Assembly: GCA_014804445.1 (NCBI GenBank) | Contig: JAAUZU010000008.1 | Span: forward strand, 135,155-199,154 | Length of the DNA: 64,000 nt | Direction of reading: 5' to 3' | DNA from: Lachnospiraceae bacterium | GTDB taxonomy: Bacteria; Bacillota; Clostridia; Lachnospirales; Lachnospiraceae | Part shown: piece after piece, positions 1 to 64,000 of the stretch | Layout: every line of letters starts with the position of its first letter | Position numbering within the stretch: the stretch's first letter is position 1 | Position numbers and translations under genes: made by a program | The notes under the pieces: generated by a model | The model's database searches: none | Told to the model about the DNA's origin: nothing | What the model saw: only the letters and a program-made list of their open reading frames with translations

Positions 1-837
1 ATTCCTTCCATGCTGGTGGCAGGTCTGGCAAAGAAAGATGTCACTGTGGTTTTGTCAGGTGATGGCGGCGATGAGTTTTTTTGCGGCTATAATGTCTATG
101 ACAGAGTGGGGCAGGCGCAGAAACTGGATGGATTGGGAGAAATGCTCTATCGTTTTTGCAATCTTCCGGGTATCCATAAAACAGGAATTATGAATAAGCT
201 TCCCTTTAAGATAAGGGTGATTGCAAAAAACAGGGATAAAAATACAAAAACGCAAATTACTTCGGATAACTATCTGCGGGTAGTACGAAAAATGGTAAAG
301 GAAGAAGGCATTCCGCTTCATTATCCGATAGAGAGCCGGTATCACGAAAAAAACTGGCAGGAGCGCAGAATGCTGCTGGATATGGATACCTATCTGCCGG
401 GTGATATCCTGTGTAAAGTGGACAGAGCTTCCATGAAGTATTCTTTGGAGAGCCGCTGCCCTATTCTTGACAGGGATGTGATGGAATATTCATACAGGCT
501 CCCTCATTCCTTTAAGTACGGAAATCATGTTAAGAAAAGGATTTTGAAAGATATTGCGTATGATTATATTCCGAAAGAATTGTTGGAACGTCCGAAAAAA
601 GGCTTTAGCGTCCCCATTGATAAATGGCTCAGGGGACCGTTAAAGGAGCAGCTGCTTACCATGACAGAGCATAATTTTGTAAAATCGCAGGGTATTTTCG
701 ATGCGGATTTTATTTCCGGTATGGTGCAGACATACATGGAACATGAAGATGGGGGACCTGCTACAGGAGCAAATTATTCTAAACTTATGTGGTCCTATTT
801 TGTGTTTCAGCAATGGTATGATTTCTACATGAAATAA
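1..837 (+). CDS. Asparagine synthase (glutamine-hydrolysing)-like protein, C-terminal part, truncated by window start
   Basis: VVLSGDGGDEFFCGYN, LPGDILCKVDRASMKYSLESRCPILD and RPKKGFSVPIDKWL are synthetase-domain motifs; same family as 5938-7839. Confidence 0.9.
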   Translation: MPSMLVAGLAKKDVTVVLSGDGGDEFFCGYNVYDRVGQAQKLDGLGEMLYRFCNLPGIHKTGIMNKLPFKIRVIAKNRDKNTKTQITSDNYLRVVRKMVKEEGIPLHYPIESRYHEKNWQERRMLLDMDTYLPGDILCKVDRASMKYSLESRCPILDRDVMEYSYRLPHSFKYGNHVKKRILKDIAYDYIPKELLERPKKGFSVPIDKWLRGPLKEQLLTMTEHNFVKSQGIFDADFISGMVQTYMEHEDGGPATGANYSKLMWSYFVFQQWYDFYMK

Positions 838-858
838 AGCGGTATAAGGAGTGGGATT

Positions 859-1803
859 ATGGGTGTGCATCCGTTAAAAAAATTTATATATCATCACGGG
901 ATAACAGCAAAAACATATAATATCATTCGGAACTACAGAAGAAATAAATTTAATAAACTGAGCGATGCAGACTTTGCCAGACAATATTACAGGAAGAATA
1001 CGGGAAGGGAGCTGAACCTGGAGAATCCTGTCAATTTTGATGAAAAGCTATGGTATCTGAAACTGCATGTAAGAGACCCGCTGCTGACGATTTGTACGGA
1101 TAAGTATCGGGTAAGGGAATATGTGAAACAATGCGGCTTGGAACATATTCTGAATGAATTATACGGAGTTTATGATTCTTTTGAGGAGATTCCCTTTGAC
1201 AAACTGCCAAAACGGTTTATCATAAAATGTAATCACACGTCGGGCATGAATGCCATTTTTGACCGGGAACGTCCATTTGATTCTGTCTATTATAAACACG
1301 AATTTGGATATTGGATGAAGCGGAATTGTTTTTGGGACAGCAGGGAGTGGAATTATAAAGATATCGTGCCCAAGATTATTTGCGAAAGAATACTGGAACA
1401 GCCGGGGAAAAGCTGTCTGGACGATTACAAGTTTATGTGTTTTGACGGTAAAGTCCGTCTGGTGTTCGGGGAGACGGGGATTTGCATGGCGGATGGCAGC
1501 CATAATCCCGATTCTGTCAGAAATGTGTATGACAGGGATTATCATCTGTTAAAGGGAGTTCGGTTTACAAGGAATAATTTTCCGGAAGAAATGTTGCCAA
1601 AGCCCAAGAATTATGAAAAAATGGTAGAGTATGCAGAAATTCTGGCAAAACCCTTTCGACATGTCAGAGTGGATTTGTACAACATAGATGGGGAAATTTA
1701 TTTTGGAGAAATGACTTTTTATCATCAGGGCTGTTGCAGCAAGGTATATCCGGAAGAGATGTATAACGAAGCCGGGAGCTGGATTGATATCAGTAATCTT
1801 TAA
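859..1803 (+). CDS. TupA-like ATP-grasp family protein (polysaccharide modification)
   Basis: Translation (ENPVNFDEKLWYLKLH...DKYRVREYVKQCG...KCNHTSGMNAIFD...DYKFMCFDGKVRLVF) resembles TupA-like ATP-grasp proteins of polysaccharide loci. Confidence 0.8.
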   Translation: MGVHPLKKFIYHHGITAKTYNIIRNYRRNKFNKLSDADFARQYYRKNTGRELNLENPVNFDEKLWYLKLHVRDPLLTICTDKYRVREYVKQCGLEHILNELYGVYDSFEEIPFDKLPKRFIIKCNHTSGMNAIFDRERPFDSVYYKHEFGYWMKRNCFWDSREWNYKDIVPKIICERILEQPGKSCLDDYKFMCFDGKVRLVFGETGICMADGSHNPDSVRNVYDRDYHLLKGVRFTRNNFPEEMLPKPKNYEKMVEYAEILAKPFRHVRVDLYNIDGEIYFGEMTFYHQGCCSKVYPEEMYNEAGSWIDISNL

Positions 1804-1832
1804 AATGGAATAATCCAAAGGAAAAGACAGAT

Positions 1833-2990
1833 ATGGACAAAGTGCAGATGAACACAAAACAACCGCATAATTCCTCAAAGGAAAGAATGGCAAATCTCGA
1901 GCTTTTACGGATTGTGGCTATGCTTCTGATTGTTGTGCTGCATTTTTTAGGGAAAGGCGGCTGGCTGACAGAGTTGACGGAGCCGTCACTGCCATACACG
2001 GGATACGTGGCATGGGGCATGGAGGCGCTGGCGATTGGCTCTCTGAATGTCTATATGCTGCTGAGCGGTTATTTTCTGATTGAGGGCTCTTTTAGGGTAA
2101 AACGTCTCCTGCAGCTTTTTTTGCAGGTTTTGTTTTACAGCATCACCATAGGCTTGACTGCCGCCGCTTTTGGATATCTGCCTGAGGAGGGCTTTTCCAT
2201 TTACTATCTGGCGACGCTTTGTCTGCCGATTTCCACAAACCATTACTGGTTTATGACGGCGTATTTCTTTATGTATCTGTTTATGCCCCTGCTGGCACAG
2301 GGGGTAAAGAAGCTGACGAAAAAGCAGTTTCAGATCGTGTTGTCGCTGCTGATTTTCGTGGTGTGTATTGTAAAATCGGTTGTGCCGATTCCGCTTTCTA
2401 CGGATATGCAGGGATACGACTGTATTTGGTATATGTGCGTGTTTTTAGTGGCTGCGTACATCAGGCTGTATGGCGTGCCGTTTTTTCAAAACGTATGGCG
2501 TTCGCTCTTGGTTTATCTGGCGTCGGCGGCGGGGATTTTGGCGCTTACACTGGCTCTGCGGTTTTTGTATCTGCGGACGGGAAAGCTGAGTAATATGCTG
2601 ACAGTCAGTTACAATTATAACCATATTCTGACGCTGCTCGCGTCGGCTGCGTTTTTCTGTTTGTTCTGCCATATCAAAATAAAGGATGGGGCGTTTAGCC
2701 GCTTTGTCTGCCGGATTGCGCCATATACGCTGGGCGTTTATCTTTGGCATGAGCATATTGCAATCCGTTATGAATGGCAGGAATGGCTCTATGCGGTGCT
2801 GGGAAAACCGAATGGCAGCATTATGCTGGTGTTGTATACCATGCTTGCCGTTGTGCTGGTATTTATCATCGGTATCCTGCTTGATATGCTGAGAAGTCTT
2901 TTGTTTTGGGTTCTGCATCTGCTGCTCTCCCATATAGGCGCGTATCAAAGCCTGCAGAAATGGCTGGACGGGCTTGTGATTAAAATATGA
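1833..2990 (+). CDS. Acyltransferase 3 family membrane protein
   Basis: NLELLRIVAMLLIVVLHF start and ~10 hydrophobic segments; typical acyltransferase 3. Confidence 0.85.
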   Translation: MDKVQMNTKQPHNSSKERMANLELLRIVAMLLIVVLHFLGKGGWLTELTEPSLPYTGYVAWGMEALAIGSLNVYMLLSGYFLIEGSFRVKRLLQLFLQVLFYSITIGLTAAAFGYLPEEGFSIYYLATLCLPISTNHYWFMTAYFFMYLFMPLLAQGVKKLTKKQFQIVLSLLIFVVCIVKSVVPIPLSTDMQGYDCIWYMCVFLVAAYIRLYGVPFFQNVWRSLLVYLASAAGILALTLALRFLYLRTGKLSNMLTVSYNYNHILTLLASAAFFCLFCHIKIKDGAFSRFVCRIAPYTLGVYLWHEHIAIRYEWQEWLYAVLGKPNGSIMLVLYTMLAVVLVFIIGILLDMLRSLLFWVLHLLLSHIGAYQSLQKWLDGLVIKI

Positions 2991-4789
2991 GGCAAAATAT
3001 GAACAAGTGGAAGGAATCCCGATTTTATCGGATATGCTGCAATTACATATTTCCGTTGATACTGCTCCTGTATCCGCTCCGCCACATTTACTGGGGGCTG
3101 GACTTGTGGGATACGGGCTATAATTATGCCAATTTCAGGTACATGGGACTGGAACACATGGATTCCATGTGGCTTTTTTCCACATATCTTGCCAATGTGG
3201 TGGGACATTTTTTCACGCTGCTTCCCGGCGGGCATACCCTTCTTTTTATGAATTTGTACACGGGACTGTTTACGAGTCTGCTGGCGCTCACGTCATACCT
3301 GTTTCTGACAAGGCGGGTGAAGATGCCGGCAGGCGTGGTGTTTGTGGGAGAGTTTGCGGCGGTCAGCCTGTGCTTCTGCCCAACAGCGCTTCTGTACAAT
3401 TATCTGACCTATGTGCTGTTTCTCGCGGGCGTGCTGTTTTTGTATGAAGGCCTTTTACAGGAAAAGAACCGTTATCTGGTGCTTGCCGGTGTGATGCTGG
3501 GAACCAACATATTTGTCCGCTTTTCCAATCTGCCCGAAGCCGCCATGATAGTGGGAGTGTGGGCATATGCCGTGATTTGCCGCAAAAAGTGGAAAAAGGT
3601 TTTGCAGGAGACCGCTTTTTGTATGCTGGGCTATATCGGCGCTGTTTTTTTCTGGCTGGGTTTTCTGTCCCTGCGTTATGGTCTGTCAAGCTATGTGGAG
3701 GGGATTAAGAGGCTGTTTGCCATGACGGAAACCGCCACGGATTACAAGGCTTCCTCCATGCTGTACAGAATGTTTTCCGAATATATTGAGAATCTGTACT
3801 GGGTGAACCGGATTCTGTTTTTTGCAATTCCGGGCATTATCGTCTGCATGGTGCTTCCAAAGTCCTTCAAATGGGTAAAAAAGATTGCCTGCGCGGTATT
3901 TGCAGCGGCAGCGGCGGTATGGCTGTACACCCGAAAGGATGCGCAGGGCATCAGCCTTTTCTGCGACCTGCGGTTTGACGAATACAGTTCCATGCAAAAA
4001 CCGGCAACCTTGTTTTTGATGCTGACCCTTGTTGTGTGTCTGGTGCGGGTTTTCGGGAGAAAGACGGAAAAGAAGGAGAAGCTGCTGGCAGGTCTGATTT
4101 TTTTGTCGGTACTTCTTACCTCCATTGGCAGCAACAACGGACTTTTTACCAGTTTTAACAATCTCTTTCTGGCAGCACCCTATGTCCTGTGGAATCTCTA
4201 CAGACTGTGCAGGTATCAAGCGGAGTGGAAAATTCCTCTGGTCTTGCCGTTAAAAACGCTTGCCATGATGTTCACTACTATTTTCCTCTTCCAAAGTCTT
4301 GGTTTTGGCACGCGGTTTGTCTTTGCAGAGGCGACAGGCATAAAAAGCACGGCTGCTAAAGTGGAAAATAACGCCGTATTAAAAGGAATCCGCATGAGCG
4401 AAGAAAGAGCCCGGTGGCTTCAGGAAATCAGCGCTTACATTGCGGATAACCAACTGATGGGAAGAGAGGTTATCCTGTATGGTTATATTCCCTCCCTCAG
4501 CTTTTATCTGGAGCTTCCCTCCGCTTTCAATCCCTGGAGCGACTTGGCATCCTACAGTACAGAAGCGATGGCGGCGGCGATGGAGAAAATGGAGGCGGAA
4601 CTGGCAGGAGACAAAGAACTGCCAATTGTCATTCTGAGCAAAGACTGTGTAGCGGATACCGATACATTGTCGGCTCCGACCGCAGGCGACCCAAAACTAG
4701 CCATGATAGTGCAGTTTATAGAGGACTATCATTACAAAATAACCTTTTCCAACGAGAAGTTTGTGTTATATGAGGCGGCAGGGGAATAA
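2987..4789 (+). CDS. Polytopic membrane protein, possibly glycosyltransferase-like
   Basis: 600 aa, many TM segments; overlaps upstream stop by 4 nt; embedded in polysaccharide locus. Confidence 0.6.
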   Translation: MRQNMNKWKESRFYRICCNYIFPLILLLYPLRHIYWGLDLWDTGYNYANFRYMGLEHMDSMWLFSTYLANVVGHFFTLLPGGHTLLFMNLYTGLFTSLLALTSYLFLTRRVKMPAGVVFVGEFAAVSLCFCPTALLYNYLTYVLFLAGVLFLYEGLLQEKNRYLVLAGVMLGTNIFVRFSNLPEAAMIVGVWAYAVICRKKWKKVLQETAFCMLGYIGAVFFWLGFLSLRYGLSSYVEGIKRLFAMTETATDYKASSMLYRMFSEYIENLYWVNRILFFAIPGIIVCMVLPKSFKWVKKIACAVFAAAAAVWLYTRKDAQGISLFCDLRFDEYSSMQKPATLFLMLTLVVCLVRVFGRKTEKKEKLLAGLIFLSVLLTSIGSNNGLFTSFNNLFLAAPYVLWNLYRLCRYQAEWKIPLVLPLKTLAMMFTTIFLFQSLGFGTRFVFAEATGIKSTAAKVENNAVLKGIRMSEERARWLQEISAYIADNQLMGREVILYGYIPSLSFYLELPSAFNPWSDLASYSTEAMAAAMEKMEAELAGDKELPIVILSKDCVADTDTLSAPTAGDPKLAMIVQFIEDYHYKITFSNEKFVLYEAAGE

Positions 4790-4831
4790 GGAATTTGGTC
4801 GTAATATGATAGATATCGGAGATTTGTCAAA

Positions 4832-5950
4832 ATGAATCAGCGTAAGAAGAAAATTGTAATATTTTGCAGCTCGCTGGCACGGGGCGGAACAGAGCGGGTT
4901 GCGGTAAATTTGGCGGAATTCATGAAAAACAGAGGTATTTCTGTTACGATAGTGACGCAGTATCGCGCCAAAAATGAGTATGCACTTCCGGATGGGGTGT
5001 CCAGAGTGTTCAGTGAGATTACGGACGATGAGGCCGCCGGAAACCGGATTGGGAATTTTTTTGCAAGGTGCAGAAAGTTACGCAGAATCTGGAAGGAACA
5101 GAAGCCGGACTGTATTCTTTCTTTTATAGGGAAAAATAATGTGATGGCGGTGCTGACCGCGCTTTTTACAAAAATTCCGGTGGTGGTTTCGGTGCGCAGC
5201 GAACCCAAGTATGAGAATGCTACACATACCATGCGTTTCCTGGCAAAAACGTTGTTTGTGGGGGCGGCAGGTATCGTGGTGCAGACAAAGGAAGCAAAGA
5301 AATTTTTCCCGGTTTATCTGCGCAGCAGAACTGTGGTGTTAAAAAACCCGTTGAATCCGGATTTTGTCAGACCACGTTTTACGGGGGAAAGGGATGGGAA
5401 TATTGTAGCTGTAGGAAGAGTGGACAGCAATAAAAACCATGAGATGATTATACGAGCTTTCTCGCGGCTGACGAAAGAATTCCCGCAGTCTGCGCTTACT
5501 ATTTACGGAGAAGGCGAATGTAGAAAAGGCTTGCAGGAACTGGCGGACAGACTGGGCATTTCGGACAGAGTGAGTCTCCCGGGAGCGGTAACGGATGTCC
5601 CGGAAAAAATTTATAAAAGCAGTGTTTTTGTGCTTTCTTCCAATATTGAGGGTATGCCGAATGCGCTGTTGGAAGCAATGTGTCTCGGCCTTCCGGTTAT
5701 ATCTACAGACTGCCCCTGTGGTGGACCGGGAGAACTGATTGAGGATGGTGTGAATGGCTTTTTGATACCTGTAGGTGATGAAAAGGCGCTGGAGGACAGG
5801 CTGCGGCTGCTCTTGAAAGATAGAGACAGGGCGGAGCGTATGGGAGAACAGGCAGTTCTTCTTCAAAAAGAATATGAGCCGGATAAGGTAAATGCAGAGT
5901 GGCTGGCTTATCTGGTTTCCAAAATGGGAGGAAAGGCATGTGCGGAATAG
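4832..5950 (+). CDS. Glycosyltransferase family 4 (GT-B)
   Basis: SSLARGGTERVAVNLAEFM N-terminus and SSNIEGMPNALLEAMCLGLPVISTDCPCGGPGELI C-terminal GT4 signature. Confidence 0.9.
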   Translation: MNQRKKKIVIFCSSLARGGTERVAVNLAEFMKNRGISVTIVTQYRAKNEYALPDGVSRVFSEITDDEAAGNRIGNFFARCRKLRRIWKEQKPDCILSFIGKNNVMAVLTALFTKIPVVVSVRSEPKYENATHTMRFLAKTLFVGAAGIVVQTKEAKKFFPVYLRSRTVVLKNPLNPDFVRPRFTGERDGNIVAVGRVDSNKNHEMIIRAFSRLTKEFPQSALTIYGEGECRKGLQELADRLGISDRVSLPGAVTDVPEKIYKSSVFVLSSNIEGMPNALLEAMCLGLPVISTDCPCGGPGELIEDGVNGFLIPVGDEKALEDRLRLLLKDRDRAERMGEQAVLLQKEYEPDKVNAEWLAYLVSKMGGKACAE

Positions 5951-7839
5951 CAGGTATCTGTAATTACGGAGATAATCCGATTGGAAATATAGAGGCGATG
6001 AACCGTATGCTGCTGCGTCGTGGACCGGACGCAGGAGGATACTGGCTTGATGAAAAGGAAAAAGTGGTATTGGGACACAGGCGGCTGTCTATTGTGGAAT
6101 TGTCGGAAGCAGGGGCGCAGCCCATGGTTTCTGACAGCGGCAGGTATGTAATTGTTTACAATGGAGAGATATATAACGGACAACAGATAAAAGAACGGCT
6201 TTCTGCAAAGCATGAAAGCAGCAACAGACTATTTTCCTTCCGTGGTACTTCCGACACGGAAATACTGCTGGAGGCAATTGAGAGTCTGGGCATACAGGAG
6301 ACACTGCTGATGGCAAAAGGCATGTTTGCTTTTGCTGTTTATGACAGGGATGAGAAAGCCCTGTATTTGTCCAGAGACAGAATCGGTGAGAAGCCGCTTT
6401 ATTACGGGATGACTGGAAACAGCTTTGTATTTGCTTCTGACATTGCTGCGATTAAGGCAGTAGAGTGGTTTCACAACGAAATCAATACAGAAGTACTGGG
6501 GTTGTACTTTCGATATGGCTATATCCCGCAGCCGTATACAATTTACCGGGGAATATGGCAGTTAAAGCCCGGGACGTATTTGAAAATCAAAGTCCCTTTT
6601 GCGGAGTGGGAAGAAAAAAGTTACTGGGATATTTTACAGGTGGCGGAAAGCGGGCAGGAAAACCTGTTTCACGGAACGGAGCAGGAGGCGGCGGAACAAT
6701 TGGAAATTCTGCTGAAAGAGGCGATAAGAGGCCAGATGAGAGCCGATGTTCCTTTAGGGGCTTTTTTGTCTGGCGGCATTGACAGCACACTGGTAGTGAG
6801 TCTGATGCAGTCCATGAGCGATAAAAAAATCCGTACTTTTACAGTTGGTTTTGAGGAACAGGATTACAATGAAGCACAATATGCCAGAGAGACGGCCGGA
6901 TATTTGGGAACGGAGCACACGGAATTGACTGTTGGTTTTTCTGATGTGATGGATGTGCTGACGCATTTGCCGGAAGCTTATGCAGAGCCTTTTGCTGACA
7001 GTTCCCAGATACCGACTATGTTGGTGAGCAAAATGACGAAACAGCATGTAACTGTTTCTTTGAGCGGAGATGCCGGTGACGAGCTGTTCTGTGGTTACAA
7101 TACCTACAAGGATATGGAGCAGGGACTGCGCATTGTGCAGGGAAAAGCAGGTTTTCTGCCGCAGCGGATGCGAAAGGGGATAGGAAGGCTCTGCGGAGCG
7201 GTGAGTAATGCGCATACGCCGCTGCTATACAAGGTGGCCGGCTGTTTTTCCGTAGATTCGGCGGAGTCCTATTATCGTATGATGGGAAATACGGATTGCA
7301 GGATTCCTTATCTGCCAAAAAGTAAAGCAGTTTTGCCCTGCAGTAACGATATGTATGCGGACGGCTGTCTGAAAGATGCAAGACATAATCTGATGCTGAT
7401 AGATATGCTGCAATACCTTCCCGACGATATTCTGGTAAAGGTAGACAGGGCGGGTATGTACTATTCGCTGGAAAACAGAATTCCGCTTCTGGATAAGGAT
7501 GTGATAGAATTTGCGTGGAAGCTTCCCATACAGTATAAGTTTCAGGATGGGATAACCAAGAAGCCCCTGCGTCATATTTTATATCGGTATGTGCCGAAAG
7601 AAATGATGGAGCGTCCCAAGAAAGGGTTTGGAATTCCGGTAAGCGAGTGGCTGCTGGAAGGGGAACTGCATGAATGGGCGGAAAGTACCATGTCAGATGC
7701 AAGACCCATGGCAAAGGAATTTCTGAATTTGAAATATGTGGACAGCATTTGGAAGGATTTCCTGGCAAATCATAAGTGGAATCCTGTTATTTGGTATGTA
7801 CTTATGCTGGAACAGTGGATGCTGTATGTAAAATTATGA
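5938..7839 (+). CDS. asnB: Asparagine synthase (glutamine-hydrolysing)
   Basis: MCGIAG N-terminal nucleophile Cys start at 5938; FLSGGIDSTLV PP-loop; overlaps upstream GT4 gene by 13 nt. Confidence 0.93.
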   Translation: MCGIAGICNYGDNPIGNIEAMNRMLLRRGPDAGGYWLDEKEKVVLGHRRLSIVELSEAGAQPMVSDSGRYVIVYNGEIYNGQQIKERLSAKHESSNRLFSFRGTSDTEILLEAIESLGIQETLLMAKGMFAFAVYDRDEKALYLSRDRIGEKPLYYGMTGNSFVFASDIAAIKAVEWFHNEINTEVLGLYFRYGYIPQPYTIYRGIWQLKPGTYLKIKVPFAEWEEKSYWDILQVAESGQENLFHGTEQEAAEQLEILLKEAIRGQMRADVPLGAFLSGGIDSTLVVSLMQSMSDKKIRTFTVGFEEQDYNEAQYARETAGYLGTEHTELTVGFSDVMDVLTHLPEAYAEPFADSSQIPTMLVSKMTKQHVTVSLSGDAGDELFCGYNTYKDMEQGLRIVQGKAGFLPQRMRKGIGRLCGAVSNAHTPLLYKVAGCFSVDSAESYYRMMGNTDCRIPYLPKSKAVLPCSNDMYADGCLKDARHNLMLIDMLQYLPDDILVKVDRAGMYYSLENRIPLLDKDVIEFAWKLPIQYKFQDGITKKPLRHILYRYVPKEMMERPKKGFGIPVSEWLLEGELHEWAESTMSDARPMAKEFLNLKYVDSIWKDFLANHKWNPVIWYVLMLEQWMLYVKL

Positions 7840-7860
7840 TATCAAAGTCATTCGAAAGAA

Positions 7861-7888
7861 TGACTTTTGCCGACTATCGTGATATAAT
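7861..7888 (+). promoter_or_regulatory. Putative internal promoter 1 (ATGACTTTT class), upstream of MBOAT
   Basis: TGACTT - 16 nt - TATAAT. Confidence 0.5.
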
Positions 7889-7987
7889 CTTTTTGTTGAC
7901 CATATGGTATGTAAAGTACCGGGAGATTACACGGAAGATATTTGTAAATATACCGTAGAGAAAGCCGGAATGGAGGAAACGTGAGAA

Positions 7988-9469
7988 ATGCTGTTTAATA
8001 CCCAGATATTTCTATTTGTATTTTTGCCCATAGTGTTGCTGGGGTATTATTGTCTGCATAAAGCCTCCCTGCACAACGGTGCAAAAATATTGCTTTTTCT
8101 CAGTTCCCTTATTTTTTATGGGTATTATAACCCGGCATACTTGATTCTTCTTTTGGGAAGCATAGCAGGAAATTATGTTTTATACAAGATCATACAGAGA
8201 CTTCTGCCCGATAGCGTAAAGAACGGATGGCTGCGAAAAGGGGTTGTGATTGTGGGTGTGGCAGCCAATTTGTTTGTCTTGTTTTATTTTAAATACTTCA
8301 ACTTTTTTCTACATAATGTCAACAAGGTATTCCGCACGGATTTTAATTTGCGAAACATTATACTGCCGTTGGGAATCAGTTTTTTTACGTTTCAGCAGAT
8401 TTCTTTTCTGGTAGACTGCTACAAAGGGGAAACCGGGAAATATAACCTGCTGGATTATGGTGTGTTTGTGGCTTTTTTCCCGCAATTGGTTGCAGGCCCC
8501 ATTGTGTTACATAAAGATATGATTCCGCAGCTGTCGGAAAAAAGCAGATGGAAGCCCGATATGGAAAGATTTGAAAGCGGGCTGAAGTATTTTGTAATAG
8601 GGCTTTTCAAAAAGACAATGGTTGCGGACCGGTTTGGACAGGTGGTATCTCTGGGGTATGCCGGCGCCATGAGATGGAGTGTCTGGGAAACGATATTGAT
8701 TATACTTTCCTACACGTTACAAATTTATTTTGACTTCAGCGGCTATAGTGATATGGCGATTGGATTGGGAAAACTGTTTGGAATCGATATTCCGGTGAAC
8801 TTTGATTCGCCTTATAAAGCGTCTTCCATAGCTGATTTCTGGAAACGCTGGCATATGACGATGACGCAGTTTTTTACAAAATATGTGTATATTCCGCTGG
8901 GAGGAAGCCGAAAAGGAATCATAAGAACCTGCATCAACACTATGATAGTGTTTGCCTTAAGTGGTTTATGGCACGGGGCGGCGTGGACATTTGTTCTTTG
9001 GGGACTGCTGCATGGAGCTGCGCTTGTTTTTCACAGATTGTTTCATGTTTGTATGGATAAGCTGCCGAAAGCGCTTACCGGTTTTGTTACGTTTTTGTTT
9101 GTAAATATAGCCTGGGTATTGTTTCGGGCAGAAGGAACCTATCAGGCAGGCAGAATCTTTAAAAGTCTTCTGACGGGCGGTTTTGCTGTTCAAAATATGG
9201 ATTTGTGTTATGCTTTCCTGGGAGATAACCCGAAATTCATGTTGGAAAATATATCATGGGGGACGCCGTTGTTTGACGGAATTGCCCTTGCGGTGACAAT
9301 TATCGGGATTATAGCGGCATTGCTTGTGGTTTTTGCAGCGCCCTCTTCCCACCGAATAGCAAACAGCAGAAAGCATTATCGCGGTGAAGGTGTGGTCTGG
9401 GGATTTGCAGCAGTGCTGTGTATTATGACGTTTACCAAAGTTTCCACATTTTTGTACTTTAATTTTTAG
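7988..9469 (+). CDS. MBOAT family O-acyltransferase (AlgI/DltB-like)
   Basis: ADFWKRWHMTMTQFFTKYVYIPLGGSRKG and LSGLWHGAAWTFVLWGLLHG; polytopic. Confidence 0.93.
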   Translation: MLFNTQIFLFVFLPIVLLGYYCLHKASLHNGAKILLFLSSLIFYGYYNPAYLILLLGSIAGNYVLYKIIQRLLPDSVKNGWLRKGVVIVGVAANLFVLFYFKYFNFFLHNVNKVFRTDFNLRNIILPLGISFFTFQQISFLVDCYKGETGKYNLLDYGVFVAFFPQLVAGPIVLHKDMIPQLSEKSRWKPDMERFESGLKYFVIGLFKKTMVADRFGQVVSLGYAGAMRWSVWETILIILSYTLQIYFDFSGYSDMAIGLGKLFGIDIPVNFDSPYKASSIADFWKRWHMTMTQFFTKYVYIPLGGSRKGIIRTCINTMIVFALSGLWHGAAWTFVLWGLLHGAALVFHRLFHVCMDKLPKALTGFVTFLFVNIAWVLFRAEGTYQAGRIFKSLLTGGFAVQNMDLCYAFLGDNPKFMLENISWGTPLFDGIALAVTIIGIIAALLVVFAAPSSHRIANSRKHYRGEGVVWGFAAVLCIMTFTKVSTFLYFNF

Positions 9470-9481
9470 GAGGATACAGGC

Positions 9482-10528
9482 ATGAAAAGATTTTTTATAG
9501 AATTTTTTGCAGTTGTATTCTTTCTCCTGATTCTGATAGGTGGATTTGACTTGGTAATTGACCCGCTTTATCATTATCATGCCCCGGTGGGCGGAACTGC
9601 GCCGTATTTGTTCAATCAGGTATACCAGATGCCGGGCGTGGCATCGCACTTTCAATATGATTCCGCCATTGTCGGTACAAGTATGACGGAGAATTTTCGG
9701 GTTTCCTGGTTTGAGGAAATGGGGCTGCATGCCGTGAAATTATCCTATTCAGGCGCCCGCAGCCTGGACATCAGAACTGTTCTGGATAAGGTGTATGAAA
9801 GCGGGAATGAAGTAAAGTATATTTTAATGGATGTAAATGATTACCAACTGACTTCGGATGCGAGCCAAAGATATGTGGAGCAGCCTGCCTATCTGTATCG
9901 AAATGTATGGTGGGATGATACGGAATATTTGTGGAACAACGATGTGTTCTGGATGTCCGTAGGAAGGGTGCTGGAGAAACTGACGAACAACCAGCCAAAG
10001 CTGGATGATGCGTATACATGGGAGGAACCGGAACTTTTCTCGGCGGAAATCGTAAAGGAGGACTGCAGGGAATATGTGGAAAGCCTGCGGGAAACGCAGG
10101 AGGTGTATGACTGGCAGGAAGAGTATGCGAATTGTGAGAACAACCTCAATAACATCATTCCGGTGATAGAGGCGCATCCGGAAACAGAGTTTGTTATCTT
10201 TTATCCGCCGTACAGCATCTTGTACTGGGAAGAGCAGGTATTAAAAGGACGTGCAGAGGGAATTCTCAAAATATATGAATATTCCATGAACAGGCTGCTA
10301 AAGTATGAAAATGTAAGAATATTTGCCTTTCAGGATGAAGAAGAGATTATTACGAATCTAGACAATTATCGTGATGTCTGCCATCACACACCGCAGGTAA
10401 ACCGATATATTTTTGATTCCGTTATGAGCGGCAATAAAGAAATTACGATGGAAAACATAGATGCCTATTTTGAAGGCATGAGACGAATGGTCAGCGAATA
10501 TCCGTATGAAGTAAACTGGATTGACTGA
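9482..10528 (+). CDS. AlgJ/DltD-like SGNH-type secreted/membrane partner of the MBOAT protein
   Basis: N-terminal TM, AIVGTSMTENF block, C-terminal DxxH-like (DVCHH); immediately follows the MBOAT gene. Confidence 0.65.
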   Translation: MKRFFIEFFAVVFFLLILIGGFDLVIDPLYHYHAPVGGTAPYLFNQVYQMPGVASHFQYDSAIVGTSMTENFRVSWFEEMGLHAVKLSYSGARSLDIRTVLDKVYESGNEVKYILMDVNDYQLTSDASQRYVEQPAYLYRNVWWDDTEYLWNNDVFWMSVGRVLEKLTNNQPKLDDAYTWEEPELFSAEIVKEDCREYVESLRETQEVYDWQEEYANCENNLNNIIPVIEAHPETEFVIFYPPYSILYWEEQVLKGRAEGILKIYEYSMNRLLKYENVRIFAFQDEEEIITNLDNYRDVCHHTPQVNRYIFDSVMSGNKEITMENIDAYFEGMRRMVSEYPYEVNWID

Positions 10529-10536
10529 AAAAGAGA

Positions 10537-10564
10537 TGACTTTTCCCCAAGATAATGCTATAAT
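10537..10564 (+). promoter_or_regulatory. Putative internal promoter 2 (ATGACTTTT class), upstream of pseB-like gene
   Basis: TGACTT - 16 nt - TATAAT; shares aagataatgctataat with promoter 3. Confidence 0.6.
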
Positions 10565-10625
10565 CAACTTCATTGGATACACTGTAACAGTAAAAACAGA
10601 TGAAAAGAAAGGTACGGTCATAAAC

Positions 10626-11618
10626 ATGTTAAACGACAAAGCAATACTGGTCACCGGAGGCACAGGCACATTCGGCAAGGCATTTACGCGATACGTATTA
10701 GAACATTATAACCCGAAAAAAATCATCATCTATTCCCGCGATGAGTTCAAGCAGTTTATTATGCAGAATGAGTTCAAGCCTTATGCAGACAAGCTCCGCT
10801 TTTTTATTGGTGACGTCAGGGACAGGGAGAGGCTGACAAGGGCGCTTGACGGCGTTGACTATGTGATCCATGCGGCGGCCTTAAAGCAGGTGCCGGCATG
10901 TGAATACAATCCGGCTGAGGCGATTAAAACCAATGTCAACGGCGCGCAGAACGTAATTGACGCCTGTCTGGATACCAATGTAAAGAAAGTGGTTGCGCTT
11001 TCTACCGATAAGGCAGTAAATCCGGTCAATCTGTATGGCGGAACCAAACTGGTTTCGGATAAGCTTTTTATTGCAGCTAATGCATATGCGGGCGCAAGGG
11101 ACATCAGTTTTTCCATCGTGCGTTACGGCAATGTGGCAGGCAGTCGGGGCTCAGTCATTCCATTTTTTGATTCTATTTTAAAAAACGGCGGTACGGAGCT
11201 TCCCGTCACGGACTATCGCATGACCCGTTTCTGGATCAGCCTGCAGCAGGGCGTGGAACTGGTCATTAAGGCTCTGGAGGAGGCAAAGGGCGGAGAGACC
11301 TTTATCTCCAAGATTCCTTCCTTCAAGATAACGGATTTGGCGGAGGCGATGGCGCCCGGCATGGCGACGAAAGAGGTCGGAATCCGCGAGGGCGAGAAGC
11401 TGCATGAAATCATGGTGACGGTGGAGGATGCGCCGAACACCTATGAATATGACAAGCATTTTATTATTTACCCGCAGATGGTATGGAGCGAGCATAAGCG
11501 GGCGGTGCCGACCGGTAAAAAGGTTCCCGAGGGATTTTCCTATAGCTCAGGAAATAACAGCGAGTGGCTTTCCGTGGAGCAGATAAGGGAGCTGCTTTCC
11601 GCGATGAAAGAGGAATAG
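10626..11618 (+). CDS. pseB: UDP-N-acetylglucosamine 4,6-dehydratase (inverting)-like, PseB/CapD family
   Basis: LVTGGTGTFGKAF Rossmann motif, FFIGDVRDRERL, AAALKQVPACEYNP; internal ATG chosen over ORF start at 10521. Confidence 0.85.
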   Translation: MLNDKAILVTGGTGTFGKAFTRYVLEHYNPKKIIIYSRDEFKQFIMQNEFKPYADKLRFFIGDVRDRERLTRALDGVDYVIHAAALKQVPACEYNPAEAIKTNVNGAQNVIDACLDTNVKKVVALSTDKAVNPVNLYGGTKLVSDKLFIAANAYAGARDISFSIVRYGNVAGSRGSVIPFFDSILKNGGTELPVTDYRMTRFWISLQQGVELVIKALEEAKGGETFISKIPSFKITDLAEAMAPGMATKEVGIREGEKLHEIMVTVEDAPNTYEYDKHFIIYPQMVWSEHKRAVPTGKKVPEGFSYSSGNNSEWLSVEQIRELLSAMKEE

Positions 11619-11714
11619 AGGCGAATATACCAAAAAATTTCTACTCTTGCATAGTAAAATATATTTTTAACGAAAAATTGTGATAAAATGTCGAAAAATA
11701 AAATCGACAGGCTG

Positions 11715-11793
11715 AACAGCATAAATTTTGGAAAGATGAGACAGCAGCTTGCAGGAAGCGAAGCGTTTCCGTCATTTCTGAAATTATGCTGTT
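11715..11793 (+). other. Possible structured leader / intergenic hairpin
   Basis: Outer arms aacagcataa...ttatgctgtt with an inner ggaagcg-aag-cgtttcc hairpin, followed by ttatttt, upstream of the ATG at 11842. Confidence 0.4.
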
Positions 11794-11841
11794 TTATTTT
11801 GCCTGCTATGCGTAATGCATTGCATAAGAGGAGGAGTTTAT

Positions 11842-12828
11842 ATGTTGTACTCATTGCTGAATTCAAATACAGACTATTATGTGAACCTGCATGGGGAGCA
11901 GGTGATTACACACGCCGAGAAAAGTGTCTGGAAGGGAACGGACTGCATTTGGCAGGAGGAACCGGTGTCAGCAGGGATTATGCAGCGGATTGCCGCCACG
12001 GATATCCAAAACGAGAGGCTGTTTATAGATTTCGGAGGCGTTTTGCAGCAGCAGAGCGATGGGGAAAAAGAGATACAGGAGACCCTGGAGCTTTTGCACA
12101 GAAGGAAGAACACGGTTTATCTGATGAACATTGTGGAAGAAGCCGGAATTCGTCTGGAGAAGGGGCTTGAGAAAAAAGGAATTGTCATGCAGAGAGAGCA
12201 GGCAGAGGGCGGCGGATGGTTTTGTGAAGTGTCGCCGTCTAATAGTGCGCGGGACATCCGTCAGGCGGCATTGTGCGAGAAGGCAATCCATGATATCCAT
12301 ATGGACAATCTGCTGATTTTGATGGAGGAGAGTCCGAAGGGGAAGACCTTTCAAATAGACAGGCTTTTGCAGGATGGAGAAAACTGCCTCTATTACTTTT
12401 TTTACAGGCTTGCCATGCGGCTGATAGAGAAGGGAATGGTGGAACCTTTTGGAAAAAACAGGGATAAACTCTGCTTTGTGCCGGACAATCCGCCTGCCGT
12501 ACCGATTGCAAAAGCATTGGCAGTATTCCTCGGTACTGAGGTGCAGTGTGAGGAAGCACAGAATGGCAGGTTTCGGCCGGATATGGAGTATATCATTGTG
12601 CGGGATGTGTTTCACATGTCCTGCGAGCTGGACAGGCTGAGCACGGCGATTTCCATGAGCGGCGGACTGGTGAAAGGCGTCGCCTGTCTGGTGGATATCT
12701 ATACCGGCGTGGGTAACAGAAAGAACCGGGTCAGCCTTCACACCATTGATTTGGAGCGGGGAATCAGCTATAGAATAAGGCAAAAACGGGAAAACTTAGG
12801 GCAAAAGGATGACTTTTGGAAAAGATAA
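11842..12828 (+). CDS. Uncharacterised protein with STAS-like N-terminal and degenerate phosphoribosyltransferase-like C-terminal region
   Basis: NERLFIDFGGVLQQ...KNTVYLMNIVEEAGIRLEKGLEKKGI resembles STAS; MEYIIVRDVFHMSCELDRLSTAISMSGGLVKGVACLVD resembles a PRPP-loop region; RBS gaggagg upstream. Confidence 0.5.
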   Translation: MLYSLLNSNTDYYVNLHGEQVITHAEKSVWKGTDCIWQEEPVSAGIMQRIAATDIQNERLFIDFGGVLQQQSDGEKEIQETLELLHRRKNTVYLMNIVEEAGIRLEKGLEKKGIVMQREQAEGGGWFCEVSPSNSARDIRQAALCEKAIHDIHMDNLLILMEESPKGKTFQIDRLLQDGENCLYYFFYRLAMRLIEKGMVEPFGKNRDKLCFVPDNPPAVPIAKALAVFLGTEVQCEEAQNGRFRPDMEYIIVRDVFHMSCELDRLSTAISMSGGLVKGVACLVDIYTGVGNRKNRVSLHTIDLERGISYRIRQKRENLGQKDDFWKR

Positions 12829-12837
12829 TGCTATAAT
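12810..12837 (+). promoter_or_regulatory. Putative internal promoter 3 (ATGACTTTT class), upstream of fkp
   Basis: TGACTT - 16 nt - TATAAT; overlaps 3' end of the preceding gene. Confidence 0.6.
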
Positions 12838-12872
12838 TGCTGTAATTAGGCTTCTAAGAAAAGGAGAGGGCG

Positions 12873-15854
12873 ATGCAGCAGTTATTTTTACAACAGAGTT
12901 ATCAGGATTGTTGGGAAATATATGAAAAGAGTCTGCAGAATGGCTCGTGTATCAGGTGGGATTATGTGGTTTTAACCGCATCCAACGAGGCGCAGGCCGA
13001 GAGTTACCGGACGCAGATAGAGTACCGCAGCATGTCGGGGTATCTGCCTGAGAACACGAAATACGTGGTATTGGCTGACCCGGATGGAAAGCGGGTGGGA
13101 AGCGGCGGCGCCACGTTAAATGTGCTGCGCTATCTGGCTGAGGATGGGTGCGGCAGCTTTTCAGGCAAGCGGATTCTGGTGATACATTCCGGCGGGGACA
13201 GCAAGCGGATTCCCCAGTACAGTATATGCGGCAAAATTTTTTCCCCGGTTCCCAGAGAACTGCCGGATGGCAGGAATTCCACGCTGTTTGATGAATTTAT
13301 GATTAGTATGGCGGGCGTTGCCGGCAGGCTCAAGGAGGGTATGCTGGTGCTTTCCGGAGACGTGCTGCTGTTGTTCAATCCTCTCCAGATTGATTTTACC
13401 TTTTCGGGGGCGGCTGCGCTCTCCATCAAGGAGCCGGTTTCTCTTGGGACAAGGCATGGCGTTTTCTTGAACGACGGTTCCGACTATGTGGGAAGATTTC
13501 TGCACAAACAGACAGAGGAAGTGCTTACAGAATATGGCGCGGTCAACGACAGGGGCTGCGTGGATTTGGACACGGGAGCGGTCGCGCTGGATGTAAAGCT
13601 GATGGAAGCGTTATATGGTCTTATCAGCACGGACGGCAGGGTGGATGAGGAAAAATTTGCCTGTTTTGTCAATGAAAAGGCGCGTATCAGTTTTTACGGC
13701 GATTTTCTCTATCCGATTGCAAAAGAGGCGGATAGGGAATCCTATATGAAAGAGGCGGGAGACGGCCCTGTGTGCGAGGAGCTTCTTTCCTGCAGACGGG
13801 CAATCTGGGATGCCATTTCAGGTTTTTCCATGCGGCTGCTCAGTCTGACGCCGGCGGAGTTTATCCATTTCGGCACCACGAAGGAACTGCGGGAGCTTAT
13901 GACAAAGGGCGTGGAGGAGTACGCCTTTTTGGGCTGGAAAAAAACGGTGGGAACAGGGTTCGAGCAGGGGGGACTGGCGGTCTACAATTCCCTCATCGGA
14001 CAGGGTATATTTGTAGATGACAAGGTGTATATAGAAAACTCCGTGCTGAAATCCGGTATGCGGATTGGACGGGGCAGCATTATCAGCAATATCCGGTATG
14101 CCGGAGAGGAAAAACCGGTGATTCCCGCCGGTGTGGTATTGTCGGGCGCACGTCTGCTGGACGGACGTTTTACGGTTCGTATTTATGGTGTGGAGGACAA
14201 CCCGAAGGATAAAATCGGAGAAATGATGAGCGGCAATATCCTGACTCTTTTGGGGGAGGATATTACATTGTGGGAGGCTCCCATTTACCCTGTCTGTGAG
14301 GAAAGGGACGAGGCTGTGCAGGCGGCGCTTATCACATACCGTATGATGAAGGGAATTGCCTCGGTTGAGGAAAAAGAGTGGTGGCTTGCGCAGGAGAAAA
14401 TCAGCCTGAGCCGGAGCTTTGCGCAGGCGGACGTCCGTTATGCTGTTACCGGTGTTTTAGAACTTGCGGAGCAGATTGCGGTTTACCGCGCTATCTTGCT
14501 GCTGGCGCAGCAATTGCCGTGGCAGGCTGCCATGGAGGTATTTGGTAAGCGGGGCATGAACGAAGAGCAGGAGAAGCAGATGCTTGCGATGGCGGGTACG
14601 GTGGAGTTCGGCACATCTGTCCGGATTTACAACGCGCTTGCAGGCGAAGCAAAGCGGCGCGGGCGTTCTTATGAGAACTATGAAAAAATGTGTTTTGCGG
14701 CAATCCGCAACGCTGTGTATGAAAATAATGGCGTCCACTGTCAGGAAATGCTGCAGTTTCAGAAGGATGAGGCGCATGTGGAGTTTCCGGTCCGTGTCAA
14801 CTGGGCGGGAGGATGGACGGACACACCGCCCCATTGTCTGGAAAAAGGCGGCACAGTGGTCAATGCTGCCATCAAGGTAAACGGCGTGCTGCCGGTACAG
14901 GTTACGGTGCGGAAAATAGAGGCATTAAAGATAGAGGTGGCAAGCGAGGATATTGGTGCGTTTGGGGAATTGTGTTCGCTGGAAGAAATTTACGACTGCA
15001 GCAATCCCTACGATGCCTTTGCCCTGCATAAGGCGGCTCTGCTTGCCTGCGGCGTGGTGCCGGAGGTCTTGCCCGAGGGAGAAGGTCTTACCCTTCAGGA
15101 TGTTTTAAAGAAGCTGGGCGGCGGACTTTTCCTTTCCACGCAGGTTGTGGGGATTCCAAAGGGATCAGGACTGGGCACCAGCAGCATACTGGCGGCGGCA
15201 TGTATCAAAGCTATCTATGAGGTGATGGGCGTATCTGCTGCGGACGAAGAGCTGTACAGGCTTGTGCTCTATATGGAACAGCTTATGAGCACGGGAGGCG
15301 GCTGGCAGGATCAGGTCGGCGGACTGTGCGGCGGTATCAAGTTTATCACCACCACGCCCGGGCTTACACAGGATATCCGGGTGCGCAAGGTAGAGATAAG
15401 CGAGACGGCGGCAGCGGAGCTGCAGGAGCGTTTTGCACTGATTTATACGGGTCAGCGGCGACTGGCGCGCAACTTGCTCAGGGATGTGATGAGCAGTTAT
15501 ATCGGCGGACGGCGAGAGACTGTGGAGGCGCTGTATTTTATGCACAAGATGGCGGCGCTTATGCGCTTTGAGCTGGAGAGAGGCGATATTGACGAGGTGG
15601 CAAAGCTCTTGAACCGGCACTGGGAGCTGTCAAAACAGCTCGACGACGGCTGCACCAACACTTGTATTGAGCAGATATTCAGGGCTTGTGAGGATTTGAT
15701 AGCCGGCAGATTTATTGCGGGAGCCGGCGGCGGTGGCTTTTTGCAGGTGATTTTAAAACGGAATGTGACGAAACAGCAGCTTCGCGAGCGGTTGAGAGAG
15801 GTATTTCAGGACAGCGGCGTGGATGTTTGGGACAGTGAGTTTGTGTGGGAATGA
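12873..15854 (+). CDS. fkp: Bifunctional fucokinase / L-fucose-1-phosphate guanylyltransferase-like (Fkp)
   Basis: N-term HSGGDSKRIPQYSICGKIFSPVPRELPDGRNSTLFDEFMI; C-term GHMP kinase motifs VRVNWAGGWTDTPPHCLEKGG and IPKGSGLGTSSILAAA. Confidence 0.9.
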   Translation: MQQLFLQQSYQDCWEIYEKSLQNGSCIRWDYVVLTASNEAQAESYRTQIEYRSMSGYLPENTKYVVLADPDGKRVGSGGATLNVLRYLAEDGCGSFSGKRILVIHSGGDSKRIPQYSICGKIFSPVPRELPDGRNSTLFDEFMISMAGVAGRLKEGMLVLSGDVLLLFNPLQIDFTFSGAAALSIKEPVSLGTRHGVFLNDGSDYVGRFLHKQTEEVLTEYGAVNDRGCVDLDTGAVALDVKLMEALYGLISTDGRVDEEKFACFVNEKARISFYGDFLYPIAKEADRESYMKEAGDGPVCEELLSCRRAIWDAISGFSMRLLSLTPAEFIHFGTTKELRELMTKGVEEYAFLGWKKTVGTGFEQGGLAVYNSLIGQGIFVDDKVYIENSVLKSGMRIGRGSIISNIRYAGEEKPVIPAGVVLSGARLLDGRFTVRIYGVEDNPKDKIGEMMSGNILTLLGEDITLWEAPIYPVCEERDEAVQAALITYRMMKGIASVEEKEWWLAQEKISLSRSFAQADVRYAVTGVLELAEQIAVYRAILLLAQQLPWQAAMEVFGKRGMNEEQEKQMLAMAGTVEFGTSVRIYNALAGEAKRRGRSYENYEKMCFAAIRNAVYENNGVHCQEMLQFQKDEAHVEFPVRVNWAGGWTDTPPHCLEKGGTVVNAAIKVNGVLPVQVTVRKIEALKIEVASEDIGAFGELCSLEEIYDCSNPYDAFALHKAALLACGVVPEVLPEGEGLTLQDVLKKLGGGLFLSTQVVGIPKGSGLGTSSILAAACIKAIYEVMGVSAADEELYRLVLYMEQLMSTGGGWQDQVGGLCGGIKFITTTPGLTQDIRVRKVEISETAAAELQERFALIYTGQRRLARNLLRDVMSSYIGGRRETVEALYFMHKMAALMRFELERGDIDEVAKLLNRHWELSKQLDDGCTNTCIEQIFRACEDLIAGRFIAGAGGGGFLQVILKRNVTKQQLRERLREVFQDSGVDVWDSEFVWE

Positions 15855-16411
15855 GGATTCAGATGGACAGATACGAAGACGAAAATATCTACCTCCGCCT
15901 TATGACGGACGAGGACACGGAGGACATTATCCGCTGGCGGAACAGCGACGCAGTGCGAAAAAGGTTTATCTATCAGGCGCTTTTTACAAGGCAGTCCCAT
16001 GAAAAATGGGTGGAAACCATGGTGCGCACCGGCAAGGTGGTGCAGATGATCATCTGTGAAAAAAAAGGAGATAAGAAGGTCGGTTCCGTGTATATCAGGG
16101 ATATCGATGCAGTACACCATAAAGGAGAATACGGTATCTTTATTGGTGAGGCAGAAGCCAGGGGAAAGGGATACGGAACGGCGGCAGCGCGTTTGATGAA
16201 GCGGTATGCTTTTTCAGAGCTGCATCTGCATCGCCTGTTTCTGCGGGTGTTTGCGGACAATGCGCAGGCGATTGCAAGCTATGAAAAAGCCGGCTTTGTA
16301 AGGGAAGCATATCTTAGGGACGATGTGTGCATAGACGGGCAGTTTCGGGATATCGTACTGATGGCTGTGCTCGCGGAAACAGATACAAAAGAAAACAAAC
16401 AGAAGTCTTGA
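15845..16411 (+). CDS. GNAT family N-acetyltransferase
   Basis: IFIGEAEARGKGYGTAAARLM acetyl-CoA motif and VFADNAQAIASYEKAGF; overlaps fkp stop. True start may be 15863. Confidence 0.88.
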   Translation: MGMRIQMDRYEDENIYLRLMTDEDTEDIIRWRNSDAVRKRFIYQALFTRQSHEKWVETMVRTGKVVQMIICEKKGDKKVGSVYIRDIDAVHHKGEYGIFIGEAEARGKGYGTAAARLMKRYAFSELHLHRLFLRVFADNAQAIASYEKAGFVREAYLRDDVCIDGQFRDIVLMAVLAETDTKENKQKS

Positions 16412-16431
16412 AAAGACAGAAAAGAGGAGCT

Positions 16432-17568
16432 ATGAAATTTAATTTTAACGTACCACCCTATACGGGAAAAGAAGCAGAGTATATCGCGCAGGCTGTGCAA
16501 AACCAGAAAATCTGCGGCGACGGTGAGTTTACAAAAAAGTGCAATAAGTGGATAGAAGAGAAGACAGGAACGAAGAAGTGCCTGCTGACCACTTCCTGCA
16601 CCCATGCAACGGAGCTTGCGGCTCTGCTTTTAGATATCAAGCCCGGGGACGAGGTCATTATGCCGTCCTACACCTTTGTGTCCACGGCGGACGCTTTTGT
16701 GCTGCGGGGAGCGGTGCCGGTGTTTGTGGACATCAGACCGGATACCATGAACATCGACGAAAAATTGATTGAGGACGCCATAACGGACAAGACGAAGGCG
16801 ATTGTACCGGTGCACTATGCAGGCGTGTCTTGCGAGATGGACACGATTATGGACATTGCGGAAAGGCATAATCTGTATGTGGTGGAGGATGCTGCACAGG
16901 GCATTATGTCTTCTTACAAGGGACAGGCGCTTGGCACTTTTGGAGAGTTTGGCTGCTTTTCCTTCCATGAAACCAAAAATTACAGCATGGGCGAGGGCGG
17001 CGCACTGCTGATTCGGGATGATGCGTTCGTTGAAAGGGCGGAGATTATAAGGGAAAAGGGAACGAACCGCTCCCAATACTACAGGGGACAGGTTGACAAA
17101 TACAGATGGGTGGATTTTGGCTCGTCCTATCTGCCCAGCGATATGAACGCGGCTTATCTGTATGCCCAGCTTGAGGTGGCGGAAGCAATTAATGACGCGC
17201 GGCTTGCCGTGTGGAACCGCTATTATGAAAATCTGACGCCTCTTGCGGAGAGTGGCAGAATTGAACTGCCCGTGGTGCCGGAGGGATGTGTTCACAATGC
17301 GCACATGTTCTATATCAAGGCGGCGGATATGGAAGAACGGACAGCCTTGATAAACTTTTTGAAGGAGAATGATATTTTATCCGTATTCCATTATATTCCG
17401 CTTCACACAGCGCCTGCCGGACAGAAATTCGGGCGCTTCCATGGGGAAGACAGGTTTACAACAAGGGAAAGCGAGCGCCTGCTGCGTCTTCCCATGTACT
17501 ATAAGCTGACGCCGGATGATGCGGATTATATCAGCGGCAAGGTGAAAGAGTTTTACGGCAGCAGGTAG
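16432..17568 (+). CDS. wecE: dTDP-4-amino-4,6-dideoxygalactose transaminase
   Basis: DEVIMPSYTFVSTADAFVLRGAVPVFVDIRPDTMNIDE, VVEDAAQGIMSSYKG, GCFSFHETKNYSMGEGG, REKGTNRSQYYRGQVDKYRW; strongly WecE-like. Confidence 0.92.
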   Translation: MKFNFNVPPYTGKEAEYIAQAVQNQKICGDGEFTKKCNKWIEEKTGTKKCLLTTSCTHATELAALLLDIKPGDEVIMPSYTFVSTADAFVLRGAVPVFVDIRPDTMNIDEKLIEDAITDKTKAIVPVHYAGVSCEMDTIMDIAERHNLYVVEDAAQGIMSSYKGQALGTFGEFGCFSFHETKNYSMGEGGALLIRDDAFVERAEIIREKGTNRSQYYRGQVDKYRWVDFGSSYLPSDMNAAYLYAQLEVAEAINDARLAVWNRYYENLTPLAESGRIELPVVPEGCVHNAHMFYIKAADMEERTALINFLKENDILSVFHYIPLHTAPAGQKFGRFHGEDRFTTRESERLLRLPMYYKLTPDDADYISGKVKEFYGSR

Positions 17569-17609
17569 CAGCGCTGTATGTAATCTGCCGCTTTGTATGG
17601 AGGATAAAA

Positions 17610-18668
17610 ATGCTGGTTTTGCAAATCGGAATATTACTGCTTTTTATGGCTGCGGTTCCGTTGGGAATCGGCGCAGGTATCGCATCTTTTGTGGATGGAC
17701 AGAAAAATAATGCAGGTTTTATGTGGATGGCGGGCTATTTGGTTTTGCTCGCTGTCTTTCAGTTTGTGTCAGTGCCCATGGTGATAAAAGGAGCGAGATT
17801 TTCCACACTGGTGCTGTGGTTCGCAGTACTTTGTATTCTTTTATCTGTGGCAGGAATTGCTCTTAGGCTGCAATATATGCGCAGGCATCCGGCTTTGCGG
17901 CCGGTAAAGGAAAGAAGCGGAAAAAGAGAAATCATACTCTGGGCAGTATTTGGCGCACTGCTGCTTTTGCAGTTATTCATGGCGGGCCGTCTTACCTTTG
18001 CCGACGGGGATGACTCCTATTTTGTAACGGTTTCCACCATTGCGGACGGCACGGACACCATGTATTTTTATCTGCCCTACACAGGCGGCACCACCAGTCT
18101 GGATATGCGGCATGCACTTGCACCATTTCCCCTGTATATTGCTTTTCTGGCGAGGGTGACGGGGCTTCATACCGCGACGGTAGCGCATGTCGCGCTGCCC
18201 ATGGTTTTGATTCCGCTGACGTATTGTATCTATGGATTAATCGGGAGCCGGCTGCTGAAAGGAAGGAGCAGGCAGCTTCCCGTTTTTATGATTTTTACGG
18301 CGATTTTGATTTTGTGGAGTAATTATTCCCTGTACACGGCGGAAACTTTTTTGATGACAAGAACCCGGCAGGGAAAGGCGGCGCTGGGCAATATTGTAGT
18401 GCCTGCGTTTTTCTTTCTGGTATATCTGACCGGTGAGCGCCTTGCAGAAAATAAAAAGGTGGAAAAGAGTCTTTGGATGCTTTTGTTCTGCCTGACGACT
18501 TTTTCCTGTCTGTGCAGTACCTTCGGCGGTTTTTTGACAGCGGTGCTGTTCGGCGCTTTTGGGCTGTGTGCGCTGCTCACCTATAAGAGGTGGCGGCTTT
18601 TACTTCCTCTTGTGTTCTGCCTGCTGCCGGCGGCAGTCTATATGGGCATGTATATGATACTGAAATAA
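17610..18668 (+). CDS. Polytopic membrane protein (DUF6077-like), possibly N-terminal half of a split gene
   Basis: 352 aa, multiple TM; ADGDDSYFVTVSTIADGTDTM. The next ORF is in the same frame after in-frame TAA and TAG. Confidence 0.6.
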   Translation: MLVLQIGILLLFMAAVPLGIGAGIASFVDGQKNNAGFMWMAGYLVLLAVFQFVSVPMVIKGARFSTLVLWFAVLCILLSVAGIALRLQYMRRHPALRPVKERSGKREIILWAVFGALLLLQLFMAGRLTFADGDDSYFVTVSTIADGTDTMYFYLPYTGGTTSLDMRHALAPFPLYIAFLARVTGLHTATVAHVALPMVLIPLTYCIYGLIGSRLLKGRSRQLPVFMIFTAILILWSNYSLYTAETFLMTRTRQGKAALGNIVVPAFFFLVYLTGERLAENKKVEKSLWMLLFCLTTFSCLCSTFGGFLTAVLFGAFGLCALLTYKRWRLLLPLVFCLLPAAVYMGMYMILK

Positions 18669-18683
18669 TGGTAGGAGGCTTGC

Positions 18684-19451
18684 ATGGAAAGTATGTGGAA
18701 CTGGGTGCTTACCCAGTATAAGGGATATATCGGAACCGGCATGATAGCAGGGCTGTTCTTGGTGGCGCTGGTATGGCTGTTTGTCTCTGAAAAAAACAAA
18801 AATACCAGAATTGTCTTTATCTATGTGCCTGTTGTGGTGTTGATCCTGTTTTTCTGCCCCCTGTTTGCAAAAGTTGTCCATGCGTTTACGGGAGAGGAAA
18901 TCTACTACCGGATTTTGTGGCTGGTGCCTGTGATACCCGTTTTGGCGTATGCGGCGGTCAAGCTTATGCTGCAGTGTGCCGGAAAGAAAAGATTGATTGT
19001 GGGAGCGGCGCTTGGCGGCATTATTATTTTGTCAGGCAGTCTTGTGTATGAAAGTCCTTACTTTTCCAAGGCGGAAAACAGGTATCATGTGCCGGAGGCG
19101 GTGGTAAAAATTTGTGATACCATCGAGGTAAAGGGAGAATGGGTCTGGGCAGCGTTTCCGGAAGAACTGATACCGTTTGTGCGTCAGTATTCGCCATGGA
19201 TCAATATGCCTTATGGCAGGGAGATGCTGATTAGCCGATGGTCTGTGTGGGGATTTAAGAGCGAACTGTACGACTTGCTGAAGGAGGAAACCTTGAACGT
19301 GGAAAGAATCGCGGAACTGGCGCGGGAGCAGAACTGCGATTATGTTGTATTTGCAGAGGGGAAAAAGTTGTCCGGCAGCTTTGAAAGCTATGGATTTGAA
19401 CTGCTTGACGTAATATGCGGGTATGCCGTCTATGCAGACAGCGGGTTATAG
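18684..19451 (+). CDS. Membrane protein, possibly C-terminal half of the preceding gene
   Basis: TM-rich N-terminus plus soluble C-terminus; taggagg RBS-like sequence upstream. Confidence 0.55.
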   Translation: MESMWNWVLTQYKGYIGTGMIAGLFLVALVWLFVSEKNKNTRIVFIYVPVVVLILFFCPLFAKVVHAFTGEEIYYRILWLVPVIPVLAYAAVKLMLQCAGKKRLIVGAALGGIIILSGSLVYESPYFSKAENRYHVPEAVVKICDTIEVKGEWVWAAFPEELIPFVRQYSPWINMPYGREMLISRWSVWGFKSELYDLLKEETLNVERIAELAREQNCDYVVFAEGKKLSGSFESYGFELLDVICGYAVYADSGL

Positions 19452-19479
19452 AAAAAAGCCGGACTTTTCCGGCTTTTTT
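19452..19479. terminator. Bidirectional Rho-independent terminator between convergent genes
   Basis: aaaaaagccgga-cttt-tccggctttttt. Confidence 0.9.
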
Positions 19480-19481
19480 AA

Positions 19482-20459
19482 CTATTCAGTATCGGTGAGT
19501 TTTTCCAGCGCCTTTTTCATCTGTGCAGCGACAAGCTTTCTGCCCTCCGCGTTGAGGTGCATATTGTCAGTCAGATAATCGGCTGCGTTATCTTCGCGTA
19601 TGCCACCGTAAAGGTTATCGATGAAGGTCACTTCATCATACACACAGGCCTCGTATTGATAGAAGAAGTAAGAGGACAGTCGTCCGGTACCGAATTCCTT
19701 GGAGTCGCTGCTCACATAACTGCCGTCCTCCGCCACATCAAAGGCGTAGGTTGGTGACATGACGACTACCTGAATCCATGGATAAGCCTGACGAATCAGT
19801 TGGATTCCGGATATCATGGAGCCTGTGAAAAAGCGGGTGTCGGACATGTTTCCTTCATTGTGAATGGCACGTCTGGCAAGATGGTCACTTCCATCATACA
19901 TAATATAGATAAAATCAACCGTATTGAAGTCGATGGTCTGCAGAAGCTCTACTGCCGCTTTGGTATCGTCGTCAACTTCCCCCATAGAGGTGAGGGCGGA
20001 GCTTAAAGTGTCGCCGCCGTTTCCGACAGCGGCAGCAGCAAGGTGATAGAAGCTGAAGGCATCAATGGCGTAATCCGTGGCTGAGAAAACTTCGTTGTAG
20101 GTGCTCATATAGGAGCCCGGGATAGCACAGTTGTAAACAACAGCATCGGCCTCTTTGGCAAGAAGCCGGCATGGATTGTCGGAGGCGTCCCTGTCATCGG
20201 CAAAGGGTGCGTTTCCGAAGCAGACGATTGTGGTAACGCCGTCGTCCTCAGGAAAGCCTGTTGTATCTTCTATTTTGTAAAAGGTATCATAGACGGTTAT
20301 CTCGGGATTGTCGGGAACCGGTATGGCATCAATTTCATCCTTTGTGATACCGCGGCCAAAACCCCAGAATTTACGGACAATAATGATGATGGCCAGAATC
20401 GAGATAACTGCAAAAATCAAATGAAAACTTATTTTAAATTTCTTTTTATCCTTTTCCAT
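19482..20459 (-). CDS. SGNH/GDSL-like membrane-anchored protein
   Basis: N-terminal TM; C-terminal DNMHLNAEGRKLV block; GNAPFADDRD in place of GDS block I. Start at 20459 preferred (AGGA RBS) over 20495. Confidence 0.65.
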   Translation of the reverse strand: MEKDKKKFKISFHLIFAVISILAIIIIVRKFWGFGRGITKDEIDAIPVPDNPEITVYDTFYKIEDTTGFPEDDGVTTIVCFGNAPFADDRDASDNPCRLLAKEADAVVYNCAIPGSYMSTYNEVFSATDYAIDAFSFYHLAAAAVGNGGDTLSSALTSMGEVDDDTKAAVELLQTIDFNTVDFIYIMYDGSDHLARRAIHNEGNMSDTRFFTGSMISGIQLIRQAYPWIQVVVMSPTYAFDVAEDGSYVSSDSKEFGTGRLSSYFFYQYEACVYDEVTFIDNLYGGIREDNAADYLTDNMHLNAEGRKLVAAQMKKALEKLTDTE

Positions 20460-20777
20460 ATTTTTCCTCATTTCTGCGCTTCTTTTTTGGCGCATTCCGC
20501 CGCTGTGCGGCAGTTATTACATTCCTATGTTTAAACTTGTTTGATTGTACTATATACATGGAAAGATTGTCCAGTCCTGTATAAAATATTTAATAAAAAG
20601 TAAAGAAATGATACAAAGAGGATACAAAAATAAGGAAAATGAAGTACAAGGATTGCTATTTTGGAAAAACATACCGCTTGAGAGAAGTATTCTCTGTTCT
20701 GTATACTGAAAAATGAAAGAACGGAGGAACTTCATAAAAAAATAAGAAATTAGCGGCATTTCAGCAGAGTTTATGCC

Positions 20778-20806
20778 TTGTATGAGTCCGACGGAAATGA
20801 TATAAT
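20778..20806 (+). promoter_or_regulatory. Sigma-A-like promoter for the GH25/BIG2 gene
   Basis: TTGTAT - 17 nt - TATAAT. Confidence 0.65.
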
Positions 20807-20851
20807 GTTACAGAATTGTTAAGAGCCAAATACAGAAAGGTATGTGACAGG

Positions 20852-23800
20852 ATGAAGAAATTGTTTAACCACACGAAACGGGATTATAAAGCAGACAAAA
20901 ATCTCGAGTGGGATGATTTGGAATATACGGAAGAATTTGAAGATGAAGTCTTTGAGGGGGATGGGGACGAAGAATTCTACTACAGCGATGAGGAAGCCGG
21001 TGAGGAAGTCTATGATGATGCCGAGGGCGAATTTTACGAAGAAGATGTAGAAGAGCCGGAGTACTATGAGGATGAGTATTACGAAGAAGCGGCAGAGGAA
21101 GAGGAGTATTACGAGGCGGAATCGGAAGAGACTTACGATGAGGAGGCCGTAGACGAGGAAGTGTACTACGAGGCGGAATCGGAAGAGGCTTACGATGAGG
21201 AAGCAGTGGACGAGGAAGTCTACTATGAGGCGGAATCAGAAGAGGCAGATTACGAGGAGGCCGTAGACGGGGAAGTCTACTATGAAGCGGAATCAGACGG
21301 GGCGTTTTACGGCGAGGAAATTGTAGAGGAAGAAGTGTACTACGAGGCAGAGTCAGATGCAGAGGGGTATGATGAGGAAACCTACTATTATGAAGAGGAC
21401 TCTGCGGAAGTATATGGGGATGAAGAACCTGTAGACGAGTATTACGAAGCGGAGGACGGCGAATCTCTTTACGATGATTTTTATGAAGAGGATGAGGACG
21501 AAGAAGAGGAAGAGGAGCAGGAAAAGATTCTTCCATGGAGCGCCATGTCCGACAAGAACTTCTTTCAAAAAATGTGGTATTCCCTTGTGCATATGAGCAC
21601 AATGGATAAGGTAGTTACAACAACGGGGATTTTGGTGCTGGTGCTTGCACTGGTGACGGGGGCGGTCTATGTCAGCGCACGGGCGATTGACAAGGAAGTA
21701 GCTTCCTTTGATACGGTGGGCTCACAGCTTGATAATATTACTGTGATAGGGGAGCATGGACTGACTGCGGTTGCCGATGCGGAGATGGCAAGGATATCCG
21801 CTGCGAACGCGATTGCTGAGGAAGAGGAGAACAACAACGAATACGAGGAGAACGAATATACAAAAGAGGTAACGGTTTCCTTGAATATGACTTCCATAGA
21901 AAAGGATTTGAAGATAAAGTTTGTCAACAGCAAGACAAACCGTCTGGTGCCTAACGTTCCTTTTTCTGTCACGGTGACAACGCCTGACGGAAAAACGGAA
22001 ATCTGGTCTGACGACGATATGGACGGCATTATCTATAAGGCGGGAATTACGCCGGGCAGCTATTCTGTGTCTATAAACGCTTTGGAGGGCGACAAATACG
22101 CAGATTATAAGCTGCCGAATGATGCCCAGAAGGTAACGGTCAAAAAAGAGATAGCCTATGAAAAGGTAGAGGTTGCCGATGAAATAAAGAAAGAGTCGGA
22201 AATCGATGCAAAAAAGGAGGATACCAAGGAGAACGAAACGACTGTGGAATCCGTCCTGCAGGATACCGTGGGCTGGGTAGAATCTACCCAGTCAGTAGTG
22301 GGTGTTGTATATACAGCAGTGCCCAGAAGTCAGGTTCCCGACCCTTTGGCGACGGCAAAGAGCATGGTGTTTATGCGGACTTCGGAAGTTGAACCTTCGG
22401 AGCCTATCACTGAGCCGGAGACTACCCCCGAACCAACACCGACGCCTACCCCTACGCCTACTCCGGAAGTACCGGTAGTTACAGGGGTTACGCTGGATAA
22501 AACAGAGATGGCGTTGAAAGAGGGAGAAACAGGGAAGTTATCTGCAACGGTAACACCTGCAGAAGTAAAGGATGCAGTTATTACATTCACGTCATCAAAT
22601 GAGAACGTTGCAAAGGTTGGCGCTGATGGCACTGTTACGGCGGTAAAGGCCGGAGAAGCAACCGTTACGGTTACGGTAGATGGTAAAACAGCTACGTGCA
22701 AGGTGACTGTAACAGCTTCACAAAAGCCGGTCATTACCTTAGACCAGTCTGAATTGAAACTGGAAAAGGACAAAGAGGCAACGTTGAAGGTAACTGTCAC
22801 AGGCGCTGAAGAAGGTAAGCAGGCGGTTACATTTACCTCTTCCGACACAACTGTGGTGACGGTAGATAAGGATGGTAAGCTGAAAGCGCTGAAAGCAGGT
22901 GAAGCGACCATTACTGTCACGTTGGACGCAGACAAAGATGTAAAAGCAGAATGCAAGGTCACAGTCACAGAAGATACCCGCACCCTGACGCTCAGCGAAA
23001 CGGCACTTTCCATGGTGGTGGGTGTGAACAAGGATGTGAAAGCGACGATTGGCGGGGCTGCGATTTCCGGCACGATTACGGCGGAAAGTGATAATGCCGC
23101 GGTAGCGACAGTAACAGTGAGCAAGACAGAAAATGGTGTTGCTACGATTACCGTGACGCCGAAGGCGGCAGGAACTGCAAAGATAACAGTGGGTATAAAG
23201 GATGACGGAAAGACAGAGGCGGCTTTGACGCAGGTCTTGACGGTAACGGTCGGAAACGGCACCATAACGTTAAATAAGACAACCATAGGCGTGCTGGCGG
23301 GTGCTTCCGGCGAGCTTTCTGCCACGGTAGACAGCAGCAACGCTGACGCAAAGATTACTGTTACAAGCTCCAATGACAAGGTAGCGACGGCGACGGCCAC
23401 CGGCACGGTTGCAGGCGGAAAGACCACGATAAAAATTGTCGTGAATGGAGTGGCGGCAGGTACGGCGACGATTACGGTGAATCATCCGGATGGCGGAACT
23501 GCAACCTTTACAGTTACCGTCGGAAGCAAGGATACGAAGCTTGTCGGCTCCGATGGTAAGCAGCTTTACGTCTTAGTCAACGGAGAATATAAAGAAGCGC
23601 TCTATGCGGATTACTATAATACAGCCATCACTACCTTCTATGTGAAGACAGACGGTGTGACGAAATACACAGGCTGGCAGACGATTAACGGCAAGCTGTA
23701 CTACTATGACGCAGGCGGAAAGTATGTGACGGGTGAGCAGGTAATACAGGGTGCGAAGTATACCTTTGCCAGTGACGGCTCCCTTGTGGTCGGCAATGGT

Positions 23801-24391
23801 GCTTTCGGTATCGATGTATCCAAGTGGAATGGCACGATAGACTGGAACGCAGTGAAAAATTCCGGCGTGAATTATGTCATTATCCGCTGTGGTTACAGAG
23901 GTTCTTCGTCAGGTGCGCTGGTCGTAGACCCTAAGTTTGAAGCCAATATAAAGGGCGCTACTGCGGCAGGAATCAAAGTAGGTGTTTATTTCTTCTCGCA
24001 GGCAGTCAACAACAGCGAAGCGGTGGAGGAAGCTTCCATGGTGCTGGAGTTGATTAAGAATTACAAGATTTCCTATCCGGTATTCCTTGATGTGGAGGCA
24101 TCAGGAGGCAGGGCTGACAGTATTAGTGTTGCAACAAGAACAGATGTCATTAAAACCTTCTGTCAGACGATTCAGAACAATGGGTACACGGCGGGTGTTT
24201 ATGCGAATAAAAACTGGCTTACCACCAAGATTGACACAAGCAAGCTGAACCAGTACAAAATTTGGCTGGCACAGTATGCGTCGGCGCCGACCTATACGGG
24301 AAGGTACGATATGTGGCAGTACAAATCAACCGGAAAGGTAACCGGCATCAGCGGTGACGTTGACTTAAACTGGAGTTATCTGGGATATTGA
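20852..24391 (+). CDS. Membrane-anchored GH25 muramidase-like protein with acidic Tyr-rich N-terminus, BIG2-type Ig repeats and cell-wall-binding-like repeats
   Basis: D/E/Y-rich N-terminus, TM (VVTTTGILVLVLALVTGAVYV), Pro/Thr linker (PEPTPTPTPTPTP), repeated VTLDKTEMALKEGETGKLSATVTP-type modules, C-terminal GIDVSKWNGTIDW...FLDVEAS GH25 domain. Confidence 0.9.
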   Translation: MKKLFNHTKRDYKADKNLEWDDLEYTEEFEDEVFEGDGDEEFYYSDEEAGEEVYDDAEGEFYEEDVEEPEYYEDEYYEEAAEEEEYYEAESEETYDEEAVDEEVYYEAESEEAYDEEAVDEEVYYEAESEEADYEEAVDGEVYYEAESDGAFYGEEIVEEEVYYEAESDAEGYDEETYYYEEDSAEVYGDEEPVDEYYEAEDGESLYDDFYEEDEDEEEEEEQEKILPWSAMSDKNFFQKMWYSLVHMSTMDKVVTTTGILVLVLALVTGAVYVSARAIDKEVASFDTVGSQLDNITVIGEHGLTAVADAEMARISAANAIAEEEENNNEYEENEYTKEVTVSLNMTSIEKDLKIKFVNSKTNRLVPNVPFSVTVTTPDGKTEIWSDDDMDGIIYKAGITPGSYSVSINALEGDKYADYKLPNDAQKVTVKKEIAYEKVEVADEIKKESEIDAKKEDTKENETTVESVLQDTVGWVESTQSVVGVVYTAVPRSQVPDPLATAKSMVFMRTSEVEPSEPITEPETTPEPTPTPTPTPTPEVPVVTGVTLDKTEMALKEGETGKLSATVTPAEVKDAVITFTSSNENVAKVGADGTVTAVKAGEATVTVTVDGKTATCKVTVTASQKPVITLDQSELKLEKDKEATLKVTVTGAEEGKQAVTFTSSDTTVVTVDKDGKLKALKAGEATITVTLDADKDVKAECKVTVTEDTRTLTLSETALSMVVGVNKDVKATIGGAAISGTITAESDNAAVATVTVSKTENGVATITVTPKAAGTAKITVGIKDDGKTEAALTQVLTVTVGNGTITLNKTTIGVLAGASGELSATVDSSNADAKITVTSSNDKVATATATGTVAGGKTTIKIVVNGVAAGTATITVNHPDGGTATFTVTVGSKDTKLVGSDGKQLYVLVNGEYKEALYADYYNTAITTFYVKTDGVTKYTGWQTINGKLYYYDAGGKYVTGEQVIQGAKYTFASDGSLVVGNGAFGIDVSKWNGTIDWNAVKNSGVNYVIIRCGYRGSSSGALVVDPKFEANIKGATAAGIKVGVYFFSQAVNNSEAVEEASMVLELIKNYKISYPVFLDVEASGGRADSISVATRTDVIKTFCQTIQNNGYTAGVYANKNWLTTKIDTSKLNQYKIWLAQYASAPTYTGRYDMWQYKSTGKVTGISGDVDLNWSYLGY
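21090..21380 (+). repeat. Imperfect tandem coding repeat (~57-60 bp unit)
   Basis: Repeated VDEEVYYEAESEEAYDEEA-type units in the acidic N-terminus. Confidence 0.8.
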
Positions 24392-24407
24392 TTGTAGAAA
24401 TAGAAAT

Positions 24408-24441
24408 GCTTTCCTTTTCTCACATCAGGGAAAAGAAAAGC
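24408..24441 (+). other. Intergenic imperfect hairpin (possible weak terminator)
   Basis: gctttccttttctc-acatca-gggaaaagaaaagc. Confidence 0.45.
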
Positions 24442-24461
24442 GGGAAAGGATTCTTTTGATT

Positions 24462-25547
24462 ATGAGAACTTATCTGGTAACAGGAGGAGCAGGCTTTATC
24501 GGTTCCAATTACATTCACTACATGTTTAAAAAATACGGCGATGCGATTCGTATTATTAATGTGGATGTGCTGACTTATGCAGGAAACCTTGAAAATCTGA
24601 AGGATATTGAGGGCAGGAGTAATTACAGCTTTGTGAAGGCAGATATCTGCGATAAGGAAGCCATTCGCCGCGTATTTGCCGAAAACGACATTGACAGGGT
24701 GGTACATTTTGCGGCGGAAAGCCATGTGGACAGAAGCATCCGCAATCCCGAGGTGTTTGTGCAGACAAATGTGTTGGGAACGGCGGTTATGCTGAACTGT
24801 GCAAAAGAAGCGTGGGAGCTTCCTGACGGAACTTTTAAGGAGGGCAAGAAGTTTCTGCATGTATCGACGGATGAGGTGTATGGTTCCCTGCCGGACGACG
24901 ACAATGCGTTCTTTTATGAAACCTCGCCCTATGAGCCGCACAGCCCCTACTCAGCCAGCAAGGCGAGTTCGGACATGCTGGTAAAGGCATATATGGATAC
25001 CTATCATTTTCCGGCTAATATTACCAACTGTTCTAACAATTACGGACCTTATCAGTTCCCTGAAAAGCTGATACCGCTTATTATCAACAATGCCCTTTCG
25101 GGGAAAAAGCTTCCGGTATACGGTGACGGAAAAAATGTCCGCGACTGGCTTTACGTGGAGGACCATGCCAAGGCAATCGACATGGTACAGGAGCAGGGCA
25201 GGCTGTTTGAAACCTATAATATCGGCGGCCACAATGAAAAGCAGAATATCGAGATTATCAATATTATTCTGGAAACCCTGAGGGAGATGCTGCCCGACAC
25301 CGATGAGAGAAAAGCGCACATCACAAAGGATTTAATTACCTACGTGGAAGACCGCAAGGGACACGACAGGCGCTATGCCATCGCTCCTGACAAGATTAAG
25401 GCGGAAATCGGCTGGTATCCCGAGACCATGTTTAAGGAAGGCATCAAAAAGACGATAGCGTGGTACTTTGAGCACGAGGACTGGATGAAAAACGTGACAA
25501 GCGGTGATTATCAGAAGTATTACAGCGACATGTATGAGACAAAATAA
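24462..25547 (+). CDS. rfbB: dTDP-glucose 4,6-dehydratase
   Basis: YLVTGGAGFIGSNYIHYM, HFAAESHVDRSI, SPYSASKASSDMLVKAY; canonical RmlB. Confidence 0.96.
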   Translation: MRTYLVTGGAGFIGSNYIHYMFKKYGDAIRIINVDVLTYAGNLENLKDIEGRSNYSFVKADICDKEAIRRVFAENDIDRVVHFAAESHVDRSIRNPEVFVQTNVLGTAVMLNCAKEAWELPDGTFKEGKKFLHVSTDEVYGSLPDDDNAFFYETSPYEPHSPYSASKASSDMLVKAYMDTYHFPANITNCSNNYGPYQFPEKLIPLIINNALSGKKLPVYGDGKNVRDWLYVEDHAKAIDMVQEQGRLFETYNIGGHNEKQNIEIINIILETLREMLPDTDERKAHITKDLITYVEDRKGHDRRYAIAPDKIKAEIGWYPETMFKEGIKKTIAWYFEHEDWMKNVTSGDYQKYYSDMYETK

Positions 25548-25569
25548 ACCGCACCATATATAAACGCAA

Positions 25570-25597
25570 GGGAACGGTCGGGATCGTTCCCTTTTTT
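25570..25597 (+). terminator. Rho-independent terminator after rfbB
   Basis: gggaacg-gtcgggat-cgttccc followed by a T run. Confidence 0.85.
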
Positions 25598-25607
25598 GCA
25601 GCAGTAA

Positions 25608-25751
25608 GGGACGCCGTCCTCGCCCCCATATTCCTATTCGAACGCGCTCTCGCTCGAATAAAAACGCAGTGGACACTAGGCTCGAAAGGACCTCGCCAAG
25701 TGCCAGCGTTTTTATACGGTTCTCATAGGAATATGGGGGAGAGGACGGCTG
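25608..25751 (+). repeat. Palindromic intergenic element, copy A
   Basis: Outer arms 25613-25637 / 25725-25749 (24/25 complementary); inner stem ataaaaacgc / gcgtttttat; shares core with copies B-F. Confidence 0.9.
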
Positions 25752-25973
25752 ATACCACAAGGAGGGAATGTTATGACGCGGGAAGAAATGAAATTATCGG
25801 TGGAACTCCTTACTGCGTTCACGATAATTGGCTGTATACGATTTCTGTATCTAACTCGTATAATGCAGTCCGCATGATAATTTGTGTGAAACCTGTTGCA
25901 ATAGATGAAATTTATAAAAAGTAGGAAGTTATAAATTATAAAAAGCTCGTGCAGACGGAAAAGTTTTTGCTAT

Positions 25974-26129
25974 TTTCAGCCGGCAGCGAACCCCTATGTC
26001 TCGGCAGACCGTATAAAAACGTTGGCGCTTGGCGAGGTCACTCACGAGCCTAGCGTCCACTACGTTTTTATTCGAGCGGGAGCGCGTCTGTAGAGACATA
26101 GGGGTTCGCTGCCGGTGTGACTCGCCGCA
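25974..26129 (-). repeat. Palindromic intergenic element, copy B (opposite orientation)
   Basis: Outer arms 25980-26002 / 26093-26115 (23/23 complementary); core matches copy A in reverse complement. Confidence 0.9.
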
Positions 26130-26288
26130 AGACTTCTTTCCGTTTAGGCAGGCACTCCCTTTTTTCCATATTTCGGTATGCAATTCCCCCCGAACATGCT
26201 ATAATAACCAGTAAAGTGGTAAAGTCTGACTCTGTAAAACCATAAATTGAGTGGCTTTATCCCCATAACAAATAAAAGGAGTACATCT

Positions 26289-27158
26289 ATGAAAGGAATT
26301 ATACTTGCCGGAGGTTCCGGCACCAGACTGTATCCGTTGACAAAAGCAATATCCAAACAGATTATGCCGGTATACGACAAGCCGATGATATACTATCCTC
26401 TTTCCATTTTGATGCTTGCGGGCATCCGTGAAATTCTGATTATTTCTACACCGAGGGATTTGCCGGTGTTTGAAGAGCTTTTAGGAGACGGGGAGCAGCT
26501 TGGCATGAAACTGTCCTATGCGGTGCAGGACAAGCCGAGAGGACTTGCGGACGCCTTTATTATCGGAGCGGATTTTATCGGCACGGACAGAGTTGCGCTG
26601 GTTTTGGGAGATAATATTTTTTATGGGCAGAGCTTTTCGCGGGTGCTGCGGGAAGTGGCATCGAGGGAGAAGGGAGCAACCATCTTCGGCTACTATGTAA
26701 GAGATCCGAGGGAGTACGGTGTGGTAGAATTCGACGAGAACGGCAAGGCGTTGTCCATTGAGGAAAAGCCGGAGAATCCGAAGAGCAATTATGCGGTGCC
26801 GGGGCTGTATTTTTATGACAATGACGTGGTGGAAATTGCCAGAAACGTGAAGCCCTCCGCAAGAGGCGAAATTGAAATTACAAGCGTCAACAACGAATAT
26901 CTGCAGAGGGGAACCCTGCATGTGGAAACCCTTGGAAGAGGCTTTGCTTGGCTGGATACGGGCAACCACGATGCGCTTTTGGACGCCTCTGATTTTGTGT
27001 CGGCTTTCCAGAAAAGACAGGGACTCTATATTTCCTGTATTGAGGAAATTGCATACAAGCGGGGCTTTATTACCAAGGAACAGCTTTTGAAACTGGCGGA
27101 ACCCTTGATGAAAACCAATTATGGGCAATATTTGGTAGAGGTTGCAAATGGACTCTAA
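26289..27158 (+). CDS. rfbA: Glucose-1-phosphate thymidylyltransferase
   Basis: [39 protein letters not shown]; canonical RmlA. Confidence 0.96.
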
Positions 27159-28401
27159 ATTAAAGCGACTTACAATTTTGGCGGCTGTTTCGGTAGGGCT
27201 TTTGACTGTTTTGACGGTACTGCTTTTGAACAGTCCTTCCCCACAAGGCAATTATGAAGCGACGGAGCCGTCTGAGACGACACGGCCCGGTACGGGAGCT
27301 GTATTTGAAAACGGACAGATAGGAAATGACTTGTCGGCTTTTATGCGGGATGAGACTTTTTTTGACGAGGAAGAAAACGAATTTCTGGAAAATCTGAAAA
27401 ATGAGCAGAACCGCCTTTCCTTGATTGTTACCTCCGTGGAAAAGGATTTGCGTATTCAGATTGTGGACAGCGACAATCAGCCCGTGAGCGGCGAAAGCTT
27501 TTTTGTGACGCTTAAGGGTATGGGCGATTACAAGGATTTGGATAAAGACGGCATTATCTATATCGGAGATTTGGCGGCGGGCGATTACGAGGTGTCCTTA
27601 AAGCCCATTGAGGGCTATAAAGTGCCGTCCGGCACTACGAAAGTCAGGGTGAAGGACAAGGTAGAATATCTGGTAATCGAGGATATTTCCCTTTTGATTA
27701 AGACGGAGGAAGAAATTGATGCGGAGGCGGAGGATACCGCGCAAGTGGTGGACGACGCCGACAAAACCGAAATTAAGGGCGTACAGGCAGTTTCGGGAAC
27801 GGCTTCTCTGGGAATTGACGTATCAAAATGGCAGGGAGAAATCGATTGGGACAAGGTAAAAAATGACGGCATCGAGTTTGTGATTATCCGCTGCGGCTAT
27901 CGTGGAAGCGTGACGGGAACGCTTGTAGAGGATCCTTATTTTGAACAGAATATCAGAGGCGCGACGGCGGCGGGACTGCAGGTTGGTGTGTACTTCTTTA
28001 CACAGGCAGTAAACGAGGTGGAGGCTGTCGAGGAAGCGAGTATGGTGGTCAGCCTTATCAGGGATTATGAGCTGACGTATCCTGTCTTTATTGATACGGA
28101 GGGCGCAGGCGGCAACGGCAGGGCGGATTCCTTAAGTGTGGAACGCCGGACAGCCGTGTGCGAAGCGTTCTGTACCACAGTGGAGAACGCAGGCTTTGAG
28201 GCGGGCGTCTATGCAAGCCGCAACTGGTACAACAAAAATCTGGAAACTGCATTTTTAGATGATTTTGTCATTTGGCTTGCAGAGTACCGGAGTGTTCCCC
28301 TCTATCAGGGTTACTACCAGATGTGGCAGTATACCTCCAAGGGCAGTGTGAACGGCATCAGCGGCAACGTGGACATGAATATCAGTTATATGGGATATTA
28401 G
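27148..28401 (+). CDS. Membrane-anchored GH25 muramidase-like protein (short paralogue of 20852-24391)
   Basis: N-terminal [35 protein letters not shown]...FIDTEGAGG; shares the [14 protein letters not shown] domain with the larger protein. Confidence 0.9.
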
Positions 28402-28427
28402 AAACAAAGGCGGAAAGGAAAAGGAAG

Positions 28428-28991
28428 ATGGGAAAGATTACGGTTGAAACATGTGAGATAGAAGGGCTTAAGATAATTACACCGCAGGTTCACGGGGATG
28501 CAAGAGGATATTTCATGGAGACCTATCAGTACAATGACTACAAGGAAGCCGGCATCGATGAAATCTTTGTGCAGGACAACCAGTCCGCTTCCAAGCGTGG
28601 CGTGCTGAGAGGGCTTCATTTCCAGAAAGAGTTTCCGCAGGGAAAGCTGGTCAGGGTAATAAAGGGAGAGGTTTTTGATGTGGCGGTGGACCTGCGTGCC
28701 GGTTCTCCTACCTTTGGCAAGTGGCATGGGGTGATTTTGTCTGAGGAAAATAAAAAGCAGTTCTTCGTGCCGAAGCACTTTGCGCATGGTTTTCTGGTGC
28801 TTTCGGAATATGCGGAATTCTGCTATAAATGCACGGATTTCTATCATCCCGGCGACGAGGGCGGACTGATGTGGAACGACGCGGATATCAAGGTTGACTG
28901 GCCTCTGCAGGAAGGCGCCCCGCTGATTTTATCGGAGCGTGACACAAAATGGGGCAGTTTTAGCGAGTATGTAAAAAATATGGCGGATTAA
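28428..28991 (+). CDS. rfbC: dTDP-4-dehydrorhamnose 3,5-epimerase
   Basis: GDARGYFMETYQYNDYKEAGI, QDNQSASKRGVLRGLHFQ, FFVPKHFAHGFLVLSEYAEF. Confidence 0.95.
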   Translation: MGKITVETCEIEGLKIITPQVHGDARGYFMETYQYNDYKEAGIDEIFVQDNQSASKRGVLRGLHFQKEFPQGKLVRVIKGEVFDVAVDLRAGSPTFGKWHGVILSEENKKQFFVPKHFAHGFLVLSEYAEFCYKCTDFYHPGDEGGLMWNDADIKVDWPLQEGAPLILSERDTKWGSFSEYVKNMAD

Positions 28992-29023
28992 ATTGCCGTT
29001 TGCACGGCGGAATACGAGGAAGC

Positions 29024-30016
29024 ATGAAGAGTAAAATTTCCAAAAAAACCGGAATTATGATATTCTGCGGGCTGGCAGCGATTATGGCGGCCATTATTGT
29101 CGTGCACCGCAATCCGCTGGCGGACGGGCAGGAAGAACTCTTAAAAAAGGTGGTTTCCTGTGTGGTGATTTTGGCGTCCTGCGTGTTGTTTGGACTGCTG
29201 TATGACAAAATAACCAGCCTGCCTGTCGAGCTGTATCACAGCAGGCGGCTTATCTGGAAACTGGCAAAAAATGATTTTAAGAAGCGGTACGCGGGCTCCT
29301 TTTTGGGTGTGATATGGGCGATGGTGCAGCCGGTAGTCACGGTAGTGATGTACTGGCTGGTGTTTGACGTCATTATGCACGGCGCGGGCAGGGCGATGCG
29401 CGGCGGAGAGGAAATTCCTTTTGTACTCTTTTTGACCGCGGGTCTGGTTCCCTGGTTTTATTTTAATGAGGCATGGACAAACGGCACAATGGCGCTGTTA
29501 GAGTATAACTATCTGGTGAAAAAGGTGGTATTTAAAATCAGTGTACTGCCCATTATAAAGATAATCGGCGCTACTTTTGTCCACGTTTTCTTTGTGGGAA
29601 TCCTGTTAATTATCGCCTGTTTTTATGGGTATTTTCCGACGATTTATACGATTCAGGTGGTTTACTACAGCATCTGTACTTTTGTGCTGGTGCTGGCGCT
29701 GAGCTATTCCACCTGTGCGCTGGTGGTGTTTATGCGGGATGTTTCGCAGATTATCAACATTATTTTGCAGGTAGGCATGTGGGCGACGCCGATTATGTGG
29801 GACTTTGGCGCTATCAGCTCCGGCTGGGCAGTCTTTTTAAAGCTGAATCCCATGGTATATATCGTCAACGGCTATCGCAGCGCCATCTATGAACATTCAT
29901 GGTTTTGGGAGGATTTCTTTTCTACCATGTATTTCTGGATTATCACAGTGGTGTTGTTTGGCGTGGGTGCGCTGATATTTAAAAAACTTAAGGTGCATTT
30001 TGCGGATGTACTGTAA
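29024..30016 (+). CDS. ABC-2 type polysaccharide exporter permease (Wzm/TagG-like)
   Basis: LAKNDFKKRYAGSFLGVIWAMVQPVVTVVMYWLVF, GLVPWFYFNEAW; start 29024 preferred over 29000. Confidence 0.93.
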   Translation: MKSKISKKTGIMIFCGLAAIMAAIIVVHRNPLADGQEELLKKVVSCVVILASCVLFGLLYDKITSLPVELYHSRRLIWKLAKNDFKKRYAGSFLGVIWAMVQPVVTVVMYWLVFDVIMHGAGRAMRGGEEIPFVLFLTAGLVPWFYFNEAWTNGTMALLEYNYLVKKVVFKISVLPIIKIIGATFVHVFFVGILLIIACFYGYFPTIYTIQVVYYSICTFVLVLALSYSTCALVVFMRDVSQIINIILQVGMWATPIMWDFGAISSGWAVFLKLNPMVYIVNGYRSAIYEHSWFWEDFFSTMYFWIITVVLFGVGALIFKKLKVHFADVL

Positions 30017-30033
30017 AGTGCAGGGGTATCAAG

Positions 30034-31323
30034 ATGGAAGAAAAACAACCGGCAATCAAGGTCGAGAACGTCAAAAAAATATATAAACTGTATGACAAGC
30101 CTTCGGACAGGTTTAAAGAGGCGTTTGGTCTGGCAAAAAACAGGCATAAGGAGCATTATGCCTTAAACGGCGTCAGCATGGAAATCATGCAGGGAGAGAC
30201 TGTGGGTATTATCGGGACGAATGGCTCCGGCAAGTCCACTATTTTAAAGATTATTACGGGAGTCCTCAACCAGACGGAAGGGGAAGTGACGGTAAATGGG
30301 CGCATTTCCGCCCTGCTTGAGCTGGGCGCCGGCTTTAATATGGAATATAACGGGATTGAAAATGTATACTTAAACGGCACCATGATGGGCTTTTCGGAGA
30401 AGGAAATCGATGAGAAGCTGCCGGAGATACTAAAGTTTGCGGATATCGGTGACTATGTATATCAGCCGGTCAAGACCTATTCCAGCGGTATGTTTGTCCG
30501 GCTTGCCTTTGCCGTGGCGATTAATATTGAGCCGGAGATTCTGATTGTGGACGAGGCACTGTCGGTGGGCGACGTATTTTTTCAGGCAAAATGTTATCAG
30601 AAGTTTGAAGAATTTAAAAAACTGGGCAAGACCATTGTGTTTGTCAGCCACGATTTGAGTAGCATCAGCAAGTACTGTGACAGGGTGTATCTGCTCAATC
30701 GGGGACAGCTTTTGGGGGACGGCAGCCCCAAGGAGATGATAGACGCGTTCAAACGCGTATTGGTGGGACAGTACGAGATTCCCGACGAGACGGAGGAACA
30801 CGATATTACCCTGCCTGAGGATGGTGTCAATCCTGAGGTTTTGGAGTATGGCACAAAGCAGGCTGAAATGACGGAATTTTATATTACGGACGAGAAGAAT
30901 GTCAGGACAACCGCCTTGATAAAGGGTTCTGAGTTTACCATTCATGTAAAGGTGAAGTTCCACGAGAGAATCGTTGCGCCCATCTTTGCTTTTTCCTTGA
31001 AAAATGTTAAAGGAACCGAAATCACGGGAACCAACAGCATGATAGAGAAGGCGTTTTTGGAGCCCGTGCGCGAGGGAAGTGTAAAGGAAGTAACCTTTAC
31101 GCAGAAAATGAGTCTGCAGGGAGGAGAATATCTTTTGTCCCTCGGCGTGACCGGCTATGCCGGCAGTGATTTTCAGGTGTACCACCGCCTTTATGACGTG
31201 CTGAATATCACCGTAGTATCGGATAAGGATACCGTGGGCTTCTACGATATGAATTCAAAGGTTACGGTCCGCGAAGCTGTTGACGGCGAGGCGCGTATTA
31301 TCCCATACCGGCAGGAGGCGTAG
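30034..31323 (+). CDS. ABC polysaccharide exporter ATPase (Wzt/TagH-like) with Wzt-type C-terminal domain
   Basis: VGIIGTNGSGKSTILKIITGVL Walker A; LIVDEALSVGDVFFQAKC; ~190 aa C-terminal beta-rich extension like the Wzt carbohydrate-binding domain. Confidence 0.93.
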   Translation: MEEKQPAIKVENVKKIYKLYDKPSDRFKEAFGLAKNRHKEHYALNGVSMEIMQGETVGIIGTNGSGKSTILKIITGVLNQTEGEVTVNGRISALLELGAGFNMEYNGIENVYLNGTMMGFSEKEIDEKLPEILKFADIGDYVYQPVKTYSSGMFVRLAFAVAINIEPEILIVDEALSVGDVFFQAKCYQKFEEFKKLGKTIVFVSHDLSSISKYCDRVYLLNRGQLLGDGSPKEMIDAFKRVLVGQYEIPDETEEHDITLPEDGVNPEVLEYGTKQAEMTEFYITDEKNVRTTALIKGSEFTIHVKVKFHERIVAPIFAFSLKNVKGTEITGTNSMIEKAFLEPVREGSVKEVTFTQKMSLQGGEYLLSLGVTGYAGSDFQVYHRLYDVLNITVVSDKDTVGFYDMNSKVTVREAVDGEARIIPYRQEA

Positions 31324-31353
31324 GAAGGAACAAAATGGGGAAAGGAGACTGAC

Positions 31354-33384
31354 ATGACAGAGCAAATTGGAAAAGTAATCTTAAATCTGAGTCATTATAC
31401 AGGCATGGACTTATATTCCGACGGCAAGGTGGAGGATGAACTGTTAGAGATTGTAAAGAATCATCCGCAGGCAGACTATCAGCAGCTTATCGAAGAGCGG
31501 GCAAGCTGGCCGGTGCTCTATCATCTTTCCTCACTCCGTGAAAATATTGTGGATTGGATTCCTATGGACGCAGACGCCAAAGTGCTGGAGATAGGAAGCG
31601 GCTGCGGTGCGATTACGGGCGCTTTGTCCCGAAAGGCAGGAGAAGTGGTCTGCGTGGATTTGTCGAAAAAGCGCAGCATGATAAATGCACACAGACACAG
31701 TGAATGTGAAAATGTGACAATCCATGTAGGCAATTTCAGGGATATCGAGCCGGATTTGCCGGCGGATTTTGATTATATTTTTCTGATTGGGGTTTTTGAG
31801 TATGGCCAGAGCTACATGGGTAAGGACAAACCTTTTGAAGAGTTTCTTTCCATCGTGTTAAAGCACCTGAAAAAGGGCGGCAGAGTGGTGATTGCCATAG
31901 AAAATAAATATGGGCTGAAATATTTTGCGGGCTGCAAGGAGGACCATCTGGGAACGTGGTTTTCGGGCATAGAGAACTATGCGGACGGCGGCGGAGTCAG
32001 AACCTTTTCACGGAAAGGACTGGAAAAGATTTTTGCTGCCTGTGGCGTAAAAAAGTACCATTTTTATTACCCGTACCCTGACTATAAGTTTATGACGACG
32101 CTGTACTCGGATGCGTATCTGCCGGGAAAGGGAGAACTCTTCAATAACATGCGCTATTTTGACAGGGACAGGCTGGTTTTGTTTGATGAGAGCTATGCTT
32201 TTGACGGCATTGTGGAGGACGGGCTTTTTTCTGTATTTTCCAATTCTTATGAAGTGATTATCGGGGATGATTTTGATGTAAAATACAGCAAATATTCCAA
32301 TGACAGGGCACCTGAATACCGGATACGGACGGAAATCAGCAGGGATAAAAAAGGTGCGGCGACTGTCAGGAAATATCCGCTGTGTGAGGAGGCGGAGGAG
32401 CACATCCGTGAGATGCCCGTCGCGTACAAGAACCTTTTAGAGCGCTATGCGGGCGGCAATCTGGCAATCAATCGGTGCGAACTGTGCGAAGAGGAGAAGA
32501 AGCTATGGGTTTCCTTTGAATTTCTGGAGGGCAGGCTCTTGTCGGAGCTTATGGATGCGTGTCTGGAGAAGGAAGATTTCGAGGGATTCAAGACTTTGTT
32601 TAAGCAGTATGTGGAGCGGACGGGATACAATCAGGAATTTCCGGTTGCGGACTTTGATTTGACCTTTGACAATATTGTGGTGCAGGGGAATGAGTGGAGC
32701 GTTATCGACTATGAGTGGACCTTCGGAAAGGCTGTGGATGTGAAGGAACTGGCTTTTCGTGCCGTCTACTGCTATCTGCTCGGAGACAAAAAGCGAGAGA
32801 AGCTGAAACTGGACATGATATTGGCGGAACTGGGAATTACGGACGCTGAGGCGGAGTATTACAAGGAGCAGGAAAAGGATTTTCAGGGCTTTGTGACAGG
32901 GAAAAATAAGGCGATGGCGGAAATCCTCGGCCTTTTGGGGAAGAGGGCAATCAGGCCGGTAGGCGCTCCGGACAGTGTGCAGGTGTATGAGGATAAGGGC
33001 AGCGGATTTTCAGAGAGGGAGTCCCGTTTTGTGCAGGAACTGTATCCGGACGACAGAGAGGTAGATTTGGAATTAAAAGTGGAGGGAAGCGTGGAGACTT
33101 TCAGAATCGACCCTTCCATGGAGCCGTGCGTGGTAAGAATTGAGGAGCTGACCTTTAATGGGAAAGAGGTGCCTGTCAGGAATAAAAAGATATTCTATAC
33201 AAATGGCAAGCCGCTGAAACAGACGCAGGGCTTTGTCTTTTCGGTTGCAGACCCGAATCTCTACATAAGGGTTTCAGCACTTGACAGGCAGCCGGAAAAT
33301 ACGCTTCATATCAAAATGCAGGTGGTGAAACTGCCGACAGAAGTTGCGAAAGATATTGCGGGAGCAGTTAAAAAACTGATTTAA
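31354..33384 (+). CDS. Fusion: class I SAM methyltransferase + kinase-like (APH/WbdD-type) domain + C-terminal beta domain
   Basis: VLEIGSGCGAITGALSRKAGEVVCVDLS (SAM motif I); VRKYPLCEEAEEHIREM (candidate kinase Lys); DFDLTFDNIVV...VIDYEW (candidate catalytic loop and metal-binding Asp). Confidence 0.7.
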   Translation: MTEQIGKVILNLSHYTGMDLYSDGKVEDELLEIVKNHPQADYQQLIEERASWPVLYHLSSLRENIVDWIPMDADAKVLEIGSGCGAITGALSRKAGEVVCVDLSKKRSMINAHRHSECENVTIHVGNFRDIEPDLPADFDYIFLIGVFEYGQSYMGKDKPFEEFLSIVLKHLKKGGRVVIAIENKYGLKYFAGCKEDHLGTWFSGIENYADGGGVRTFSRKGLEKIFAACGVKKYHFYYPYPDYKFMTTLYSDAYLPGKGELFNNMRYFDRDRLVLFDESYAFDGIVEDGLFSVFSNSYEVIIGDDFDVKYSKYSNDRAPEYRIRTEISRDKKGAATVRKYPLCEEAEEHIREMPVAYKNLLERYAGGNLAINRCELCEEEKKLWVSFEFLEGRLLSELMDACLEKEDFEGFKTLFKQYVERTGYNQEFPVADFDLTFDNIVVQGNEWSVIDYEWTFGKAVDVKELAFRAVYCYLLGDKKREKLKLDMILAELGITDAEAEYYKEQEKDFQGFVTGKNKAMAEILGLLGKRAIRPVGAPDSVQVYEDKGSGFSERESRFVQELYPDDREVDLELKVEGSVETFRIDPSMEPCVVRIEELTFNGKEVPVRNKKIFYTNGKPLKQTQGFVFSVADPNLYIRVSALDRQPENTLHIKMQVVKLPTEVAKDIAGAVKKLI

Positions 33385-33399
33385 CAGGAGGTGTTCCTT

Positions 33400-35313
33400 T
33401 TGAAACTAAAAAAAGTGGTCAGACAGCAGTTAGAAAAACTGTTTGATATAAAATACAGAGTAAAGCGGAAGCATTATGTATGGGACTATAACAGTTGGGT
33501 GAAGGAGTTAGAGCAGACTGGGGCGAAGGAGAATCAGAGTGCTGCGACAACACAGCAGGAGCCGCCGGAAGCTGTGCTTCTTTCTTTCTCGGGAGGTTGT
33601 TGGAGAAAGGACGCGCAGGCGTACATGAACCGCTTTTTTGCTGAAAATCCTGAGGTTTTGCTTGCTTACGGGGATGAGGACATGATAGTAAAAAAGAATG
33701 TTTTTTCGAATCCCTGGCTCAAACCCTGCTGGTCGCCGGACGCCTATCTGTGCAGAGACTATCTGGGGAACGCAGTGGCAGTGCGCAGAAGTCTTTTTGA
33801 GCAGCTTACAGAGGAGGAATGTCAGGACGAGGGCTTGTGTCATGACAAGCTGGTGGCGCTTGCAGGCGGTTTCACAAAAGGCTGCAGGGCGATAGCCCAT
33901 GTAAATGGCATTTTCTTTCACCGGCAGGAGCAATGGGCGCTGCCGGGAGAGGGCAGAAGCGGCAGCCGGATAAAACTGCAGGAGACGAAAAAGGACGTGC
34001 CGGAAAAAAAGGCGGCAGATACGCTGGTTTCCGTTATTATTCCCTCCAAAGATAACGTGTCTGTATTAAAACAGTGTCTGGAAGCTCTTTGCCGGACTGT
34101 AAAGGAAACGGCCTATGAAATCATCGTGGTGGACAACGGGAGCAGCGCGCAGAACAAAGGAGCCGTTTCGGAAGAAATCGACAGGTTAAACCGCGATGCG
34201 GCATGTAAAGCGCACTTGCGGAGGGCTGTCTACCTGTACAAGTCCATGGAATTTAATTTTTCCCGCATGTGCAATCTGGGGGCAAAAGAGGCGAAGGGGA
34301 ATCTGCTTTTGTTTTTGAACGACGACGTCACGGCGGTGGAGGAAGGCTGGCTGGATGCAATGGCGCAAAAGGCGCTGCAGCCCTGGGCCGGTGCGGTGGG
34401 CTATAAACTGCTTTATCCGGATGCAGAGCGGATTCAGCACGCCGGCGTTACCAATCTCAGTATGGGTCCTGCGCACAGATTACAGCGTTTAAAGGACAGC
34501 GAATGTCATTATGACGGCAGAAACAGGGGCGTCTGGAATATGCTTGCGGTGACAGGTGCATGCCTGATGCTGCGAAGAAAAGTCTTTGAGGATGCGGGCG
34601 GCTTCTGTGAAAAACTGAAAGTGGCTTTTAATGATGTGGATTTGTGCTTTACTTTGTATGAGCAGGGATATCAAAACCTTGTGATTAACAGCGGCTTTTT
34701 GCTGCACCATGAATCTTTAAGCCGTGGTTTGGATAATGAGGACGAGGAAAAAGCAAAGCGTCTGCTGGGCGAGCGTGATATGTTGTATGAGCGCCATCCG
34801 AATTTGGAGGGCTGGGATCCGTATTATCATATCTGGCTGAATGGAAGTGTGCTGGATCCGGAAATTAAGCTGGTAGAAGTGATTCCGATTGATGATATAA
34901 GAGCATTTGAGGATGCGCGGGAGTACGATTTGACGGTGAATCTGGCGAAGGCGCGCGAGGACAAATGCCTGTTTATAGGGATAGAGATTGCCAATAAGAA
35001 ACAGGTGACAGGTTATGCAATGGTGCTCGGGAGCGATAACGCCTTCTTTAAAAAGCAGCTTCTGCTGCAAAAGGAGGGCGAGCCTAAAATTGTCTATGGT
35101 ATGGACTTTACGGAACAGTACCGCGCTGACTTGGAAAAGAACACGGACCAGGTTAATGTGGGACTTTGCGGTTTTTATCTTTTGTTTAAAGAACCGCTTC
35201 CGGCAGGAGAGTACCGCCTCGGTATGTTGGCGAGAGACCAGATATCGGGCAAAGAACTGATAAACTGGAGCAACCGTACCATCGTATCGGGCAGGAGGAG
35301 AAAAAAGCACTAA
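33400..35313 (+). CDS. GT2-family glycosyltransferase
   Basis: LVSVIIPSKDNVSVLKQCLEALCRTV...EIIVVDNGSS...LLFLNDDVTAV; start TTG 33400 (or GTG 33391) after GGAGG. Confidence 0.88.
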   Translation: MKLKKVVRQQLEKLFDIKYRVKRKHYVWDYNSWVKELEQTGAKENQSAATTQQEPPEAVLLSFSGGCWRKDAQAYMNRFFAENPEVLLAYGDEDMIVKKNVFSNPWLKPCWSPDAYLCRDYLGNAVAVRRSLFEQLTEEECQDEGLCHDKLVALAGGFTKGCRAIAHVNGIFFHRQEQWALPGEGRSGSRIKLQETKKDVPEKKAADTLVSVIIPSKDNVSVLKQCLEALCRTVKETAYEIIVVDNGSSAQNKGAVSEEIDRLNRDAACKAHLRRAVYLYKSMEFNFSRMCNLGAKEAKGNLLLFLNDDVTAVEEGWLDAMAQKALQPWAGAVGYKLLYPDAERIQHAGVTNLSMGPAHRLQRLKDSECHYDGRNRGVWNMLAVTGACLMLRRKVFEDAGGFCEKLKVAFNDVDLCFTLYEQGYQNLVINSGFLLHHESLSRGLDNEDEEKAKRLLGERDMLYERHPNLEGWDPYYHIWLNGSVLDPEIKLVEVIPIDDIRAFEDAREYDLTVNLAKAREDKCLFIGIEIANKKQVTGYAMVLGSDNAFFKKQLLLQKEGEPKIVYGMDFTEQYRADLEKNTDQVNVGLCGFYLLFKEPLPAGEYRLGMLARDQISGKELINWSNRTIVSGRRRKKH

Positions 35314-35372
35314 TCAGCAGAATAGACTGCTTGAAAAATAGTCTGTGACAGGAAGCATTGTGGAGAGGCGAC

Positions 35373-37376
35373 ATGGATTATAAAGAGGCATATGAAAAGG
35401 AACATATCAAAAATGCGGAGCTGGCGGGACAAATAGCTGATTTAGAGGCGAAAAATGAAGAACTGCAGTCTAAGCTGGACCGCCTTGCAAAAAATCCGCT
35501 TTGGAAAATCACGAAGCCGCTTCGGAGCATGCTGCGCTGGGGAACCCGGCAGGCAAAGAGGGTGGCAAACTGCGGCGGACCGAAGGGCATTGCCGCTAAG
35601 CTGGCATACAAAAAAAGGGAACATACCGCCATGAAACAGTTGGGAACGGCAAGCTTTCCCACACCGGAGCAGGCGGCTCTTGAGAGAGAAACAGTTTTTG
35701 ACAGACCTGTCAGAATTAGTATTCTGGTTCCGCTCTACAACACACCGGATGCTTTTTTGCGCGAGATGCTGGACTCTGTATTGGCGCAGACTTATGAAAA
35801 CTGGGAGTTGTGCCTTGCGGACGGTTCTGATGCAGAGCATGCGTATGTGGGGGATGTCTGTCGAAAGTATATAGAGAAGGACAGGGAATATCTTGCCGCG
35901 AAAGAACATATGACAAATATGTCAGAAATACCGGAAAGCCGGATTATATACCGAAAGCTTGCGAAAAACGGCGGGATTGCAGAAAACACAAATGCCTGTT
36001 ATGAAATGGCAGCAGGAGAATATGTGGGGCTGTTCGACCATGACGATATTTTGCATCCGAGCGCGCTCTTTGCCTATGCAAAGGCGATTAACGAGCAGGG
36101 GGCGGATTACCTTTACTGTGACGAGGCGACCTTTAAGAACGGCAATATTAACCGGATGCTGACCATACATTTTAAGCCGGATTATGCGCCGGACAATCTG
36201 CGTGCCAACAATTATATTTGTCATTTCAGCGTATTTGCAAAGAGGCTGATGGAGGGTACGGAGCTTTTCAGAACTAAATTTAACGGCAGTCAGGACCACG
36301 ACATGATACTGCGGCTGACGGACAGGGCGGAAAAAATCGTGCATATTCCGGGGCTGCTCTATTATTGGCGCTCTCATGAAGGGAGCGTGGCGTCCGGCAT
36401 CGATGCCAAGCCCTATGCGGTACAGGCGGCAAAGGGCGCGGTTTCAGAGCATTTGAAGGCGCACGGCTTTGAAAACTTTAAGATAGAGAGCACGCGTGCC
36501 TTTGAAACCATTTTCCGTATCCGTTATCAGATAATCGGGAATCCTAAGATATCCATCATTATTGCCAACAAAGACCACGGGGAGGATTTGCGCAGGTGCA
36601 TTTCTTCCATTTTGAAAAAGTCTACCTACGACAATTATGAAATAATTGTTGTGGAAAATAACAGTACGGAGCCGGAAATTTTTTCTTACTACAAGGAACT
36701 TGAAACGGAGGAGCGCATAAAGCTCGTTACCTACAAAGGCGGTTTTAATTATTCTGCCATCAACAATCTGGGGGTGAAGCATGCTTCCGGCGACTATGTA
36801 CTGCTTTTGAACAATGACACGGAGGTTATCAGCGTAAACTGGCTGGAGGAACTTCTGATGTATGCACAGCGCGAGGATGTGGGAGCCGTGGGCGCTAAGC
36901 TGTATTATGCGGACAAGACCATACAGCATGCGGGCGTCGTCATCGGACTGGGCGCTCACAGGACGGCGGGGCACACCCATTATAAAAAGCCGCGGCAGAA
37001 TCTGGGTTACATGGGGCGGCTCTGCTATGCCCAGAATGTATCTGCGGTCACAGGTGCGTGCCTTATGGTGAAAAAAGCGGATTATGAAGTGGCGGGCGGG
37101 CTTGACGAGAGTTTTGCGGTGTCCTTAAACGATGTTGATTTTTGCCTGAAACTTCGCGGGATGGGGCTTTTAAACGTGTTTACGCCTTTTGCGGAGCTCT
37201 ATCATTACGAGTCTGCGTCGAGGGGGCTTGACGACAAAGGAGAAAAGGCGGAACGGTACAATGCAGAGTCGGAGCGTTTCCGCAGTAAATGGCGGGAAGC
37301 GCTGGAGGCGGGCGACCCTTATTACAACCCCAATTTCTCTCTGGACAGAAGCGATTTTTCTTTAAAAGTGAAATAA
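35373..37376 (+). CDS. GT2-family glycosyltransferase with two GT2 domains
   Basis: RISILVPLYNTPDAFLREMLDSVLAQTYENWELCLADGSD and KISIIIANKDHGEDLRRCISSIL...LLLNNDTEVI. Confidence 0.92.
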   Translation: MDYKEAYEKEHIKNAELAGQIADLEAKNEELQSKLDRLAKNPLWKITKPLRSMLRWGTRQAKRVANCGGPKGIAAKLAYKKREHTAMKQLGTASFPTPEQAALERETVFDRPVRISILVPLYNTPDAFLREMLDSVLAQTYENWELCLADGSDAEHAYVGDVCRKYIEKDREYLAAKEHMTNMSEIPESRIIYRKLAKNGGIAENTNACYEMAAGEYVGLFDHDDILHPSALFAYAKAINEQGADYLYCDEATFKNGNINRMLTIHFKPDYAPDNLRANNYICHFSVFAKRLMEGTELFRTKFNGSQDHDMILRLTDRAEKIVHIPGLLYYWRSHEGSVASGIDAKPYAVQAAKGAVSEHLKAHGFENFKIESTRAFETIFRIRYQIIGNPKISIIIANKDHGEDLRRCISSILKKSTYDNYEIIVVENNSTEPEIFSYYKELETEERIKLVTYKGGFNYSAINNLGVKHASGDYVLLLNNDTEVISVNWLEELLMYAQREDVGAVGAKLYYADKTIQHAGVVIGLGAHRTAGHTHYKKPRQNLGYMGRLCYAQNVSAVTGACLMVKKADYEVAGGLDESFAVSLNDVDFCLKLRGMGLLNVFTPFAELYHYESASRGLDDKGEKAERYNAESERFRSKWREALEAGDPYYNPNFSLDRSDFSLKVK

Positions 37377-37461
37377 AATCTGTTATACTGTATAAAGAGT
37401 TATGCTGCTGGGGACGAAGCCCGGCAGCACACAAAAATAAAGTTTTTTAGGAGGATGTGTT

Positions 37462-39183
37462 ATGGACTATAAGAGCAAGTTCCAGTTCTGGCTGGAAAAC
37501 GACTATTTTGACGAGGAAACAAAGAAAGAGCTTTCTGCAATCCAGAACGATGAAAAAGAAATAGAAGACCGCTTTTATAAGGATTTGGAGTTTGGTACCG
37601 GCGGACTTCGCGGCGTTATCGGCGCGGGCACCAACCGTATGAACGTTTACACCGTGCGCAAAGCGACGCAGGGACTTGCCAACTATATTTTAAAGCAGGG
37701 CGGCGGCGAAAGAAGCGTTGCGATTGCTTATGATTCCCGCAGAATGTCTCCCGAATTTGCTGATACGGCAGCATGCTGTCTGGCAGCAAACGGCATCAAG
37801 GCTTATGTATTTGAATCTCTCCGTCCGACACCGGAGCTTTCCTTTGCGCTCCGCACCCTCGGCTGTATTTCCGGTATCGTCGTGACAGCCAGCCACAATC
37901 CGCCTGAATATAACGGTTACAAGGTTTACTGGGAGGACGGCGCCCAGATAACGGCTCCCAAGGATAAAGAAATCATTGCGGAAGTCAATGCCATCACGGA
38001 TTACAATACGGTAAAGACGATGGACAAGGAAGCTGCTTTGGCGGCAGGTCTCTATGAAGTGATTGGCGCAGAAATTGACGATGCCTACATGGCAGAGCTG
38101 AAAAAGCAGATTATTCACCCGGAGGTAATCGCCGAGGTGGCTGACGATATCAAGATTGTATACACGCCGCTCTGCGGAACCGGAAACAAGCCGGTGAGAA
38201 GAGTGCTTTCCGAGCTGGGCTTTAAGAATGTTTATGTGGTGCCGGAGCAGGAGAATCCCGACCCGAATTTTACCACGCTGGATTACCCCAATCCCGAAGA
38301 TCCGAAGGCATTTACCTACGCGCTTCGTCTGGCGAAGGAAAAGGATGCGGATATCGTGCTTGCAACAGACCCCGATGCAGACCGTCTGGGCGTGTACGCA
38401 AAGGATACCAAGACAGGGGAATATGTTCCTTTCACCGGCAATATGTCCGGTATGCTGATTGCGGAATATATTCTGCGTGAAAAGACAAAGACGAACACCA
38501 TGCCTGAAAATCCGGCGCTGGTTACTACCATCGTGACGACCAACATGGCGGATGTGATTACCAAGGCTTACGGCGTGAAGATGATAGAGGTGCTGACCGG
38601 TTTCAAGTTTATCGGCGAGCAGATCAAGCTTTTTGAGCAGACCGGCTCCAACAACTATGTATTCGGACTGGAAGAGAGTTACGGCTGTCTGGCAGGAACC
38701 CACGCAAGGGATAAAGATGCCTGCGTTGCGGTTATGTGCCTGTGCGAGGTTGCGGCATACTGCAAGAAGGAAGGCAAGACCCTCTGGGATATGATGCTCG
38801 AGATGTACGAGAAGTACGGATATTTTAAAGAGACACAGTACACCATTACCTTAAAGGGCGTGGACGGCGCAAAGCAGATTGCAGAAATCATGGATAAGCT
38901 CCGCAAGAATCCTCCCAAGGCATTTGGTGATTTAAAGGTGCTTCGTTTCCGCGATTACGAAGAGGATAAGATTATCGATATGGAAACGGGCAGCGTGACG
39001 CCGACCGGACTGCCGAAGTCCAACGTACTGTACTTTGAACTGCCGGATAACTTCTGGTGCTGTGCGCGTCCTTCCGGTACAGAGCCTAAGATTAAGTTCT
39101 ACATGGGCGTGAAAGGAACCAGCCTTGCGGATGCAGCAGACAAGGTAACGAAACTGACAGAGGATTTAAAGGCGGTTCTGTAA
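37462..39183 (+). CDS. pgcA: Phosphoglucomutase / phospho-sugar mutase
   Basis: FGTGGLRGVIGAGTNRMN; IVVTASHNPPEYNGYKVYW catalytic Ser; LATDPDADRLGVY; CARPSGTEPKIKFYMGV. Confidence 0.95.
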   Translation: MDYKSKFQFWLENDYFDEETKKELSAIQNDEKEIEDRFYKDLEFGTGGLRGVIGAGTNRMNVYTVRKATQGLANYILKQGGGERSVAIAYDSRRMSPEFADTAACCLAANGIKAYVFESLRPTPELSFALRTLGCISGIVVTASHNPPEYNGYKVYWEDGAQITAPKDKEIIAEVNAITDYNTVKTMDKEAALAAGLYEVIGAEIDDAYMAELKKQIIHPEVIAEVADDIKIVYTPLCGTGNKPVRRVLSELGFKNVYVVPEQENPDPNFTTLDYPNPEDPKAFTYALRLAKEKDADIVLATDPDADRLGVYAKDTKTGEYVPFTGNMSGMLIAEYILREKTKTNTMPENPALVTTIVTTNMADVITKAYGVKMIEVLTGFKFIGEQIKLFEQTGSNNYVFGLEESYGCLAGTHARDKDACVAVMCLCEVAAYCKKEGKTLWDMMLEMYEKYGYFKETQYTITLKGVDGAKQIAEIMDKLRKNPPKAFGDLKVLRFRDYEEDKIIDMETGSVTPTGLPKSNVLYFELPDNFWCCARPSGTEPKIKFYMGVKGTSLADAADKVTKLTEDLKAVL

Positions 39184-39192
39184 AGGAGCAGC

Positions 39193-40683
39193 ATGTCTAA
39201 GCTTACGATTGCCAATTTAAAGAAAACTACAAATTATTTGAAAAAAAACGGGCTGTGGGATACTTTTCTCACAGCCTTGGAACGTTTACTGACAAAAGAG
39301 GCACCATACAGCTATCAGGCGCCGTCTGCGGCAATGCTGGATGAGCAGCACGAGAGGACAAAGGACTGCAATCTGCTTTTCAGCATACTGGTGCCTGCGT
39401 ACCGCACGGACAAGCGGTATCTGCGCGCTATGCTTGACTCGGTGCTTGCGCAGAGTTATCCGCATTTTGAACTGATTCTGGCGGATGCGACGGAGGATGA
39501 CAGTGTGAGCAGCGTTGTCAGGGAATATCAGGACGACAGGATAAAATATCTGCATCTTTCGGAAAACAAGGGTATTTCAGAGAACACAAATGAGGCGTTA
39601 AAGGCGGCGTCGGGCAGTTATATCGGTCTTTTGGATCATGATGATGTGCTGACGCCGGACGCGCTGTTTGAGACGGCGGCGGCGATAGCACGCGCCGGAG
39701 AAAAGGATGTTCCCTTGCGGCTTATCTATTCGGACGAAGATAAATGCGATGAAAGCGGGACATACTATTCTGAACACCATAAAAAAACAGATTTTAACAT
39801 GGAACTTTTCCTGACAAACAACTATATTTGTCATTTTATGGTGATGGAGGCGGGGCTGATGAAGCGCCTTGCCTTCCGCAGAGAGTTTGAGGGTTCGCAG
39901 GACTATGACATTGCACTTCGTGCAGTCGGAACCATATTTGCAGAGTATGCCGGAAAAGAGGGAGAGCCGGACAAAAAAAGCGATGCGCTGCTGCCGGTGG
40001 CGGCAGAAGCGCAGATCTGCCATATTCCCAAGGTGCTCTACCATTGGCGCTGCCATGAGAACTCTACTGCGGCAAATCCGGAAAGCAAGGACTATGCGTA
40101 TGATGCTTCCCGAAGGGCGGCGGCGGATTTCCTTAAGAGCAGAGGAATCAAAGGACAAGCTCTGCCGCAGGGTCATATGGGTTACAGTAAAATCCGGTAT
40201 GAAGGCAGTATCTTAAAACAGAGAAGCGGCGTAGGACTCAGGGGCGGCAGGCTCATGGGAAAACGCTGGCAGACAGTGGGCGGCATCTATACGGAGAAAG
40301 GGAAATGTCCTTACAAGGGCATGTTTTACAAATTCGGCGGGTATATGAACCGGGCGCTTCTGGCGCAGGATGCATATGCCGTGGATATCCGCTGTATGGA
40401 GGTACAGCCGTATCTGCTTCCTTTTGTAAAGGAATGCATCGGAAAAAGTGTGCGTATTTTGCCTTTGCGGGAGAGCGGCGAAAGCGCGGGCGAGAAAGTG
40501 CCGGCAGGAGTGGGCGGGCTCACGCTTGATACAGATGGCTTTTTATGCGGCTGGAAGCAGTTAGGGCTTACCGATGCGCAATACCGCCGTGTCAGCATAG
40601 AGTTGTGCCGTGCGTTGAGAAAAGCGGGTTACCGCGTTGTGTGGGACCCGGCGTTTCAGAAGAAAATAACGGGCAGGAGGTAG
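39193..40683 (+). CDS. GT2-family glycosyltransferase
   Basis: LFSILVPAYRTDKRYLRAMLDSVLAQSYPHFELILADATEDDS...GLLDHDDVLTPDAL. Confidence 0.9.
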   Translation: MSKLTIANLKKTTNYLKKNGLWDTFLTALERLLTKEAPYSYQAPSAAMLDEQHERTKDCNLLFSILVPAYRTDKRYLRAMLDSVLAQSYPHFELILADATEDDSVSSVVREYQDDRIKYLHLSENKGISENTNEALKAASGSYIGLLDHDDVLTPDALFETAAAIARAGEKDVPLRLIYSDEDKCDESGTYYSEHHKKTDFNMELFLTNNYICHFMVMEAGLMKRLAFRREFEGSQDYDIALRAVGTIFAEYAGKEGEPDKKSDALLPVAAEAQICHIPKVLYHWRCHENSTAANPESKDYAYDASRRAAADFLKSRGIKGQALPQGHMGYSKIRYEGSILKQRSGVGLRGGRLMGKRWQTVGGIYTEKGKCPYKGMFYKFGGYMNRALLAQDAYAVDIRCMEVQPYLLPFVKECIGKSVRILPLRESGESAGEKVPAGVGGLTLDTDGFLCGWKQLGLTDAQYRRVSIELCRALRKAGYRVVWDPAFQKKITGRR

Positions 40684-40687
40684 AGTT

Positions 40688-41644
40688 GTGGAAGTAACCA
40701 TAGTGATTCCGAATTATAATGGACTGCGCTTTTTAGAGGACTGTCTTACGTCTCTTGAGGCGCAGTCTTATCCTGCCCATATTTTAGTGGTGGACAATGG
40801 ATCCACGGACGGCAGTGTGGAGTGGATCAGAGAAAACCACAAGGCTGTCAGGGTAATTGGTCTGAAGGAAAATACGGGCTTCAGCAAGGCCGTCAATATC
40901 GGTATCCGAAAATCCGAGACGCCATATGTCATTCTGTTGAATAATGACACAAAGGTGAAGGAAGGCTTTACGGAGGCATTGTTGTGCGCCATCAAAAAAT
41001 CGGAACGTATTTTTTCCGTCAGCGCCAAAATGCTGGATATGAAAAACGAGGAAATGATCGACAGTGCCGGTGATTTGTACTGCGCACTCGGGTGGGCGTA
41101 TGCGCGCGGTAAGGGAAAGCCGCAGGATAAATACAATGTGCCGGCAAAGATTTTTTCAGCCTGTGCAGGCGCAGCCATCTACAGAAAATCGGTGTTTGCA
41201 GAAATCGGCTATTTTGACGAACTGCATTTTGCCTATCTGGAGGATTTGGATATCGGCTGGCGTGCCCGGATTTACGGCTATGAAAACAGGTACGAGCCTT
41301 CTGCTGCTGTTCTGCATATGGGAAGCGCCTCCAGCGGCTCCCGCTACAACCTGTTTAAAACAGGGCTTTCTTCGGCGAACAGCGTCTATGTAATCGGAAA
41401 AAACATGCCGTTTTTGCAATGGGTGTTAAACTTACCCTTTCTTGTAATGGGATATTCTGTGAAAACTCTGTTTTTTATCAAAAAGGGAATGGGAGCAGCA
41501 TATGTGAAAGGCTGTATGCGGGGACTGCGCCGCTGCTTTTCAGAAGAAGGAAGAAAGCGGAAAGTACGCTTTCGTTTGAAGCACCTTGGCAGCTATTGCC
41601 GGATACAGGGGGAATTATGGTGCAATATCCTGCGCCGTTTGTAA
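40688..41644 (+). CDS. GT2-family glycosyltransferase (rhamnosyltransferase-like)
   Basis: VTIVIPNYNGLRFLEDCLTSLEAQSYPAHILVVDNGSTDGS; ILLNNDTKV. Confidence 0.92.
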   Translation: MEVTIVIPNYNGLRFLEDCLTSLEAQSYPAHILVVDNGSTDGSVEWIRENHKAVRVIGLKENTGFSKAVNIGIRKSETPYVILLNNDTKVKEGFTEALLCAIKKSERIFSVSAKMLDMKNEEMIDSAGDLYCALGWAYARGKGKPQDKYNVPAKIFSACAGAAIYRKSVFAEIGYFDELHFAYLEDLDIGWRARIYGYENRYEPSAAVLHMGSASSGSRYNLFKTGLSSANSVYVIGKNMPFLQWVLNLPFLVMGYSVKTLFFIKKGMGAAYVKGCMRGLRRCFSEEGRKRKVRFRLKHLGSYCRIQGELWCNILRRL

Positions 41645-41735
41645 AATTAACAAGATAGATGTCTAAATGATACAAATATGATACATTTTTTTCTTAATCT
41701 GAACACGGAAAGTGAGTTAAGCAGGTGATGCAGGT

Positions 41736-43142
41736 ATGATTAAAGATAACCAAAAAGTCTTTAACAGGCTGCACCTGATTATGGACATACTGATAGTCAT
41801 AATTTCATACGCGATGGCGTGGTTCCTGCATTTTCAGGTATTTAATGATTTCGGACCGGATATGGGTATTCTTCCGGCGGAGTACTACATGCGGGCGCTG
41901 ATTGTCATTGTGCCGGCTTATATCCTGCTATACTATTACTGTAATGTATATAAACCGCAGAGGACTTCCGGATATGGCCGGGAAATTTACAGTATTTTTT
42001 GTGCCAATACAATCGGGCTGGTAGCTTTTGTAGCGTTGCTCTACATTATAAAACTGAATGACTATTCCCGAAAGATGTTTTTTATCTTTTATGTGCTGAA
42101 TATCGGGCTGACTTCCCTGTCCCGCCTGATTGTCAGAAAAACGCTCCGCACGCTGCGTGCAAAAGGGCGGAATCTCAAGCACATTCTGCTGGCAGGTTAT
42201 TCCAGGGCCGGAGAGGAATATATTAACCGTATTTTGGGCAATCCCGAGTGGGGCTATGTGGTCTGCGGTATTCTGGATGATTTTGTGCCGGCGGGAACGC
42301 TCTACCGCGGCGTCAAGGTTTTGGGAAGAATTGACAATCTGCATGAGATATTGCCGGAAAATGAATTGGATGAAATTGCCATTACACTTTCGCTTAAAGA
42401 TTATGACAGATTGGAAGAGATTGTAAGCATTTGTGAGAAGTTTGGTGTGCATACTAAATTCATACCGGACTACAACAGCATGATACCGAGCAAGCCTTAC
42501 ACCGAGGATTTGATGGGACTTCCCGTTATCAACATCCGTTATGTGCCGCTGAGCAATACCTTAAACAGCATGGCAAAGCGGCTGGTGGACATTGCAGGCT
42601 CTTTGGTGGGCATTGTAATCACATCGCCGATTATGCTGATAGCTGCAATCGCAATTAAAATAAGCAGTCCGGGACCTGTCATTTTTAAGCAGGAGCGCGT
42701 CGGGCTGCACAGCAAGTCCTTTTATATGTATAAATTCAGAAGTATGGAGCAGCAGAAGCCTTCCGAGGAGCAGAAGGCGTGGACGGTCAAGAACGACCCG
42801 AGAGTAACGGGAATTGGGCGGATTCTCAGAAAGACCAGTATAGACGAGCTGCCGCAGCTTTTCAATATTCTGCGGGGCGATATGAGTCTGGTCGGACCGA
42901 GACCGGAGCGGCCGCATTTTGTGGAAAAATTCAAAGAAGAAATTCCGCGTTATATGGTAAAACATCAGGTAAGACCCGGATTGACCGGCTGGGCGCAGGT
43001 GAATGGTTACAGGGGAGATACTTCCATACGCAGAAGAATCGAATATGATTTGTATTATATTGAAAACTGGTCTATGCTTTTTGACATTAAGATAATATTC
43101 TTAACCTTTTTTACAGGTTTTATAAATAAAAATGCTTATTAA
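41736..43142 (+). CDS. Undecaprenyl-phosphate sugar phosphotransferase (WbaP/CpsE-type)
   Basis: N-terminal TMs; C-terminal KRLVDIAGSLVGIVITSPIMLIAAIAIKISSPGPVIFKQERVG...DELPQLFNILRGDMSLVGPRPERPHF. Confidence 0.95.
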   Translation: MIKDNQKVFNRLHLIMDILIVIISYAMAWFLHFQVFNDFGPDMGILPAEYYMRALIVIVPAYILLYYYCNVYKPQRTSGYGREIYSIFCANTIGLVAFVALLYIIKLNDYSRKMFFIFYVLNIGLTSLSRLIVRKTLRTLRAKGRNLKHILLAGYSRAGEEYINRILGNPEWGYVVCGILDDFVPAGTLYRGVKVLGRIDNLHEILPENELDEIAITLSLKDYDRLEEIVSICEKFGVHTKFIPDYNSMIPSKPYTEDLMGLPVINIRYVPLSNTLNSMAKRLVDIAGSLVGIVITSPIMLIAAIAIKISSPGPVIFKQERVGLHSKSFYMYKFRSMEQQKPSEEQKAWTVKNDPRVTGIGRILRKTSIDELPQLFNILRGDMSLVGPRPERPHFVEKFKEEIPRYMVKHQVRPGLTGWAQVNGYRGDTSIRRRIEYDLYYIENWSMLFDIKIIFLTFFTGFINKNAY

Positions 43143-43180
43143 TCTTTCAGATAAAGCAGAGGATAAGGAGATAAGAAAAA

Positions 43181-44311
43181 ATGGCAACAAAAGGTAAAAA
43201 CGAAAAACAGCCTGCAGCAAAGCAGACGCAGAAAGCAAAAGGAAAGAAAAAAAGCAAATTTATTATTTTTGCGGTAGAAATTTTAGTGCTGGCAGTGCTG
43301 CTGGGTGCATTATGGCTGTTCAAGGATTTCGGAACGCAGGCAGACAATAATACGACGGGAAATAAGGGACCGTTGTTTGCAGTTGACTTTAATGAGCAGG
43401 ATATTGTGATAAATCCGCAGGTGGCTGAAAATGAAACCATGGAACTTTACAGAAACATCGTACTTTTCGGCGTGGATTCCAGAACAGGACAGCTTGCCAA
43501 AGGAACTCTGAGCGACTGTATCATTATTGCTTCCATCAATGAAGAGACAGGCGATATTAAGCTTGTGAGCGTTTATCGGGATACATATTTAAATCTCGGC
43601 AACGATAAGTATGGAAAGTGTAATTCAGCATACAGCTACGGTGGAGCAGAGCAGGCAATCAAAATGCTGAATACCAATTTGGATTTGGATATCAAGGAAT
43701 TTGTCACGGTAGGATTTGACGGTCTGGCAGCTACCATCGATGCGTTGGGCGGTGTATGGCTCGATGTGGATGAAGAAGAGTTGCTTCATATCAACAACTA
43801 TCAGAAGACCATGGCAGAGGATATGAAGGTGGCGTGGACGCCCGTGGAAAATACCGGTTATCAGCTTTTGAACGGTCTGCAGGCTACTGCATACTGCCGT
43901 ATCCGTTATAGGTCTGGCAACGATTTTGCAAGAGCCGCATCGCAGCGTGAAGTGATTCTGGCTATCGCAGAACAGGCAAGAAAAGCGGATTTACAGACGT
44001 TGGTAAAGATTGCAAATGATGTATCGCCCTATGTATATACCTCCTTTAGCTTAGATGAGATTATTGCATTGCTCGGAGATATTTCAAAATACCAGATTGT
44101 AGATCAGGCAGGTTTCCCGAAAGCGGATATGAGAGGCTCTGATATTCTTGGAGCAAAGGGAAGCTGCGTATTCGGAATTGATTTGGTGGACAATGTAAAG
44201 TGGCTGCATGAGTATCTGTTTGAGGATACGGATTACCAGCCGTCTCCCGAGGTGGTGGACTACTCCAATGTCATTCACGATTTTGTATCACAGTATGTAG
44301 ATTTAAAATAA
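43181..44311 (+). CDS. LCP (LytR-CpsA-Psr) family glycopolymer transferase
   Basis: NIVLFGVDSRTGQLAKGTLSDCIIIASINEETGDIKLVSVYRDTYL; YCRIRYRSGNDFARAASQREVI. Confidence 0.95.
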   Translation: MATKGKNEKQPAAKQTQKAKGKKKSKFIIFAVEILVLAVLLGALWLFKDFGTQADNNTTGNKGPLFAVDFNEQDIVINPQVAENETMELYRNIVLFGVDSRTGQLAKGTLSDCIIIASINEETGDIKLVSVYRDTYLNLGNDKYGKCNSAYSYGGAEQAIKMLNTNLDLDIKEFVTVGFDGLAATIDALGGVWLDVDEEELLHINNYQKTMAEDMKVAWTPVENTGYQLLNGLQATAYCRIRYRSGNDFARAASQREVILAIAEQARKADLQTLVKIANDVSPYVYTSFSLDEIIALLGDISKYQIVDQAGFPKADMRGSDILGAKGSCVFGIDLVDNVKWLHEYLFEDTDYQPSPEVVDYSNVIHDFVSQYVDLK

Positions 44312-44329
44312 GCATATAAGCGCTGAAGC

Positions 44330-44357
44330 AAGGGAGCCGCGAGGGTGGCTCCCTTTC
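44330..44357 (+). terminator. Rho-independent terminator after LCP gene
   Basis: aagggagcc-gcgagggt-ggctcccttt. Confidence 0.7.
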
Positions 44358-44361
44358 ATTC

Positions 44362-45342
44362 ATGATAATAGAAAATACAGATTTGTATCAGGATATGGAG
44401 GAGAGAATGGAAGTGTCCATGGATGTGATAATCCCATTATATAAACCGGGCAGAGAACTATTTTCCCTTTTAGACAGTCTGCTGAATCAGACGGTAAAAG
44501 TAAACCGGATTATTTTGATAAATACGGAAGAAAAATATTTTACGCAGTTGACATACGGTAGTAATTTCTGGAAAAAATACAAAGAAATAGTGAGTGTACA
44601 TCATATTTCCCAAAAAGAGTTTAACCATGGCGGGACAAGACGCATGGCGGTGCGCAGGTCGGAAGCGGAAGTTTTTGTCATGATGACGCAGGATGCGCTG
44701 CCGGCAAATCCGCATCTGCTGGAAAACCTTTTAAAAGCGCTTGAACAGGACAATGTTGCCGCTGTCTACGCAAGACAGCTTCCAGCGGCGGACTGCGGCG
44801 TCATAGAGCGGTATACGCGAAGTTTCAACTATCCTGACAGTTCCCATGTCAGGACGCTTGCCGATTTGGAAAAGACGGGAATCAAGACTTTTTTCTGTTC
44901 CAATGTCTGCGCTGCTTACAAAAGAAAACTTTATGATGAACTGGGTGGTTTTGTGAAGCGCACGATATTTAACGAGGATATGATTTTTGCCGCAGGCGCC
45001 GTAAAAAGCGGCTACGGAATCGCCTATGCCGCGGACGCTGAGGTGATTCATTCCCACAATTACACCAATAAGCAGCAGTTTCGCCGCAATTTTGACCTAG
45101 GCGTATCGCAGGCGGACAACCCGCAGATTTTCAAAGATGTTCCCTCGGAAAAAGAAGGAAAAAAACTGGTGAAGGAGACTGCGGGGTGGCTTTGGAGGAG
45201 TAAAAAGAAGCGGCTTCTGCCACATTTCTTTATGCAGTGCGCGTGTAAGTATGCGGGGTATCTTTTGGGGAAGCATTATAAGGCGCTGCCAAGGAGTGTG
45301 GTGATGGCGTGTACGGATTCACCGTACTATTGGGAGCGGTAG
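44362..45342 (+). CDS. GT2-family glycosyltransferase
   Basis: SMDVIIPLYKPGRELFSLLDSLLNQTVKVNRIILINT; FNHGGTRRMAV; FFCSNVCAAYKRKLYDELGGF. Confidence 0.9.
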   Translation: MIIENTDLYQDMEERMEVSMDVIIPLYKPGRELFSLLDSLLNQTVKVNRIILINTEEKYFTQLTYGSNFWKKYKEIVSVHHISQKEFNHGGTRRMAVRRSEAEVFVMMTQDALPANPHLLENLLKALEQDNVAAVYARQLPAADCGVIERYTRSFNYPDSSHVRTLADLEKTGIKTFFCSNVCAAYKRKLYDELGGFVKRTIFNEDMIFAAGAVKSGYGIAYAADAEVIHSHNYTNKQQFRRNFDLGVSQADNPQIFKDVPSEKEGKKLVKETAGWLWRSKKKRLLPHFFMQCACKYAGYLLGKHYKALPRSVVMACTDSPYYWER

Positions 45343-45355
45343 GGTGCGGTGTGCG

Positions 45356-45501
45356 GTGAGTCACGCCGTCAGCGGAGCTACATGCCTGTTCAGACGCGCT
45401 CTCGCTCGGATAAAAACGCAGCGGTACTAGGCTCGAAAGAACCTCGCCAAGTGCCGGCGTTTTTATACGGTCTGCACAGGCATATAGCTCCGCCGCCGGC
45501 T
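45356..45501 (+). repeat. Palindromic intergenic element, copy C
   Basis: Outer arms 45372-45389 / 45476-45493 (17/18); core gcgctctcgctcggataaaaacgcagcggtactaggctcgaaagaacctcgccaagtgccggcgtttttat. Confidence 0.9.
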
Positions 45502-45597
45502 GAAAGCGGCAAAAGCGTGCGACTCCCGCCTGTGGGCGTTTGGTAGAAATGCATACGGCGGTTTTGGGTTTTAGCCAGCGGACAGCTTAGGCAGTCT

Positions 45598-45732
45598 GGA
45601 CAGCGCCATATTCCCGAAGGAGCCCTTTAAGAAACGTCAGCGCTTAGCGAGGTTCTTTCGAGCTTAGCGTCTGCTACGTTTCTTGCAGAGCGAGAGCGCG
45701 GCGACTCGGGAATATGGCGCTGTTCAGGCGTC
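45598..45732 (-). repeat. Palindromic intergenic element, copy D (opposite orientation, variant stem)
   Basis: Outer arms 45598-45617 / 45706-45725 (19/20); inner stem aagaaacgt / acgtttctt. Confidence 0.88.
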
Positions 45733-45884
45733 CCTCGCAAGATACCTTTGCGGGAAAAATACACCGAGCTTTTGACGACATAAATCCCTTTACACCCATA
45801 CCGCAAATGTGATACATTAGTGATAGATGTATTTGTGAAAAAGAAAGGCGCTTCAGCGAAATCTGGAGCAGACAGGTGAGGAGA

Positions 45885-47711
45885 ATGTGTGGAATAGTCG
45901 GATACATCGGAGCGGAGAAGGCAGCGCCGATTATACTTGACGGACTCTCAAAATTGGAATACAGAGGATATGATTCTGCGGGAATCGCAGTTTTTGACGG
46001 TGAGAAAATCAATATACAAAAGGCGGTCGGACGGTTAAAGGTACTGGAAAACCTGACCCATGGAGGCGAAACCATGCCGGGGCATGCGGGCATCGGTCAT
46101 ACAAGGTGGGCGACGCATGGTGTTCCCAATGATGTCAACTCTCATCCGCATTTTAATAAAGAAGGAACGATAGCGGTGGTGCACAATGGCATCATTGAAA
46201 ATTATATTCCGTTGAAGAAAAAATTGATAGGAAAGGGCTATCAGTTTGTTTCTGATACGGATACGGAGGTGCTGGCACATCTGTTGGATTATTACTACAG
46301 AGGAAATCCGCTGGAGGCAATTACAAAGGTGCTGCACCGTGTGGAAGGCTCCTATGCTTTAGGCATTATGTTCGCAGATTTTCCGGATGAAATATATGCC
46401 GTGCGTAAGGACAGTCCGCTGATTGTCGGGAAGAGCGATAAGGGCTGCTTTATTGCATCCGATGTTCCGGCAATTTTGAAATATACCCGTACCGTGTACT
46501 ATGTAAACAACCAGGAGGTTGTCAGGGTAAAAAAAGACCAGCTCAATTTTTATGGTGTTGATGAGGAAGAGATTGAAAAAGAAGCTGTCACGATAGATTG
46601 GGATGCCAATGCTGCGGAAAAGGAAGGCTATGAGCATTTCATGCTGAAGGAGATATATGAGCAGCCAAAAACCGTGTCGGAAACTCTTTCGCCCCGCATC
46701 AAAAACGGAGAAATTGTAATCGAAGAGCTGAATATGTCAGATGAGGAGTTAAGAAGCGTCAGGCGGATTCATATTGTGGCCTGCGGTTCCGCTTATCATA
46801 CCGGCGTGACGGCAAAGTACATTCTGGAGGGACTGGTGCGGATACCGGTGGAGGTAGATGTGGCTTCTGAATTCCGCTATCGGAATCCGGTGCTGGAGGA
46901 GAATTCCATGGTGATTGTCATCAGCCAGTCGGGTGAGACGGCTGATACGCTTGCCGCTCTGCGGGAGGCAAAGTCGAGAGGATTCAAGGTGCTCGGCATT
47001 GTGAATGTAGTAGGAAGCAGTATTGCAAGGGAAGCGGACAGCGTGATGTACACATGGGCGGGACCGGAGATTGCGGTGGCAACGACCAAAGCGTACAGCG
47101 CACAGCTTGCGGCGCTATATCTGCTTGCCATGAAGCTGGGAAGGGTGCGCGGCGCTATTGACGATACGCTTTTTGAAGCGCTTCTGGCAGATTTGAAGAA
47201 GCTTCCCAATCAGATAGAGCTTTTGCTGGGACAAAAGGAAAAGATACAGCGTTTTGCCAACCGGTATGTAGGGGCAAAGGATATTTTCTTTATCGGAAGG
47301 GGTATCGATTATGCGATTTCGCTGGAAGGTTCCTTGAAATTAAAGGAAACCTCCTATGTACATTCGGAAAGCTATCCGGCGGGAGAATTAAAGCATGGGC
47401 CAATCTCCCTGATAGAAGACGGCACGCTCGTTGTGGCGGTTTCCACACAGCCTGCGCTCTACCAGAAGACCATCAGCAATATGGTGGAGGTAAAGGCAAG
47501 GGGCGCGTTTGTTATGGCGATTACCTGCGAGGGAAATAAGGCGATAGAGAAAGCCGCAGATTATGTGACTTATATTCCGGAGACAAACCCCTATTTTGCA
47601 AATTCTCTTGCCATTATTCCGCTGCAGCTTTTCGGCTATTATGTAGCCGTCGGGAAGGGCTGCGATGTGGATAAGCCCAGAAACCTTGCAAAGTCAGTTA
47701 CGGTAGAATAA
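45885..47711 (+). CDS. glmS: Glutamine--fructose-6-phosphate aminotransferase (isomerizing)
   Basis: MCGIVGYIGAEKAAPIILDGLSKLEYRGYDSAG; two SIS domains; DVDKPRNLAKSVTVE C-terminus. Confidence 0.97.
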   Translation: MCGIVGYIGAEKAAPIILDGLSKLEYRGYDSAGIAVFDGEKINIQKAVGRLKVLENLTHGGETMPGHAGIGHTRWATHGVPNDVNSHPHFNKEGTIAVVHNGIIENYIPLKKKLIGKGYQFVSDTDTEVLAHLLDYYYRGNPLEAITKVLHRVEGSYALGIMFADFPDEIYAVRKDSPLIVGKSDKGCFIASDVPAILKYTRTVYYVNNQEVVRVKKDQLNFYGVDEEEIEKEAVTIDWDANAAEKEGYEHFMLKEIYEQPKTVSETLSPRIKNGEIVIEELNMSDEELRSVRRIHIVACGSAYHTGVTAKYILEGLVRIPVEVDVASEFRYRNPVLEENSMVIVISQSGETADTLAALREAKSRGFKVLGIVNVVGSSIAREADSVMYTWAGPEIAVATTKAYSAQLAALYLLAMKLGRVRGAIDDTLFEALLADLKKLPNQIELLLGQKEKIQRFANRYVGAKDIFFIGRGIDYAISLEGSLKLKETSYVHSESYPAGELKHGPISLIEDGTLVVAVSTQPALYQKTISNMVEVKARGAFVMAITCEGNKAIEKAADYVTYIPETNPYFANSLAIIPLQLFGYYVAVGKGCDVDKPRNLAKSVTVE

Positions 47712-47732
47712 AGCTGTGTATGGTTGAATTAA

Positions 47733-47777
47733 CACAAACATCATAATTTAATCACAAAATGAACACAAATGTTCATT
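47733..47777 (+). promoter_or_regulatory. Putative operator region upstream of htrA
   Basis: CACAAA at 47733, 47753 and 47764 (the last two 11 nt apart); overlapping inverted repeat aatgaac-acaaat-gttcatt. Confidence 0.4.
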
Positions 47778-47837
47778 ATACTAAAACCATACTAGATACA
47801 GGCAGTCTTGTAATTGGAAAGAAAAGAGGTAGTTGTG

Positions 47838-49265
47838 ATGTACGAGAATAATGAGTATACGAATGGGAACAGTCCTTATGCAGACGGAAGGCAGCAGAGC
47901 TTTGGAGAAATCCAGAGGCCGCAGATAGATGCGCAGGCAGTTCAGATAATGCCTGAAACGCCGGCGACGGAGCCTCAGAAGAAGGAGCATAAAGCAGGCG
48001 CAGGATTCCGCAAGGTGTTGGCGAGTGTAAGCTTTGGGTTGTGCTTTGGACTGAGCGCCGGTATCGGTGTTTGGGCGGTAGCCGAGGGAACGGGGCTGCT
48101 TGATAAGCGTCAGCCGGCAGGGACAGAGACGGCGGGCTATGATATTCCGGAAGAGATTCAGGACGCGCTCAATGAAATTCAGGATGCACGCAGCGAAATC
48201 AACGAACTGCGGGAGCTTCTGAAAGAAAATGGAGCGGATGCCAATACCGTCAGTGCAGGCGCTATTACGAAAGTTAATTTTGATGTATCCGCAGTGGTGG
48301 AGGACGCGATGCCCGCTATGGTTTCCATCGTAAACAATTACGTGGAGCAGGTCACATATTTCGGGCAGCCGAGAGAGCGTGAAGGCGAGGCGAGTGGTTC
48401 CGGTATTATTGTGGGAGAAAATGAAAATGAGATTCTGATTGCAACCAATTACCATGTGGTTGAGGATGCGAAAAAACTCATGGTGCATTTTGTGGACGAC
48501 ACAGATGTAGAGGCAGTCATTAAAGGAACGGACGAAGATATGGATCTTGCCATTATTGCGGTTCCCAAAACTTCTTTGAGCCAGGAAACGCAAAATGCCA
48601 TATCCATTGCCAAAATGGGAGATTCCGACAGCTTAAAGCTCGGAGAGCCTGTTGTTGCTATCGGCAACGCGCTGGGCTATGGACAGTCTGTAACAAATGG
48701 CATTGTCAGTGCACTGAACCGTGACGTGGAGCTGGAGGATGGTTCCATCGGCACTTTCATTCAGACAAATGCGGCGATCAATCCCGGTAATTCCGGCGGT
48801 GCGCTGCTCAATATAAATGGCGAAGTGGTTGGTATCAATTCCAATAAGATAGGAGATACGCTGGTGGAAGGAATGTGTTATGCGATTCCGATTTCCGCAG
48901 CAAAACCGATTTTAGAGGATTTGATGACAAAAGAAGTACGCAATAAGGCGGCAGAGGCTGGATATCTGGGTATCGTACCGCGTACTGTTACCGCTGATGT
49001 GGCGGAGTTGTACGGAAGCCCTAAAGGTGTTATCGCGTCCAGTGTAGAGGAAGGAACACCGGCGGCCGAAGGCGGTATGCTGCTTGGCGATATCATTATC
49101 AAGCTGGGCGGCGAAAAGCTTCTGACAGCGGAAGAACTGCGCGAAGCACTGGAATATTACGCGCCGGGCGAGACCGTGGAAATTGTTGTTATGCGTAACA
49201 TAAACGGCGAGTACGTAGAAGTTGTCCTGCAGGTGACTCTCGGAAGCAGACCGGTGGAAGACTAA
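47838..49265 (+). CDS. htrA: HtrA/DegP-like trypsin-PDZ serine protease
   Basis: SGSGIIVGENENEILIATNYHVVEDA (His), DMDLAIIAV (Asp), QTNAAINPGNSGGALLNINGEVVGINS (Ser), C-terminal PDZ. Confidence 0.95.
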   Translation: MYENNEYTNGNSPYADGRQQSFGEIQRPQIDAQAVQIMPETPATEPQKKEHKAGAGFRKVLASVSFGLCFGLSAGIGVWAVAEGTGLLDKRQPAGTETAGYDIPEEIQDALNEIQDARSEINELRELLKENGADANTVSAGAITKVNFDVSAVVEDAMPAMVSIVNNYVEQVTYFGQPREREGEASGSGIIVGENENEILIATNYHVVEDAKKLMVHFVDDTDVEAVIKGTDEDMDLAIIAVPKTSLSQETQNAISIAKMGDSDSLKLGEPVVAIGNALGYGQSVTNGIVSALNRDVELEDGSIGTFIQTNAAINPGNSGGALLNINGEVVGINSNKIGDTLVEGMCYAIPISAAKPILEDLMTKEVRNKAAEAGYLGIVPRTVTADVAELYGSPKGVIASSVEEGTPAAEGGMLLGDIIIKLGGEKLLTAEELREALEYYAPGETVEIVVMRNINGEYVEVVLQVTLGSRPVED

Positions 49266-49314
49266 AAAATAGAGGGAAAGCGCACGCAGAGTGCTTTCTG
49301 GCATTGTACATTAT

Positions 49315-49354
49315 AACTGCCCCAAAGGAAGTAAAGGCTTTTGGGGCAGTTTTA
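49315..49354 (+). terminator. Rho-independent terminator after htrA
   Basis: aactgccccaaa...ttttggggcagttttatt. Confidence 0.85.
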
Positions 49355-49386
49355 TTGTGTCTGCTCAGTAAGGGCGTGGGGGGATT

Positions 49387-49541
49387 GCGGCGATTCACGC
49401 CGGGGGAGGAGTTATATGCCTGTGCAGACGCGCTCTCGCTCGGATAAAAACGCAGCGGTACTAGGCTCGAAAAAACCTCGCCAAGTGCCGGCGTTTTTAT
49501 ACGGTCTGCACAGGCATATAACTCCTCTTCCGGCTGAAAAC
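49387..49541 (+). repeat. Palindromic intergenic element, copy E
   Basis: Outer arms 49400-49429 / 49504-49533 (28/30); core almost identical to copy C. Confidence 0.9.
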
Positions 49542-49728
49542 CGCCAAAGGGCGCAGCGCGCCTTGCGTTCGCTTCGCTAAAAGCGGCAAGTCGAGTTTGC
49601 GGAAAATATGCGCTTATGAGGACTGCTTTGCTCATGCAAACTTGCATCTACCTTCACCTTTGCTACTTACTGTCACCGCCGACGTTGCGGCGCGTTTACG
49701 CCGCCGCCTGAAGTGTTTGCGGGTAACA

Positions 49729-49869
49729 GCCTGTACGGCAGGCCATTCCCGAAGGAGCCCGTTAAGAAGCGTCGGCGCTTAGCGAGGTTCTTTCGAGCTT
49801 AGCGTCCGCTACGCTTCTTTCCGAGCGAGAGCGCGGCTCCTTGGGAATGGTCTGCCGTACAGGCGTCCC
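49729..49869 (-). repeat. Palindromic intergenic element, copy F (opposite orientation, variant stem)
   Basis: Outer arms 49729-49759 / 49835-49864 (one bulge, one mismatch); inner stem aagaagcgt / acgcttctt. Confidence 0.9.
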
Positions 49870-49926
49870 CCACCATCCCCCTTCACCCATGCCGCAACTC
49901 ACCCCTCTTTTTTAGAAAAACTTCAC

Positions 49927-49955
49927 TTGTACATACGTCGTGTATCCGATATAAT
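49927..49955 (+). promoter_or_regulatory. Sigma-A-like promoter upstream of clpX
   Basis: TTGTAC - 17 nt - TATAAT. Confidence 0.65.
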
Positions 49956-50011
49956 AGTTTACGTAAAAATATATAGGACTGAATATTTATTTTGATAATA
50001 GGAGAGTGAAC

Positions 50012-51577
50012 ATGTCAGATTACGATAACATATACACAGATGGAGATACGGAAAATCCGGAGGAAGAGCAGGTAAAGGTATCCGGCGATAAGGAAGCGGA
50101 AGGCAGCAAAGAGACGGAAAGAGGTGCGGCTTCCGAAAAAAATGAACAGGATGAGCCGCAGAAGGAATATGAAGATGTGTGCTTCATCTGTCGGCGTCCG
50201 GAGAGTAAGACGGGAAAAATGTTCAAGCTTCCCAATAATATAACAGTATGCAACGATTGTATGCATAAGACAATGGATACGGTAAGTCAGTTTGACTATC
50301 AGGGGCTTTTGAACAACCCTTCTTTTGGACAGGACTTGGGAAAAGGCTTTCCCAATATCAGCTTTGTCAATATTGCCGATTTGCAGGGTGAGGGCGGTAT
50401 TCCAAACAAGCAGCGTCTGAAAAAGAAAAAGGAGAAGGAAAAAGAGGCACAGCCGGTTTTCAACATCCGTGACATTCCGGCGCCCCATAAGATAAAAGCG
50501 AGCCTTGATGAGTATGTGGTGGGACAGGAGCATGCAAAGAAGGCAATTTCCGTGGCGGTATATAACCACTACAAGCGCGTTGCTACCAATACCATGGACG
50601 AAATTGAGATTGAAAAATCCAATATGCTGATGATTGGACCGACCGGATGTGGCAAGACTTATCTGGTTAAGACGCTTGCGCGGCTTTTGGACGTGCCGCT
50701 TGCCATTGCGGATGCAACTTCTCTGACAGAGGCGGGTTATATTGGCGACGATATTGAGAGCGTGGTGTCCAAGCTGTTGGCGGCTGCCGACAATGATGTG
50801 GAAAAGGCGGAGCGCGGTATTATTTTTATTGATGAAATAGACAAGATTGCAAAGAAGAAGAACAATAATTCACGTGATGTCAGCGGTGAATCCGTGCAGC
50901 AGGGGATGTTAAAGCTTTTGGAGGGCGCGGAGGTAGAGGTGCCCGTGGGTGCAAACAGCAAGAACGCAATGGTGCCGCTGGCGACGATTAATACCCGCAA
51001 CATCCTTTTTATCTGCGGGGGTGCTTTTCCCGATTTAGAGTTGATTATCAAGGAGCGTCTGACGAAGCAGAGTTCCATGGGCTTCAACGGACAGCTCAAG
51101 GATCGTTTTGACAAAGAGAAGAATCTGATATCCAGAGTGACGGTTGAGGATATCAGGAAGTTCGGCATGATTCCCGAGTTTATCGGCCGTCTGCCGATTA
51201 TCTTCACACTGCAGGGACTCACCAAGGAGATGATGGTGAAGATATTGAAGGAGCCGAAGAATGCTATTTTAAAGCAGTATCAGAAGCTGCTTGAGCTGGA
51301 CGAGGTGAAGCTTGATTTTTCGGAGGAGGCACTGGAAGCTATTGCGGAGAAGGCGTTGGAGCGCGAGACCGGCGCAAGGGCGCTCCGTTCTATTATTGAA
51401 GAGTTTATGCTGGATATTATGTACGAAATTCCGAAGGACGACAATATAGGAAGAGTGACGATTACCAGGGAATATATTGAAGGAACCGGCGGGCCGATTA
51501 TCGACATCAGGAGCAGTACGGCGGCAAATCCCGACGAGTTAAGGTCACTGTCTGCGGATGCAGAGAGCAGGAAATAA
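50012..51577 (+). CDS. clpX: ATP-dependent Clp protease ATP-binding subunit ClpX, extended N-terminus and linker
   Basis: Zinc finger CFIC...CNDC; MIGPTGCGKTYLVKTLARLL Walker A; IIFIDEIDKIAKK Walker B; 521 aa. Confidence 0.93.
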   Translation: MSDYDNIYTDGDTENPEEEQVKVSGDKEAEGSKETERGAASEKNEQDEPQKEYEDVCFICRRPESKTGKMFKLPNNITVCNDCMHKTMDTVSQFDYQGLLNNPSFGQDLGKGFPNISFVNIADLQGEGGIPNKQRLKKKKEKEKEAQPVFNIRDIPAPHKIKASLDEYVVGQEHAKKAISVAVYNHYKRVATNTMDEIEIEKSNMLMIGPTGCGKTYLVKTLARLLDVPLAIADATSLTEAGYIGDDIESVVSKLLAAADNDVEKAERGIIFIDEIDKIAKKKNNNSRDVSGESVQQGMLKLLEGAEVEVPVGANSKNAMVPLATINTRNILFICGGAFPDLELIIKERLTKQSSMGFNGQLKDRFDKEKNLISRVTVEDIRKFGMIPEFIGRLPIIFTLQGLTKEMMVKILKEPKNAILKQYQKLLELDEVKLDFSEEALEAIAEKALERETGARALRSIIEEFMLDIMYEIPKDDNIGRVTITREYIEGTGGPIIDIRSSTAANPDELRSLSADAESRK

Positions 51578-51701
51578 TCTGCCGGCTATGAGAGAACCGT
51601 ATCATAAGCGGCCATGTGACAGGATAGGATAAAACAGGACAGACATAGAAGAGGGATATTGTCATAGGATATTAAGAAGAGAGACGAAAAGCAGGGCAGC
51701 T

Positions 51702-53408
51702 ATGACCTGTAAAGAAAAAATTTTATCAGAGGATTATGGTGAATTAATTGTAGACTACACCAATCCTTTTACAACGGAGGAGGAAAGTCAAAGGTATTGT
51801 TTTACCAGAGTAAACAGTCGCTTTGGAATTGCCTATTTACCACAGAGTGACTTGGACGGTATTATGGGAAGTCTGTATGTGTACCATACGCTGCCGAAGG
51901 TGTTTGGACTTATGGCGGACGATTTTGATCCGATAAGTCTGATTAGTTCAGGGATTCTGCAGACCCAGAGGCCGCCCCTTTCCCTGAGTGGAAGAGGTGT
52001 GGTGATTGCTTTTGTGGATACGGGAATCCGCTATGCACAGGAGGAATTTTTAAACGAAGCCGGAAACAGCCGGATACTGGCTATCTGGGATCAAACGATA
52101 CAGACGGGTTCGCCACCGGAGGGCTATGAATACGGAACCCTGTTTACACGTGAGGACTTAAATGAGGCGCTGCGCACTGAGAATCCTTATGAGGTGGTGC
52201 CGAGTTATGACGAGATAGGGCATGGGACGGCGATGGCGAGCGTTGCGGCGGGAAGTGTGCTGGACGGCGGAAGAAGCTTTCGGGGAGCGGCTCCCGAAGC
52301 GGAAATTGTGGTGGTAAAGCTAAGGCAGGCAAAACAGAATCTCAGGGATTATTATCTAATCGCGGAGGGTGCGCCGGCTTATTCGGAGACGGATATTATG
52401 CTGGGAGTCAAATTTGCGGAATCCTTTGCCAGCACCTTTATAAGACCTGTTGTTATCTGCATTGGTATTGGTGCAAATTGTGGTAATCATGTGATAGGCA
52501 CTTCTCTTGCACAATATTTGAATGAAATCTCCTACATTCGCAACAGGGGAATTGTCATAGGTGCGGGCAATGAGGGAAATGCCGGACATCATTTCAGTGC
52601 ACCCGTACCTCATGGCAGATTAGTGGACAGTGATGCCTATGTAGATGTTGAGTTTCGGGTCGGAGAAGGCGAAAGAGGTTTCATTCTGGAAACATGGGGC
52701 TGTGTGCCCGATGTACTCTATGCATCCGTGCGTACGCCCGGTGGTGAGATGATTCCGCGATTTCGGCTGGGAATGGGGCAGAGTCTGACTTACAGCTTTA
52801 TATATGAGCGGACCAGGATTACGATTGACAGTGTTTTGGTGGAGCCAAGTTCCGGCAATGAACTGATTGTTTTTCGGTTTGACGCGCCTACGGCCGGTGT
52901 CTGGACCATCAGGATTTTTGCCGCGCAGGACGGTGGAAACGGCGAATTTCACATGTGGCTCCCGATTACCCAGTTTTTAAGCAGTCAGACTTATTTTTTA
53001 AATCCAAGTCCCTATGTGACGATTACGGACCCGGGTATAGCTGAGAGACCGATTACAGTGTCAACATATGACGATTTGAACAATAGCTTTTATGTCAATT
53101 CCGGGCGCGGTTACTTGCGCAATGGTCTGGTAAAGCCTGATTTGGCGGCGCCGGGCGTCAATGTGTCCACCTCTTTGGGAAAACGCACCGGTTCCAGTAT
53201 TGCCGCGGCAATGACTGCGGGCGGCGTAGCGCAGTTTTTCCAGTGGGCGGTCATACAGCAGAACAATCCGCTGGTGGAGAGCAATGAAATTAAAACCTAT
53301 TTTATCAGGGGCGCAACCAGAAATCCCGATTTAGTATATCCCAACAAAGAATGGGGCTACGGCAGGCTGAACGTGGCGGGAACCTTTGAAGCGCTTGCGG
53401 GTGTCTGA
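51702..53408 (+). CDS. S8 (subtilisin-like) family peptidase, Csp-like
   Basis: Triad visible: FVDTGI (Asp), EIGHGTAMASVAAG (His), RTGSSIAAAMTAGG (Ser). Confidence 0.9.
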   Translation: MTCKEKILSEDYGELIVDYTNPFTTEEESQRYCFTRVNSRFGIAYLPQSDLDGIMGSLYVYHTLPKVFGLMADDFDPISLISSGILQTQRPPLSLSGRGVVIAFVDTGIRYAQEEFLNEAGNSRILAIWDQTIQTGSPPEGYEYGTLFTREDLNEALRTENPYEVVPSYDEIGHGTAMASVAAGSVLDGGRSFRGAAPEAEIVVVKLRQAKQNLRDYYLIAEGAPAYSETDIMLGVKFAESFASTFIRPVVICIGIGANCGNHVIGTSLAQYLNEISYIRNRGIVIGAGNEGNAGHHFSAPVPHGRLVDSDAYVDVEFRVGEGERGFILETWGCVPDVLYASVRTPGGEMIPRFRLGMGQSLTYSFIYERTRITIDSVLVEPSSGNELIVFRFDAPTAGVWTIRIFAAQDGGNGEFHMWLPITQFLSSQTYFLNPSPYVTITDPGIAERPITVSTYDDLNNSFYVNSGRGYLRNGLVKPDLAAPGVNVSTSLGKRTGSSIAAAMTAGGVAQFFQWAVIQQNNPLVESNEIKTYFIRGATRNPDLVYPNKEWGYGRLNVAGTFEALAGV

Positions 53409-53472
53409 CAACCGAATTTGCCTCGAGACGGTGCCGAAGGAAAAGCGGCTGTACATTGGCAACACTGAGGGA

Positions 53473-53925
53473 ATGCAAATGATAGTTATATTTATAGGAA
53501 CTGCTGCAGCGGTTTTTGCGGCGGATTTGGTGATAAAAAACAGAGTGGAAAAAAGCGGCAGTCTGCCCCGAGGCGTGTGGAAGGGGCGGATTGTCCTGCA
53601 GAAATATCACAACAGAGGCGCTATGCTGAATTTCGGTGAGAAAAGGCAGGGGCTGGTGACTGCGGCTTCTGTGATGCTGACGCTTTTTGTGCTTGCAGTA
53701 TTTATTTTGAGTCTCGGACAGCGGGGCAATAACCTGCTTCGAACGGGGCTGGCGCTGCTTTTGGGCGGAGCCTTCAACAATACATATGACAGGCTGAAGC
53801 GCAGATATGTGGTGGATTATATCAGTTTTCAGGCGAGATGGAAGCGGTTTGCAAATATTGTATTCAATTTATCGGATTTCTGCATTATGGCGGGAGCGAT
53901 GATAAGTTGTTTTGCGGCAAAATAA
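53473..53925 (+). CDS. lspA: Signal peptidase II-like protein
   Basis: HNRGAMLNF, GGAFNNTYDRLKRRYVVDYISF, FNLSDFCIM match SPII motifs in divergent form. Confidence 0.75.
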   Translation: MQMIVIFIGTAAAVFAADLVIKNRVEKSGSLPRGVWKGRIVLQKYHNRGAMLNFGEKRQGLVTAASVMLTLFVLAVFILSLGQRGNNLLRTGLALLLGGAFNNTYDRLKRRYVVDYISFQARWKRFANIVFNLSDFCIMAGAMISCFAAK

Positions 53926-53937
53926 AGAACAATAATA

Positions 53938-54075
53938 GGTGATTGCGAAATATCTTCTGCAAGTGACGGAAATGTTCAATATAGACAAAAACGGGCTCCG
54001 AAGCGTGGCAAGTCGCCCTTATTTTGTCTATATTGCCCATTTCCTGTGTTGCAAAGAGGAAGTTTCGCAATTATC
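53938..54075. repeat. Second, unrelated palindromic element
   Basis: Left ~53938-53990 (gattgcgaaa...ggaaatg..caatatagacaaaa) pairs imperfectly with right 54022-54075 (ttttgtctatattg..catttcc...tttcgcaattatc). Confidence 0.8.
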
Positions 54076-54106
54076 TAAAGAACAACAAGAAAGAGAGGTA
54101 CGAAAA

Positions 54107-55609
54107 GTGTCGGAAAAACTGGAGCGGTTTCAGAGGTATCTGGACCAAATGGAGCAGTACAGGCAGATTGAGTCACAGATGGCATGGGATATGCAGACGC
54201 AGACGCCGAAAAAAGGGTATGGCTATAAGATAGACGCAATTACTTATTTTTCAGGGGAAAAATTCAGGATTACCACGTCTGAGGAAACTGGTAAGATGTA
54301 TGAGGAAATGTCGGCGCCGGAGGAGTATGACGCGTTAAACGATGTGATGAAGCTGACTGTCAGGCGGGGTAAAAGAGAGTATGACAGGAACAAGAGGATA
54401 CCGGCGGACTTTTATGAAGAGATGGTGCGAGCGTCCAACATATCCTCCAAAGTGTGGGAGGAAGCCAAGCAGAAAGCTGACTATGATTTATTCTGTCCCC
54501 ATTTGCAGAAAATGATTGATTTCCGGCGCAGATTTATGGAATACATGGAACCGGACAAGGATATCTATGATACGATGCTGGATATGTATGAGGAGGGAAT
54601 GGACAGCGCCACCATCGACCGGCTGTTTTCACAGATGAAGGAGGAGTTGGTTCCCCTTTTTCAAAAAATCATGGAAAAGCCGGAGCCGGACAACCGTTGT
54701 TTTGCAGGAGACTATGATATCAACAGTCAGAAGGAGTTGGAGGCGTATCTGCTTTCCTACATAGGCTTTGACAAGGAAGCCGGTGTGATGGGGGAGAGCG
54801 AGCATCCCTTTACCATGGCATTTGGACCGGGGGATGTGAGAGTGACCAACCATTTTAGCAGGCACGATGCCATAGACGCCATGTTCAGTACGATTCACGA
54901 GGGCGGTCATGCCATTTTTGAACAGGGGATCAATCCTGATTATGTGAAAACGGCTGCCGTTGATATCGGCATGGGGATGCATGAGAGCCAGTCAAGGTTT
55001 TATGAAAATATACTTGGCAGAAATATCAACTTCTGGAAACCGGTTTACGGCAAGGTGGGAGAGATTCTGCCGCAGTTTCAGAAGATTCCGCTGGAGGCGT
55101 TTTTCAGGGAAATCAACCATGTTCGGCCCAGTTTTATCCGCACGGCAGCGGACGAACTGACCTACTGCTTCCATATTATTCTGCGGTATGAAATAGAAAA
55201 AGCGATTTTCCGCGATGGGGTAAATGCCGAGGAGCTTCCGGTGCTTTGGAATGACAAGATGGAGGAGCTTTTGGGAATCAGACCGCAAAATGCTGCGGAA
55301 GGAATTCTGCAGGATATGCACTGGTCGGATGGTTCTTTCGGTTACTTCCCGACTTACCTTTTGGGGACTATCTATGACGGTATGTTTCTGGAGGCAATGG
55401 AAAAGGATTTGGGAAGTGTGGATACCCTGCTAGCAGAGGGCCGGATAGCCGAAATTACGGCATGGCTGCATGAGAAAATACACAGACACGGCAGTATGCG
55501 CACGGCAGCAGAGACTTTAAGAGAGGTATGTGGGCAGGAAGTGACGGCTGAGCCGATTATCCGGTATTTTAAGAAGAAATATGCGGAGATTTATGGAGTG
55601 GATGTATGA
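54107..55609 (+). CDS. M32 family metallocarboxypeptidase
   Basis: TIHEGGHAIFEQGINPDYV (HExxH), HESQSRFYENILGRN; GTG start 54107 after agagagg preferred, since 53939 runs through the palindrome. Confidence 0.93.
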   Translation: MSEKLERFQRYLDQMEQYRQIESQMAWDMQTQTPKKGYGYKIDAITYFSGEKFRITTSEETGKMYEEMSAPEEYDALNDVMKLTVRRGKREYDRNKRIPADFYEEMVRASNISSKVWEEAKQKADYDLFCPHLQKMIDFRRRFMEYMEPDKDIYDTMLDMYEEGMDSATIDRLFSQMKEELVPLFQKIMEKPEPDNRCFAGDYDINSQKELEAYLLSYIGFDKEAGVMGESEHPFTMAFGPGDVRVTNHFSRHDAIDAMFSTIHEGGHAIFEQGINPDYVKTAAVDIGMGMHESQSRFYENILGRNINFWKPVYGKVGEILPQFQKIPLEAFFREINHVRPSFIRTAADELTYCFHIILRYEIEKAIFRDGVNAEELPVLWNDKMEELLGIRPQNAAEGILQDMHWSDGSFGYFPTYLLGTIYDGMFLEAMEKDLGSVDTLLAEGRIAEITAWLHEKIHRHGSMRTAAETLREVCGQEVTAEPIIRYFKKKYAEIYGVDV

Positions 55610-56871
55610 AAATAAAAATCAAAGAGGCGGATTATGAGGAAGTGCTGGCGCTTCCGGCGAAAGCACACAGAAAGCCTTTAAAGACGGGACCCGTTTTCCG
55701 GCTGCTGTTAAAGCTCTTATCCATTTCGGACTTATGGGCAACTCATTTTACACATCGGGAAATCCATATGGAAAAGTTAAAAAAAGGTGAGCCATGTCTA
55801 GTTCTGATGAACCATTCCAGCTTTATTGATTTGAAGATTGCGGCCACGCTGCTTTATCCGCGTCCCTTCAATATTGTCTGCACTTCGGACGGATTTGTGG
55901 GGAAAAACCGGCTAATGCGTGTCATCGGCTGTATTCCCACAAGGAAGTTTGTGACGGATATGGTGCTGGTACGCGATATGGTGTATGCTTTGAAAAAGCT
56001 GAAAAGCTCGGTTCTGATGTTTCCGGAGGCAAGCTACAGCTTCGACGGCACGGCAACGCCGCTACCGGACAGTCTGGGAAAATGCTTAAAGATTCTGGGT
56101 GTGCCCGTCGTCATGATTCGCACCTACGGCGCTTTTGCCAGAGACCCGCTGTATAACAATCTGAAATTGCGGAAGGTGGACGTATCTGCAGATATGGAAT
56201 ACATTTTATCGCCGCAGGAGATTGCGGATAAAACTGCGGGGGAACTGAATGAAATTTTAAAGGAAAAGTTTACCTTTGATAATTTCCGGTGGCAGCAGGA
56301 GAACCATATTCGGATAAGCGAGGCTTTCAGGGCGGATTGTCTGAACCGCGTCCTGTACAAATGTCCAAACTGCATGACGGAGGGCAGGATGCTGGGGAAG
56401 GGTGTAAAGCTTATCTGCGGCTGCTGCGGGAAGGCGTATGAGCTCACGGAGTACGGTTTTATGGAGGCACTTTCGGGAGAAACGGAATTTGCCCATATTC
56501 CCGACTGGTATCACTGGGAGCGGGAATGTGTGAAACAGGAGCTTGCCGAGGATAAATACCGCCTCGATGTTCCTGTGGATATCTGCATGATGGTGGACAC
56601 AAGCAGCATCTACAGAGTGGGAGAGGGACAGCTTGTGCATACAAAGGAGGGCTTTCACCTGACAGGCTGCGGCGGCAGACTGGATTACCGACAGAGTCCG
56701 GCGGCATCTTACAGCCTTTATGCAGATTACTACTGGTACGAGGTGGGTGACATGATTTGTATCGGCAATGCAGATGCGCTCTATTACTGCTTCCCAAAGA
56801 CAGAAGGGGATGTGGTGGCGAAAACCCGTCTTGCGGCGGAGGAGCTGTACAAGATGGTGCGGCGCGGATGA
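55606..56871 (+). CDS. 1-acyl-sn-glycerol-3-phosphate acyltransferase-like protein with C-terminal zinc-ribbon-like segment
   Basis: NHSSFID (HX4D), FPEASYSFDG; CPNCMTEGRMLGKGVKLICGCCGKAYEL. Confidence 0.82.
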   Translation: MKIKIKEADYEEVLALPAKAHRKPLKTGPVFRLLLKLLSISDLWATHFTHREIHMEKLKKGEPCLVLMNHSSFIDLKIAATLLYPRPFNIVCTSDGFVGKNRLMRVIGCIPTRKFVTDMVLVRDMVYALKKLKSSVLMFPEASYSFDGTATPLPDSLGKCLKILGVPVVMIRTYGAFARDPLYNNLKLRKVDVSADMEYILSPQEIADKTAGELNEILKEKFTFDNFRWQQENHIRISEAFRADCLNRVLYKCPNCMTEGRMLGKGVKLICGCCGKAYELTEYGFMEALSGETEFAHIPDWYHWERECVKQELAEDKYRLDVPVDICMMVDTSSIYRVGEGQLVHTKEGFHLTGCGGRLDYRQSPAASYSLYADYYWYEVGDMICIGNADALYYCFPKTEGDVVAKTRLAAEELYKMVRRG

Positions 56872-57000
56872 TTCCGCTCTATACAAATGAGGTCCAAAAT
56901 GATATACTGAATATATACTTTTACCAGGATAGACAGCGCAGGCGGCAAATGAGAGGAAGGATTGTTTTTCGTTTGCAGCGCCATGGAGGGAGGACAGGTA

Positions 57001-57933
57001 ATGAAGAAAAAAGCGGTGGTTTCGTTAGGACATGATGCACTGGGTTATACGACTTTAGAGCAATGGGATGCCGTTAAGGTGACGGCAAAGGCATTGGCGG
57101 ATTTGGTGGAGGAGGATTACCAGCTTACCATTACGCACAGCAACGGACCGCAGGTCAGCATGATTCACAAGGCGATGACGGAGCTGCGCCGTGTCTATAT
57201 CGATTATACGCCTGCCCCCATGTGTGTGTGCTCTGCCATGAGTCAGGGTTATGTGGGGTATGATATACAGAATTCGCTCCGTGCAGAGCTTTTAAGCCGC
57301 GGCATCAGCAAGCCTGTCAGCACCATTCTGACGCAGGTGACGGTGGATCCCTATGACGAGGCGTTTTACGAGCCGACCAAGCGAATCGGCAGATATATGT
57401 CCAGGGACGACGCAGATATAGAGTTGAAAAAGGGCAACTATGTAACGGAGGTACTGGGCAAGGGCTATCGGCGTGTCATAGCTGCGCCAAAGCCTATCGA
57501 CATTGTGGAGATAGAGACCATAAGGACGCTGGCGGACGCGGGTCAGGTGGTGATTGCCTGCGGCGGTGGCGGGATTCCCGTTATCGAGCAGCACAATGCA
57601 TTAAAGGGTGCGTCGGCAGTTATCGAAAAGGACTGCATTGCGGGTAAGCTTGCTGCTGATTTGAAGGCGGACTGCCTGATTGTTTTGACGTCTGTGGATT
57701 ATGTCTACAAGGATTTTGACACAGAGGACAAGACGCCCATTCCCCAAATGAGCGTATTCGAGGCGAAAGCTTACGTAGAAGAGGGACAGTTTGAGGCGGG
57801 AACCATGCTTCCCAAGATAGAAGCTGCCATAGCCTATTTGGAAAAGGTACCCACAGGCAGCGTACTGATTACCTCCATGAAGCAGATAAAGGCTGCCATA
57901 AAGGGTAAGGCAGGCACTCTGATTACGGCGTAG
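57001..57933 (+). CDS. arcC: Carbamate kinase
   Basis: VVSLGHDALG, THSNGPQVSMI, VIACGGGGIPVIEQ, LIVLTSVDYVYKDF; start 57001. Confidence 0.9.
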   Translation: MKKKAVVSLGHDALGYTTLEQWDAVKVTAKALADLVEEDYQLTITHSNGPQVSMIHKAMTELRRVYIDYTPAPMCVCSAMSQGYVGYDIQNSLRAELLSRGISKPVSTILTQVTVDPYDEAFYEPTKRIGRYMSRDDADIELKKGNYVTEVLGKGYRRVIAAPKPIDIVEIETIRTLADAGQVVIACGGGGIPVIEQHNALKGASAVIEKDCIAGKLAADLKADCLIVLTSVDYVYKDFDTEDKTPIPQMSVFEAKAYVEEGQFEAGTMLPKIEAAIAYLEKVPTGSVLITSMKQIKAAIKGKAGTLITA

Positions 57934-57942
57934 AGAAACGCC

Positions 57943-59259
57943 TTACTTCATGCAGATAGCCTGCAAAGTGCTTTCCAGCACTTCAAAATAATTTTCAAAG
58001 GTCTTTTTGCAGCACCGGGGATTTTCAATGACAATGCCATCGGCGCGAAGCCCTGTCAGGGAAAATCCCATGGCGAGCCTGTGGTCGTCATGTGTATGTA
58101 TCAAGGCGGGACGCGGTGAAGCGGGAGATATCGTCAGGCTGCTTTCCTGCTCGACGCAGGGAACCTTCATAGCGGTCAGATTTTCGGCGATGGCGCTGAG
58201 GCGGTCGCTCTCCTGATGGCGGATATGCCCGATACCGGTTATGGTGGTGGGGCTGTCTGCGTAGGGTGCGATGGCGGCAAGGGTAATCGCCTGATCCGAG
58301 CAGGCAGACATATCTGCGGTAACGCCGTGCAGCTTTCCACCTTCCGGTCCTGACAGGCAGAGGCCTGCAGGAGTTTCTTTTACAGTACATCCCATTTTTT
58401 CCAGAATAGATAAAAATTGCACATCACCCTGCAGGGAATCGGTGTAGACGCCTTTTACCGTAACGGAAATGCCCAATACGGCAGCCAGCGCGTAGAAATA
58501 GGCGGCGGCTGACACGTCCGGCTCAATCTGGTAGGAAAGCGCACGGTAGCGCTGTCCTGCGGGGATAGTAAAGGCGCCTTCCGGCGTCTTGGAAAAATGC
58601 ACGCCGAACTGTTCCATCATCCTACCGGTCATGTCAATATAGGACATGCCGTGGGTGCCTTTGACTTGAATGTGAAAATCCTTGTCCGAAAGGCCGGATG
58701 CGATTAAGAGCGCACTTAAAAACTGACTGCTTGCATCGATATCGATGCAGATAGAGTTCCTGCCGAAGCCGTGTCCGGTCAGGGTAAAGGGGAAGAAGCC
58801 TTCTTTTTCGGAAAAGGAAATCTCGCACCCAAGCTCCTGCAAGGCAGCAAGAAGCGGCGCCATGGGTCGTTTTCTCATCTGCTCAGAGGCGTCCATGTGA
58901 AAGACGCCCTGTGAAACGCCGAGACATGCAGCAAGGAAGCGCGCTGCTGTGCCGGCGCTGCCCACATACAGAGAGCTTTCCGAGCAGGGCAGCCTGCCGC
59001 CGAGTCCTTTCACGGTTATCCGGCTTTCGGCCTCAGAAGCATCCGTCTCAAAGCCAAGGGTGTTGAGACAGTTTAAAAAATGGCGGGAATCATCGGAAAA
59101 GAGAGCGCCCGTCAGAACACTTTCACCGTCCGCCAGCATGGCGAGCAGCAAAGCGCGGTTGGTGATGCTTTTGGAACCGGGCACGGAAACAGTTATATTT
59201 TTGTGAGAAAGCTCCCTGCCGTTTAAGCAGGGAACTTCATAGGTATCAGTGGTTATCAT
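57943..59259 (-). CDS. aroA: 3-phosphoshikimate 1-carboxyvinyltransferase (EPSP synthase)
   Basis: VPGSKSITNRALLLAMLADGES; LYVGSAGTAARFLAA; DHRLAMGFSLTGL. Confidence 0.95.
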   Translation of the reverse strand: MITTDTYEVPCLNGRELSHKNITVSVPGSKSITNRALLLAMLADGESVLTGALFSDDSRHFLNCLNTLGFETDASEAESRITVKGLGGRLPCSESSLYVGSAGTAARFLAACLGVSQGVFHMDASEQMRKRPMAPLLAALQELGCEISFSEKEGFFPFTLTGHGFGRNSICIDIDASSQFLSALLIASGLSDKDFHIQVKGTHGMSYIDMTGRMMEQFGVHFSKTPEGAFTIPAGQRYRALSYQIEPDVSAAAYFYALAAVLGISVTVKGVYTDSLQGDVQFLSILEKMGCTVKETPAGLCLSGPEGGKLHGVTADMSACSDQAITLAAIAPYADSPTTITGIGHIRHQESDRLSAIAENLTAMKVPCVEQESSLTISPASPRPALIHTHDDHRLAMGFSLTGLRADGIVIENPRCCKKTFENYFEVLESTLQAICMK

Positions 59260-59295
59260 AAAGAGCAGTCCTTTCCTAAGGTTGCTTTCATTCTA

Positions 59296-60147
59296 TCACA
59301 AGGAACTTCGTTCTGCCAGAAGTATATCCAGATTATCCTCACATATCAGTTCTTTTTCTGCAAAAGAGGTAAGCTCTTCGGCAGTTGCGTTTGGTTGTTC
59401 CCGAAGCCTGCTGTCTATGATTTCAATTATCTGCGGCAGGTAAGCGGGAGAATTTTTATGCCGGATAAAATGTTTCAAAACATCGGTCAGCAGACCATAG
59501 GATATCTTTTGGGGAACGGTGCTTTCTATCAGGGTTGGGTACTCCTGCTTCAGATTATCGGTGAGAAGCTTTACAATATCCCTGTTTAGTATGCGGTCAT
59601 AATGTGCCCGCGCTACATTTCCCAGCGTCTGTATCATAGATTCCCATGTGTTTTCATCGACTGTCTCTATATCTTCATCATGCAGTACACGCCGGAAAGC
59701 AGTAATCATAAATTCCCTGCCCCTAAGGCGGCAGTCGTCCCGTATTCTGACAATCGGCAGCAAAAAGCCTTCCTGTGAAAGAAGCTTTCTTTGCTCTGCC
59801 ACCCATGCGGTACAGCGCCCGTTTTCCCATACATAGGCAAGATCAATACCAATTAAAATTTCCAATGGCTCGTTGCAGCGGTTCAAATTTTCAAAAATTT
59901 CTTCCTGTACCTGACTGTCGTATTCTCCCGTGATATTGCCGTGGACGGTATCGAGCAGAGAATCGGCGCTGACATTTAGAACCCTGCATAAATCCGAGAA
60001 AAGAAGGATATCGGGCATACTCTGGTTCCGTTCCCAACGCGAGACTGCCTGCGGCGTCACACCGATACGAATTGCAAGCTCCTCCTGTGTCAGACCGGCA
60101 TTCTGGCGGCTGCGCAAAATTTTTTCTCCAAAATTTGTTAAATTCAT
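59296..60147 (-). CDS. XRE-family (HTH_3) transcriptional regulator
   Basis: FGEKILRSRQNAGLTQEELAIRIGVTPQAVSRWERNQSMPDI; start 60147. Confidence 0.9.
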   Translation of the reverse strand: MNLTNFGEKILRSRQNAGLTQEELAIRIGVTPQAVSRWERNQSMPDILLFSDLCRVLNVSADSLLDTVHGNITGEYDSQVQEEIFENLNRCNEPLEILIGIDLAYVWENGRCTAWVAEQRKLLSQEGFLLPIVRIRDDCRLRGREFMITAFRRVLHDEDIETVDENTWESMIQTLGNVARAHYDRILNRDIVKLLTDNLKQEYPTLIESTVPQKISYGLLTDVLKHFIRHKNSPAYLPQIIEIIDSRLREQPNATAEELTSFAEKELICEDNLDILLAERSSL

Positions 60148-60233
60148 AAATATACCTCCTGTAAATCGTTTGAATTCATTATATCGGCACAGCAGGAGGC
60201 TGTAAAACAACCGTTTATTGACCTTTTCCTCAA

Positions 60234-61256
60234 TCAGTGGATGTTTTCTTTGATGCGGATGTCGATGGCGACATAGTGGTGTTCCTTCTCAGGCATTTCT
60301 CCTGCGGTCAGGTAAGCAAACAAAATATCCAGGGGCTTTGTGCCCTGCGTTTTGGGCTGCTGGCAGATGGTAGCCGCAATCACGCCTTCCTCAACCAGTG
60401 TTTTGGTAGAAGGTACTTTGTCAAAAGCGAGAATTCGGATTTTGTCCTTCAGCCCCATGGAAAGGACGGCGCGGCAGCCGCCGTAGACGCCGCCCGCTGC
60501 AAAAAAGAGGGCGTTGATGTCGGGGTGCGCGGACAAAAGGGACATAGTCTTTTCGTAGCTTTCAATATCGTCGTCATGATTTTCTACAGTTTCCACAATC
60601 TGTATATTGGGATAATGCTCCCGCACGGCTTTCTCAAAGCCGGCAATCCGTTCCGTGTGGCAGAGAATATCGGGGGAACCGCTGACAATCCCCAGCCTGA
60701 CGTCTCCGCTGGTCATAAGGTGCATGAGTCCTGCTGCCGTCTCGCCGGAGTGGGTGTAGTGGCTTCCCACATAAGCAATTCTTTTGGAGCCTTCAATATC
60801 CGTGTTGAGGGTGACGACGGGAATTCCTGCCTCAAAAAGTGCGTTGATTCGTTCCTTGATGCAGGGATGGTTGCAAGGCGCTATGGCGATGCCGTTAATC
60901 TCTTCCGCCACCAGTTCGTCGATGGCGACAAGCTGTTCTTCTATATTAAAGTGGACCTGTTTTATTACAACGCTGCAGTTGTAGGCGGCAAGCTCCTCCG
61001 CTTTTTCCCTGACGCCTGTTAAGACATCCTCAAAAAAGGGGTTATCGGCGGAAAAAAGAATGACGCCCAGCTTCAGGCGCTTTTTCTGCGCGGCAAGCAC
61101 AATGCCGGCGCGATTTGGCCTGTAATCCAGCGCTTTTGCAATTTCCAGTATTTTCTCGGCGGTCGCATCGTTGACAGAGCCGCGGTTGTTCAGCACCCTG
61201 TCCACGGTGCCGCGGGATACCCCCGCCAACTCTGCAATTTCCTTGATGGTTGCCAT
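60234..61256 (-). CDS. LacI-family regulator with sugar-binding domain
   Basis: ATIKEIAELAGVSRGTVDRVLNNRGSVNDATAEKILEIAKALDYRPN; periplasmic-binding-like C-terminus. Confidence 0.93.
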   Translation of the reverse strand: MATIKEIAELAGVSRGTVDRVLNNRGSVNDATAEKILEIAKALDYRPNRAGIVLAAQKKRLKLGVILFSADNPFFEDVLTGVREKAEELAAYNCSVVIKQVHFNIEEQLVAIDELVAEEINGIAIAPCNHPCIKERINALFEAGIPVVTLNTDIEGSKRIAYVGSHYTHSGETAAGLMHLMTSGDVRLGIVSGSPDILCHTERIAGFEKAVREHYPNIQIVETVENHDDDIESYEKTMSLLSAHPDINALFFAAGGVYGGCRAVLSMGLKDKIRILAFDKVPSTKTLVEEGVIAATICQQPKTQGTKPLDILFAYLTAGEMPEKEHHYVAIDIRIKENIH

Positions 61257-61374
61257 AAAAGCCTCCTCATCTGCACGGTATTTCTATCATTTTTTAAGGA
61301 AGCGCATCGGCGTTTCCTTAGTCAATACCATAGCATAACAAAAAGGTGAAGTCAATTTGCAGGCCACGTAAAAC

Positions 61375-61388
61375 CGTGCTTGTGCACA
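61375..61388. promoter_or_regulatory. Putative LacI-family operator 1
   Basis: CGTGC TTGT GCACA in the divergent intergenic region. Confidence 0.55.
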
Positions 61389-61512
61389 AAAATTGTGAAA
61401 ATGACGAAAACACAAGCCTGAGAGCGCATAAAAATGCGGATCTTTTGTGAAAAACAGCGAAAAATATTTCACCTCTTGATTTTGCCACATGGAAATATTA
61501 TCATGATAGTAA

Positions 61513-61526
61513 CGTGCTCGTGCACG
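61513..61526. promoter_or_regulatory. Putative LacI-family operator 2
   Basis: CGTGC TCGT GCACG, same inverted repeat as site 1, upstream of the sugar kinase. Confidence 0.6.
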
Positions 61527-61571
61527 CCAATTCCGGCAGTCGTAAAAGACGTGCAGGCAAGGAGGTCATGT

Positions 61572-63041
61572 ATGCTGTATATAGGAGTAGATTTGGGAAC
61601 TTCGGCGGTTAAGCTGCTGCTCATGGACGAAAAGGGACAAATTAGGAACATCGTATCCAGGGAGTATCCGCTTTTCTTTCCTCAACCGGGCTGGTCGGAG
61701 CAGAATCCGGAGGACTGGTTTGCAGAGACGATGGAAGGCTTAAAGGAGCTTATCAAAGACGCGGACAAAAGTCAGGTGGCGGGAATCAGCTTTGGCGGAC
61801 AGATGCACGGTCTTGTTATTTTAGACGATGCGGACAAGGTAATACGCCCCGCTATTTTGTGGAACGATGGGCGTACTTATGAAGAGTGCGATTACTTAAA
61901 CAATGTGATTGGAAAGGAAAAGCTGTCCGAATATACGGCGAATATTTCTTTTACGGGCTTTACCGCACCGAAGATTCTGTGGGTGAAAAACAAGGAGCCG
62001 GAAAATTTTGCAAGGATTGCAAAGATTATGCTTCCCAAGGATTACATTGCCTATATGCTGACGGGTGTGCACTGTACAGACGTGTCGGATGCATCCGGTA
62101 TGCTTTTGTTTGACGTAAAGAACCGCTGCTGGTCGAAAGAAATGTGCGATATCTGCGGCGTTGCACCCGAAATGCTTGCCAATGTGTACGAGAGTTATGA
62201 GTGCGTGGGCTGTTTAAAGCCCGAAATTGCAGAGGAACTTGGCGTTCCGGCTTCGGTGAAGGTGGCTGCAGGCGCAGGTGATAACGCTGCTGCCGCAGTG
62301 GGAACCGGTACGGTGGGAGACGGACGCTGCAATATTTCGCTGGGAACCAGCGGCACTATCTTCATTTCTTCTAAAAATTTCGGCGTGGATAAATACAATG
62401 CCCTACATTCCTTTGCCCATGCGGACGGCACCTATCACCTGATGGGCTGTATGCTCAGCGCGGCATCCTGCAACAAATGGTGGATGGACGATATTATCGG
62501 CACAAAGAATTATGGAAAAGAGCAGGAGGGGATTTGTGCACTGGGTGAAAACCATGTGTATTTCCTGCCCTATCTGATGGGAGAGCGTTCCCCGCACAAT
62601 AATCCCAATGCGAGGGGTACTTTCGTGGGCATGACCATGGATACCGGCAGGACGGAGATGACGCAGGCGGTTTTGGAGGGCGTTGCCTTTGCCCTCAGGG
62701 ATTCGCTGGAGGTGGCAAAGAGTCTGGGCATCCATATCGAGCGCACCAAAATCTGCGGCGGCGGCGCAAAGAGCCCCCTGTGGCGCAGGATTATAGCCAA
62801 TGTCATGAATATGAAGGTGGATATTCTGGAGAGCGAAGAAGGACCTGCCATGGGCGGCGCTATGCTGGCGGCTGTGGCATGCGGCGAATATGCAAGCGTG
62901 GAGGAGATTGCCGAAAAGCTTGTCCATGTAGTGGATACGGTGGAGCCGGAGCCGGAGATTGCCGCGAAGTACGAGGCGCGCTATGCACAGTTTAAGGAAA
63001 TTTATCCGGCGTTAAAACCGGTATTTGAAATTATAAAATAA
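61572..63041 (+). CDS. xylB: FGGY-family sugar kinase (xylulokinase-like)
   Basis: MLYIGVDLGTSAVKLLLMDEKG; GGQMHGLVILD; ERSPHNNPNARGTFVGM; ggaggt RBS. Confidence 0.88.
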   Translation: MLYIGVDLGTSAVKLLLMDEKGQIRNIVSREYPLFFPQPGWSEQNPEDWFAETMEGLKELIKDADKSQVAGISFGGQMHGLVILDDADKVIRPAILWNDGRTYEECDYLNNVIGKEKLSEYTANISFTGFTAPKILWVKNKEPENFARIAKIMLPKDYIAYMLTGVHCTDVSDASGMLLFDVKNRCWSKEMCDICGVAPEMLANVYESYECVGCLKPEIAEELGVPASVKVAAGAGDNAAAAVGTGTVGDGRCNISLGTSGTIFISSKNFGVDKYNALHSFAHADGTYHLMGCMLSAASCNKWWMDDIIGTKNYGKEQEGICALGENHVYFLPYLMGERSPHNNPNARGTFVGMTMDTGRTEMTQAVLEGVAFALRDSLEVAKSLGIHIERTKICGGGAKSPLWRRIIANVMNMKVDILESEEGPAMGGAMLAAVACGEYASVEEIAEKLVHVVDTVEPEPEIAAKYEARYAQFKEIYPALKPVFEIIK

Positions 63042-63067
63042 GACCGCTCTGCGGGGAAAGGAATCAA

Positions 63068-63712
63068 ATGGAGATTAAAAAGGTTACGGATGCTGCATTT
63101 TCCAAGTATGGACGTGTAGTTGACAATGTGGATTTTTCCGCGCTTGTGGAAAAAATGGCGGAGACGCCGCTGCCGGACGGGGTAGTATATGAGCCGTCCG
63201 TGGAGATTTTGGAAGCATTGCCTGTAAAGGAAGAACTTTCGGTTAAGACTTACGGGGAGATGCCCATCCAGATAGGTTACTGCAACGGACACAATACGAT
63301 GTTAAATGCGCTGGAGTATCACAGAGACAGTGAAATCAACGTGGCGGCGACAGACGCTGTACTGATGCTGGGACTGCTTACGGACGTGGAGGACGATTTT
63401 ACCTACGATACCGCAAAGGTAGAGGCTTTTCTGGTTCCGGCAGGCACAGCGGTAGAAATCTATGCAACAACGCTGCACTATGCGCCCTGCGATTTGGAGG
63501 GAAAAGGCTTTCGGGTGGCAGTAGTGCTTCCCAAGGGCACCAATTATCCGCTGCAGAGTGCGCATGCAAAGGTGGAAGGCGGCAAGGCGCCGAACGAGGA
63601 CGCGCTGCTCACCGCAGTCAACAAATGGCTGATTGGACATTGCGAGGGCGGTCTTGATGAAGGTACATTTTTAGGTCTGAAAGGCAAAAATCTTTGCCTG
63701 ACAGAAGACTAA
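63068..63712 (+). CDS. DUF4867-like protein in sugar-catabolic operon
   Basis: 214 aa, cupin-like feel; between FGGY kinase and isomerase-like gene. Confidence 0.7.
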   Translation: MEIKKVTDAAFSKYGRVVDNVDFSALVEKMAETPLPDGVVYEPSVEILEALPVKEELSVKTYGEMPIQIGYCNGHNTMLNALEYHRDSEINVAATDAVLMLGLLTDVEDDFTYDTAKVEAFLVPAGTAVEIYATTLHYAPCDLEGKGFRVAVVLPKGTNYPLQSAHAKVEGGKAPNEDALLTAVNKWLIGHCEGGLDEGTFLGLKGKNLCLTED

Positions 63713-63773
63713 GCAGTTATAAAAACAGCGATAAAGCAAGAGTCATATTTATCATAAAAAGGAGGATACAGAC

Positions 63774-64000
63774 ATGTTTGACAATTTACCTCAGGTTAAG
63801 GTGGGCGTTGTGGCAGTCAGCCGCGACTGTTTTCCCGAATCCTTATCTGTAAACAGAAGAAAAGCCCTGATGGAGGCTTACACCAAGAAGTATGGCACTG
63901 AGAGTGTATACGAGTGTCCCATCTGCATCGTGGAGAGTGAAATCCATATGGTGCAGGCGCTTGAGGATATCAAGGCGGCAGGCTGTAATGCACTCTGCGT
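63774..64000 (+). CDS. L-fucose/L-arabinose isomerase-like protein, N-terminal part, truncated by window end
   Basis: ATG 63774 after aaggagg; MFDNLPQVKVGVVAVSRDCFPESLSVNRRKALMEAY... Confidence 0.7.
   Translation, partial: MFDNLPQVKVGVVAVSRDCFPESLSVNRRKALMEAYTKKYGTESVYECPICIVESEIHMVQALEDIKAAGCNALC

Follow-up and report, generated by a model that had tools for sequence, protein, structure and literature searches.

Long hairpin repeats lie as head-to-head (+/−) pairs between genes of a Lachnospiraceae bacterium, and a preliminary description of the locus had likened them to REPINs. Their arrangement raises the question of whether they are REP doublets moved by RAYT, a Y1 transposase, or repeats of another kind. 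REPs are 20–40 bp long and carry an unpaired GTAG or CGTC tag at the foot of the hairpin, the GTAG type occurring with RAYT (PMC3116915, PMC3733652). They lie mostly as inverted doublets, single copies being regarded as relics (PMC3116915, PMC3733652), and heterodimers are common (PMC3733652).

Experimental Procedures

The DNA was from Lachnospiraceae bacterium GCA_014804445.1, contig JAAUZU010000008.1; the window is the whole 64,000-nt stretch of this contig that was analyzed. The genome (3.58 Mb, 87% complete) was searched with profiles, and the stretches around the matches were then read. A covariance model was derived from elements A–F of the window. Its search of the genome returned 145 hits, of which 139 remained after antisense overlaps were removed, and because 150 of 535 first-look candidates were scored, copy counts are lower bounds (at least 139). 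Two sister genomes, G179 and G105, and G130, from a third species in the genus, served for comparison, and the window pairs were compared across the two sister species. The gene context of pairs came from a crude ORF caller, and the search for a mobilizing enzyme covered two families (Y1_Tnp and DDE_Tnp_1). These draft genomes were for the most part assembled from metagenomes, and N runs and contig ends fall inside hairpins.

Results

Structure and Subfamilies of the Elements

The six elements A–F were located where the preliminary description had placed them, forming three +/− pairs, and NCBIfam and Pfam bore out the flanking genes rfbB/rfbA, GT2 glycosyltransferase/glmS, and htrA/clpX. These elements, and a further hairpin of the window that was overlooked in the first reading, are as follows.

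25613..25749, + strand: element A, alpha type, a three-way-junction hairpin with a variable outer arm of 31 bp
25750..25979, no strand: A/B spacer, remains of a decayed 207-aa ORF, the copy of which in sister G179 is intact
25980..26115, − strand: element B, of alpha type, which pairs with A and whose G179 ortholog carries another tip
45368..45500, + strand: element C, alpha type, orthologous in G105 with its tip swapped as a block
45600..45727, − strand: element D, of beta type, with a 92-nt core that G105 lacks at the orthologous locus
49399..49534, + strand: element E, alpha type, compared with the orthologous loci of the sisters
49733..49862, − strand: element F, beta type, compared with the orthologous loci of the sisters
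53924..53936, no strand: left copy of the delta target duplication, 13 bp, AAAGAACAATAAT
53937..54076, + strand: delta hairpin with terminal repeats AGGTGATTGCGAAA...TTTCGCAATTATCT
54077..54089, no strand: right copy of the delta target duplication, 13 bp, AAAGAACAACAAG

Each of the elements A–F folded with a z score of −7 to −16 against its own shuffles. The fold is a three-way junction made up of an outer stem, an arm of ~30 bp, a small hairpin, and a long stem. The sequence of the outer arm varies between copies, yet the arm is nearly perfectly self-complementary; the small hairpin is fixed (GCGCTYTCGC), and the long stem carries an exchangeable tip. The junction is conserved across genera, with compensatory changes. 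At 139–205 nt, the units are far longer than the 20–40 nt of REPs, as had been described. A GTAG-like motif, variable between GTAG and GCAG, is present in many copies inside the stem beside the inner hairpin and not at the foot of the element. No Rfam family matched the elements at the gathering threshold, and weak matches to miRNA families were discarded as merely reflecting long hairpins. The 207-aa ORF whose remnant fills the A/B spacer (intact G179 copy at L128:3620-4243, − strand) had no Pfam match.

The window copies A–F fall into two classes, alpha with the stem ATAAAAACG and beta with the stem AAGAAACG, both of which have at their ends only the weaker stem TTTGCGGC...GCCGCAAA. Gamma copies are ~205 nt long, end in AGGTGATTGCGAAAC...GTTTCGCAATTACCT, and mostly lack a paired model match, and the 140-nt delta hairpin combines gamma-like ends with a different interior. 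The terminal repeat AGGTRATTGCGAAAC of gamma and delta was found at 120 sites, compared with 8 for a reversed control pattern. The delta copy of the window is intergenic and lies ahead of an ORF starting near 54100.

Several local variants were observed. The outer 5′ stretch TTTGCGGCAAGTSACG is often present as two or three short-period tandem copies (L120:4540-4620, and upstream of several alpha and beta copies). One copy (L178:2251-2406), which contains several Ns, forms a nearly perfect end-to-end palindrome, half an element joined to its mirror image, and is either real or an assembly artifact. In a Butyrivibrio MAG (L116:5830-6160), the conserved tip hairpin alone alternates with a CTCTCGCTTCGCTCGCC hairpin in a head-to-tail array of ~5 units. 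Elsewhere in the window, acidic in-frame repeats with a period of ~57 bp (21027-21517) lie inside a large ORF (20816-24391).

Orientation and Copy Number

The genome yielded at least 139 copies in the covariance-model search. Among them, the 29 neighbors less than 700 bp apart were all +/−, with none −/+ or on the same strand, where chance would give ~3.7 such neighbors in any orientation; their gaps ranged from 7 to 591 bp with a median of 145. The +/− pairing seen in the window therefore holds genome-wide. In the sister genomes, 25 of 26 neighbors in G179 and 12 of 12 in G105 were +/−, and neither genome had a −/+ neighbor; because many loci are orthologous, these counts are not independent trials. 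The neighbors in G130 were all same-strand (23 of 23) and look like tandem duplications, so the rule does not extend to the whole genus. Among 80 genomes sampled from the family (79 genera), 27 contained model matches, and some other genera also hold +/− neighbors. The orientation rule is thus strong in the species group of this bacterium and not absolute in the family.

Two stricter claims of the preliminary description did not survive the genome-wide count. Singletons, of which it had seen none, account for ~40% of the copies: no partner was detectable by the model for 81 of the 139 copies, and ~27 of those 81 have an inverted delta or another relic on their 3′ side. The pairs had also been placed always between co-oriented genes, whereas the crude ORF caller put 6 of 25 between divergent and 1 of 25 between convergent ORFs. 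With the same caller, the orientation of the elements relative to genes revealed no clear preference; most copies lie within a short distance of gene ends. Given the singletons and the tandem organization of G130, the orientation rule is no necessary consequence of insertion.

The pairs that could be classified comprised 13 alpha/beta heteropairs, 6 alpha-alpha pairs, and no beta-beta pair. A delta adjoining a gamma, alpha, or beta element was on its 3′ side in 30 of 30 cases, and a delta next to a gamma was inverted relative to it in 21 of 24; the loci were read centered on model matches, which biases the delta total and covers both flanks alike.

Target Duplications, Empty Sites, and Doublets

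Flanking direct repeats were found for 14 of 54 gamma copies at a score of ≥7, compared with 0.9 expected from shuffled flanks, and for 4 of 24 delta copies, compared with 0 expected. The target duplication of both is ~13 bp long. The site at C17:96733, which holds a single element flanked by a ~13-bp target duplication, is empty in both sisters, and C26:106313 corresponds to an empty site in G105. The G105 counterpart of C17:89566 does not count as an empty site, being the relic of a deletion; the elements at C26:111103 and C26:115386 are missing from G105 along with other sequence. What looked like an insertion in G179 (L120) was rejected, as the locus is more widely rearranged and has no clean site.

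The flanks of alpha and beta elements, taken singly and as pairs, contained no direct repeats above chance, and the sister comparison revealed no empty site for these elements, which occupy orthologous positions in the sisters. Because they lie at orthologous places without target duplication, alpha and beta are either older than gamma and delta or move by another route. Gamma and delta look like MITEs without a known parent; alpha and beta are their relatives, which by analogy may be mobile as well.

Gamma-delta doublets have spacers of 7–18 nt, most of which are unrelated; a few look like the duplicated target of one of the two elements, and several match the flanks of neither. At one gamma-delta locus, three similar 13-mers occupy flank, spacer, and flank, and this spacer recurs at two further loci. 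Movement of the doublet as a unit is thereby weakly hinted at for three gamma-delta doublets, and no support for it was found among the alpha/beta pairs of the window. Within these small numbers, the simplest reading of the gamma-delta doublets would be stepwise insertion at the 3′ side of a resident copy with occasional movement of a doublet. Alpha/beta spacers have almost no sequence in common beyond the element borders and delta copies.

Candidate Mobilizing Enzymes and Other Replicons

A Y1 transposase (TnpA-REP/IS200-IS605-like), the enzyme toward which the comparison with REPINs had pointed, was searched for as Y1_Tnp (PF01797), with no match in the 87%-complete genome and with positive controls. 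The genome has a single DDE_Tnp_1 ORF, which was dismissed as the mobilizer for want of matching AGGTRATTGCGAAAC-type ends; a neighboring ORF is IS110-like by eye. No transposase lay between distant AGGTRATTGCGAAAC ends at the listed sites. The one candidate autonomous transposon examined (C7:54644-57071, 2.4 kb) was rejected, its ORFs being peptide-chain-release-factor-like and phosphopentomutase-like by eye. There was no match in a plasmid collection queried with a gamma copy, in a phage collection queried with the A/B pair, or in a viral collection.

Base-pairing, Tip Exchange, and Partner Loss

In a strand that works as RNA, G·U pairs are expected to exceed A·C pairs. The counts of G·U and A·C were 67 and 55 in the paired arms, 42 and 60 in the inner stem, and 20 and 31 in other genera; a small positive control of 9 tRNAs gave 5 and 0. 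Because G·U shows no excess over A·C, nothing points to selection of the elements as RNA. Between species, 20 arm changes were compensated on both sides, where our own arithmetic from the one-sided rate predicts ~1, and tips changed as blocks between otherwise conserved orthologous elements (this genome versus G105 and G179). The compensated arms and the block-wise tips are both consistent with conversion at the DNA level, whether from one copy to another or inside a hairpin, with selection on single-stranded DNA structure as a possible alternative.

Partners have been lost at several loci, namely D in G105, the left element at C8:240k in this genome, and the − element at C18 in G105. Several losses consist of a hairpin core deleted between its arms, and some may be assembly faults, given that N runs interrupt hairpins in these draft, largely metagenome-derived assemblies.

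Discussion

The elements number well above 100 copies, gamma and delta insert as whole units that have matching ends and a ~13-bp target duplication, and resident copies adjoin almost only with their 3′ sides face to face. On balance, we favor the view that Lachnospiraceae chromosomes carry them as non-autonomous DNA hairpins of a MITE-like kind, which accumulate as 3′-facing inverted doublets. A transposition enzyme acting in trans would cut at the terminal stem and would prefer the flank past the 3′ end of a resident copy, where the newcomer would be inserted inverted, so that head-to-head doublets would arise stepwise; some doublets might afterward move as one unit. Conversion between copies and repair provoked by the hairpins would keep arms and tips palindromic and homogenized at the DNA level, and deletion between the arms would leave singletons and relics. 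The choice of a target beside the 3′ end is suggested by statistical evidence, and for the alpha/beta pairs of the window, enzyme cutting and inverted insertion at the 3′ side are proposed purely by analogy with gamma and delta. More speculatively, the elements might belong to an undescribed superfamily of mobile hairpins whose machinery takes its cue from the 3′ side of a resident and puts the next copy inverted beside it, while copies trade tips as cassettes.

Were the pair itself the moving unit, alpha and beta would be the left and right ends of a cassette resembling a transposon, with a gene formerly between them. The strictly inverted arrangement, in which 5′ ends point outward, the tendency toward alpha/beta pairs, the small ORFs in some spacers (NUDIX, DUF3781, lipoprotein-like, and the 207-aa ORF of G179), and the spacer common to three gamma-delta doublets would all suit such a cassette. 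Gamma, however, inserts singly and many loci hold one element; alpha/beta spacers are almost without common sequence, no duplication surrounds the pairs, and more widely spaced +/− couples have core genes, pheS for example, between them. We therefore rejected the idea of elements as ends around cargo, with its unrelated spacers and core genes inside distant couples, and regard movement as a pair as doubtful overall. Direct repeats are generally unstable, and hairpin deletions were seen, so the orientation rule could in principle be a survival filter in which recombination deletes tandem copies and inverted ones persist. Both inverted orders should then persist equally, yet −/+ neighbors numbered 0 of 29 in this genome and 0 in the sisters, and G130 retains many tandem copies, which makes such a filter very improbable.

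A three-way junction conserved between genera, compensatory changes included, and the location of most copies near gene ends would also be expected of cis- or trans-acting structured RNAs (processing signals, terminators, or the target of a regulator) that spread by duplication and were retained for an RNA function. The sense strand, by contrast, has no excess of G·U over A·C and no Rfam match, there is no clear orientation preference relative to genes, and single elements are polymorphic as insertions; we consider an RNA function unlikely. The comparison with REPINs stands as far as appearance goes: these, too, are high-copy, hairpin-forming palindromes scattered in intergenic DNA as inverted doublets with 5′ ends outward, heterodimers are frequent, and many copies have GTAG beside the inner hairpin. 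Membership does not follow, because Y1 transposase, unit size, terminal tag, and spacers all fail: no Y1_Tnp was found in the 87%-complete genome, the size is wrong, a terminal GTAG tag is absent, and the spacers are unrelated. Unlike REPs, the elements are three-way junctions, and the related gamma and delta have ~13-bp target duplications, which an IS200/IS605-type Y1 mechanism is not known to produce. That these are true REPINs is thus largely refuted and scarcely credible.

For gamma and delta, BOX elements and prokaryotic MITEs are nearer than REPINs. Pneumococcal BOX elements are modular folded repeats of intergenic DNA with terminal repeats and target duplications (PMC3049150). By description, the Lachnospiraceae elements are similarly modular, strongly folded, MITE-like, and dispersed between the genes of a Firmicute, but BOX joins boxA, boxB, and boxC in tandem within one element, whereas here swappable tips sit on a fixed three-way junction and the copies form inverted doublets. 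Prokaryotic MITEs (ERIC, Correia, and RUP) are short and non-coding, with terminal inverted repeats, target duplications, and empty sites (PMC10969869, PMC2229807). Our elements are likewise short, non-coding, and present in many copies, and gamma and delta have all three of those marks. They differ from typical MITEs in that no parent transposon was found by way of the two enzyme families or the listed distant ends, the duplication is ~13 bp, and the palindrome extends over nearly the full length; alpha and beta (A–F in the window) differ further in having neither target duplication nor empty site.

No description of these elements was found in the open-access literature, and they apparently constitute an undescribed, large hairpin-repeat family of gut Lachnospiraceae. 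REP-like and MITE-like repeats are best known from Proteobacteria and streptococci. The same general kind of repeat is now seen in abundant gut Clostridia, where its orientation rule is strong, its tips are modular, and its insertions are polymorphic between sister species. The hairpins are flagged as places where these genomes are frequently poorly assembled, and the question of why palindromes form inverted doublets becomes testable by ordinary strain comparison.

What the first reader, a model, noticed from the sequence alone, without database searches (positions are those of the whole stretch)
31354..33384. WbdD-like methyltransferase-kinase fusion beside a Wzm/Wzt-type exporter
The protein has an N-terminal SAM methyltransferase, then a kinase-like region with candidate ATP Lys (VRKYP), catalytic loop (DFDLTFDNIVV) and metal Asp (VIDYEW), then a beta-rich tail. 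It directly follows an ABC exporter whose ATPase carries a Wzt-like C-terminal domain. In E. coli O8/O9a, WbdD caps the chain by methylation/phosphorylation and the Wzt domain reads the cap. An analogous cap-and-export length control in a Gram-positive surface polymer would be notable.
Basis: partly seen in the sequence, partly recalled or inferred. Interest (0 to 1): 0.75.

Follow-up and report, generated by a model that had tools for sequence, protein, structure and literature searches.

The report
O7-type methyltransferase-kinase cap enzyme, Lachnospiraceae
A gut-type Gram-positive bacterium carries an enzyme that very probably ends and tags a growing rhamnose-rich surface sugar chain with a phosphate/methyl cap, next to an exporter with a matching cap-reading domain; this logic was worked out in Gram-negative O antigens, and here it appears across about half of the sampled genera of one Gram-positive family.

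Summary
Window 31354-33384 encodes a 676-aa protein: SAM methyltransferase, then a true protein-kinase-fold domain with its catalytic residues conserved, then a beta-rich tail. It lies 30 bp behind Wzm/Wzt, and the Wzt C-terminus matches the E. coli O9a cap-binding domain. The label 'WbdD-like' holds for function only. By sequence it is not detectably WbdD. It belongs with the methyltransferase-kinase terminator of Klebsiella pneumoniae O7 (ORF6-O7): it aligns over 609 residues with a Pseudomonas protein whose SAM residues carry exactly the published ORF6-O7 numbers. The neighbouring glycosyltransferase gtB is the C-terminal half of that same fused protein, and a Lachnospiraceae relative has both in one polypeptide. 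In 250 Lachnospiraceae genomes (about one per genus), 124 of 127 with this enzyme also have a Wzt C-terminal domain, usually adjacent. Best explanation: it phosphorylates and methylates the non-reducing rhamnose, ends growth and licenses export; an LCP protein then anchors the polymer. Two corrections: the enzyme has no coiled-coil ruler, so ruler-type length control is unsupported; and Gram-positive capping has a precedent (WsaE methyl cap). Cap chemistry and export gating are inferred, not shown. New variant of a known kind.

The parts
31354..33384 (+). methyltransferase-kinase terminator candidate (MTK), 676 aa
31354..32253 (+). SAM methyltransferase domain (residues 1-300), E79xGSGCG85, Y21, Y56, D102, Y150
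   Evidence: Pfam; conservation; correspondence with published ORF6-O7 SAM residues
32260..32973 (+). protein-kinase-fold domain (residues 303-540)
   Evidence: AlphaFold pLDDT 92, Foldseek, profile search
32371..32373 (+). K340, beta-3 lysine of the kinase
   Evidence: 71/75 homologues; lies in predicted strand 336-342
32656..32673 (+). catalytic loop D435-x4-N440
   Evidence: 68/69 homologues each; aligns to HRDLxxxN of GCN2/JAK
32707..32715 (+). metal-binding D452 and E454 (IDYEW)
   Evidence: 69/69 homologues
32974..33333 (+). beta-rich tail domain (residues 541-660), probable carbohydrate-binding module
   Evidence: predicted strands 542-659; related domain found fused to glycosyltransferases in L045 and L056; no Pfam match
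29000..30016 (+). Wzm, ABC-2 permease
   Evidence: PF01061 5.7e-15
30034..31323 (+). Wzt, export ATPase with C-terminal cap-binding-type domain
   Evidence: PF00005 and PF14524; 37% to E. coli O9 Wzt
30841..31251 (+). Wzt_C domain (residues 270-406)
   Evidence: PF14524 6e-40; 2R5O 2.9e-7
33391..35313 (+). gtA, GT2 glycosyltransferase
   Evidence: PF00535
35358..37376 (+). gtB, two-GT2-domain glycosyltransferase, homologous to the C-terminal half of the fused P. asturiensis protein
   Evidence: PF00535 two stretches; 38.6% over 570 aa, 1.6e-121
35409..35495 (+). short N-terminal heptad-repeat helix of gtB (residues 18-46)
   Evidence: heptad scan; same length in orthologues
24456..25547 (+). 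rmlB, dTDP-rhamnose pathway
   Evidence: by sequence; 392 bits to annotated rffG of Citrobacter
26247..27158 (+). rmlA, dTDP-rhamnose pathway
   Evidence: by sequence; matches annotated rfbA of Citrobacter
28422..28991 (+). rmlC, dTDP-4-dehydrorhamnose 3,5-epimerase
   Evidence: PF00908 3.1e-72
41736..43142 (+). polyprenyl-phosphate sugar-1-phosphate transferase (chain initiation)
   Evidence: PF02397 1.1e-74
43181..44311 (+). LytR-CpsA-Psr protein (probable attachment to peptidoglycan)
   Evidence: PF03816 1.1e-29

Best explanation
The protein is a Gram-positive, O7-type chain terminator. gtB with gtA and further transferases extends a rhamnose-containing chain on a polyprenyl carrier. The kinase domain phosphorylates the non-reducing terminal sugar (probably rhamnose), which stops elongation; the methyltransferase then methylates that phosphate. 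The Wzt C-terminal domain binds the capped end and Wzm/Wzt exports only finished chains; an LCP protein links the polymer to the wall. Shown here: the domains, intact catalytic residues, homology to the O7-type terminator, fusion of terminator and polymerase in relatives, tight linkage to Wzt_C. Inferred: substrate, cap chemistry, order of steps, export gating, wall attachment.
For: 1) Full-length homology (27%, 609 aa, 1e-44; profile 2.9e-58) to a P. asturiensis protein with methyltransferase-kinase-beta-helix-GT2-GT2 layout, whose residues Y28, Y66, G91, G93, E112, Y158 bear the very numbers published for K. pneumoniae ORF6-O7 and whose catalytic Asp is D443 against D441. ORF6-O7 was shown in vitro to add phosphate and methyl-phosphate to terminal Rha; its D441A mutant makes polymer that is not displayed (PMC11231755). 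2) gtB equals the other half of that fused protein; a Lachnospiraceae genome has MTK+gtB in one 1347-aa ORF. 3) Kinase fold and residues. 4) Wzm-Wzt(CBD)-MTK order also in P. asturiensis, and with rmlBACD in Citrobacter braakii. 5) MTK and Wzt_C co-occur in 124 genomes, 3 MTK only, 21 Wzt_C only, 102 neither (odds ratio 200); 69 of 85 listed MTK matches start within 400 bp after a Wzt_C match. 6) The best Wzt_C domains of genomes with MTK score <=1.1e-37 with one exception (G538), those of genomes without MTK >=2.3e-34, consistent with a distinct cap-reader class. 7) Rhamnose genes in the operon.
Against: No biochemistry. The K. pneumoniae ORF6-O7 sequence itself was not in any searchable collection; the link rests on a close architectural relative and residue numbering. 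No extended coiled coil in MTK, unlike all characterised terminators of this kind. The usual alpha-C glutamate is not conserved in the kinase; an invariant His350 sits nearby. A related enzyme in the same genome lies in a flagellin region without Wzt, so the family can act outside export. Co-occurrence is inflated by shared ancestry and operon linkage.
Confidence: 0.75

Rival explanations
1. The enzyme caps the chain by methylation alone, or by phosphate alone; one domain is structural in this lineage.
For: Methyl-only caps exist (K. pneumoniae O5, PMC11231755; WsaE 2-O-methyl; A. aeolicus 3-O-methyl). In vitro, ORF6-O7 methylated only part of its phosphorylated product.
Against: Both active sites are conserved across 69-75 homologues, including distant ones with the methyltransferase and kinase on separate genes.
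Confidence: 0.12
2. It decorates internal sugars or side branches with (methyl)phosphate and does not terminate chains.
For: Phosphate decorations of Gram-positive rhamnans are common (e.g. glycerol phosphate on S. mutans SCC, PMC11754754, though added outside the cell). No ruler coiled coil fixes the enzyme to chain ends.
Against: Fusion with the polymerase in relatives, near-exclusive linkage to Wzt_C, homology to a proven terminator.
Confidence: 0.1
3. It is a genuine WbdD orthologue.
For: Same domain order and same gene order after Wzm/Wzt as in E. coli O9; same D-x4-N catalytic-loop spacing (D351/N356/D369 in WbdD; D435/N440/D452 here).
Against: No detectable sequence relationship beyond the SAM motif; no coiled coil; extra beta tail; clear homology elsewhere.
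Confidence: 0.02

Closest known systems
K. pneumoniae O7 ORF6 N-terminal half (ORF6-O7-N), methyltransferase-kinase terminator (PMC11231755)
   Same: Domain order methyltransferase-kinase-beta module; corresponding SAM residues and catalytic Asp at near-identical spacing; linked to Wzm/Wzt and to a GT2-GT2 rhamnosyltransferase; rhamnose polymer.
   Different: Separate gene here, not fused to coiled coil and GTs; no extended coiled coil; Gram-positive host with LCP protein; SAM acidic residue is D102 instead of E112 (both common in the family); reported orthologues were from alpha- and gammaproteobacteria and cyanobacteria only.
E. coli O9a WbdD with Wzm/Wzt (PMC3482155)
   Same: Bifunctional methyltransferase plus kinase fold directly downstream of Wzt with C-terminal cap-binding domain.
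   Different: No sequence homology in the kinase; WbdD ends in a coiled-coil ruler and acts on polymannose; no beta module.
Geobacillus stearothermophilus WsaE / slg cluster (PMC2943079)
   Same: Gram-positive, polyrhamnan, Wzm/Wzt, WbaP-type initiating enzyme, terminating methyltransferase fused to two rhamnosyltransferases.
   Different: Methyl cap only, no kinase reported; S-layer glycan rather than an LCP-linked polymer. Sequence not compared here.
Aquifex aeolicus Wzm/Wzt with 3-O-methyl Rha/Man caps (PMC9445017)
   Same: Closest full-length PDB match of the window Wzt (8dku, 6e-78); cap reading by a C-terminal domain.
   Different: Methyl cap, Gram-negative LPS.

Membership tests
O7-type methyltransferase-kinase terminator | N-terminal SAM methyltransferase with the conserved SAM residues | tested here: met
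   Pfam; Y21, Y56, G81, G83, D102, Y150 correspond to Y28, Y66, G91, G93, E112, Y158
O7-type methyltransferase-kinase terminator | Kinase-fold domain after the methyltransferase with catalytic Asp | tested here: met
O7-type methyltransferase-kinase terminator | Ig-like/beta module after the kinase | tested here: inconclusive
   beta-rich domain predicted and aligned with the P. asturiensis tail; fold not compared separately
O7-type methyltransferase-kinase terminator | Extended coiled coil separating terminator and polymerase | tested here: not met
   none in the window protein; a short heptad helix is at the start of gtB; other Lachnospiraceae members are fused. Filed as a variant that works like the O7 terminator, not as a full member by architecture.
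O7-type methyltransferase-kinase terminator | Direct sequence homology to ORF6-O7 | not testable with these tools
   K. pneumoniae O7 sequence not held; tested by proxy against P. asturiensis
O7-type methyltransferase-kinase terminator | Phosphorylates then methylates terminal Rha | not testable with these tools
   needs biochemistry
WbdD | Sequence homology to WbdD kinase and methyltransferase | tested here: not met
WbdD | Coiled-coil ruler with membrane helix at the C-terminus | tested here: not met
   model ends in a 13-residue helix; no heptad run
Wzm/Wzt exporter with cap-binding domain | Wzt C-terminal domain PF14524 and ABC-2 permease partner | tested here: met

The most novel reading that the evidence does not exclude
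About half of Lachnospiraceae genera make a surface rhamnan whose export is licensed by a phosphate-type cap on its non-reducing end, with terminator and polymerase variously fused or split, and, in the window's lineage, chain length set without a coiled-coil ruler on the terminator; a second branch of the enzyme family caps flagellin glycans.
Probability: 0.45. Interest if true: 0.72.

Novelty: new variant of a known kind. Interest (0 to 1): 0.6.

Why it matters
If true, cap-gated ABC export, known mainly from Gram-negative O antigens, is a common way for a dominant gut Gram-positive family to build surface rhamnans. It predicts a specific, so far unreported end group on polymers of the same family as the immunologically active Ruminococcus gnavus glucorhamnans, and offers natural split and fused versions of the same machine to test how chain length is set with and without a coiled-coil ruler.

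Tried and rejected
WbdD orthology by BLASTP and profile comparison: rejected. Foldseek of the whole protein: only methyltransferases in the list, uninformative for the kinase, so the kinase was folded alone. Pfam and PHROGs for the kinase region: nothing useful (the scattered hits such as ArsR and IDEAL are chance). The genome-contig scan with one sequence gave only two near-identical MAGs. O7-type relatives in E. coli genomes: none by DNA. Literature on methyl-phosphate caps or Wzt-type capping in Lachnospiraceae: nothing found.

Full report
Check of the observation. Window 31354-33384 (+) is one open frame of 676 codons from an ATG. The N-terminal third is a SAM methyltransferase (PF08242 1.1e-9, PF13649, PF08241 and others above cut-off). 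The middle third matches no Pfam family in the window protein. I aligned 22 genus-level orthologues and then 46 kinase-region sequences, including relatives in which the kinase is a separate gene. AlphaFold on the kinase region gave mean pLDDT 92.2 with the canonical element order, strands 22-28 and 34-40, helix 43-62, strands 73-78 and 81-87, then the helical lobe. All of the top 50 Foldseek PDB matches are protein-kinase-like folds (RIO2, SYK, FGFR2, PknB, the macrolide phosphotransferase MphH; E about 1e-6 to 2e-5), with low TM-scores of about 0.35-0.47 as expected for a remote relative. A profile of the same alignment finds GCN2 (1.2e-5) and JAK1/2 (about 3e-4) with the D-x4-N loop aligned to HRDLxxxN. 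K340, D435, N440, D452 and E454 are conserved in 71/75, 68/69, 68/69, 69/69 and 69/69 homologues.

What family it is. I fetched WbdD from E. coli HS (annotated O9-family wzt and wbdA neighbours): BLASTP E = 0.059 on the SAM motif only, and the kinase profile gives probability 0.5%. Literature search led to the second known kind of methyltransferase-kinase terminator, K. pneumoniae O7 ORF6 (PMC11231755). Its paper describes methyltransferase, unannotated kinase-like domain (closest to AmiN), Ig-like module, coiled coil and two GT2 modules; SAM residues Y28, Y66, G91, G93, E112, Y158; catalytic D441. A tblastn search of plasmids with the window protein found a P. asturiensis protein of 1457 aa with this layout. 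Counting from its annotated start, its residues are Y28, Y66, G91, G93, E112, Y158 and D443. The window protein aligns to it over 609 residues (27%, 1e-44), with Y21, Y56, G81, G83, D102, Y150 and D435 in the same places. This is a strong but indirect membership argument, because the Klebsiella sequence itself was not available.

Gene context. Across the genus the order is mostly rmlB, rmlA, a GH25 protein, rmlC, wzm, wzt, MTK, gtA, gtB, a phosphohexomutase, gtC, gtD, a polyprenyl-phosphate sugar transferase; in the window an LCP protein follows. In Citrobacter braakii the order rmlBACD ... wzm, wzt, methyltransferase, GTs recurs on a plasmid, although that protein matches the profile only over the methyltransferase and the start of the next domain, and its metal-binding Asp motif reads FEREW. 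gtB aligns to residues 908-1449 of the P. asturiensis protein (38.6%, 1.6e-121), so MTK and gtB together equal one fused O7-like protein. Within Lachnospiraceae, G521 encodes exactly this fusion in 1347 residues, while others split the methyltransferase and kinase into two genes.

The exporter. Wzt is 37% identical to E. coli O9 Wzt along its length, including the C-terminal domain; that domain alone finds only 2R5O in the PDB with significance. In 250 Lachnospiraceae genomes, about one per genus, MTK and Wzt_C are both present in 124, MTK alone in 3, Wzt_C alone in 21, neither in 102 (odds ratio 200; Fisher p = 2e-44, not corrected for shared ancestry). Of 85 listed MTK matches, 69 start within 400 bp downstream of a Wzt_C match, and 11 more lie within 5 kb. 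Genomes lacking MTK have only lower-scoring Wzt_C domains (best E 2.3e-34, against 1.1e-37 or better with MTK, one exception). The same genome has a second Wzm/Wzt with a weak Wzt_C and no MTK beside it.

Mechanism. From the O7 work (in vitro phosphorylation and partial methylation of terminal Rha; D441A gives polymer that is not displayed) and the anatomy here, I propose: chain growth by gtB, gtA and further transferases; phosphorylation of the terminal sugar by the kinase domain ends growth; methylation of the phosphate completes the cap; Wzt_C reads the cap; Wzm/Wzt exports; LCP attaches. Domains, residues, homology, linkage and fusion are shown; substrate, chemistry, gating and attachment are inferred.

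Length control. All characterised terminators of this kind carry a coiled-coil ruler (PMC11231755). The window enzyme has none: its model ends in a 13-residue helix and no heptad run is found, whereas the same simple scan picks up WbdD. gtB has a short N-terminal heptad helix of constant length in orthologues, which could be a dock but hardly a long ruler.

Known or new. Cap-and-export in a Gram-positive polyrhamnan was proposed for Geobacillus (WsaE, 2-O-methyl; PMC2943079). What appears new is a kinase-bearing, phosphate-type terminator in Gram-positives, its breadth in Lachnospiraceae (126 of 249 genera sampled have a relative), and the ruler-less split form. Hence 'new variant of a known kind'.

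Noticed in passing
L024:9889-11625 (G000:C8:271966; also L096:1889-3625): A 578-aa paralogue (methyltransferase plus kinase with D-x4-N and D452/E454 equivalents intact, no beta tail) lies among glycosyltransferases near flagellin- and FliD-like genes, with no Wzt_C match nearby: possibly a cap or decoration enzyme for flagellin glycans.
   Followed up: partly
L099:7339-9478 (G000:C8, about 8 kb upstream of the window start): A second Wzm/Wzt pair with a weak Wzt_C (9.9e-8) and no methyltransferase-kinase relative nearby.
   Followed up: partly
20816-24391 and 27142-28401: Two GH25 lysozyme-domain proteins sit in and beside the rhamnan operon and are conserved in this position across most of the genus; one has Big_2 repeats and choline-binding-type repeats.
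   Followed up: partly
L045:2388-3908, L056:1-877: The beta-rich tail domain (motif ...RIDP...) also occurs fused to GT2 glycosyltransferases, so it looks like a mobile carbohydrate-binding module without a Pfam entry.
   Followed up: partly
L093:1871-7543: A 1890-aa ORF starts with methyltransferase-kinase and continues into a glycosyltransferase-like region, the largest fusion seen.
   Followed up: no
24456-28991: rmlB, rmlA and rmlC are present but no rmlD was recognised in the cluster.
   Followed up: no
12873-15854: Fused fucose pyrophosphorylase and GHMP sugar kinase (FKP-like), a probable GDP-sugar salvage enzyme, upstream of the rhamnan cluster.
   Followed up: no
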